Positions 1 to 28,770 of a DNA stretch of 28,770 nt are shown piece by piece (the first letter of the stretch is position 1; every line of letters begins with the position of its first letter). The notes under the pieces were generated by a model, which was not told the DNA's origin, made no database searches, and was given only the letters and a program-made list of their open reading frames with translations. The stretch comes from a virus: positions 1-28,770 of the IMG/VR virus record IMGVR_UViG_3300044701_001647. The stretch is one strand, 5' to 3'. Made by a program: the position numbers and the translations under genes.

Positions 1-123
1 AATACGATTGGAACCGTACGCTAATGTTTGTGGCATTTCGTAACTGGTGAAGACAAAGTATTTGCCACCTAATTTATCCACCATGCCATCGCTAACTTCG
101 TAATACAGTATTTTGTGTTTCAT
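1..123 (-). CDS. Hypothetical protein, N-terminal part (cut by window edge)
   Basis: Forty-one codons are visible, starting at the ATG at 121-123 (MKHKILYYEV...) and running off the left edge. The start overlaps the stop of the upstream gene in an ATGA arrangement, so translation is probably coupled. I do not recognise the family. The peptide is soluble-looking, with no signal sequence. It is the distal visible gene of the early unit that starts from the promoter near 1952-1980. Confidence 0.6.
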   Translation of the reverse strand, partial: MKHKILYYEVSDGMVDKLGGKYFVFTSYEMPQTLAYGSNRI

Positions 124-461
124 CTAATACGCGGTTCGGTGTTTTTAGCATTAGCATAAAGTTGTTTGCCACGCTCTCGAATCATATTAACTAATCCTTG
201 CGGGTTATCATATGCACAACTCCAAAGTGTGTCTTCGTCTAGTTCTTCTGTGGTATTAAACGTCCAGATTTCATAGTTACGCTGAGGATTGAAACGGGCA
301 CGTAAGGTCAAGGTGTGTAGATTAACAGGAGCAGGCTTTAGTTCCTTTCCAGCAATGGTGTTGAGGAAACTTTCACGCTCCCAACTAGTGCAGTCTTTGA
401 TAACTTCAAAGCCGTTCTCATCCCACATACAGATGTAAACTCTTGCTTTAGAAGTCGTCAT
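120..461 (-). CDS. Conserved-looking phage hypothetical protein, 113 aa
   Basis: A small soluble protein with no signal peptide or membrane segment. The middle has alternating aromatic and charged stretches (NYEIWTFNTTEELDEDTLW) that suggest a compact alpha/beta fold. I cannot name a function. It overlaps the upstream gene by 14 bases and the downstream one by 4, so it belongs to a tightly coupled early operon. Start chosen at ATG 459-461, the first in frame. Confidence 0.7.
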   Translation of the reverse strand: MTTSKARVYICMWDENGFEVIKDCTSWERESFLNTIAGKELKPAPVNLHTLTLRARFNPQRNYEIWTFNTTEELDEDTLWSCAYDNPQGLVNMIRERGKQLYANAKNTEPRIR

Positions 462-729
462 CTACAGATTCCTGTTGAATATATTCTGAGTATTTCATAA
501 TAAAAAAGGTGCGTTTTGATTCACTGTAGAAGTCAAGCATAATGCAGTTCTTACGCCAACCACCATACTTACCTATGTCGTTGTCCCAATCTTTATGTTC
601 ACGAGGGACAAAGCCCAGTTTAGCTTTGGTTTTCTCTCTTAACAGTAAGACACTAGCCGGATAGTCTTGCTTTAAACGTTCGAGCAGACTGTTCCATTGA
701 TGCCGACTAAGTTCGATCGGTTTGCTCAT
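448..729 (-). CDS. Hypothetical phage protein, 93 aa
   Basis: Basic soluble protein. The N-terminal half is predicted helical (residues about 6-35) and is followed by a tryptophan-rich segment (GKYGGWRKNCIMLDFYSESK) that looks like beta strands. No recognised domain. The 3' end overlaps the next gene by 14 bases and the 5' end sits inside the previous gene by 23 bases. There is no strong Shine-Dalgarno before the ATG, so translation is probably coupled. Confidence 0.7.
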   Translation of the reverse strand: MSKPIELSRHQWNSLLERLKQDYPASVLLLREKTKAKLGFVPREHKDWDNDIGKYGGWRKNCIMLDFYSESKRTFFIMKYSEYIQQESVDDDF

Positions 730-934
730 TGTTCCAGTCGCGCCACTTGATGATTTCCATATTTTTGCCTGAGCCGCGAGTTTTTAAATACCCGTCTTTG
801 ATCAAAGTGTCAATAGTTGCAGCGACAGCATCATTAACATAACTTTTAAGAGCCATGTATCGTCCAAACATAGTAAACACTACAGCAGTGCCGAGCAACC
901 ACCATACCATTTCGTTATTAAGCAGGTCAAGCAT
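707..934 (-). CDS. Small single-pass membrane protein, 75 aa
   Basis: Residues about 8-28 (MVWWLLGTAVVFTMFGRYMA) form one hydrophobic segment. A C-terminal soluble tail rich in charged residues follows. A GAGGGA ribosome-binding sequence lies 9-10 bases before the ATG at 932-934. The tail holds a short helix-turn segment (TIDTLIKDGYLKTRG) that resembles the wing of small DNA-binding or phage hypothetical proteins, but this is weak. Function unknown. Confidence 0.7.
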   Translation of the reverse strand: MLDLLNNEMVWWLLGTAVVFTMFGRYMALKSYVNDAVAATIDTLIKDGYLKTRGSGKNMEIIKWRDWNNEQTDRT

Positions 935-936
935 GA

Positions 937-1188
937 TTAGTTCCCTCTAATCCTACGCATCATGTCGCGATTTTCTTCTTCGACTTTTTCTTTGGCATCT
1001 CGCCACATATCTCTAACTATCCAACCTAGAATAGGAAAAACAAAAGTAATACCAAAAAATAAAAGGGCTACACCGGTGGGGTAGTTGTGATTCAAATACT
1101 GTGAAACAGTTGATACCAAAAGAACGTACGCCATGATGCCAAAGGGCCATGCAAGATTTTTTAAAAAGTGTCGCCAAACTCTGCTCAT
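937..1188 (-). CDS. Small two-pass membrane protein, 83 aa
   Basis: I chose the ATG at 1186-1188 (MSRVWRHF...) because it is preceded by AAGGAG at a 7-base distance. A longer frame upstream would run through this ribosome-binding site and into the preceding gene. Two hydrophobic segments are visible (about residues 11-29 and 40-59), then a highly charged helix (RDMWRDAKEKVEEENRD). The layout is a helical hairpin with an acidic/basic cytoplasmic tail. Family not recognised. Confidence 0.75.
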   Translation of the reverse strand: MSRVWRHFLKNLAWPFGIMAYVLLVSTVSQYLNHNYPTGVALLFFGITFVFPILGWIVRDMWRDAKEKVEEENRDMMRRIRGN

Positions 1189-1198
1189 TTCAATCTCC

Positions 1199-1921
1199 TT
1201 ATACTTTATAAAGTTTAACATAGTTAAGCTGTGTTTCATCTACGCTAAACATGCGATTTTTAGTGTGGCCTTTGACTTTAGCCTTGATGCGGCGCAGTGA
1301 ACCTACAGGATGTTCGTGGGCGTTACTAAACCCAAACACATTACCGTTCATTCCCACAGTGTAATACCAGCGTTCCCACTGTTTGCTGTAAAAACAGCGC
1401 AGGATTTTGGCTACACCTTCTACACTGTCGCTTTCACGACCAACGTGAACACTGTCACGATATTCTGTGCGCAACAGCTTTTTGAACGCAACATCATCAA
1501 GCTCACGATCTACCAATTCAGGCAGATAAGCGATGATGCCTGCAGCGTTTACTGGAATTTGTTCTAGACAGTATGCTTCATACACGCTCTTTTGGAAGCT
1601 ACTAAGACTGTCACCTAGAATGTCCATAGTATAGCGTTTAAAGTGATTGCGAGCACGTTCTACGCTGGCATAGTCTTCTTCGGTGACTGCGAACGGTACA
1701 TAATCATTAGGAAGATACACGCCATGCACATGTCCTTTGCTGTGAAGGAAGTAGCGCACAAGATCTTTGTTGGCGTGCAGTGTGGGCTTATCTTCTGAAA
1801 AACGCTGAGTTTCTTTGACGTAACGATTGTTGTTAATGCGATACACTGCATACGCTAGTGCCAACATATCTTGATTGGGCAGCGTTTTAAGCTGTACTAC
1901 ATCTTCGCTAAACTGTGCCAT
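1199..1921 (-). CDS. Phage hypothetical protein, 240 aa, first gene of an early unit
   Basis: Soluble protein with no signal peptide. The N-terminal part is helical (residues 1-60). The C-terminal third is strand-rich with Trp/Tyr (WERWYYTVGMNGNVFGF), followed by a basic stretch (RRIKAKVKGHTKNR) that could bind nucleic acid. No family assigned. It begins at ATG 1919-1921, with AGAGG as ribosome-binding site. That AGAGG lies inside the 3' arm of a 12-bp inverted repeat that flanks the promoter. It heads the operon running to the left edge of the window. Confidence 0.75.
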   Translation of the reverse strand: MAQFSEDVVQLKTLPNQDMLALAYAVYRINNNRYVKETQRFSEDKPTLHANKDLVRYFLHSKGHVHGVYLPNDYVPFAVTEEDYASVERARNHFKRYTMDILGDSLSSFQKSVYEAYCLEQIPVNAAGIIAYLPELVDRELDDVAFKKLLRTEYRDSVHVGRESDSVEGVAKILRCFYSKQWERWYYTVGMNGNVFGFSNAHEHPVGSLRRIKAKVKGHTKNRMFSVDETQLNYVKLYKV

Positions 1922-1922
1922 T

Positions 1923-1980
1923 GTGTGCCTCTGTAATTGTGCCTATATTTAAATATAACACAGAGGCACACGAGTGTCAA
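1923..1980 (-). promoter_or_regulatory. Early sigma70-type promoter inside an RBS-sequestering inverted repeat
   Basis: On the minus strand TTGACA (1975-1980) is separated by 17 bases from TATATT (1952-1957). Perfect 12-bp arms lie at 1960-1971 (GTGTGCCTCTGT in the promoter spacer) and 1923-1934 (ACAGAGGCACAC over the ribosome-binding site), with a 25-base loop. RNA started here would lack the 5' arm, whereas read-through RNA would fold and hide the AGAGG. A TTTAAATA late-like box also overlaps, within a 14-bp palindrome at 1944-1957. Confidence 0.75.
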
Positions 1981-2471
1981 CTAAAAAAGAGAGTATTAAT
2001 TGTAGGGCTAACTGCTTCCCACTGTTCTTTATTAAAGTAGTTCTTCATTAGGTTTTGAATAGCACTGATATACTGTATGTTTTCAGGTGCATTGATTTGT
2101 TTTTCTGTCCAGCCAAGCTCTTTTGCTTCACTTCGACTTACAATATGATCATGCTGCGGCTCATGGAATTGTCTGTCAACTCCGTCTTGATTGCAAATCT
2201 TATTTTCACCCTTGCCAAAATCAAACAATCTGTAAACGCCAGTTGCATCTGTCCAACCGTCAGGTGTCTTATTGTACATACGTTCAACTTGTTCGTCTGT
2301 CCAACTGTATTTGTATTTTAGGTCTAGTACTCGCACACGTTTTAAGTCTCTGTGTTTGGCAAAATCTCGCCAAACACTTTCGTTGATATATGTAGCATCA
2401 TCGAGCCCACGAAAAGGATTATCCTTTTTTTCTTGTATCAGACTGTTAATACGCTCGTAATCGTTACACAT
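1977..2471 (-). CDS. HNH-like endonuclease, 164 aa
   Basis: The C-terminal half carries an HNH-type (beta-beta-alpha metal) signature. QHDHIVSR near residues 105-112 gives the H-D-H-I core, followed by NIQYISAIQNLMKN with the spaced asparagines typical of the family. The expected product is a metal-dependent DNA nickase or nuclease. The N-terminal 90 residues are helical, with no zinc-binding cysteine pairs. The gene starts 2 bases after the stop of the ParB-like gene, without a clear ribosome-binding site, so it is probably translationally coupled to it. It could be a homing-type nuclease, but the pairing with the upstream gene suggests a shared role. Confidence 0.65.
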   Translation of the reverse strand: MCNDYERINSLIQEKKDNPFRGLDDATYINESVWRDFAKHRDLKRVRVLDLKYKYSWTDEQVERMYNKTPDGWTDATGVYRLFDFGKGENKICNQDGVDRQFHEPQHDHIVSRSEAKELGWTEKQINAPENIQYISAIQNLMKNYFNKEQWEAVSPTINTLFFS

Positions 2472-2473
2472 GA

Positions 2474-3667
2474 TTACACTAGATTTAGATTAAAAGTGTA
2501 TTGTTCTTTAGGTTCGGGCCATTTTGTAGATTGCCAGCTGATGTCAGCATTGCTGTACTTTTCTACAATTTGCCGAATACCTTCTGCAATAACAACAGGC
2601 TCCCAACGTAAAGTAGTAACATCGTTTTGTTCTTTACAAGCAGCCTTAATCATGCTATGCAAACGGTTACCTTGATTGTCTCGTGGCAACACAACTTTAA
2701 CTGCTTTTTGGATTTCGTAATCTAGTTCCATAGTATTATTATATGTTTGATTTTTTAGGAACTCCATTAGCCCCCAACTATTTGCAGTTTGGAAAACACT
2801 TGTCGGAAACAGTTGTGCATTGATTTGAATTGCTCGTGTAGCAATTTCTGCACCGTAATCCTTCCAATATTTTGTCATGTTACCAATACCAGTTAGTACC
2901 TTTGCATTAGTGCCAACTTCTCTGTCACCCTTTTCGACTACAAGAATGTCATTTTCGTCGAACACCTGTGCCATATCAAATGCAATTTGATCTTCAGGAT
3001 CAACTGCATACCCAGCTTCTTTACTTGCATTAGCACGTTGAGTACGGATTCGAAATCGGTCAAACTCTGAACACTGCAAACTGTTAATGTTGATTGCAGC
3101 ATATTGCTGAACATCCCAGTATTCTTCGTCGCTCTCAATATAGTTAAGCGGCACTTCGCTAATACCTAATACCATACAAGCAAGCGAACGGTGTTGTGCA
3201 TCATTTACAAAAATACGTCCTTTAGAGTCTTTACGTCCTGCTCCGGGAAATACTAAGCCGGGCTGGAATTGAAAAACAATATCAGTAAAAATGTGTTCGA
3301 GAAAAACATCTCGTTGTTTTTCTGCATTCTTAACTAATTTGTCAGTGTGTACTAGTGCAGAATTCATAATAGGCATATTAAGTTTTTTGCCTGCATCTGC
3401 CAAACTTTCGTAGTATGGCAAGTCGATGCCCATTAACGGATTTTTGTCACCCAGTAAGGTAAGTTGTTTAAAGCATTCAAATAGAATGTCTGTAAAATTA
3501 GGAGTCTTACCTAATTTTCTTGTACTAATATATACAGGAATATTCTTCCTGCGGATTTCTTGTTCTTTAAAAGAAAGTGAATTCCAAGCTACACGTTCAG
3601 ACTTTGGTCCAAGGAGCCTAAAAAGATCATCTCCAAAAAAGTCTGTAATTTTTGTAGGATACGCCAT
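2474..3667 (-). CDS. ParB/DGQHR-like protein (NDAQHR motif), 397 aa
   Basis: The segment GRIFVNDAQHRSLACMVLG matches the ParB/Srx-fold signature (I-V-x-D-G-x-H-R-x-x-A), here with NDAQHR. This places it near DGQHR-domain proteins (DndB-like) and phage ParB-like nucleases. In those families the motif binds nucleotide or phosphate. The C-terminal part (residues about 200-397) is helical and unassigned. A TTGACA/TATTAT promoter precedes it and AGAGG serves as RBS. The HNH gene follows directly. Possible roles are a DNA-sensing or nuclease module, host-genome degradation or anti-defence; none is shown by sequence alone. Confidence 0.6.
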   Translation of the reverse strand: MAYPTKITDFFGDDLFRLLGPKSERVAWNSLSFKEQEIRRKNIPVYISTRKLGKTPNFTDILFECFKQLTLLGDKNPLMGIDLPYYESLADAGKKLNMPIMNSALVHTDKLVKNAEKQRDVFLEHIFTDIVFQFQPGLVFPGAGRKDSKGRIFVNDAQHRSLACMVLGISEVPLNYIESDEEYWDVQQYAAININSLQCSEFDRFRIRTQRANASKEAGYAVDPEDQIAFDMAQVFDENDILVVEKGDREVGTNAKVLTGIGNMTKYWKDYGAEIATRAIQINAQLFPTSVFQTANSWGLMEFLKNQTYNNTMELDYEIQKAVKVVLPRDNQGNRLHSMIKAACKEQNDVTTLRWEPVVIAEGIRQIVEKYSNADISWQSTKWPEPKEQYTFNLNLV

Positions 3668-3700
3668 GTTGTTTGCCTCTTTGCTTGTGCCTATGTATTG

Positions 3701-3728
3701 ATAATAACATCTTTTAGATAGATGTCAA
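3701..3728 (-). promoter_or_regulatory. Early sigma70-type promoter for the ParB-like/HNH pair
   Basis: Minus-strand TTGACA (3723-3728) overlaps the stop codon of the SprT-like gene. A 16-base spacer leads to TATTAT (3701-3706). The leader shares CATAGGCACAA and AGAGGCA with the leader of the 1921 gene, so the two early units carry a related upstream cassette. Confidence 0.7.
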
Positions 3729-4126
3729 CCAAATCTTGTCCATTTCATGTGGCCAAGACCTTCTTGTTCGCACCAACGAATAAACAGTCCTGTTTCTCTA
3801 CCATGAGCTTCTATTTCGTGGGGACGATCCCAGTAGTCACCCTCGTCGATAGTTTCAGGCATCTCGCCGTTGATGTATTGTTTTACGTGTACTAGCTCAT
3901 GTGCCAGTGTGGTCAACATGTCACGCATACGTAGACTACGCTTAACATCAATTTCATAGTCATTGTCGTCTAAATAACACGCATAACCATAGTTACTGTC
4001 GTTGCTCATACGCTTAAAGCTGATTTCAATATTCGGGTAAACGCCAAACTTTTTGCACACAAACGCTGCCATACTAAAGGCATATTTGCGTTGATTAGCT
4101 GTGCCGCCGTTGATTGTGATTTCCAT
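3725..4126 (-). CDS. SprT-like zinc metalloprotease, 133 aa
   Basis: Residues 76-80 read HELVH, the zinc-binding and catalytic HExxH motif. The downstream HEIEAHGRE (residues 103-111) supplies a candidate third ligand (Glu104 or Glu106), as in SprT/Spartan-like and related small metalloproteases. The protein is short and single-domain, with no signal peptide, so it should act in the cytoplasm on proteins, possibly DNA-bound ones. It has its own early promoter. The leader lacks an obvious Shine-Dalgarno. Metalloprotease assignment is firm; the substrate is unknown. Confidence 0.8.
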   Translation of the reverse strand: MEITINGGTANQRKYAFSMAAFVCKKFGVYPNIEISFKRMSNDSNYGYACYLDDNDYEIDVKRSLRMRDMLTTLAHELVHVKQYINGEMPETIDEGDYWDRPHEIEAHGRETGLFIRWCEQEGLGHMKWTRFG

Positions 4127-4152
4127 GAGAAACTTTTGTTATTGCAGTTGTT

Positions 4153-4180
4153 AATATAACATAAGGTTACGGTTTGTCAA
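4153..4180 (-). promoter_or_regulatory. Early sigma70-type promoter for the SprT-like gene
   Basis: Minus-strand TTGACA (4175-4180), a 16-base spacer and TATATT (4153-4158). It starts 3 bases after the IF-1 stop codon, so it separates this unit from the upstream operon. The ATG lies about 26 bases past the -10. Confidence 0.7.
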
Positions 4181-4183
4181 CCG

Positions 4184-4402
4184 TTATATTCTATAAGTGA
4201 TGCGACCTTTTGTCAAATCATATGGTGTCATCTCAATTTTAACCTTATCGCCTTGTACCAGTCGTATCTTAAACTGTCGCATTTTGCCGCCGGTATAACA
4301 CACTACTGTAAGTCCATTATGTAGTTCTACTTTAAATGTTTGATTTGGAAGTACTTCTACAATTTGGCCTTCCAACTCAATTACATCGTCATTCTTTGCC
4401 AT
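4184..4402 (-). CDS. infA: Translation initiation factor IF-1, phage-encoded
   Basis: Full-length 72-residue IF-1. It begins [19 protein letters not shown], has the central SGKMRK-like segment ([20 protein letters not shown]), and ends with SPYDLTRGRITYR-like residues ([14 protein letters not shown]). This is the OB-fold protein that binds the ribosomal A site during initiation. All core basic residues of the fold appear present. The usual HISG before the KMR segment is changed to CYTGG. It is the last gene of the eight-gene early operon starting at 7218 and overlaps the AbrB-like gene by 14 bases. A phage copy could bias host initiation toward viral messages, which is inference. It may pair with the phage S21 at 24464. 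Confidence 0.9.
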
Positions 4403-4586
4403 CGATATCCTTGTTGACTCTTGTTATCACAATGTTGCCATCCTCCACTGCTATTTTTAATACATCGCCTGGTTGCCAGCCCATACGTTCGGCAATTTCA
4501 GGCGGAATGTTCATTAGAACGTTTTTTTCGTCACCGTCGATATCTTGAAAAATATCTTCAGCTTTGTAAGTAATAATTTTTGTCAT
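4389..4586 (-). CDS. AbrB/MazE/SpoVT-like DNA-binding protein, 65 aa
   Basis: Small swapped-hairpin transcription-factor type. Residues about 22-56 carry the signature pattern ([19 protein letters not shown] then [16 protein letters not shown]), equal to the IPxxxxxxLGLxxGDxVxI consensus of AbrB/MazE N-terminal domains. No toxin gene is next to it, so a transcriptional regulator is likelier than an antitoxin. The start overlaps the upstream gene by 4 bases (ATGA). It could regulate early phage or host promoters. Confidence 0.8.
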
Positions 4587-5326
4587 GCTATATTTATCTC
4601 CATGTGAGACGGGCTAGGCTGGACTACGGCAAAATCATAACCTTTAACTGCGTATGTAAATGATGCATCAGTTTTGATGCGAAGTTTACCAAACTTGGCA
4701 AGGCAATCCCAAGCATTTGCTCCGTATTCGTGTTTTTTTACAACAATACGCATAAGGTAATTTTCTGGAGTACGGAAAAAATAATGCTTTTCGGTTCTAG
4801 TGCGATCTTTGACGATTACACTATCTACAAACTCTACAACACCTTCATATTGTGGAAAATGAAAGGCATCTAGTTTAGGAGCACTGGTGTGCCCTTTCAT
4901 AACATTTTCTAATTCACGATTTTGTTTGAAAATGCGCGGCAGACTAACAAGAACTTTAACATGTTCCATGTCAATCTTTTTGCGATTTTCACAAAGATCA
5001 TCGACGGCTAGCATATATTCGCTAATGAAATCGTTTTTAAGACGGCGCAGGGTATGTTTCTTAGCGAAATAATCGTAAATCTCTGCGGCTAGTGCTTGAT
5101 GTTCTGAACTAATAACATTATCAGCCTTGATCTGTGGATGTTTTCCTACACCTACTAGTGTTTGGTATATCTCAGAACCATCCTTACCTGCTGCTTGCAT
5201 AGCAACTACTAGTGCAAGAGGAGGTGTGTTGAACTCCAAGTACTCTTTGGGCTTTTTTGCCTTAGAGTTATTCATAATATCTTCCCATTCGTCTGCAATA
5301 AAAATTGCTGCCGGTGATAATGTCAT
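4583..5326 (-). CDS. Phage hypothetical protein, 247 aa
   Basis: Start chosen at ATG 5324-5326 (MTLSPAAIFIADEWEDIM...), 4 bases after the stop of the upstream gene. An upstream extension would overlap that whole gene and has no ribosome-binding site. The N-terminal 90 residues are helical. The C-terminal 110 residues look strand-rich with basic surface (TRTEKHYFFRTPENYLMRIVV). No motif of a known enzyme is visible and there is no signal peptide. I think relatives occur in marine T4-like phages, but I cannot name a function. Confidence 0.7.
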   Translation of the reverse strand: MTLSPAAIFIADEWEDIMNNSKAKKPKEYLEFNTPPLALVVAMQAAGKDGSEIYQTLVGVGKHPQIKADNVISSEHQALAAEIYDYFAKKHTLRRLKNDFISEYMLAVDDLCENRKKIDMEHVKVLVSLPRIFKQNRELENVMKGHTSAPKLDAFHFPQYEGVVEFVDSVIVKDRTRTEKHYFFRTPENYLMRIVVKKHEYGANAWDCLAKFGKLRIKTDASFTYAVKGYDFAVVQPSPSHMEINIA

Positions 5327-5330
5327 TGAA

Positions 5331-6062
5331 TTAATCCCACAAATGTTGATAATATTTGCCGAAAAGTCTAAAACCGTTTTGCACACGCTCTGCATATGCT
5401 TTACGACCTTCCCAGTCGGTTTCGGCGGTGTGTTTAGGACCACGAACCATTTCGCTGGTGCCTTTTTCGTCGATCTTTTTGAAGCGAAAATCATATTCAC
5501 CAGTGGTAAACTGATCTTCCCAATCTTGGTTAACACCGCCGTCAAGGCTTTCAAACGCAAAGATCATTTCATCCATGACCCAATCCCAACGTTCAAAGAA
5601 AAGATTGTCAGTGGTTCCGTCTGTGCTGTAAGCTTCGATATCCTTTTCACTGGGACGTAGATGATCGGGCACATCCTCAAGATCTACTTGCGGAGCACCG
5701 TGCTTCTTCGCTCGCAATTGCTTGAGCATAGGACGCACAATGTAGCCCAGCGTGGTTTCCATGTTCCAAGTATCCCAGCGATCGATATGCACAGAAATTT
5801 TACGCTTTTTCTTCTTCTCAATCCAAAGCAAAAGCTTGTAGATCCAAGTGTTAGGACGATCGTCTCCCCAGTCGGTTTCATCTCCTACTTCGAGTTCAGG
5901 ACGGACACTGCCGTGAGCAATCCATTCACCAAACTTATGAACCCAGTCGGGCTTGCTTTTCATGCCATATTCGTCTTCAACATCTTTTACCCAAAAGCAA
6001 AGTGTTTGAGCCAACTGATAAGGACCAAACCAGTCTCTGTAGGGTCCAATACGTACACGCAT
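5331..6062 (-). CDS. Conserved T4-like phage hypothetical protein, 243 aa
   Basis: Recognisable as a family common in marine T4-like phages. It starts MRVRIGPYRDWFGPYQLA, has a conserved core around residues 90-118 (HIDRWDTWNMETTLGYIV then MLKQLRAKKHGAP), and ends with a WDWVMDEMIFAFE helix followed by an acidic stretch. Function is unknown in that family. Highly Trp/Asp-rich, soluble, no metal motif. It overlaps the upstream gene by 1 base (TAATG) and sits in the early operon from 7218 to 4184. Confidence 0.8.
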   Translation of the reverse strand: MRVRIGPYRDWFGPYQLAQTLCFWVKDVEDEYGMKSKPDWVHKFGEWIAHGSVRPELEVGDETDWGDDRPNTWIYKLLLWIEKKKKRKISVHIDRWDTWNMETTLGYIVRPMLKQLRAKKHGAPQVDLEDVPDHLRPSEKDIEAYSTDGTTDNLFFERWDWVMDEMIFAFESLDGGVNQDWEDQFTTGEYDFRFKKIDEKGTSEMVRGPKHTAETDWEGRKAYAERVQNGFRLFGKYYQHLWD

Positions 6063-6415
6063 TATTTTTTCTCTCTTGCTGCTTTAGATTGTTCTCTAAA
6101 TACTTTAACATCTTTTACTGCACCTGTCAAGGCATCTGCATAATTAATAGCTGTCTGCTCGTTTAGAACAATTGTGGTCTGCATTTCAGCGTACCCTTTT
6201 GTGAGAATTTGCCAAATTTGCTGCCAACGATTCTTTTGCCACCACTTGGTATGATTCTTAGCATAGATGTGAACACTAACATCAACTTCATCTGCTTCTA
6301 CATTTACATCATGCGAACAATCGTCGCTACCACATTCACAGCGAATATGATACCATTTGCTGTCTCCCCATTCGCTGGTTTTCATAATACCTTCTGCTGG
6401 TGTTTCACTTTTCAT
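6062..6415 (-). CDS. Phage hypothetical protein with a cysteine-rich segment, 117 aa
   Basis: Start at ATG 6413-6415 with AGGAAG 6 bases upstream. Near residues 26-35 are three cysteines and a histidine (RCECGSDDCSHD) that could form a small metal site. The C-terminal half is helical (LNEQTAINYADALTGAVKDVKVF). Soluble. Function not recognised. It overlaps the upstream gene by 11 bases. Confidence 0.7.
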   Translation of the reverse strand: MKSETPAEGIMKTSEWGDSKWYHIRCECGSDDCSHDVNVEADEVDVSVHIYAKNHTKWWQKNRWQQIWQILTKGYAEMQTTIVLNEQTAINYADALTGAVKDVKVFREQSKAAREKK

Positions 6416-6590
6416 TTTGATCTTCCTTGTATTCTACTATTCTAGCAAACTTCCCCCAAATACTAGCAGCGTCTTTGGCTTGTTCGTATGTTTCGTGTAG
6501 TACTGGTTCTACTTCGTACATTTTGCCCGTAGGGCGAGTTACATAAACATAACCGTCATTGTCCCAAGGAACCATTACTGCGTATTTCAT
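6405..6590 (-). CDS. Small hypothetical protein, 61 aa
   Basis: Compact soluble peptide starting MKYAVMVPWDNDGYVYVTRP, with alternating strands followed by a helix (ETYEQAKDAASIWG). No recognised family beyond similar small open frames of marine phages. It overlaps both neighbours (4 bases upstream, 11 downstream), which supports it being a translated member of the early operon. Confidence 0.65.
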   Translation of the reverse strand: MKYAVMVPWDNDGYVYVTRPTGKMYEVEPVLHETYEQAKDAASIWGKFARIVEYKEDQNEK

Positions 6591-6991
6591 GACAAGCCTG
6601 CTATCATTTTATAGTTATCCCAAGCCTTTTTGGCTGCGGGATTTGAATCTACTACATCCTCACTGAGGATAGCATCATACCAATAGTGCGCTAACCTCTG
6701 GGGATGAGCACCATATTGTCGAGGCTGATGTAATTTACCCCAACGCTTTAGTTTCACGCAGATGTCACGAACCTCCTGTTCGTCTTCTGCTGGAATAGTG
6801 CTCCATTCAGGATTACTCCATATACTGCCGACTGCATTACCGCCAGCATATCCTTCCCAGATGCTAGCCCATTGTTTGTCGTCCTCTGGATCAAAATCTG
6901 TACGTGCAATGATTACTAAAACATCATTAATATCCACAACACCTTCGTAAATGTCTTTTACACAACGACTTAAACTACTTCCAATTTTCAT
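6587..6991 (-). CDS. Phage hypothetical protein, 134 aa
   Basis: Acidic, Trp-rich soluble protein. It contains SRCVKDIYEGVVDINDVLVI near the start and a central EDDKQWASIWEGY segment. No catalytic motif is visible. Both ends overlap neighbouring genes by 4 bases (ATGA), so it is co-translated within the operon. Function unknown. Confidence 0.7.
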   Translation of the reverse strand: MKIGSSLSRCVKDIYEGVVDINDVLVIIARTDFDPEDDKQWASIWEGYAGGNAVGSIWSNPEWSTIPAEDEQEVRDICVKLKRWGKLHQPRQYGAHPQRLAHYWYDAILSEDVVDSNPAAKKAWDNYKMIAGLS

Positions 6992-7218
6992 TTATTCACC
7001 CAATTGCTAAATTCCATTGCAAAGTTTTGAGCAGCAATAATATTTTCAAAATAAAAGGTATGTTCGTATATCGCTGTCCACGTCTTAAAACTCCATTCGT
7101 GCCGCTCTAGATTCTTGCGGCACCAATCTTTACCTGCTACATCAAGATCACTGTGCAGTCTTACACTGTGTCCTGGCATCCATTTAAGTTTATGATCTGC
7201 TATTTCTTGTGGGGTCAT
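6988..7218 (-). CDS. Phage hypothetical protein, 76 aa, probably leaderless
   Basis: First gene of the 7218-4184 operon. It is a small soluble Trp-rich protein (RHEWSFKTWTAIYEHTFYF) with no recognised domain. The initiating ATG (7216-7218) lies only six bases past the promoter -10, and no ribosome-binding site precedes it. The message is therefore predicted to start at, or within one base of, the A of ATG. Confidence 0.7.
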   Translation of the reverse strand: MTPQEIADHKLKWMPGHSVRLHSDLDVAGKDWCRKNLERHEWSFKTWTAIYEHTFYFENIIAAQNFAMEFSNWVNK

Positions 7219-7224
7219 AATACG

Positions 7225-7253
7225 AATATAATAGAAGTGTTGAACATTGTCAA
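7225..7253 (-). promoter_or_regulatory. Early sigma70-type promoter, leaderless layout
   Basis: Minus-strand TTGACA (7248-7253), 17-base spacer, TATATT (7225-7230), then CGTATT and the ATG. Spacing places +1 at the start codon. It drives the long overlapping operon that ends with IF-1. Confidence 0.75.
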
Positions 7254-7255
7254 CC

Positions 7256-7263
7256 GATAAATA
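7256..7263 (+). promoter_or_regulatory. T4-type late promoter for the cysteine-rich small protein
   Basis: GATAAATA box matching the T4 late -10 consensus (TATAAATA), about 36 bases before the ATG at 7299. It lies next to the -35 of the opposite early promoter, so early and late transcription diverge here. Confidence 0.6.
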
Positions 7264-7298
7264 TTTATTACAAAGTCCAGTATACTAGGAGAGTTGTA

Positions 7299-7433
7299 AT
7301 GGAAAAATGTGTAAACTGCGGTCACGACTGTCATTGTGAGGAAGATACTTGCAAGGAATGCCACAATGATGTTTGTGCTAACTGCCAACACGAACCTGCA
7401 TTAGACGATATGCCTGCGGATACCCAAAGCTGA
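7299..7433 (+). CDS. Eight-cysteine mini-protein, 44 aa, likely zinc-binding
   Basis: ATG at 7299-7301 with AGGAG 6 bases upstream; stop TGA at 7431-7433. The product has eight cysteines in the first 29 residues: CVNC (4-7), C11, C13, CKEC (18-21) and CANC (26-29), plus histidines at 9, 12 and 22. This suggests one or two zinc knuckles or ribbons. The last 13 residues are acidic and flexible. It is a plus-strand gene between two minus-strand blocks and has its own late promoter. It could be a small adaptor that binds RNA polymerase or nucleic acid, but nothing beyond metal binding can be read. Confidence 0.7.
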   Translation: MEKCVNCGHDCHCEEDTCKECHNDVCANCQHEPALDDMPADTQS

Positions 7434-7443
7434 TTTCTAAGCT

Positions 7444-7460
7444 ATCAAGACTATCTTGAT
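7444..7460. terminator. Possible bidirectional hairpin between convergent genes
   Basis: Perfect 7-bp inverted repeat ATCAAGA/TCTTGAT with a 3-base loop, between the ends of the cysteine-rich gene (+) and the lipoprotein gene (-). It has no strong T-tract on either side, so termination is only likely by position. Confidence 0.35.
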
Positions 7461-7469
7461 TGCCCTCAT

Positions 7470-8204
7470 TTAAATATTTTGGAATACATTTCTCAAAATT
7501 CCCATTAAGCCTTGTTCTGAAGCTACCTGTGTATAATGATGTCTTCTTACTGCAAGTGCTCTTTTCGGATCATACAATTCAATACTTACACTATTTTTTT
7601 GGTTTCCGCCTAAGATTCGCCAATATTCTTTTCCGTCAATGTCTACAGTTTCAACATAAAACCCTACATGTCCTTGCCAACTGGCTCTTCCTCTCGGAAA
7701 TATAACTACATCACCCGGCATTGGATCTTTATTTTTATGATCTACTGGGTCACCCCACTCTAAAAAACTTCTAGCTAACAACGGATGTATTGAAACAGTA
7801 TCCGATCCAGGTATATCGTTTTCATTTAAAACACTATTGACAAACGCTGCACACCATTCTATTGTTCTAGGGTCGATATTCATAAATTCTTTTAATTCGT
7901 ATCGATTTTTACTTTCTGTAAACCCTAAATACATTTCTGCAATTAATATGTTTTGTGCGTTTATTTTTATTTGATCTTTTAACTGTCTAGAGGTATATGA
8001 TTGACTAATCGGTATAATTAAATCTTCTGGTCTTGATTTCGGTCGTTGATTAAAAAACAAATCATCAGGTCTTGCCGGTGGAGTTTCAGGTTCTGTAATC
8101 TCATATACTACTTCGCTAACTCCTTCTTCAAGAGACTGAGAAACCACTTGAAGATTAGCACACCCTGCTAAAAATAAAGAAAATGTTAAAAGTAGTAATT
8201 TCAT
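7470..8204 (-). CDS. Exported lipoprotein with CHAP-like (TIGR02594-type) amidase domain
   Basis: The 244-residue product starts with a signal peptide ending in the lipobox LAGC (Cys15), so it should be lipidated and anchored in the envelope. A proline-rich linker (about 35-65) follows. The C-terminal domain (about 85-230) matches cysteine peptidase/amidases of the CHAP/NlpC type: WCAAFVN with nucleophile Cys118, a PGDVVIFPRG turn, GHVGFY with His179, and LGGNQ (Asn201). Such enzymes cut peptidoglycan cross-links. As a host-anchored product it could remodel murein, aid lysis or exclude other phages; the role is inferred. A late promoter precedes it. The RBS AGAGGG leaves very little leader. 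Confidence 0.8.
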   Translation of the reverse strand: MKLLLLTFSLFLAGCANLQVVSQSLEEGVSEVVYEITEPETPPARPDDLFFNQRPKSRPEDLIIPISQSYTSRQLKDQIKINAQNILIAEMYLGFTESKNRYELKEFMNIDPRTIEWCAAFVNSVLNENDIPGSDTVSIHPLLARSFLEWGDPVDHKNKDPMPGDVVIFPRGRASWQGHVGFYVETVDIDGKEYWRILGGNQKNSVSIELYDPKRALAVRRHHYTQVASEQGLMGILRNVFQNI

Positions 8205-8257
8205 TGCCCTCTCCTATAGTATTTATTGATAAATATCTTTATAAAGTAAGAGGGCAA
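8204..8257. promoter_or_regulatory. Divergent T4-type late promoters within a shared RBS-masking inverted repeat
   Basis: AATAAATA on the minus strand (8220-8227) directly abuts GATAAATA on the plus strand (8228-8235). Nine-base arms TTGCCCTCT (8204-8212) and AGAGGGCAA (8249-8257) flank both promoters. Each arm is the ribosome-binding site of one of the divergent genes and the complement of the other, so RNA read through from outside would hide the site. RNA from the local late promoter would not contain the 5' arm. Confidence 0.7.
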
Positions 8258-8261
8258 CTTT

Positions 8262-8540
8262 ATGGATTTTTTAACACTTGTTGGTGAAGTTGGGTTTCCC
8301 ATAGCCGGAGCATTAGCTGCGGGTGTGTTTGTGTTTATTACACTGAAGTTTATTCTTGCTAGTGTTACAGATTCAGTTCATACACTTAAAAATATTATGG
8401 GCGCACTAGACAATCGTGTGCAAACCATGAACAACGACCTAGTTAAAATAGATGCCTTGCTGAGTTATGTACTACATGTAAAGCCCAACGTTGAGCGTAT
8501 AGCTGCAAACGAAGGGAAGGATGATGCAAGGAGGGATTAA
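8262..8540 (+). CDS. Small membrane protein, 92 aa (holin-like layout)
   Basis: An N-terminal hydrophobic segment (about residues 11-33, FPIAGALAAGVFVFITLKFI) is followed by an amphipathic coiled-coil-like helix (TLKNIMGALDNRVQTMNNDL). The layout resembles small phage holin-like or virion-associated membrane proteins and is clearly related to the product of 9260 (GFPI... then LDNRV/LVDRV... NDL). AGAGGGCAA is the RBS and a T4-type late promoter precedes it. Function not proven; a lysis role would fit the lipoprotein amidase next door. Confidence 0.75.
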   Translation: MDFLTLVGEVGFPIAGALAAGVFVFITLKFILASVTDSVHTLKNIMGALDNRVQTMNNDLVKIDALLSYVLHVKPNVERIAANEGKDDARRD

Positions 8541-9023
8541 ATGTTAGATCCAATGTCTGCTATTGCCATGGCTACATCGGCATACGGTATGGTAACACGA
8601 ATGGTCGCTGCTGGGCGTGAATTTGAAGATACAGCTCAACAACTAGGAAAGTGGTTTGGTGCTGTATCAGACCTGCGTAGAGCAGAGCAGGAAAACAAAA
8701 ATCCTCCATTGTTTAAAAAACTATTTGCCAGTGGTTCGATTGAAGAAGAATCTCTAGCATTGCTGATGCATACAAAGAAAATTGCAGAGCAAGAAAAAGA
8801 ATTAAGAACGCTCCTTATGTATCGTTACGGTTCAAATGCATGGGAAGAGTTAATGACCATGAGACGACAAATTGCAAAACAGCGTCAAGACACAATCTAT
8901 AGACAGCAAGAACTAAGACAAAATCTTATTGATGGTATTATGATTTTGTCTTTTATAGTATTAGCCAGCGGTATGTTGATTGGTATGGTATATTGGGTAG
9001 GTGTTGTAAAATACTGGTGGTAA
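8541..9023 (+). CDS. Marine T4-like phage membrane-anchored protein, 160 aa
   Basis: Soluble helical N-terminal 125 residues contain GREFEDTAQQLGKWFGAVSD and a KKLFASGSIEEESLAL segment. One transmembrane helix follows near the C-terminus (about 132-155). I recognise the pattern from marine T4-like phages, where the function is unknown. AAGGAGGG lies 5-6 bases before the ATG and the start follows the previous stop directly. Probably one complex with the neighbouring small membrane proteins. Confidence 0.75.
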   Translation: MLDPMSAIAMATSAYGMVTRMVAAGREFEDTAQQLGKWFGAVSDLRRAEQENKNPPLFKKLFASGSIEEESLALLMHTKKIAEQEKELRTLLMYRYGSNAWEELMTMRRQIAKQRQDTIYRQQELRQNLIDGIMILSFIVLASGMLIGMVYWVGVVKYWW

Positions 9024-9027
9024 CGTT

Positions 9028-9231
9028 ATGATCGAATTACTGTTATCTGGTGTGTTCTATACTCACTTATGGATGAACAATCAAAACACATTTGTAAAAA
9101 TATGTGAATATAGAGCTGAAAGGAATGTAAGCATATCTTATTACTATTCTCCACATAGAATATGGATTTATGATTGGCAGACCTGTCCTCGAAGCCAAAA
9201 AGTTAACTCAACAGGTACTAGAAAATTTTAA
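9028..9231 (+). CDS. Small hypothetical protein, 67 aa
   Basis: The N-terminus is hydrophobic (MIELLLSGVFYTHLW) and might be a signal anchor. The rest is soluble, with two cysteines (26 and 53), tyrosine clusters (ISYYYSPH) and a CPRS segment. It follows the 160-residue gene by 4 bases and belongs to the same plus-strand unit. No family recognised. Confidence 0.6.
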   Translation: MIELLLSGVFYTHLWMNNQNTFVKICEYRAERNVSISYYYSPHRIWIYDWQTCPRSQKVNSTGTRKF

Positions 9232-9237
9232 TAAATA
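9230..9237 (+). promoter_or_regulatory. T4-type late promoter before the 127-aa membrane protein
   Basis: AATAAATA overlapping the stop codon of the previous gene, centred in a palindrome with ATTTATTA. The downstream leader carries ATAGGGCAA, a variant of the AGGGCAA element shared by several late genes here. The ATG is at 9260. Confidence 0.6.
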
Positions 9238-9259
9238 TTATTTATTATAGGGCAATTTA

Positions 9260-9643
9260 ATGGAATTTGATATAGCACAAGCAATCAGTGAATACGGCTT
9301 TCCGATAATAGCAGCCATGGGCATGGGATATTTTATCTTCTTCATATGGAAATGGGTGACAGAAACCATTGATCCTATACTAGGTGAAACACAGTTTACA
9401 CTAATCAAACTGGTAGATCGTGTACGCATGTTAGACAACGATCTTATTCGCCTTAATATGAAGTTAAGCATGGTTTTAGAATACAGAGGGCTACTAGAAC
9501 AATCAAACATACCTAAAAAAGATCTAGAAGAACTAGATGATATTATAAACAAGTATCAATCAAAAAGCGCAGTATTTAACAGTACAGGTAAAGCAGATGC
9601 GCCTAAACCTGCACCTAAACCTGCAGAACCAAAAAAAAACTAA
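9260..9643 (+). CDS. Membrane protein paralogous to the 8262 product, 127 aa, with -1 frameshift signal at its end
   Basis: One membrane segment at about residues 12-32 (GFPIIAAMGMGYFIFFIWKW), then a coiled-coil helix (LIKLVDRVRMLDNDLIRLNM). The tail ends in a Pro/Lys/Ala linker (APKPAPKPAEPKK). Similarity to the 92-residue product (GFPI, DRV, NDL spacing) shows duplication. The coding sequence ends in A9, containing the heptamer A AAA AAC followed at once by TAA. The -1 frame is open for another 47 codons ending in a second membrane segment, so a 174-residue fusion is possible. Confidence 0.75.
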   Translation: MEFDIAQAISEYGFPIIAAMGMGYFIFFIWKWVTETIDPILGETQFTLIKLVDRVRMLDNDLIRLNMKLSMVLEYRGLLEQSNIPKKDLEELDDIINKYQSKSAVFNSTGKADAPKPAPKPAEPKKN

Positions 9644-9783
9644 CTTTTGATCTACGAAAAATACCATTTCCTAGAATAGAAGTAGCATCCATGCAAACAG
9701 AATGGTTTCGTAGCCCGAAAAACATGGTCATAATATTCGCATTGTTTTTGTTAGTAAACGGACTAGTGTTAATTACTTTGTAG
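9640..9783 (+). CDS. Downstream -1-frame extension (47 codons) or separate 30-aa membrane peptide
   Basis: Read from 9640 in the -1 frame, this continues the preceding protein with LTFDLRKIPFPRIEVAS and then a hydrophobic helix (MVIIFALFLLVNGLVLITL), stopping at TAG 9781-9783. The internal ATG at 9691-9693 gives a 30-residue peptide but has no convincing ribosome-binding site, which favours translation as a fusion. The end overlaps the convergent GIY-YIG gene by 11 bases. It is either a true programmed frameshift or an A9 length error in the assembly. Confidence 0.55.
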   Translation, partial: LTFDLRKIPFPRIEVASMQTEWFRSPKNMVIIFALFLLVNGLVLITL

Positions 9784-10414
9784 TCGCTTTCTTAAGTTTA
9801 TAGGGACTAACTCCTGTTGCTCTACTAGCGGCATTTAGACTAGGATATTCTACACCTTCGTATGTTACTGCTTTACTAAACGATGCCATTTCTTCTGGTG
9901 TGCGTTTTCTTTGCACTCCGGTCTTGCCTGCGTTCCAAGTCTTTTTGCCAGCCCAGTAACGAGAATTGTTTTCACTATAACGCTGTCGTTGCTCACCGGT
10001 GCGTACTTTGCCTGTATTAGCAATTTTAGTTTTTTCGCCTATCATACGTTTTGTTTCTTCTGTATGTTTCTTACCGTAGAATCCATTCTTTTCGCCGTAT
10101 AAAAAGTTACCACTTGCTATGTGTGATTGGTATGCTGGACTCATTGATGTATCGCCGCCATCTCCTTGCTCAGGAACAATATTTGCCCACTCTTTAGATT
10201 CTACTACGTTGTATAGATTACTGTAATACAGAGCTTTTTCTTTAAACAACTCTTTATCGTCTGTTTCAAATAGTATTTCTGTAGTATGTTCTTCGCCGTG
10301 CTTGTTTAGATGACGTAACCAATGCGTGCCGGAACCTTTATACTTATAAGGGTCGCCGACAGTTTTTCCTAGATACCTTAATCCGGTTGCGTGTGTTTTA
10401 ATATACAGATACAT
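9773..10414 (-). mobile_element. Free-standing GIY-YIG homing endonuclease (Seg-like), 213 aa
   Basis: The N-terminus YLYIKTHATGLRYLGKT is the GIY-YIG motif region. FKEKALYYSNLYNVVESKEW and the NIVPEQGDGG segment follow, as in T4 Seg enzymes. Residues about 107-130 (GEKNGFYGKKHTEETKRMIG) are a NUMOD3 DNA-binding motif with a second partial copy. The C-terminus (SLNAASRATGVSPYKLKKA) is a NUMOD1-like helix-turn-helix. The enzyme cuts related phage genomes lacking the gene and spreads by repair. It sits exactly between convergent units and overlaps the neighbouring frame. Late promoter plus RBS hairpin lie upstream. Confidence 0.9.
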
Positions 10415-10440
10415 TGTATTTCTCCTACAATGTATTTAGC
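10410..10440 (-). promoter_or_regulatory. Late promoter overlapping a start-codon hairpin of the homing endonuclease
   Basis: GCTAAATA (10433-10440) is followed by TACATTGTA, GGAGAAA and TACAATGTA: 9-bp arms at 10426-10434 and 10410-10418. The Shine-Dalgarno forms the 7-base loop and the ATG lies in the 3' arm. RNA from upstream folds and blocks the start. RNA from the late promoter should begin within or past the 5' arm and escape. I-TevI of T4 is controlled in this way. Confidence 0.75.
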
Positions 10441-10457
10441 CGTTGCGTTAAATATAC

Positions 10458-12497
10458 TTACTTTGTCAGGGCAATAAACACGCCATTCCAATCCTCAGGT
10501 AGATCTTGTGTAAGCATGTACTCACAGCGTTCAATCCACATGTCATAGTACTTGTCCATTTTGCCTTCGAACTGACCTCTCAGTTTACGACATTCCTCAA
10601 TCGCTTCAAGAAATCTCTGCTGTCTGTATAGTGTGTGCATACCGATATGACGCTTTTTACTTGAGTTGTAGTGAGTTTTTACGTCATCTAACACAGTGTA
10701 GAGAGGAATACCTACTGTTTTGCCTTTAACAGCAAGATCATCAATCTTTAGGAAGAAGAATTCGTCTTTGCAACGTTCTACTGTAGCACCACCCACGAGT
10801 AATAAGCAGCCGTATTCTTTGCATTTTGATTCGATTCTTGCGGCAGTGCTAACTGCGTCTCCAAGCACATCGTAACTGTGTCGTTTAGTTGATCCCATTT
10901 CTCCGATGTATCCGAGTCCTGTGTTGATGCCTGCTCCCATGCCAACTGGTGGTCTTCCTTCGGCAATAATGGTTTCATTAAACTTCTCCACGGCTTTGAG
11001 CATTTGTAGGCCTGTACGAACACAGGTCGCTGGGTGTTTAGAGTCATCTATAGGTGCGTTGTGAATGTGCATACTAGCATCACCTATGTACTTAATGATC
11101 ATACCGTTGTTGTCTAACACAGGCTGTGTGATAGCGTCCATATACCCATTCATTATTTTAGTAAGACCCTGTACATCATCACCAAAACTTTCACCTAGCG
11201 GAGTAAATCCACGCAGGTCTGAAAACAGTATGCTTACTTCTTTCTTTATGCCTTTTTTGATTAGATCTGGATTTTCCTGTAGCAATTTAACCACAGTAGG
11301 CGATGCATATCCTTCAAACTGTTTCTTAATTGCCTGCTTCTGCAAGAACTCACTTATAAATTTAACTGTGTATCTTATTAACCCTACCAATAATAAAAAT
11401 GCAGCAGGCATAAATCCATCAAATAAGAAATTATAAGTAGCAAACGCATAGATGCTACCACCCAGCGAACTGCCTACAAGTATTACAAAAATACCAATAC
11501 CCACATAGGTCCAGCGGGCAGCAACTATTAGAGTTAACCCAGCAAGAACAAATGCTAGTAGTTCAGCACCAGGCGCCCAAGCAGGGCGCTCTATATTACT
11601 AGCGTTAAACACTGTGCCTAGCATTGCTGCTTGTAGTTCATGTGGCCATACTCCGCCTTTGGCTGTTGCTATTGGCTGCGTAATACCCGCGGCTGTTGGA
11701 CCTACAAATACTATACCACCCGCAAAATCTTCTGGCAAGTTGTTAGCACTATGACTGCTAAAGCCTTGACTCCAGTCTATCCACACTCTACTCAGTTCGT
11801 CAGTGGGCAATACGCCATACTGCGGAATACGCAGTTTGTCAACTCCTAACGGTGACAGTTTAATTTGAAAACTAGGATCGCCTGCCATTACTCTAAGAAC
11901 TTCCATAGTAACGTTAGGATATAATATTCCTCCGCTTTCTATCACTAGCGGAGCACGTCTAGTAATTCCGTCAATTTCTGGAAAAGTATTAACAATCCCT
12001 GAACCAACAGCACTGCGCTCAATCGGCGGCACGTTGGCTATAATGCCGGGGACACTAGGAATAAGATCAATATAGTCGCTATTAATGATGCTAGCACCAG
12101 GGTTGATTGGTTCATTTTTGCCCTCCTCTGAACCTAACATGGTAACTATGACTGGATATTCTGTCATAATATCTGACAGCACAGTGTCTTGGCCTGCTCT
12201 GTCAGCCTCACTCATTAATACGTTAAACACTACTAGTCCGGCACCTCTAGCATATAGATCTTCTATAAGAGCTGCATAGTCTCCTCTAGGCCAGGGCCAT
12301 TGTCCTTTAGCATCAATGCTTGCTTCATCTATGTTAACTGTGTAAATGTTATTAGCTACAGTTGGTTGATTTACTATCAACTGGTCGAAGTATCGTAATT
12401 TAAGACTTTCTAAAAAATTAGGGTTACTAAGTTGTAGCCAGCCTAATAATCCTAAAACTAGAATGCTCCACACAGGTGATAATAAAAGTTTTTTCAT
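10458..12497 (-). CDS. CHASE2-domain class III adenylate cyclase, 679 aa
   Basis: Domain order: an N-terminal membrane anchor (about 5-22), an extracytoplasmic CHASE2 sensor (about 30-290, with QWPWPRGDYAALI and a GPTAAGI segment), three membrane helices (about 308-380), and a cytoplasmic cyclase domain (about 415-605). Catalytic residues are present: metal aspartates Asp427 (FSDLRGFT) and Asp473 (YIGDA), adenine-selecting Lys469 and Asp543 (YDVLGD), and transition-state Arg554. The usual Asn of GDAVN is Ser550. It should make cAMP from ATP in response to a periplasmic cue. Last gene of a late operon with a predicted barrel protein (13095) and a small protein (12748); start overlap is ATGA. 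Confidence 0.9.
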   Translation of the reverse strand: MKKLLLSPVWSILVLGLLGWLQLSNPNFLESLKLRYFDQLIVNQPTVANNIYTVNIDEASIDAKGQWPWPRGDYAALIEDLYARGAGLVVFNVLMSEADRAGQDTVLSDIMTEYPVIVTMLGSEEGKNEPINPGASIINSDYIDLIPSVPGIIANVPPIERSAVGSGIVNTFPEIDGITRRAPLVIESGGILYPNVTMEVLRVMAGDPSFQIKLSPLGVDKLRIPQYGVLPTDELSRVWIDWSQGFSSHSANNLPEDFAGGIVFVGPTAAGITQPIATAKGGVWPHELQAAMLGTVFNASNIERPAWAPGAELLAFVLAGLTLIVAARWTYVGIGIFVILVGSSLGGSIYAFATYNFLFDGFMPAAFLLLVGLIRYTVKFISEFLQKQAIKKQFEGYASPTVVKLLQENPDLIKKGIKKEVSILFSDLRGFTPLGESFGDDVQGLTKIMNGYMDAITQPVLDNNGMIIKYIGDASMHIHNAPIDDSKHPATCVRTGLQMLKAVEKFNETIIAEGRPPVGMGAGINTGLGYIGEMGSTKRHSYDVLGDAVSTAARIESKCKEYGCLLLVGGATVERCKDEFFFLKIDDLAVKGKTVGIPLYTVLDDVKTHYNSSKKRHIGMHTLYRQQRFLEAIEECRKLRGQFEGKMDKYYDMWIERCEYMLTQDLPEDWNGVFIALTK

Positions 12498-12748
12498 TTC
12501 TTTTTTCCTAACAGTTTTGCTTTTAGATCATCCATTTCTGTGGATTTGGTAGTATTTATTTTGAGTTCCGCTTGGGCCACCATTGGTTTGGGTTGTACTT
12601 TAGTATTTTTATTGGGTTCTTCGCTCCACGGATAGCTGCTTCTAAAAGCGGCGATACGGGTCTGGATTTCAGCAGCTCTAATAGCGATTTCTGATGGTCC
12701 GGTGTCCTCATTTGCTTCTTCCACGAATAGTTTTCTCAGCCATTTCAT
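12494..12748 (-). CDS. Small basic/acidic hypothetical protein, 84 aa
   Basis: Soluble and low-complexity toward the C-terminus, ending MDDLKAKLLGKKK. The N-terminus MKWLRKLFVEEANED could be an amphipathic membrane-binding helix. It sits between the predicted barrel gene and the cyclase gene with 4-base overlaps on both sides, so it is made together with them. No family recognised; a linker between membrane and cyclase is conceivable but unsupported. Confidence 0.65.
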   Translation of the reverse strand: MKWLRKLFVEEANEDTGPSEIAIRAAEIQTRIAAFRSSYPWSEEPNKNTKVQPKPMVAQAELKINTTKSTEMDDLKAKLLGKKK

Positions 12749-13095
12749 TTTAATTTAAACTCATATCCTAAAACTAAACCAAGGTTATTATCATTATTAA
12801 ATTTTTCTATCACAGGTGCTGCATAAAGACTGTGTTCTTCATTCATTTCATATATTACTCTAGCCATGGGTGCTAGATCTCCTATAGCTGAATAACCTGT
12901 AACTATGCCTATTTCTAAATCTATCTTTCCAAAATCATATATTTTGCCTGCGTAAAAACTCACATGCTGTTCCGAATTGTAATACGAACCAATCATATAA
13001 TGTTTATCTTCTAATCGTATATGCGGATGAATTCCATTATATGTGCCGCTTAAACCTAGGTGTGCACCAAACGCTAAAGATAATAATAGGTCCAT
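12745..13095 (-). CDS. Predicted small outer-membrane beta-barrel-like protein, 116 aa
   Basis: Alternating hydrophobic strands with aromatic girdles (HYMIGSYYNSEQHVSFYAG, IDLEIGIVTGYSAIG, LGLVLGYEFKLK) and a hydrophobic N-terminus (MDLLLSLAFGAHLG) that may be a signal sequence. I know similar short proteins from marine myoviruses, where the function is unknown. Late promoter GGTAAATA and a GGAGGGCAA ribosome-binding element precede it. It could modify the host outer membrane, or be a small virion protein. Confidence 0.6.
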   Translation of the reverse strand: MDLLLSLAFGAHLGLSGTYNGIHPHIRLEDKHYMIGSYYNSEQHVSFYAGKIYDFGKIDLEIGIVTGYSAIGDLAPMARVIYEMNEEHSLYAAPVIEKFNNDNNLGLVLGYEFKLK

Positions 13096-13113
13096 GTTTT
13101 GCCCTCCGTGTTG

Positions 13114-13121
13114 TATTTACC
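13114..13121 (-). promoter_or_regulatory. T4-type late promoter for the barrel-cyclase operon
   Basis: GGTAAATA on the minus strand, about 18 bases before the ATG at 13095, with GGAGGGCAA between. It lies right after the curli-operon terminator, so the two operons are transcriptionally separate. Confidence 0.6.
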
Positions 13122-13122
13122 T

Positions 13123-13147
13123 AAAAAAATAGAGCCCGAAGGCTCTA
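13123..13147 (-). terminator. Rho-independent terminator with UUCG loop, end of curli operon
   Basis: The minus strand reads TAGAGCC TTCG GGCTCTA followed by seven T: a 7-bp stem with a cUUCGg tetraloop, the stable loop common in T4 terminators. It lies 24 bases past the stop of the curlin/adhesin gene. Confidence 0.9.
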
Positions 13148-13170
13148 AGTTATAAAGATGGTAGTATGTT

Positions 13171-14835
13171 TTACTGTTGGTTAATAGTCATGTTACAAGT
13201 GCCACTAGTACATACACCAGTAACCACAGTGTTGTCACTTAGAGTGTTAGGTAAACTGTAAAGCTGACTTGTATCACCACTTTGTGTTAGATCAAAGTTC
13301 CAGTTACCGCCATTGTTTTCCAAGTTAACGATTGCTTGGTGATTGCCTGCACCTTCTTGTAAGATTGAGACTGTTGCGTTGTCGCCCAAGTTGGTCAAAT
13401 CCAAGTGATGTAGTCCTGTGCCTTGTTGTGTAATATTGTAAGTGCCATAGCTGCCGTCAATGTCAAGAAATGCTGTTTTGTTGCTTGCACCTTGCTGTAC
13501 AAATGTCATTGTATTGTTGCTGCCTGCAATGTTGATATCAGCAAAGTTTCTATCTGAGTTAGTACCACTTTGTGTAACATCAACAGAGTTTGAGCTACCG
13601 TTTAGATACAGCGATAGATAGTTGCCATTACTTAGCTGTTGAATATCCACATCATTCAAACTACCAATAATAGTCAAATCAATGCCGTTGCCTGCTGTAA
13701 CAGCAAATGCTGTTGCTACTGCTGCCTGTTGTACGCTGGTGATACTGGTTAATGGTACCTGTACCTGTGGTCCTGGGTTGCTAACACTACCTGAACCTGC
13801 ATCAGTGCTGGTTGTTGTATCGCCACTTTCCATCAAGAAGATAACTTCTGCTATTTGCACACTGTCGCACGCCAATATCTGATTCTGTGTGGTTGGATTA
13901 GCACAACTTGGATCTGTAGTTGATTTTAGTTCAGGAAATGTAATAAAGTAATAAACATATGCTGTAGTGTTTGTAATAGCCACAGGATTGATAGTAACAC
14001 CACGTCCGCTTGGCAGTGTTATAGGTTGATCCTGTGTGATCACAGTCCATGTAACACCGTCATTTGAACCATACAGTGTAAACTTAGTAGGATCACGCAG
14101 TTCAAAGTCGTTTGCTGTAGTAAACTGTAGTGCCTTAACCACACGTCCTGTGCTGAGTTTAACAGTAAAACCTGCTGTTTCTCTGTCAAAGTTTAGATAC
14201 TTAGAGGATCCGCTGCCATCTACTGCTTTTGCAGCTTCTTCGCCACTGGGTGTGTTTGTGCTTGTTGGGAACACTGTTGTGATAGTGCTGTTTAGACTGG
14301 TATATGTTGGACCAGCTGGTGCTGCACTTTGACCAGCTGCCAACGGTGTTGAACTGGCAAAAGTATAGTTCGCCAAGTCATTGCTATCAACGTTAGTATC
14401 CATACTTGTAAATGTATCACCTGCTCCAAAGGCATAGCCCTGTGAAGTTGGAATTACAGTGCCATAGCCGCCACTTCCCAAGTAAAATATAGCATCGTTG
14501 CCCAATGCAGTAATAGTACCGTATGAGTGTAGTTCTTGGTATAGTGTACCGTCGCTGTTATAAACAGCCAAACCGTAATCTCCCGGAGTAGTTATCGAAT
14601 TAAAAAATCCAAAGTATCTGCTGTTTGTGTCCATGTCTGTGTAAAACTGTGTGCTTAACTGTCCACTGTTGCTGAATACTCTAGTAAAGCTGCTGGCCAC
14701 TAGGTTGTTGCCGCTCCAATAGTATTGAACGTCAAACATCTGTCCTGTACCAAACTTACCGTCTGTGATAGCTGCATTTGCTACAGACGTAAATCCCAGT
14801 ACAAAAAGTGCCGCTGTTATTATTTTTTTTATCAT
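13171..14835 (-). CDS. Secreted adhesin with F5/8C-like domain and curlin-type repeats, 554 aa
   Basis: A signal peptide (MIKKIITAALFVLGFTSVANA) is followed by a unique N-terminal domain (about 22-175), then a discoidin (F5/8 type C)-like domain (about 200-335, with SKYLNFDRETAGFTVKLS and FTLYGSNDGVTWTVI). Residues about 380-530 hold at least six repeats of 22-24 residues in the curlin pattern (N-x-V-x-V/I-x-Q-x-G, for example SNSVDVTQSG and TYNITQQG). A cysteine pair closes the C-terminus. Likely a curli-like fibre subunit carrying a carbohydrate-binding head, exported through CsgG. Last gene of the csg operon; start overlaps the FecR gene by 4 bases. Confidence 0.8.
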   Translation of the reverse strand: MIKKIITAALFVLGFTSVANAAITDGKFGTGQMFDVQYYWSGNNLVASSFTRVFSNSGQLSTQFYTDMDTNSRYFGFFNSITTPGDYGLAVYNSDGTLYQELHSYGTITALGNDAIFYLGSGGYGTVIPTSQGYAFGAGDTFTSMDTNVDSNDLANYTFASSTPLAAGQSAAPAGPTYTSLNSTITTVFPTSTNTPSGEEAAKAVDGSGSSKYLNFDRETAGFTVKLSTGRVVKALQFTTANDFELRDPTKFTLYGSNDGVTWTVITQDQPITLPSGRGVTINPVAITNTTAYVYYFITFPELKSTTDPSCANPTTQNQILACDSVQIAEVIFLMESGDTTTSTDAGSGSVSNPGPQVQVPLTSITSVQQAAVATAFAVTAGNGIDLTIIGSLNDVDIQQLSNGNYLSLYLNGSSNSVDVTQSGTNSDRNFADINIAGSNNTMTFVQQGASNKTAFLDIDGSYGTYNITQQGTGLHHLDLTNLGDNATVSILQEGAGNHQAIVNLENNGGNWNFDLTQSGDTSQLYSLPNTLSDNTVVTGVCTSGTCNMTINQQ

Positions 14836-15923
14836 TGTTTTTGTACCACCTTTATATTAATGTCGCTCCCGCCATCCTGTATTTGAATGTCTGCAACATA
14901 GTCGTCTTGTGTTAAACTGTATGTTCCATGTGTGTCTGCTGTAGTTTTAAGTACAGCTATGTGAGGAGGTCTATCACTGTCTAACAGTATAAACTCCTCG
15001 TTAACTACCCAAGTTACCCATGGATAACGGTGTATATTGGGCAGTATTAGATTTTCTGGTTCGTCTAATGCATTTTCTAAGTCTAAGCCTAAATCTAAAA
15101 AGTTGTCTAAATATTTGTTGTTGAGCCTGTTAATGTCAAGTTCGCTAAACTTTAATAAATCTTCGTTAAGCAAGTTAGCTGATAGTTGCTCATATTCTAG
15201 TAGATCAACGTCTAGTGCTGTTCTGTATTCTTCTTCCTCTTCTTCCGCAGCAAATCCATTCGGAAATTCACTCGGAGGAACAATAATAAGATTGTTGTTA
15301 ATGTTTGTTCGTTCTAACAATAATCTTCTTGGATCACTGGGCATCATAGCACTGCTGCCTACCATAGTGCCTTCGTAGCGTTCGGTGAGCATAACTGAGC
15401 CTGCTTCGTTGCTGACCATAATACTGCCCACAGGACACTCATCTTCGTCTAGTGTTTCGTCAGGGCAACTGGGCAATAGAATAATAAGACTGCGACCAAA
15501 CTCGTCCACAGTCATACTGAAGTCTGTGCCTCGCACTGTGATACTGGCAGTAGGTGTGCTGATGTTGACATTTTCTCTACTGGTTTTGGCCATACGCCCA
15601 CTGGTCATCTGTACTGTTCCTAGTGCTACTCGCATGGTTGTTTTACCAACACCAGTGTTAGGGTCATACACAAACTCATCAATTACCAATTCACTTTGCT
15701 CTGTGATTTTAGCCTTTGATCCATCTTCAAAAGTAATGCCTAGATTGGTTTTGGCTGTGATAAGTTTATCCAGCATTTCTATATCAAAGCCTACTTCTTC
15801 AAACACTAGCTCATCCTTGCCGCGCTGGGCCGCGGCAGGATTACCGTCAAACTCTGTAATAGAGCCAACTTCTGCTGTAGCCATTGCGGGTATTAGTGCT
15901 AGTGCCAATATCAACTTCCTCAT
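14832..15923 (-). CDS. Exported FecR-domain protein with curlin-like C-terminus, 363 aa
   Basis: Start chosen at ATG 15921-15923, since this gives a clean signal peptide (MRKLILALALIPAMATA) and lies 1 base after the upstream stop. Residues about 50-145 form a FecR domain (ITFEDGSKAKITEQSELVI, then ISTPTASITVRGTDF). An acidic patch (residues about 225-235) and a helical spacer follow. The last 40 residues (TYSLTQDDYVADIQIQDGG then INIKVVQKQ) read as one to two curlin-like repeats. FecR proteins act in envelope signalling, often near CHASE2 cyclases. Here it may anchor or nucleate the fibres. Confidence 0.8.
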   Translation of the reverse strand: MRKLILALALIPAMATAEVGSITEFDGNPAAAQRGKDELVFEEVGFDIEMLDKLITAKTNLGITFEDGSKAKITEQSELVIDEFVYDPNTGVGKTTMRVALGTVQMTSGRMAKTSRENVNISTPTASITVRGTDFSMTVDEFGRSLIILLPSCPDETLDEDECPVGSIMVSNEAGSVMLTERYEGTMVGSSAMMPSDPRRLLLERTNINNNLIIVPPSEFPNGFAAEEEEEEYRTALDVDLLEYEQLSANLLNEDLLKFSELDINRLNNKYLDNFLDLGLDLENALDEPENLILPNIHRYPWVTWVVNEEFILLDSDRPPHIAVLKTTADTHGTYSLTQDDYVADIQIQDGGSDINIKVVQKQ

Positions 15924-15924
15924 G

Positions 15925-16761
15925 TTAGTTCTGTAGTATATCCACAGTGTTGGTATCACCTGTTACAGTCATATTAATATATGTGTAGCCCATCGGTGTT
16001 TGCTGATCTGCTGTGATAGTGTTGTTGCTTCCAGTTAATGTCATGTTATACTGGTTGTAACCTGCGGCAGATGTTTGTGTTAGGTCAGTAGCGTTTGAAC
16101 TGCCCACAATGTTCATCACCACTGTGTTGTTGCCACCTGTGGTGTTTTGTGTAACATTAGTAGTATTGGTATTGCCATCGATAGTCAATGCCACGTTGTC
16201 ATAACCGCCCATACTGAGTTGATTTAGATTTGTAATGTTAAAATCACTAGCAGTGGTTTGCCCTATGTCAACCGTGTTAATGCTGTCTGCACTGTCCAGT
16301 GCAAAGTTCAATTCATTGTTACTGCCTGTGATGTTAACAGTTGTATCTGTATTGTTAACAATAATACCATTGCATGTGCTGTTTACATATGTTCTACAGT
16401 AAGTCATAACGTTGTCACTGCCGACAATAGTGGTTACAAAACTGTTGTTGATACCGCCGTATATTTGACCTATAATAATATTATAGTCGCCTGTGGCACT
16501 GTAAACAAGATTGGTTTGACTTGCACCCATTTCTAATTCAAAATCTGCTTCGTTGCCGTCGCCGCTCTGTGTTAGGTCTACAGTGATGTCATCTCCGTCG
16601 ATGTCAAACGGATTTGATTCAGTGTTAACACGGTTCATGCCGCTCTCTTGTAAAACATCTACAGTGAGTGCGCCACCAGCTTGATTGATATAGACTTCAC
16701 TAGCCAGTGCTGGATTGATCAACGCAACCGACAATGCGGTTGTAATTAGAAGTTTCTTCAT
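15925..16761 (-). CDS. Curlin-like (CsgA/CsgB-type) repeat protein, 278 aa
   Basis: Signal peptide MKKLLITTALSVALINPALA, then a mature chain made almost entirely of Asn/Gln/Thr/Gly/Val-rich repeats of about 22-24 residues. The last four are the clearest (ALTIDGNTNTTNVTQ, VMNIVGSSNATDLTQ, NMTLTGSNNTITADQQ, NMTVTGDTNTVDILQ). The V/I-x-I-x-G-x-x-N-x-x-x-x-x-Q spacing is that of amyloid beta-solenoid curlins. Two cysteines near residues 121 and 129 (TYCRTYVNSTC) may form a disulfide. Probably the main fibre subunit. It follows csgG by 28 bases with a CGAGGGCAA ribosome-binding element. Confidence 0.85.
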   Translation of the reverse strand: MKKLLITTALSVALINPALASEVYINQAGGALTVDVLQESGMNRVNTESNPFDIDGDDITVDLTQSGDGNEADFELEMGASQTNLVYSATGDYNIIIGQIYGGINNSFVTTIVGSDNVMTYCRTYVNSTCNGIIVNNTDTTVNITGSNNELNFALDSADSINTVDIGQTTASDFNITNLNQLSMGGYDNVALTIDGNTNTTNVTQNTTGGNNTVVMNIVGSSNATDLTQTSAAGYNQYNMTLTGSNNTITADQQTPMGYTYINMTVTGDTNTVDILQN

Positions 16762-16789
16762 TTTTTGCCCTCGTTATTAAGCTTTATGC

Positions 16790-17569
16790 TTATTGGTCAG
16801 GAGCAAAGGACCAATAACCCCCCTCTGCTCCCTCTTTTATCATTTCAACTATTGCTGCTTCTATTGCTATTTTAACAGCATGATTTATTGGTTCGTTCTG
16901 ACTGCTGCCTAGTTCTAGCTCAACGTTTTCTGTTCCTGCCTCTATAAAACGGAATACTCCTAGATTAGTACTGGTACTAACCACAGTTTTACTTACTGCC
17001 GTGCTGGTAAGTATTTCGCCTGTCTGTACCGATACTGCCCTCATAGTAACGGTAATGACGTCTTCTGTGTATTGTGTGCTGGGTCCTACGCCCAAGTAAC
17101 GTGCGCCCGAACCACCTGTAAGTGTGTTTGAATCATAACCTACTATAGCACCTTCTATTATTATACCTGCAAACATCATAGGTGCTAGGGGAGTAGGATC
17201 GTTAACGCTGTCTCTAGTTTGACGTATTATCTGTCGTTCGCGACTTAGATTTTCTAATCCTACACGCTCTACAACTTTAAACCATGTACCTTTGCCTACG
17301 TCTCTCAATGCAGCAATAACATACTGTTCTGCGCCCTGTGTAACTGCTGTTGATATGTTGGCCAATCTGTCGCTGGGTTTACGTTGTCCAGTTTTGTCTT
17401 GAAACTCATATACCGCAGCAACCATAGGACCACTCAGTGGTGGTAATGTTTCTAAAAACTCTCTATCAGTTTGAACTACCTGTGGCGGTTCTGGTTCTAT
17501 TCTGTTGACTACAGTAGAACATCCAGCTAATGTCAGTGCCAATACAACGCCTAAAACAATAGTTTTCAT
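16790..17569 (-). CDS. csgG: CsgG: outer-membrane curli secretion channel lipoprotein
   Basis: Signal peptide with lipobox LAGC (Cys17). The 259-residue chain aligns along the CsgG family: VAAVYEFQDKTGQRKPSD, WFKVVERVGLENLSRERQII, MFAGIIIEGAIVGYDSN, GSGARYLGVGPSTQY, then SVQTGEILTS and GVFRFIEAG. CsgG forms the nonameric outer-membrane pore of type VIII secretion. The chain ends slightly before the C-terminal extension of the E. coli protein. It overlaps csgF by one base (TAATG). All core regions are intact, so it looks functional. Confidence 0.93.
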   Translation of the reverse strand: MKTIVLGVVLALTLAGCSTVVNRIEPEPPQVVQTDREFLETLPPLSGPMVAAVYEFQDKTGQRKPSDRLANISTAVTQGAEQYVIAALRDVGKGTWFKVVERVGLENLSRERQIIRQTRDSVNDPTPLAPMMFAGIIIEGAIVGYDSNTLTGGSGARYLGVGPSTQYTEDVITVTMRAVSVQTGEILTSTAVSKTVVSTSTNLGVFRFIEAGTENVELELGSSQNEPINHAVKIAIEAAIVEMIKEGAEGGYWSFAPDQ

Positions 17570-18024
17570 TAGAACGCAAACTCCCCTACTGGTACGTCAA
17601 AGCTTGATGTTAGATCGCCGTTAGAATCATAAACTTCTATGTAAATCCTGTCATCAACGTCACGCATCCAACGAATGTTGTCGCCAAATGGTGTAGTTGC
17701 TTCTGCCCACTCGCCTATTACAGTAGTGCCACCTTCTCCAAAAAGTGAATCTGCTATCTGTTTAGATAGCTGTGCGTAGATACGACTTTCTAGATTGTTT
17801 TGAAACTTATACGCATTGGTGTTTCTATAGTCACGCTCTGCCTTGTCTATAGCAGCTTGCGCATCTGCTGCAATTTTATCTTTACGTTGTTGTTCTAGTT
17901 GCTCAATGGTAAGCACGTGAGTACTCCATCCATTGCCGCTAAACGCAGGTGAATTAAAATTAAAAACCAAGTCTGCTTGCGCAGGTGTCGCTAGAAAACA
18001 CACAGCGAACAGTATTTTCTTCAT
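17569..18024 (-). CDS. csgF: CsgF: curli secretion/nucleation accessory protein
   Basis: 151 residues starting with a signal peptide (MKKILFAVCFLATPAQA). The mature N-terminus LVFNFNSPAFSGNGW matches the CsgF segment that inserts into the CsgG channel (FxFxNPxFGGNP). A helical middle (EQLEQQRKDKIAADAQAAID) and a beta-rich C-terminus (TTVIGEWAEATTPFGDNI) follow, as in CsgF. In curli systems CsgF couples the secretion pore to fibre nucleation at the surface. It is the first gene of the late csg operon. The leader has GGGGGCTCGAAATG, an unusual ribosome-binding sequence. Confidence 0.9.
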   Translation of the reverse strand: MKKILFAVCFLATPAQADLVFNFNSPAFSGNGWSTHVLTIEQLEQQRKDKIAADAQAAIDKAERDYRNTNAYKFQNNLESRIYAQLSKQIADSLFGEGGTTVIGEWAEATTPFGDNIRWMRDVDDRIYIEVYDSNGDLTSSFDVPVGEFAF

Positions 18025-18067
18025 TTCGAGCCCCCGAAAATAAGTTGAGCCTCACGCTCTACACTTA

Positions 18068-18075
18068 TATTTAGC
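18068..18075 (-). promoter_or_regulatory. T4-type late promoter of the curli operon
   Basis: Minus-strand GCTAAATA, about 43 bases before the csgF ATG. No -35 is visible. The leader contains short inverted repeats (GAGCGTGAGGCTC, and TTTCG/CGAAA around the ribosome-binding site). Confidence 0.65.
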
Positions 18076-18102
18076 GGACTAGTGAGAAGATTTTATACGT
18101 TG

Positions 18103-19674
18103 TTATTTGATTCCTCTACGCTGTAGTTCTCTACGAGCAACATCCGATGCCCACGTAATGTTTGCACCAACAAGTTGTTTTAATTGGCTTGGTGTTAGTC
18201 TATCAACTTCTTTGTTAAGATTCTGCTGTTGTGCTGGAGTAAGCGTTTGAAGATTTCCGTATTGGCCTTTTAGTTGAACAATATAGGCTTGGCTGAGTTT
18301 TGGTTCTGGCTTTTCGATTACAGCTAATTGATCTAACAGTGGACCTCCTTCTATGATGTTTCGTGTTAGATTTGCGGCAGGACTAAAGTAACTTCTTGCT
18401 TTAAACAACAGTGTCTTTTTTCCGTTTACTATACCAGAAACTTGTATGCCTTGTCTGTTTGGAGTCGGTTCTCCAATTAAGTCTACTTTTTCTAAAGCAG
18501 CATACAAGCGATCGTCAACTCTCATTAGTTTATAACCAGGACTATCTGGAGTAGTTACTAATTTAACAATATCTATAATTTCACTTTCACCACCAGCACC
18601 GACATCGTTAGAATAATAAATTAGTCCCATTGCAATTTGTTTTACAAGACCAGCTTCTTTTTGTGTTGAGTCACCTGAAGTTAATTTTAAGACTTTCGGA
18701 ATTACCAAGTCGCTGTAGATTTGTTTTAGCACTAGAAGATTTTGCTCGTGATCTTCTGTCCAGTTTTTTTGGTATGGTGCAATATCAACTGCAAATATTT
18801 TATTAAAAAACGCAGATACTTTATTAAAGTCTTTGCCACTTGCTTGTCCTAGTTGACTTGCGCCGGCTTTTGCGCTTAGAAGATTTATTTTTTGACCGTC
18901 GATGTTCATTACAAGATCTGCTTTAGTTCCTTTTTGATCTTCGGTTCCTACAGCATTAATTTCAATTCTGTTTTGATTAGGATCGTTTTTGGTTTTTTCG
19001 ATACCTTGTTCGATGCGTTCGTGTTCGTTTGCGTAGTTGATAGAACTTAGTACAGTACCTCTTACATTTTTAGGAGCAGATTCTAAATCATTTATAAACT
19101 TTTGAAATGCTTGTAAACTGCGTCCGGCAGTTACAATTTTAACTGATAGAATATCAGTTTTTCCTTTTTTGAATTTAAGTTCTGTTTCAAGTGTTGCACT
19201 GTAACTTGTCTTTTTTGCAATACCTTGTATTTTTAACATTTTTGCAAGATTAACAAAATCTTCAAGATCAATTTCTTCACCGAGTTTATTAAAACGAGCA
19301 GCACTAGCAACACCTAATGTAATTTCGCCAATATCACCAATGTTGTAGTCAGCTTCTTTGCCTTTAATTTCTGAAGACTTATAAATGTTTGTAATACTGA
19401 TTTTTTTACCATCAGTAGTTGGCAATGATAGACGTTTGATCTGTTCTATCTGTTCTGGAGTGGCTAGTTCAGCACCATCCCAGATAGCTCTCATTTGATC
19501 AGCAATTTCGGATCCGTTGGCAATTTCAACCTTTTCTTCGCCGTTACCGATTGCAATAGGTCTACCATTTTCAATCATATCGATTAGATTAGGCCAGTAT
19601 TCTGGATTTCTTTTTCCAAAAGTAGCAATACTTAAAGTGGCTTCATCTAACTTTTTAAGTTCAAAAAATCTCAT
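18103..19674 (-). CDS. Large phage protein with capsid-targeting-like N-terminus and nuclease-like motif, 523 aa
   Basis: Residues 1-12 (MRFFELKKLDEA) resemble the T4 capsid-targeting sequence MKTYQEFIAEA, with LDE|A fitting the (L/I)xE site of the prohead protease. Around 253-269 the segment ADLVMNIDG...INLLSAK gives D-x13-S-x-K, then GASQLGQASG. This resembles a PD-(D/E)xK nuclease core with Ser for Glu. The rest is mixed alpha/beta with a helical C-terminus. It is a distant paralog of the 441-residue product (shared NLI, GEK, and YKSSEI/YRSSEI). Inference: internal head protein injected with DNA. Late promoter and RBS hairpin upstream. Confidence 0.6.
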   Translation of the reverse strand: MRFFELKKLDEATLSIATFGKRNPEYWPNLIDMIENGRPIAIGNGEEKVEIANGSEIADQMRAIWDGAELATPEQIEQIKRLSLPTTDGKKISITNIYKSSEIKGKEADYNIGDIGEITLGVASAARFNKLGEEIDLEDFVNLAKMLKIQGIAKKTSYSATLETELKFKKGKTDILSVKIVTAGRSLQAFQKFINDLESAPKNVRGTVLSSINYANEHERIEQGIEKTKNDPNQNRIEINAVGTEDQKGTKADLVMNIDGQKINLLSAKAGASQLGQASGKDFNKVSAFFNKIFAVDIAPYQKNWTEDHEQNLLVLKQIYSDLVIPKVLKLTSGDSTQKEAGLVKQIAMGLIYYSNDVGAGGESEIIDIVKLVTTPDSPGYKLMRVDDRLYAALEKVDLIGEPTPNRQGIQVSGIVNGKKTLLFKARSYFSPAANLTRNIIEGGPLLDQLAVIEKPEPKLSQAYIVQLKGQYGNLQTLTPAQQQNLNKEVDRLTPSQLKQLVGANITWASDVARRELQRRGIK

Positions 19675-19720
19675 GTGTTTGTTCCTGTCTAGTATTTATT
19701 CAATATCAGGGAACAAACAC
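19675..19720 (-). promoter_or_regulatory. Late promoter inside an 11-bp RBS-masking hairpin
   Basis: Minus-strand arms GTGTTTGTTCC (19710-19720) and GGAACAAACAC (19675-19685) flank AATAAATA (19693-19700). The 3' arm touches the ATG and carries the GGA of the ribosome-binding site. Read-through RNA would hide it and late-promoter RNA would lack the 5' arm. Confidence 0.75.
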
Positions 19721-19727
19721 TGCTGAA
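19693..19727. repeat. 35-bp exact direct repeat, copy 1
   Basis: Identical base for base to 21181-21215. It includes the late promoter box and the sequence complementary to the downstream ribosome-binding site. Copy 1 lies in a noncoding or tiny-ORF context. Confidence 0.9.
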
Positions 19728-19774
19728 ACAGCACCGCAAGCAAACCAAACGATAGCAAAAGTAGTCCAAGTCAT
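19706..19774 (-). CDS. Tiny predicted membrane peptide, 22 aa
   Basis: ATG at 19772-19774, preceded by AAAAGGAT at a 5-base distance; stop TGA at 19706-19708. The product MTWTTFAIVWFACG... is entirely hydrophobic and could be one membrane helix. The coding end lies in the 35-bp repeat shared with the end of the bilin reductase gene, in a different frame. A TTGACA promoter lies about 30 bases upstream. Support is the ribosome-binding site and position only. Confidence 0.4.
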   Translation of the reverse strand: MTWTTFAIVWFACGAVSAVFVP

Positions 19775-19801
19775 AGGTTATCCTTTTCTAATTGTAAGTA
19801 A

Positions 19802-19830
19802 ACACTAACACACAACACTAACTTTGTCAA
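19802..19830 (-). promoter_or_regulatory. Possible sigma70-type promoter upstream of the tiny membrane peptide
   Basis: Minus-strand TTGACA (19825-19830), 17-base spacer and TAGTGT (19802-19807, 4 of 6 matches to TATAAT). It begins just after the stop codon of the 441-residue gene. Confidence 0.45.
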
Positions 19831-19832
19831 AC

Positions 19833-21158
19833 CTAGTTATTAGCAACATTAAAGCTCATTTTTCCTTGTGCTGCTTGATTAGCACCGTATTTGGTTTCAA
19901 CAGTAATTTTTCCAGTTGCCATTTCTTTATTTGGCCAAACAACGTCAAACACTAATTTATTACCTTTAACATTAGCAAATATCTGAATAAAGTTTTTTTG
20001 TAAAATTTCTCTAGCTAATGGCTCAAACTCAGGAAAAACATTTTCGTCATTTACTAGTCTTTTAATTTCTTGCTTAACGTAATATTGAATAACTCCTGCA
20101 ACAGGTGAATTACTTTTAATATCGTATTTTTTAATAAAATTTCGAAATTTTGCGGAGAATAGTTTTAAATCATTTATAGTTATTTTTGATTTATTAAAAT
20201 CATACAAGTCTTCCATTTCGTCTTCAGAAATTGGTAAAATTTTTCTAAAATTTGGAGATATTTTCTCAGGAGCTACTTCATTTATAAAATTTAGAGCATA
20301 AAAAGGCTGAGTAAAGGCTGAACCCTTTGTTTGTAATATTTCAATAAATTGAATTACTGATTGATAAGAGTTGGACGATCTTAATTCTTCTGGTATTTTT
20401 AATCCATCAATTGACGGAGCAGCACCTTTAGCACCTTTACTGCTAACTAATATCGAATTACCAGTTTCTTTGTTTTGAAAATATCCTATACTATCGGCCA
20501 ACGGATTATTAGACTTTTTTGGAAAAAACAATTCGACATCATCTAGCGACATTACACCTAGGTGTTCAAGCCATTTATCTCTAGTAGGAAAGTTTGCTGT
20601 TCCCTTTAGTAAAGCTAGCACTCCTAGATATTCTCCAGCATAGTCTCTAATACCAGTGATAAATTCTTTTGGAATCTGTGACATATCGGGGTCTTGACCG
20701 AGTTGTATTTGTTTTGCTATTTGAATCACCATCTGACCGTAATCTGTACTTTTCAATACTGAATTTTCAATCACAGCATTAAATACTTTGTTAGCTGAAA
20801 ATCTACCATCTGGAAAAATATGACTAGGTTTTACCTTTAGGTCTTCTTTATCCTTAACTCCGGCTCTTCCACCAGCTAAAGTGATTATTTCACTGCTTCG
20901 ATATAATTCATTTGCTTTAATTTGATTTATAGAAACTTCGTTACCAGCATCATCTACTTTAACGCCTTTACCGTTGAGTATTTGTGTGTTAGAAGAAAGT
21001 TTTTGGCCTTTATTGATAATAAAGGTGCCCTTTTCTCCGTTAGGACCTAATTCAAATGTATGGCCTTTTTCAATTAAATTATTAATGATACTATAGTATT
21101 TTGTATCACTACTTTTGTTAAACAAAATTGTTTCAAATTTAAAATCGCTGTATCGCAT
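19833..21158 (-). CDS. Paralog of the 523-aa protein, 441 aa, nuclease-like motif
   Basis: Start at ATG 21156-21158 (MRYSDFKFET...) with AGGA 8 bases upstream. A longer frame would begin inside the promoter and the previous gene. The N-terminus is again like a T4 capsid-targeting peptide. Residues 222-241 (DSIGYFQNKETGN...LVSSK) give D-x16-S-x-K followed by GAKGAA, matching the motif position in the 523-residue paralog; AGEYLGVLALL before it could supply the helix Glu. The gene is visibly more A+T-rich than its neighbours. Likely packaged with the DNA or acting on it; unproven. Confidence 0.6.
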   Translation of the reverse strand: MRYSDFKFETILFNKSSDTKYYSIINNLIEKGHTFELGPNGEKGTFIINKGQKLSSNTQILNGKGVKVDDAGNEVSINQIKANELYRSSEIITLAGGRAGVKDKEDLKVKPSHIFPDGRFSANKVFNAVIENSVLKSTDYGQMVIQIAKQIQLGQDPDMSQIPKEFITGIRDYAGEYLGVLALLKGTANFPTRDKWLEHLGVMSLDDVELFFPKKSNNPLADSIGYFQNKETGNSILVSSKGAKGAAPSIDGLKIPEELRSSNSYQSVIQFIEILQTKGSAFTQPFYALNFINEVAPEKISPNFRKILPISEDEMEDLYDFNKSKITINDLKLFSAKFRNFIKKYDIKSNSPVAGVIQYYVKQEIKRLVNDENVFPEFEPLAREILQKNFIQIFANVKGNKLVFDVVWPNKEMATGKITVETKYGANQAAQGKMSFNVANN

Positions 21159-21180
21159 AAATTTATTCCTAAAGTTTATA

Positions 21181-21188
21181 TATTTATT
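21181..21188 (-). promoter_or_regulatory. T4-type late promoter of the 441-aa gene
   Basis: AATAAATA on the minus strand, overlapping the stop codon of the bilin reductase gene, about 22 bases before the ATG. It is part of the exact 35-bp repeat found again before the 523-residue gene. Confidence 0.65.
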
Positions 21189-21215
21189 CAATATCAGGGA
21201 ACAAACACTGCTGAA
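21181..21215. repeat. 35-bp exact direct repeat, copy 2
   Basis: Same 35 bases as 19693-19727. Here they encode the last ten or so residues of the bilin reductase plus the late promoter that overlaps its stop. The flanking bases differ at once on both sides. Confidence 0.9.
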
Positions 21216-21870
21216 CAAACAACTTTACATCTTCTTCGTTTAATCCTAGTGCTGTCATGGTTTTAGGAGTATGAGGATTTTGTTTTTGGTAATATGCGTA
21301 TCTATTCTGTGCTGCTTTAACTTCATCTGCATCAGCTTCATAGTTATAGATACCAATAGTGTCTAGATAATCATCTATGCTGGAAAAACTTAGATCAACA
21401 ATCTGCTCAAGTTCTTCACCACTGTTTACATTGCCCGCAGCTACCATATGTTCAGTAAAAATAGCCTGTGCCCACTCAGGTAAAGCTCTGGCCTTGCGCC
21501 ATTCGAGTCTAGCAACTTCATCACCAAATGCTTCGATCATTGGATGTTTAGATTCCACAGTTGGTGAATAATCATGAAAAAAGCCTGTGATCTTGTTTTT
21601 GCCAGCAATAACGTCCAGCCCAAAAATAGGACCATTGTTGTGAAGCTGTGGAAAGATGCAACAGTGCATCATCCACAATCCTTTTGATTCTCTAGCATCT
21701 ACTACATCGACGTGAGCTCGTCTGTAGGTGTCACTAGTCCATACTCTGTTGACCCAACCTGGTTGATTGAATCTGTCCATACCAAACTCGTTGTATTCTT
21801 GACCAGTAGCATCAAACCGTTCGATCAAACGGTCTTGTATTTTTATCAGTGTTTCCCAAACTGCGCTCAT
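21184..21870 (-). CDS. pcyX: Ferredoxin-dependent bilin reductase (PcyX/PebS-like)
   Basis: 228 residues, the length of phage FDBRs. The core RRAHVDVVDARESKGLWMMH, FPQLHNNGPIFGLDVIAG and ITGFFHDYSP matches the family; Asp100 in HDYSP is the likely catalytic acid. FDBRs reduce biliverdin to phycobilins using ferredoxin. The heme oxygenase that makes biliverdin is directly upstream with a 4-base overlap. The ho-pcyX pair is known to me from uncultured marine viruses thought to infect alphaproteobacteria, where the product is phycoerythrobilin. Symbol chosen on that context; PebS or PcyA-like is possible. Confidence 0.8.
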   Translation of the reverse strand: MSAVWETLIKIQDRLIERFDATGQEYNEFGMDRFNQPGWVNRVWTSDTYRRAHVDVVDARESKGLWMMHCCIFPQLHNNGPIFGLDVIAGKNKITGFFHDYSPTVESKHPMIEAFGDEVARLEWRKARALPEWAQAIFTEHMVAAGNVNSGEELEQIVDLSFSSIDDYLDTIGIYNYEADADEVKAAQNRYAYYQKQNPHTPKTMTALGLNEEDVKLFVQQCLFPDIE

Positions 21871-22442
21871 TCTACATCTGCCATCTGTTCAAAAAGTTTT
21901 GCAGCAAAATCAAAACAGAGATTTGCTTCATCTGCCATTGAGTCGTTGCACCTAGATCTGATTAGTTCTTTTAATTCTTTGGCATTGTTATGCTTGTACA
22001 TACTAGCACTGCCTGGTACCTTGCGAGCAATCATTTGTCCGCCGCTGAGATCTCCCATGTGACGAACATAGATGTGTGCCATCAGTTTGTGCGGATCATT
22101 CTGTATGGTCAGTAGGTGATCCATATACTCTTTTACTACTGGAAGCAAAGGTGGCTGGTGTGGCTGAAACTGCTCCCAAAGTTCTGCGTAGTCTTCATGT
22201 ATTTTAGGAGCAATTCTTACATTAATTAACCCATGCAGCATACCAAATGTTTCCAATAGATTATACTGCGGATGTTGATTAAAAAGATAAGTGGCATAGC
22301 GTTTTGCAGAGACTGTGCCACTCAATAGTTCTTGTGCAAACGGCTGTGTTTCTGCTGTTTCGTGCATACGCTGTGTAAGCGCTCTTAGATTATTGCCTGC
22401 GATTTCTGCGTGATGTTCACTGTGTTTTCTTACACTTTCCAT
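21867..22442 (-). CDS. ho: Heme oxygenase, biliverdin-forming
   Basis: 191 residues, all-helical. HIYVRHMGDLSGGQMIARKV (residues 123-142) contains the GDLSGGQ distal-helix signature. His10/His11 in SEHHAE near the N-terminus is the likely region of the proximal heme ligand, though the register differs by one from the usual HxxAE. It opens heme to biliverdin, CO and iron with ferredoxin electrons. It is coupled to ClpS upstream (TAATG) and to the bilin reductase downstream (ATGA). Besides pigment synthesis it could release iron during infection. Confidence 0.88.
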   Translation of the reverse strand: MESVRKHSEHHAEIAGNNLRALTQRMHETAETQPFAQELLSGTVSAKRYATYLFNQHPQYNLLETFGMLHGLINVRIAPKIHEDYAELWEQFQPHQPPLLPVVKEYMDHLLTIQNDPHKLMAHIYVRHMGDLSGGQMIARKVPGSASMYKHNNAKELKELIRSRCNDSMADEANLCFDFAAKLFEQMADVE

Positions 22443-22747
22443 TATTCTTCTTCTACTCTTAACTGTAGAGGAAATCCTTGTTTGCGGCTAGCATTAACTG
22501 CTTCAAGAGATTTCTGCTCTGCTATTTCGTACTTATAGGTACCGATAACTGCTGAGCCTTCGTTGTGAATAGTCATAGTAAGATCTTCTGCACTAAAATC
22601 GCTGTGGCGAAAAATCTGTTTGAGTATGCCAATAACCCATTCAATAGGAGTTACGTCATCATTCAACATGATAACATTATACTTGCTCGGTTCTTTGGTA
22701 GTGATTTTGATTTTTTCGTCAATTTTAATATCTACATCAGTGCTCAT
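22442..22747 (-). CDS. clpS: ClpS-like N-degron adaptor, 101 aa
   Basis: PSKYNVIMLNDDVTPIEWVIGIL matches the ClpS core (YxVVLxNDDxTPMEFVVxVL), and the N-terminal 20 residues form the usual flexible extension. NDD and the following TPIEW line the N-end-rule pocket; the usual Met of TPMEF is Ile. ClpS delivers substrates to ClpAP. A phage copy could redirect host protein turnover. AGGAG precedes the ATG. It is followed directly by the heme oxygenase gene and preceded by a strong GCAA-loop hairpin. Confidence 0.88.
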   Translation of the reverse strand: MSTDVDIKIDEKIKITTKEPSKYNVIMLNDDVTPIEWVIGILKQIFRHSDFSAEDLTMTIHNEGSAVIGTYKYEIAEQKSLEAVNASRKQGFPLQLRVEEE

Positions 22748-22766
22748 TGATTTCTCCTAGGTTGAT

Positions 22767-22786
22767 GGGGGAGATTGCTCTCCCCC
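22767..22786 (-). other. Very stable hairpin with GCAA (GNRA) loop between hsp20 and clpS
   Basis: The minus strand reads GGGGGAGA GCAA TCTCCCCC: an 8-bp perfect stem with a GNRA tetraloop. No T-tract follows, so it may protect mRNA or attenuate rather than be a classical terminator. Confidence 0.7.
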
Positions 22787-22796
22787 TAGACTTAGA

Positions 22797-23249
22797 TTAG
22801 CCGTCGATTAGTTTGCTGTCTGCGGTGCTAATAGCAATTTTCTTTGGTTGAAGTGCTTCAGGAACGTTACGCTTTAAGTGAATGTTTAGCATACCTAATT
22901 CCAGTGTTGCGTTCTCAACCTCAATATGATCGGCCAGTGTAAAACTTCTACGGAAACTGCGACCGCCGATTCCTTTATGTAGATAGTTTACTGTCTCGTC
23001 TCCCTTAGGAGCAGTGCCTTCTACTGCGAGGATATTTTTGTCTAGAGTAATGTCTAGATTATCCATACCAAAGCCAGCAACAGCGATACTAATCATGTAT
23101 TCGTCGTCGTTGATTTGTGCGATATTGTATGGAGGATATCCGTTAGACTTTGAGTTTTCAAACATACGATCCATTTCACGGAACATTTGATCAAAGCCTA
23201 TAGTAGCACGATGAATTGAGGGTAAGTCTAGAGTTTGTAATCTTGTCAT
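22797..23249 (-). CDS. hsp20: Hsp20/alpha-crystallin small heat-shock protein, 150 aa
   Basis: Start at ATG 23247-23249 (MTRLQTLD...), 9 bases past AGGAG; an out-of-frame ATG lies 5 bases earlier. IbpA-like features: GFDQMFREMDRMFE, NGYPPYNIAQINDDEYMI, an alpha-crystallin domain (about 37-130) ending in LGMLNIHLKR, then a C-terminal extension with an IAI-type anchoring motif (KKIAIST). It should hold unfolded proteins, and phage sHSPs are frequent in marine T4-like phages. It has its own late promoter and a leader of about 50 bases. Confidence 0.9.
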   Translation of the reverse strand: MTRLQTLDLPSIHRATIGFDQMFREMDRMFENSKSNGYPPYNIAQINDDEYMISIAVAGFGMDNLDITLDKNILAVEGTAPKGDETVNYLHKGIGGRSFRRSFTLADHIEVENATLELGMLNIHLKRNVPEALQPKKIAISTADSKLIDG

Positions 23250-23303
23250 TTCATTTCTCCTTATTAAGCAAGATTTGAGTGGACCCATTGTGGCGTCCAA
23301 GTT

Positions 23304-23311
23304 TATTTATC
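23304..23311 (-). promoter_or_regulatory. T4-type late promoter for hsp20 and the following clpS-ho-pcyX genes
   Basis: Minus-strand GATAAATA just past the GMP reductase stop codon, about 55 bases before the hsp20 ATG. No other promoter is evident down to 21184. Confidence 0.6.
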
Positions 23312-23317
23312 ATTGTG

Positions 23318-24454
23318 TTATTTGCCTATTGTTGTTTTTTCGTACACACTGTTATGTGTTTGTGTGCAACGAACAAAGGTAGTACACTTTGATAAGTGCT
23401 TGAGCTGACTTGCTCCAGCATAGGTACAGGTGCTTCTAACGCCTCCGAGTATTTCTTGTACTGTATCAGCTACAGATCCTCTGTAAGGTACTAGAACCGT
23501 CCTGCCTTCTGACGAACGATAATTTTTAAGTCCGCCAAAATGTTTGTCATTTGCACTTTTGCTACTCATACCGTAGAACTGAACAAACTTTTTTGTTTCA
23601 ATAACTTCATCACCATTATCGTAGTGAATCTCGCCGGTTTTAAAGGCTCTGTTAATCACATCGCCACCGCCTTCGTCGTGTCCAGCCAGCATACCGCCCA
23701 GCATCACAAAGTCAGCACCAGCAGCAAATGCTTTAGCTACATCCCCAGGAGTAGTGCAGCCACCGTCAGCAATAATATGACCACCCAGACCATGGGCAGC
23801 ATCCGCACACTCGATGACTGCTGAGAGTTGAGGATATCCAACACCAGTCTGAATCCTAGTAGTACATACACTACCAGGGCCAATCCCAACTTTAACAATA
23901 TCAGCTCCTGCAAGAATAAGTTCCTCCGTCATTTCGCCAGTTACAACATTACCAGCAATGATTACTAGATGCGGGAAGCGTTTGCGTACTTCTCGTACAT
24001 GTTCAGCAAAGTGTTCACTATACCCATTGGCAATATCTATACACACATACTTTAAGTTGTCTTCGCATTTTTCGTATACAGCGCACAGCTTCTCAAAATC
24101 TGCTGCGCCTGTGCCAATACTCATAGCTACAAAATCAGTACGGTACAATCCGTCGCCATAGAAAAAATCAATTAGTTCTTCGGCAGTATAGGTTTTAACT
24201 AGGCAAGTAAAGATGCCTTGTTTGCTAAGAGCATCTGCCATAGCAAACGTACCAACACCATCCATATTAGCAGCCATAACTGGAATGCCTGTGTAGTGAG
24301 GGTCATCAGTGCAATTATTAGGAAAGTCTGGCGTGTAGTTTCGAAATGTAAACTTACGTTCTAAATCAACTTCACTGCGACTTTTGAGAGTACTGCGCTT
24401 TGGACGTATAAGCACATCCTTGTAATCTAATTTCACATCTTGATCGATGCGCAT
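23318..24454 (-). CDS. guaC: GMP reductase
   Basis: 378 residues beginning [20 protein letters not shown] and very close to bacterial Gua[46 protein letters not shown], and GPGSVCTTR with catalytic Cys197, then [21 protein letters not shown] and GMSS. It lacks the CBS insert of IMP dehydrogenase. The reaction is GMP + NADPH to IMP + ammonia. This could rebalance purines toward adenine nucleotides for A+T-rich phage DNA, or supply IMP. An insertion around 280-295 relative to E. coli ([18 protein letters not shown]) is unusual for GuaC. Spaced 9 bases after S21 with AAGAGG. Confidence 0.92.
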
Positions 24455-24463
24455 GTCTACCTC

Positions 24464-24703
24464 TTACTGGTTATCGTTGTCTCTAGCTAGCTTTTTGAGC
24501 CACCGTGCTCTGCCTGCTGCTTTAGCTTTTTTACGTTTAATACTAGGCTTTTCAAAATACTCTCTACTGCGTAGCTCTTGAAGAAGGCCGTCTTCTTGAA
24601 TTTTCTTTTTAAACTTTCTCAGCGCAAAGCCAATATCGTTATTACGAACTTCTACTTTAAGTCCTTTGATTATTTGTTCTTGGCGTTTATCATGTTTGGG
24701 CAC
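24464..24703 (-). CDS. rpsU: Ribosomal protein bS21, phage-encoded, GTG start
   Basis: 79 residues: GLKVEVRNNDIGFALRKFKK, then LLQELRSREYFEKPSIKRKK, the bS21 signature. The start codon is GTG (24701-24703), preceded by AGGAG at a distance of 7 bases, and overlaps the upstream gene by 14 bases. bS21 sits at the mRNA exit of the 30S subunit near the anti-Shine-Dalgarno sequence. A viral version could be swapped into host ribosomes to favour phage messages. Phage bS21 is known from pelagiphages. Here it coexists with IF-1. Confidence 0.93.
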   Translation of the reverse strand: MPKHDKRQEQIIKGLKVEVRNNDIGFALRKFKKKIQEDGLLQELRSREYFEKPSIKRKKAKAAGRARWLKKLARDNDNQ

Positions 24704-25088
24704 TTTGTTCTCCTATGTTAACCAAAAAATCTAAATTATAAACACGTTGCTTACTAATATGATTATAAACACTTTTTTCAGCATTTGTCAACCAGTAAGT
24801 TTTGTTTTTTCCTATCATATAGGCTAGTACGTCTCTAAAAAAAGAAGAAGTGTTATCTACATCAACAATCACAACATTAACACTTTTGAATATTTGCATC
24901 GCCCAGTTTAACTCGTCAGCATCATATCTATCTTTGTCATAGAGGTAGATGTTAACGTCGTAGTCAACCTGTGCAAGAAACTTTTGCTGTAGTTCGTTTT
25001 GTAGAGTTTTGTTTGGATATAATAACAGTATTTCAAAACTGTCGTTGAACAGCTGATCAGGGGCTGTAACAATGTTAATTTTATTCAA
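24690..25088 (-). CDS. Phage hypothetical protein, 132 aa, TTG start
   Basis: Soluble alpha/beta protein with pattern FEILLLYPNK, VNIYLYDKD and VNVVIVDVDNTSSFFRDVLA, resembling a Rossmann or TIR-like sandwich with a VDVDNTS turn. The start is TTG at 25086-25088, 3 bases past the upstream stop, with AGG 6 bases before; no ATG lies upstream in frame. Family not recognised. It lies directly before S21 and may be co-expressed with it. Confidence 0.65.
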   Translation of the reverse strand: MNKINIVTAPDQLFNDSFEILLLYPNKTLQNELQQKFLAQVDYDVNIYLYDKDRYDADELNWAMQIFKSVNVVIVDVDNTSSFFRDVLAYMIGKNKTYWLTNAEKSVYNHISKQRVYNLDFLVNIGEQSAQT

Positions 25089-25091
25089 TGC

Positions 25092-26915
25092 TTACCTATT
25101 TTTTAATCTATTGAATAATGTGCTATCGTTTTGTTCGCCGTTTTGACGATAACCTTCTTCTGCTGTATAGTTATCATCTTGGCCTTGCTCTTCCCACGGT
25201 AAATGATCTATTAATCCTTTAATGTAAAGATGCTTGTAGTGTTTGAGCGTTTTATCTGGATTAGCTTCTTTCCAGTTGGTTTTTCCAAGAACAAATGCTT
25301 CATCCTGTTCTTTGGCTTCGTATAATTCTCTACGCTCACGCTCTTGACTTGATTCTTCCTGTGATTCTAAATCGAGATCTTTTTTTTCGACAAAACTGTC
25401 AGCTATTTGTCTGACAAATCCATCATCTTGTATTTGAGCTTGTTCCACTGTTGATTCTGCCACATCATCATTGGAAACATTGTCTTCTGATACCAACTCT
25501 CGTATGCTTGCATGTTCGCTAGTGTTATTTTCTTCCATAGATCTATCATCTATTTCTCCTTGTCGGGCCAAAGCCACTCTGTCGGTAGAGTCTCGTCCTT
25601 CTTGTCCGGCTCTAGTATCGAAACTAGCGGGAACGGAATCAACTGCGTTTTTTTCTTTTTCTTTTGATTGAATAGTATCATTTTCTATTTCGTTATCCTG
25701 TTGCCGATAACGTTCTCCACGGTTATTGTTTGAACGGTTATACTCGAAAGTATACTGACTTGCTATCAACAACAGAACTGCTAACGGGTCAAACACAAAA
25801 ATAATTAAAACAATTACCCAACGCACAGCTTCTTCTAGCAAGTCTTTATCTTCAGAGTTGCCATACACAAACTCTGCAAGATATTTGATAGGCCCAACTT
25901 CAGCTTCTAGTTTTCTATATTCTGATTCAAGCCCAAATTTTTGTTCAGTTAGTGCTGTAATTTCTTGTTCAGCACGATCTATAATAGCGTTTTGTTTTTC
26001 TACTTCGACTGCAATTTGATCTGTATCAGTTTTACCTAACTGTTGTCTCAGTCGATTAATTAGTTCGTTTGAGTTAGCAATTTCTTGTTCTGCTAAACTG
26101 CGCAGTCTTTGAACTTCTGCGCGAGCAGCATCAATAGTTGGAGATGTAACATTGCTACTTTCTTGTGCAATCAGCTGACCTAATCGTTGTTTTTCAGCTG
26201 ACTGAGCAGTTCGATAAGCATCAATTGCACTCCTAGTAGCAGGACCTAAATTACCATCAGCCTTAACTCCAACCAATGCCTGTAAAGCAGTTACGTTGTC
26301 AGACTGTATATATTGTTCAATTCTTGCTAAATTGTTATCGATTTCTTTTAATTGTTCCCTATAAAGACTAAGACCGCCTCCTAAACGTTCTTCTTCTTTA
26401 GAAACAATAACATTTTGTTCATCTATTGCAGGTTGAATACGAGTATAAGCACTATCTATACGTTCTTGTTCTTTGTCGATTTGAGCTTGTATTTCTGCAT
26501 CACGATTTGTGTCAGCAGTTTCTACCTGTTCGACTGCTAACTCTGCTTCAACAATAATATCTTCTTGTCGTTTAATCTGAACATCTAACTGTTCTATCTT
26601 TGCTAGGCCTTCTGTAGCACTGGCAGTTTGGTCTATGTGTGCTTTTGACAGGAAGCCAAAAATACCCATACTGGTAATAAACATCAGAACTAGTACAGCA
26701 ATGGATAGATAGGTCTTAAGCCACCAGGCTGCTTGATTCCAGTATCTGTGAAGCCATACTGCTGTTACAAGTTTAGCAATTTCTAATGTGCTTCCCATAA
26801 TTATGATAGGAATTGCTGCCGCTGCAAATATAGCCACAAGGCCAGCAACCGAATAATAAATTGCAACAGCACTGATGGTCAGTCCTGTTAGAAGAACTAG
26901 GATACCCAAAAACAT
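25092..26915 (-). CDS. Large membrane/coiled-coil protein with peptidoglycan-binding-like motif, 607 aa
   Basis: Three N-terminal membrane segments (about 2-20, 24-43, 66-91) and one more at about 364-387 enclose a region of about 270 residues. That region has long coiled coils (100-200, 240-340) and, at about 207-236, VTALQALVGVKADGNLGPATRSAIDAYR, the pattern of PG_binding_1 repeats (LQxxLGxxxDGxxGPxTxxAI). The C-terminal 220 residues are acidic and probably disordered. It likely spans the inner membrane with the coiled part in the periplasm touching murein. A role in lysis control or superinfection exclusion is possible. A late box with almost no leader precedes the ATG. Confidence 0.7.
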   Translation of the reverse strand: MFLGILVLLTGLTISAVAIYYSVAGLVAIFAAAAIPIIIMGSTLEIAKLVTAVWLHRYWNQAAWWLKTYLSIAVLVLMFITSMGIFGFLSKAHIDQTASATEGLAKIEQLDVQIKRQEDIIVEAELAVEQVETADTNRDAEIQAQIDKEQERIDSAYTRIQPAIDEQNVIVSKEEERLGGGLSLYREQLKEIDNNLARIEQYIQSDNVTALQALVGVKADGNLGPATRSAIDAYRTAQSAEKQRLGQLIAQESSNVTSPTIDAARAEVQRLRSLAEQEIANSNELINRLRQQLGKTDTDQIAVEVEKQNAIIDRAEQEITALTEQKFGLESEYRKLEAEVGPIKYLAEFVYGNSEDKDLLEEAVRWVIVLIIFVFDPLAVLLLIASQYTFEYNRSNNNRGERYRQQDNEIENDTIQSKEKEKNAVDSVPASFDTRAGQEGRDSTDRVALARQGEIDDRSMEENNTSEHASIRELVSEDNVSNDDVAESTVEQAQIQDDGFVRQIADSFVEKKDLDLESQEESSQERERRELYEAKEQDEAFVLGKTNWKEANPDKTLKHYKHLYIKGLIDHLPWEEQGQDDNYTAEEGYRQNGEQNDSTLFNRLKNR

Positions 26916-26922
26916 AGTTTAA

Positions 26923-26930
26923 TATTTACC
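26923..26930 (-). promoter_or_regulatory. T4-type late promoter, nearly leaderless
   Basis: Minus-strand GGTAAATA with only seven bases (TTAAACT) before the ATG at 26915, so +1 would fall at or next to the start codon. No ribosome-binding site lies at a normal distance. Confidence 0.5.
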
Positions 26931-26960
26931 TTAGAAATAGACGCTAAAATATACCCAGAA

Positions 26961-27338
26961 TTAGTTTCTACGCATCTGTGCAATATCTACAGCATCGCTC
27001 TTTTTATCTGCAAAGACAGGAACCATATTGCTCTTGTGCATTGTAGCAACACCCAACAACTGTCGCTCGCCGCTGTAAACCATAGGTTCCTTAGCAGCAC
27101 CATGTCCTGCAACACGGTCACTGGTCATTCGTGGTCCAGTCTTATAATCAGGAATATCATAAATGCCCACACGTTGACCTTTTTTGTTAACGGGAAGTTT
27201 TGCTTTGCCTACACCTACTTTTTTAAGCCAAGCTTCGTGCTCAGCCTTAGCAGCATCAAGTTTTTTGCTCTTAGATACTTTTTGTTTGCTGTTGTATTTT
27301 GTAGTAGTAAGATAGGGGCCTACGAGGTGCATACTCAT
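26961..27338 (-). CDS. Small basic phage protein, 125 aa
   Basis: Starts MSMHLVGPYLTTTKYNSKQK, an N-terminus I associate with short, widespread hypothetical proteins of marine phages and environmental genomes. A lysine-rich helix (SKSKKLDAAKAEHEAWLKKV) and a Gly/Arg-rich middle follow, with no catalytic motif. It could bind nucleic acid or be a minor virion protein. AGGAG is the RBS and lies in the 3' arm of a 10-bp inverted repeat around its own early-type promoter. Confidence 0.7.
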   Translation of the reverse strand: MSMHLVGPYLTTTKYNSKQKVSKSKKLDAAKAEHEAWLKKVGVGKAKLPVNKKGQRVGIYDIPDYKTGPRMTSDRVAGHGAAKEPMVYSGERQLLGVATMHKSNMVPVFADKKSDAVDIAQMRRN

Positions 27339-27342
27339 GATA

Positions 27343-27390
27343 ATCTCCTGCTTTAGAGTTTAACTATAGCAGGAGATATTAAAAAGTCAA
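27343..27390 (-). promoter_or_regulatory. Sigma70-type promoter inside a 10-bp RBS-masking inverted repeat
   Basis: Minus-strand TTGACT (27385-27390), 16-base spacer and TATAGT (27363-27368). Arms ATCTCCTGCT (27368-27377) and AGCAGGAGAT (27343-27352) are a perfect match with a 15-base loop; the 3' arm contains the AGGAG of the gene. Same layout as at 1923-1980. Confidence 0.75.
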
Positions 27391-27394
27391 TCTT

Positions 27395-28150
27395 TTATTT
27401 TATTAGTTCGGGCCAATCAGCAGCAACACTTAATGCTTCTACAGATTCGTCTAGTTTTGGAAATAGATTTATACCTGTTATTTCTTCTACCTTGTCAACT
27501 GACACTGCATACAGTGGCAGATCTTTTACAGGAATTGCTTGGTTAGGGAATACAAAACCAATTGCTGTATTGTTGGTTGCATTGTAAACAACTTTCCAAA
27601 TATGCTGAGGAACACCAACCTTTCCTGGACCTATGGTCAAATATCCTTCTTGATATATTGTACCACTTACAACATAGATGTCATTGGTCAGTGCAGTGTT
27701 TCTTACATTCAATTCCAGTATACGCCAAATACCTCTATTGTTGTTTGGCGTTTGTGGAATCATGTTGCTCAAGAAGAAACTTTCGCTCATCTGTTCTTGA
27801 CTGGCTCTGTTGTTTGCTGCTGGGGCTAGATGTCCACGATCATAAGGTTCGCCACTGTAATCTTCAAGTGTAGCTTCTTTGTCATCTGGAATTAAATCGT
27901 CAGGTCTAAAGTCATCTTTACGCTTTGCTGGCCCATTGATATCCAAGTCGTTGAGGTGTTCTACAACATATTCTGCTGTTTTGGTATCATATCGATAATG
28001 AATGGCATAGTTGCTGTGGCACACGTACTGTGTGTTTTCTGTAATCGAACTTACAGGTGCACCGTGAATAGTATGCTGCGGGCAATTGTCATCAATAGGA
28101 TTTGCAAACGCTGCAAACGGAAATAGTGCTAATAGATATAATAATTTCAT
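27395..28150 (-). CDS. Secreted DNA/RNA non-specific endonuclease (Serratia-type), 251 aa
   Basis: Start at ATG 28148-28150, giving a signal peptide MKLLYLLALFPFAAFA and AAGGAT upstream. The beta-beta-alpha nuclease core is intact: YDRGHLAPAANN with catalytic His107 in DRGH, FFLSNMIPQ, and NNRGIW with Mg-binding Asn138. Two cysteines (23 and 44) may form a disulfide in the periplasm. It cuts DNA and RNA regardless of sequence. In a phage it could destroy incoming DNA of competitors, thin DNA after lysis, or recycle extracellular nucleic acid. A TTTAAATA late box overlaps the previous stop. Confidence 0.88.
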   Translation of the reverse strand: MKLLYLLALFPFAAFANPIDDNCPQHTIHGAPVSSITENTQYVCHSNYAIHYRYDTKTAEYVVEHLNDLDINGPAKRKDDFRPDDLIPDDKEATLEDYSGEPYDRGHLAPAANNRASQEQMSESFFLSNMIPQTPNNNRGIWRILELNVRNTALTNDIYVVSGTIYQEGYLTIGPGKVGVPQHIWKVVYNATNNTAIGFVFPNQAIPVKDLPLYAVSVDKVEEITGINLFPKLDESVEALSVAADWPELIK

Positions 28151-28186
28151 GTTTATCCTTATAACGTTAGAACTCAAAAATTCTAA

Positions 28187-28194
28187 TATTTAAA
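28187..28194 (-). promoter_or_regulatory. T4-type late promoter for the secreted nuclease
   Basis: Minus-strand TTTAAATA, overlapping the stop codon of the upstream gene; 36 bases to the ATG. A weak TTAGAA/TTCTAA hairpin lies in the leader. Confidence 0.5.
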
Positions 28195-28447
28195 TTGTAT
28201 TACGCTTAGGTGATCCCCATAGATCTCTTGCATTTACACGAATGAAACGCTTTTTAGTTTCGTTCTTGTTTGGGTTTTCTATTGTAAGAATCACATTCTT
28301 ACCTTTGGCCCAAGCGGCTCTTTGATTTACTATTCTTTCACCAGTGGTCATATAATTTCTGCGCATTGCTTTTAGCACTGTGCTATCCACATTACTGTGT
28401 GTTCCTTGGCTGATAAAGCCTTTTGATTTTCCGCCTTTTTTACCCAT
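28190..28447 (-). CDS. Small very basic phage protein, 85 aa
   Basis: Starts MGKKGGKSKGFISQGTHSN and is rich in Lys/Arg throughout, with a strand-like middle (KGKNVILTIENPNKNETKKRF). It looks RNA- or DNA-binding, almost ribosomal-protein-like, but I cannot place it in a family. AAAGGAG precedes the ATG by 7 bases. A late promoter and a 7-bp inverted repeat (ATAGAGG/CCTCTAT) that reaches into the start codon lie upstream. Confidence 0.7.
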   Translation of the reverse strand: MGKKGGKSKGFISQGTHSNVDSTVLKAMRRNYMTTGERIVNQRAAWAKGKNVILTIENPNKNETKKRFIRVNARDLWGSPKRNTI

Positions 28448-28491
28448 AGAGGTTCTCCTTTGTTAAAGCTGTGCCCTCTATTGTATTTATT
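28446..28491 (-). promoter_or_regulatory. T4-type late promoter plus start-codon inverted repeat
   Basis: Minus-strand AATAAATA (28484-28491) followed by ATAGAGG (28475-28481), with its complement CCTCTAT (28446-28452) covering the first two bases of the start codon. The ribosome-binding site lies in the loop. Confidence 0.55.
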
Positions 28492-28501
28492 ATCTACGCA
28501 T

Positions 28502-28530
28502 AAAATAAAAGGCCCCCAAAGGAGCCTTTT
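28502..28530 (-). terminator. Rho-independent terminator after the porin-like gene
   Basis: Minus-strand AAAAGGCTCC TTT GGGGGCCTTTT followed by ATTTTA: a stem of about 9 bp with a short loop and a T-rich tail, 20 bases past the stop codon. Confidence 0.8.
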
Positions 28531-28550
28531 GTTGTTGTATTTCTAATATA

Positions 28551-28770
28551 TTAGAATGCGAAGCTGATGCTTGCAGTTGGAGCAAAGTCTTTGGTGTTGA
28601 TGTCGTAGTTAGCACCTGCACTTAGATCTGCACCACCTAGAGTATAAACATACTCACCGCCAATGTTTTGGAATGCATCGTTGTTGTCGCCGTTTACATA
28701 TGCTGTTACGCCATATGCACTTGCTACAGTTTCGTAACCAAGAGTTTCTAAATCTACATCATAAGTTACA
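28551..28770 (-). CDS. Outer-membrane porin-like beta-barrel, C-terminal part (cut by window edge)
   Basis: The 72 visible residues alternate polar and hydrophobic positions (ETVASAYGVTAYVNGDNN, IGGEYVYTLGGADLSAGANY) and end in APTASISFAF. The terminal strand with final Phe is the BAM recognition signature of Gram-negative outer-membrane barrels, and the pattern is that of general porins. A gene of this type in a phage would replace or supplement host porins, possibly to block superinfection or alter uptake. The start lies outside the window. A strong terminator follows. Confidence 0.75.
   Translation of the reverse strand, partial: VTYDVDLETLGYETVASAYGVTAYVNGDNNDAFQNIGGEYVYTLGGADLSAGANYDINTKDFAPTASISFAF

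Follow-up and report, generated by a model that had tools for sequence, protein, structure and literature searches.

Background

We will start with the systems which are already described. Modules with CsgF, CsgG, CsgA/B, FecR and adenylate cyclase genes have been reported in pelagiphages (Zaragoza-Solas 2020; Wittmers 2022, PMC9599517), and phage curli genes are described from all 65 GOV2.0 ocean stations (PMC9599517); the phage curli system itself is not new. Wittmers 2022 reads its FecR protein as an iron-dependent regulator. The paper on methylophage Melnitz says that csgA and csgB are lacking (PMC9004378), contrary to the corresponding record MZ577097, where two curlin-repeat proteins are annotated. 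Buchholz 2022 (PMC9004378) observed no clumping on infection with Melnitz. The gathering of new hosts by phage fibres, suggested for the present locus in a sequence-only reading, had already been proposed as "sibling capture" (PMC7029224). A precedent in bacteria is a Burkholderia biofilm operon, in which a FecR protein is paired with a CHASE2 kinase; the signals of CHASE2 are called unknown in that work (PMC5192318).

Origin and organization of the locus

The window, the whole stretch of 28,770 nt that we have analysed, corresponds to positions 1–28,770 of the IMG/VR virus record IMGVR_UViG_3300044701_001647. This record is a fragment. Its phage nature, as first supposed, agrees with its origin in a virus database and with the T4 portal gene found in the nearest long relative (G393) and in 7 others among 15, including several relatives of 160–364 kb. 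A megablast search of the region against phage records gave no match. In the CsgG tree the window lies in a separate uncultured clade, apart from the cultured branch; the hosts of its nearest cultured relatives are Methylophilales and Pelagibacter. The curli module is also found on T4-type contigs of 217–364 kb, a spread which apparently has not been reported so far. A contig assigned to a "Flavobacteriaceae" MAG (L035) was not counted as a bacterial locus: it is probably a phage, because it has the small membrane (STM) pair described below and groups with HTVC008M in the CsgG tree. A Hyphomonas locus (L038) may have a prophage origin.

Table 1. Features of the curli module and its neighbours in the window
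Feature	Position	Strand	Evidence
Late-promoter core TAAATA, upstream of csgF	18068..18073	-	Enrichment; conservation in relatives
csgF, 151 aa, signal peptide, N-terminal FNFNSPAFSGNG segment	17569..18024	-	Pfam CsgF; phrog_35372
csgG, outer-membrane pore lipoprotein, 259 aa	16790..17569	-	Pfam CsgG; E. coli CsgG alignment
CsgA-like curlin-repeat protein, 278 aa, candidate major fibre subunit	15925..16761	-	Curlin_rpt; strand-Q motifs
Exported FecR-domain protein	14832..15932	-	Pfam FecR; AF2; PupR fold; tail statistics
Second curlin, with head	13171..14835	-	Pfam F5/8C; NCBIfam CsgB; AF2 model
Intrinsic terminator, UUCG loop and T7 tail	13130..13147	-	Stem-loop sequence
Second late-promoter core TAAATA, directly after terminator	13114..13119	-	Motif enrichment
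Small outer-membrane-like protein, 116 aa	12745..13095	-	phrog_3600 "PagP" (7.8e-6); in 28 related loci
84-aa protein between the former and the cyclase	12494..12748	-	ORF; no family match (Pfam, PHROG)
CHASE2-domain receptor adenylate cyclase, 679 aa	10458..12497	-	CHASE2 and cyclase domains
STM2, small one-TM protein (phrog_18771 family)	9260..9643	+	Likeness to L007 protein; module neighbour
STM1, small one-TM protein	8262..8540	+	Sequence; pairing in STM loci

We assign the locus to the phage curli (type VIII secretion) modules found in T4-type phages of marine and freshwater kind: it has a CsgG-family pore, CsgF and curlin-repeat subunits. The five genes initially recognized (csgF, csgG, curlin-repeat protein, exported FecR and lectin-headed curlin) are all intact ORFs on the minus strand, and their bounds, a T4-type late-promoter motif and a UUCG terminator, were found as described. 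When the five products were searched with Pfam, CsgF, CsgG and FecR were matched, F5/8C fell just under the curated cut-off and Curlin_rpt was weak. To call this operon complete is not quite right: the module is larger. A CHASE2 cyclase accompanies it in 43 of 45 relatives (inverted in 3), no CHASE2 gene being detected in the other two, and among 51 curli loci with a length of at least 13 kb, 45 have a pair of small membrane proteins.

Transcription signals

The exact T4 late-promoter octamer TATAAATA is absent. On the minus (coding) strand 11 of the 16 TAAATA sites are intergenic, while intergenic DNA represents 4.3% of the sequence (p = 3e-12); upstream of csgF the motif is kept in 51/78 relatives, compared with a background of 5.4%. 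The late expression proposed for the operon is thus borne out at the level of motifs. The terminator is a stem-loop of the type TAGAGCC-UUCG-GGCTCTA followed by T7. A second TAAATA, overlooked at first, precedes a further unit with the outer-membrane-like protein and the CHASE2 adenylate cyclase, so that the cyclase stands here behind the terminator, in a unit with its own late-promoter motif.

Secretion proteins and small membrane proteins

CsgF is matched by Pfam CsgF above cut-off (3.3e-12) and by phrog_35372 (3.4e-42); its N-terminal pore segment is widely conserved among relatives. The sole match in a PDB sequence search was a designed protein, which we consider spurious. CsgG gives 5.5e-52 with Pfam CsgG and aligns over its full length with E. 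coli CsgG (3x2r/6l7a, 2.4e-49). The secretion parts had been described as intact; this is largely the case, CsgG being alignable end to end and the CsgF segment kept, but the constriction of the pore has changed: N55 is kept, Y51 is replaced by S and F56 by I. The absence of CsgE was also confirmed: it has no match in 11 phage records, the source record and ten long relatives of 161–364 kb, whereas the E. coli control was detected. The gate of E. coli-type curli was therefore found in none of the 11. CsgE is also missing from published phage and alphaproteobacterial T8SS (PMC9599517), so it is no requirement for the wider T8SS class.

STM2 shares 70% identity with the protein which a related locus (L007) encodes upstream of csgF, and STM1, from its sequence, is its probable paralogue and partner. 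The pair is present in 157/159 STM loci. Where the locus is flanked by 3 kb on each side, module genes are present in 68 cases out of 68, and no STM was found outside the module. This pair is probably the "histidine kinase" of Wittmers 2022; in four members scanned of the small proteins (about 95 aa) beside csgF, HisKA and HATPase have no Pfam match up to E 1. A holin identity was not adopted, because there is one weak match (0.0055) and no STM outside the module.

These proteins bring in a different interpretation, adapted from Buchholz 2022, in which CsgG/CsgF and the small membrane proteins form a pinholin- or secretin-like lysis device and the curlins are by-products. It would agree with the late-promoter motif, with a CHAP lysin which in close relatives adjoins the two small membrane proteins, with the weak holin match and with the gene context in Melnitz. 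However, the curlin, FecR and cyclase genes stay together over very divergent phages, the STM proteins were found with the module only, in each of the 68 loci, and both the CsgF pore segment and the repeat glutamines of the curlin are conserved. We consider a lysis device unlikely.

Curlin proteins

The CsgA-like protein has a weak Curlin_rpt match (0.0078) and 8 strand-Q motifs, compared with a mean of 1.8 after shuffling; the position of its gene is kept across relatives. The second curlin has an N-terminal beta domain, a lectin-type F5/8C (CBM32-like) domain at residues 175–341 and, in the AF2 model, a curlin beta-solenoid at 384–518. Its individual scores are modest: F5/8C 3.3e-6, Curlin_rpt 0.0044, and NCBIfam CsgB 8e-7 and CsgA 1.6e-5, both below cut-off. 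The head has structural matches to F5/8C domains with Z 13–17. Among its homologues 36/39 match Curlin_rpt (best 5e-12), and the repeat glutamines Q400, Q422, Q447, Q470, Q493 and Q518, spaced by 22–25 residues, are invariant or nearly so. The sugar-binding heads of this protein are swappable, apparently a new observation. The opinion that the FecR and adhesin components were less explored is half right: FecR and the cyclase had been named in Wittmers 2022, but we have found no published report of the lectin heads or of the curlin-like FecR tail.

The FecR protein

We have taken the start of FecR at 15932, the longest ORF beginning at 15959. The protein has a signal peptide, a FecR beta domain (21–210) which starts directly after it in the mature protein, a flexible linker and a C-terminal beta domain (306–366) ending in two curlin-like strands. 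The Pfam FecR match is 5.1e-9 and the AF2 model has a pLDDT of 85. The FecR domain folds like the cell-surface-signalling domain of PupR (6ovk, Z 15.2), and residues 19–115 are also similar to a domain by which an adhesin is anchored at the surface (5ix9, Z 8.7). We claim no fold for the C-terminal domain, since structural comparison barely tests it.

The two-strand ending was searched with a regular expression which allows the curlin strand spacing and was the same for all controls. It is found in 65/81 phage FecR and 60/128 curlin ORFs, as against 14/816 other ORFs, 0/74 cyclases and 3.4% of shuffles; a stricter, narrower expression finds it in 19/80 FecR. Q364 is invariant in 66/66 members. 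The tail has no Curlin_rpt score in Pfam or in local HMM and profile searches, therefore its likeness to curlin is claimed at the level of motif and strand spacing. None of 19 bacterial CHASE2-linked FecR outside curli loci has such a tail. Given 65/81 in phages and 0/19 in these curli-free bacteria, the FecR domain goes with CHASE2 and the tail with curli.

The same data bear on the proposal of Wittmers 2022 that the iron-dependent FecR, a histidine kinase and the adenylate cyclase jointly control curli transcription. The gene set is the same in pelagiphages and the fold is PupR-like. But this FecR has a signal peptide and no anti-sigma match, PF04773 being the sole family common to all 66 members; no sigma factor, as would be expected beside an anti-sigma regulator of ECF type, appears among the neighbours scanned with Pfam, which were part of the window ORFs. 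The small proteins beside csgF, probably the reported kinase, have no kinase domain match, and transcription is already explained by late-promoter motifs. Such joint control is unlikely. The FecR protein appears not to be an iron or sigma regulator and ends instead in a curlin-like strand pair, which apparently has not been reported so far.

The cyclase and a possible fibre sensor

The cyclase has CHASE2 (2.1e-36) and cyclase (4.9e-17) domains in Pfam and is similar to P. aeruginosa CyaB (1e-19). Among the catalytic residues we find both metal Asp (427 and 473), Lys 469, Arg 554 and, in YDVLGD, an Asp. In its subclade Ser occupies the place of the usual transition-state Asn (VSTAAR instead of VNLAAR), and for this reason cyclase activity is only presumed from the sequence.

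In bacteria without curli, too, FecR genes are widely paired with CHASE2 genes, which apparently is also unreported. The phage FecR profile matched 12 genome loci, 11 of them with a CHASE2 gene alongside; there is a single CHASE2 gene in each of 7 such genomes checked, as in each of 11 phage records. Among 115 genomes of the Hyphomonas class, 40/112 CHASE2 genes have FecR at a distance of 6 kb or less, where 1.2 would be expected, and the two genes co-occur in genomes with p = 6e-18. Five canonical alphaproteobacterial curli loci have neither.

From the gene content and order, the late-promoter motif, conservation, the FecR tail and this pairing we infer fibre formation, contact of FecR with CHASE2 and curlin, cAMP production and a benefit. 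The module would be switched on late in infection. Sec would export the subunits, CsgG with CsgF would form the outer-membrane pore and the CsgA-like protein the fibre, on which the second curlin would put a sugar-binding head, here F5/8C. FecR would be an exported adaptor: its C-terminal strands may join the pore or the fibre, and its FecR domain may, in the periplasm, meet the CHASE2 domain of the phage cyclase. Curlin secretion or assembly would thus be reported inside the cell as cAMP. The benefit before lysis could lie in a remodelled surface, in aggregation or in the masking of receptors. We give such late, lectin-tipped, self-reporting fibres about an even chance. The missing Curlin_rpt score of the FecR tail, the Ser in the cyclase, its separate unit behind the terminator, the 2/45 relatives without a detected CHASE2 gene and the lack of clumping with Melnitz count against this reading, and gene adjacency is no proof of binding.

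The fibre could also do without a sensor. FecR would then be a minor subunit, anchor or nucleator, CsgB-like and retained in the periplasm by its FecR domain as a plug, and the cyclase would act independently on host metabolism. The curlin-like tail, the 5ix9 match and the promoter motif and terminator boundary of the cyclase fit this idea; the FecR-CHASE2 pairing in curli-free bacteria does not, nor does the cyclase, which 43/45 phage loci keep beside FecR, the inverted ones included. We find it rather doubtful. Returning to the sensor, it is possible, at somewhat less than even chance, that FecR-CHASE2 is a general periplasmic sensing pair, with a FecR tail interchangeable according to the surface structure. 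T4-type and jumbo phages would have coupled it to curli, so that export of their own fibre gives cAMP in the dying host.

If the labels "iron regulator" and "histidine kinase" give way to a FecR linked to the fibre, a cyclase with CHASE2 and a pair of small membrane proteins, concrete and cheap tests become available (binding, cAMP, fibre assembly). If the coupling is true, FecR would be a ligand for CHASE2.

Comparison with known systems

PupR/FecR anti-sigma factors share the beta-domain fold, but the window FecR has no anti-sigma match and no apparent membrane anchor in its mature part; it has a curlin-like tail instead. The Burkholderia BiofilmReg operon (PMC5192318) also has an exported FecR-domain protein beside a CHASE2 receptor gene and affects biofilm. 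However, its receptor is a histidine kinase, its FecR carries LysM rather than a curlin-like tail, and curli genes are absent. With E. coli csgBAC-csgDEFG the window shares CsgG and CsgF homologues and curlin repeats; it differs in having no CsgE match, in its changed pore constriction residues and in the addition of FecR, the CHASE2 cyclase and a lectin-headed curlin.

The phages are closer. Melnitz (MZ577097; PMC9004378) has the same gene order, including FecR and a cyclase 50% identical to that of the window, but its second curlin has no obvious lectin-type head. The T8SS of pelagiphage HTVC008M (NC_020484; PMC9599517) shares csgF, csgG, curlin, FecR, second curlin, cyclase and their order, and both are without CsgE; the CsgG proteins are about 51% identical and lie in separate clades. 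The window differs by the genes for its outer-membrane-like and 84-aa proteins, which separate the adhesin from the cyclase, by the terminator and second late-promoter motif, and by the small TM pair, which has moved to the opposite strand. The head of the second curlin is also different: F5/8C in the window and, by inspection, PA14-like in HTVC008M.

Gene organization

The record is linear and is covered whole, at 28.8 kb (IMG/VR virus record); it is probably a genome fragment. The sequence-only reading had placed a late curli operon at 13123–18075, and its coordinates were correct: the genes and the UUCG terminator are found in this position.

Features of the curli module and its surroundings
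Feature	Position	Strand	Remarks
CHAP-domain lysin	7470-8204	minus	CHAP 2.4e-6; phrog baseplate hub/tail lysozyme 2.1e-19
STM1, small one-TM protein	8262-8540	plus	beyond cyclase and homing endonuclease
160-aa protein, C-terminal membrane span	8541-9023	plus	phrog_32327; between STM1 and STM2
STM2, small one-TM protein	9260-9643	plus	phrog_18771
Homing endonuclease	9773-10414	minus	phrog_314, 1.3e-20; between cyclase and STM pair; has its own TAAATA
CHASE2 adenylate cyclase, 679 aa	10458-12497	minus	second unit
84-aa protein			second unit
Outer-membrane-like protein, 116 aa			second unit, after TAAATA
TAAATA	13114-13119	minus	opens second unit, directly after terminator
UUCG terminator	13147-13130	minus	closes late-type unit
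Second curlin, 554 aa, F5/8C head	13171-14835	minus	last gene of late-type unit
Exported FecR protein	14832-15932	minus	late-type unit
CsgA-like curlin	15925-16761	minus	late-type unit
csgG	16790-17569	minus	late-type unit
csgF	17569-18024	minus	first gene of late-type unit
Bilin reductase	21184-21870	minus	related to phycocyanobilin:ferredoxin oxidoreductase, 4.4e-21
Hsp20	22797-23300		adjoins GMP reductase
GMP reductase	23318-24454	minus	2.5e-160, above cut-off
607-aa protein	25092-26915	minus	weak tetraspanin-like N-terminus 7e-5; peptidoglycan-binding match 8e-4; several curlin-like strand-Q motifs

The phage carries a bilin reductase and shows no sign of a cyanobacterial host. The cyclase domain has two subtypes in related phages, VSTAAR with Asp and VNLASR with Thr, as if it had been swapped beneath a conserved CHASE2 part.

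The exact motif TATAAATA is not found in the window. On the coding strand 11 of 16 TAAATA sites are intergenic, in a sequence with 4.3% of intergenic DNA (p 3e-12); for hexamers obtained by permuting its bases the figure is 0–7. TAAATA also lies upstream of csgF in 51 of 78 relatives, as compared with 5.4% of random stretches. Late expression of the curli unit is thus a well-founded inference from this enrichment and conservation.

Conservation among phages

Searches of IMG/VR gave 31 relatives with CsgG and at least 592 with FecR. CsgG and CsgF are present in all 45 independent FecR loci with sufficient flank and CHASE2 in 43 of them, in three on the opposite strand. Contigs of 161–364 kb carry T4 portal genes, as does the nearest long relative, of 218 kb. 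Ten long phage records and the window record have exactly one CHASE2 gene each; no CsgE was found in any of them. In the CsgG tree the window belongs to a viral clade apart from the cultured phages HTVC008M and Melnitz.

STM1 and STM2 are paired in 157 of 159 loci of the two STM-anchored scans, and module genes accompany each of the 68 loci whose flanks reach 3 kb or more on both sides. Their conserved motif is DRxRMLDNDLIRL, and STM1 looks like a paralogue of STM2; from position, size and pairing they would correspond to the published 'HK'. The phrog_32327 protein has another location near the module in other phages. The CHAP lysin adjoins the STM pair both in the window and in phages closely related to it; the module may therefore be adjacent to the lysis genes.

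Pore, fibre and FecR proteins

CsgG can be aligned with E. coli CsgG along its length. The constriction loop differs, SDRLANIS instead of YPASNFS: Tyr51 and Phe56 are replaced and Asn55 is kept, whereas other phage groups keep Phe and change Asn. The N-terminal segment of CsgF is well conserved, which would argue against the suggestion that the protein no longer belongs to the pore in phages.

The second curlin is likely to be a fibre-borne lectin. Its AF2 model has a CBM32-like head (Z about 13–17) and a curlin region predicted as a solenoid of paired strands. Its 39 homologues include 11 with F5/8C heads, two with PA14 and one with GLEYA, all of them families of kinds able to bind sugars.

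The FecR protein has a signal peptide, followed by a well predicted FecR beta domain (residues 21–210) that has the fold of the PupR signalling domain (Z 15.2, rmsd 2.6, 135 residues). A flexible linker leads from it to another beta domain at the C-terminus (306–366). Unlike true FecR regulators, it lacks the anti-sigma part. Two strand-Q units are found at the end of 65 of 81 phage FecRs; among comparison ORFs they end 60 of 128 curlins, 14 of 816 others and no cyclase (0/74), and 3.4% of shuffles. Gln364 is invariant in the 66 aligned members. The tail thus appears curlin-like at the motif level; homology to curlin is not proven, because profile methods give no Curlin_rpt call.

FecR and CHASE2 in Bacteria

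A FecR profile run against 84,980 species genomes found 12 loci, 11 of them with CHASE2 alongside; seven genomes checked have a single CHASE2 gene each. Curli-free pairs include Sulfurovum, Ferrovaceae and Hydrogenophilus. In the Hyphomonas class (115 genomes) FecR lies within 6 kb of 40 of 112 CHASE2 genes (1.2 expected), and is present in 46 of 51 genomes with CHASE2 versus 8 of 64 without it. The two-strand tail is absent from all 19 complete FecRs of pairs outside curli loci, and both FecR and CHASE2 are missing from five canonical alphaproteobacterial curli loci. The full order csgF-csgG-curlin-FecR-CHASE2 is found in three bacterial loci, two of Caulobacteraceae and one of Hyphomonas: some bacterial curli operons therefore contain these genes, contrary to a published statement. 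On the simplest reading, the FecR domain works with CHASE2 and the tail with curli.

Proposed mechanism and known systems

Late in infection the phage would assemble CsgG-CsgF pores and export curlins, and the lectin-headed curlin would decorate the fibre. The FecR tail might be anchored at pore or fibre, offering the FecR domain to the CHASE2 receptor, with cAMP as the cyclase output. Aggregation, receptor masking and host stress control are candidate benefits; the evidence favours none over the others.

A search of an open-access library turned up no account of the FecR tail, of FecR-CHASE2 pairing as an explanation of the phage curli operon, or of the lectin heads and jumbo-phage range of the module. 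The Melnitz record (L033) has two annotated curlin-repeat proteins (7010–8026 and 5232–5951); its paper says that fibre genes are lacking. Phage csgF and csgG were reported, with a proposal of sibling capture, by Zaragoza-Solas 2020 (PMC7029224). Wittmers 2022 (PMC9599517) described FecR, cyclase and 'HK', a broad ocean distribution and transcripts, and Buchholz 2022 (PMC9004378) observed no clumping and suggested roles in lysis. The module in the window therefore joins the phage curli systems already described.
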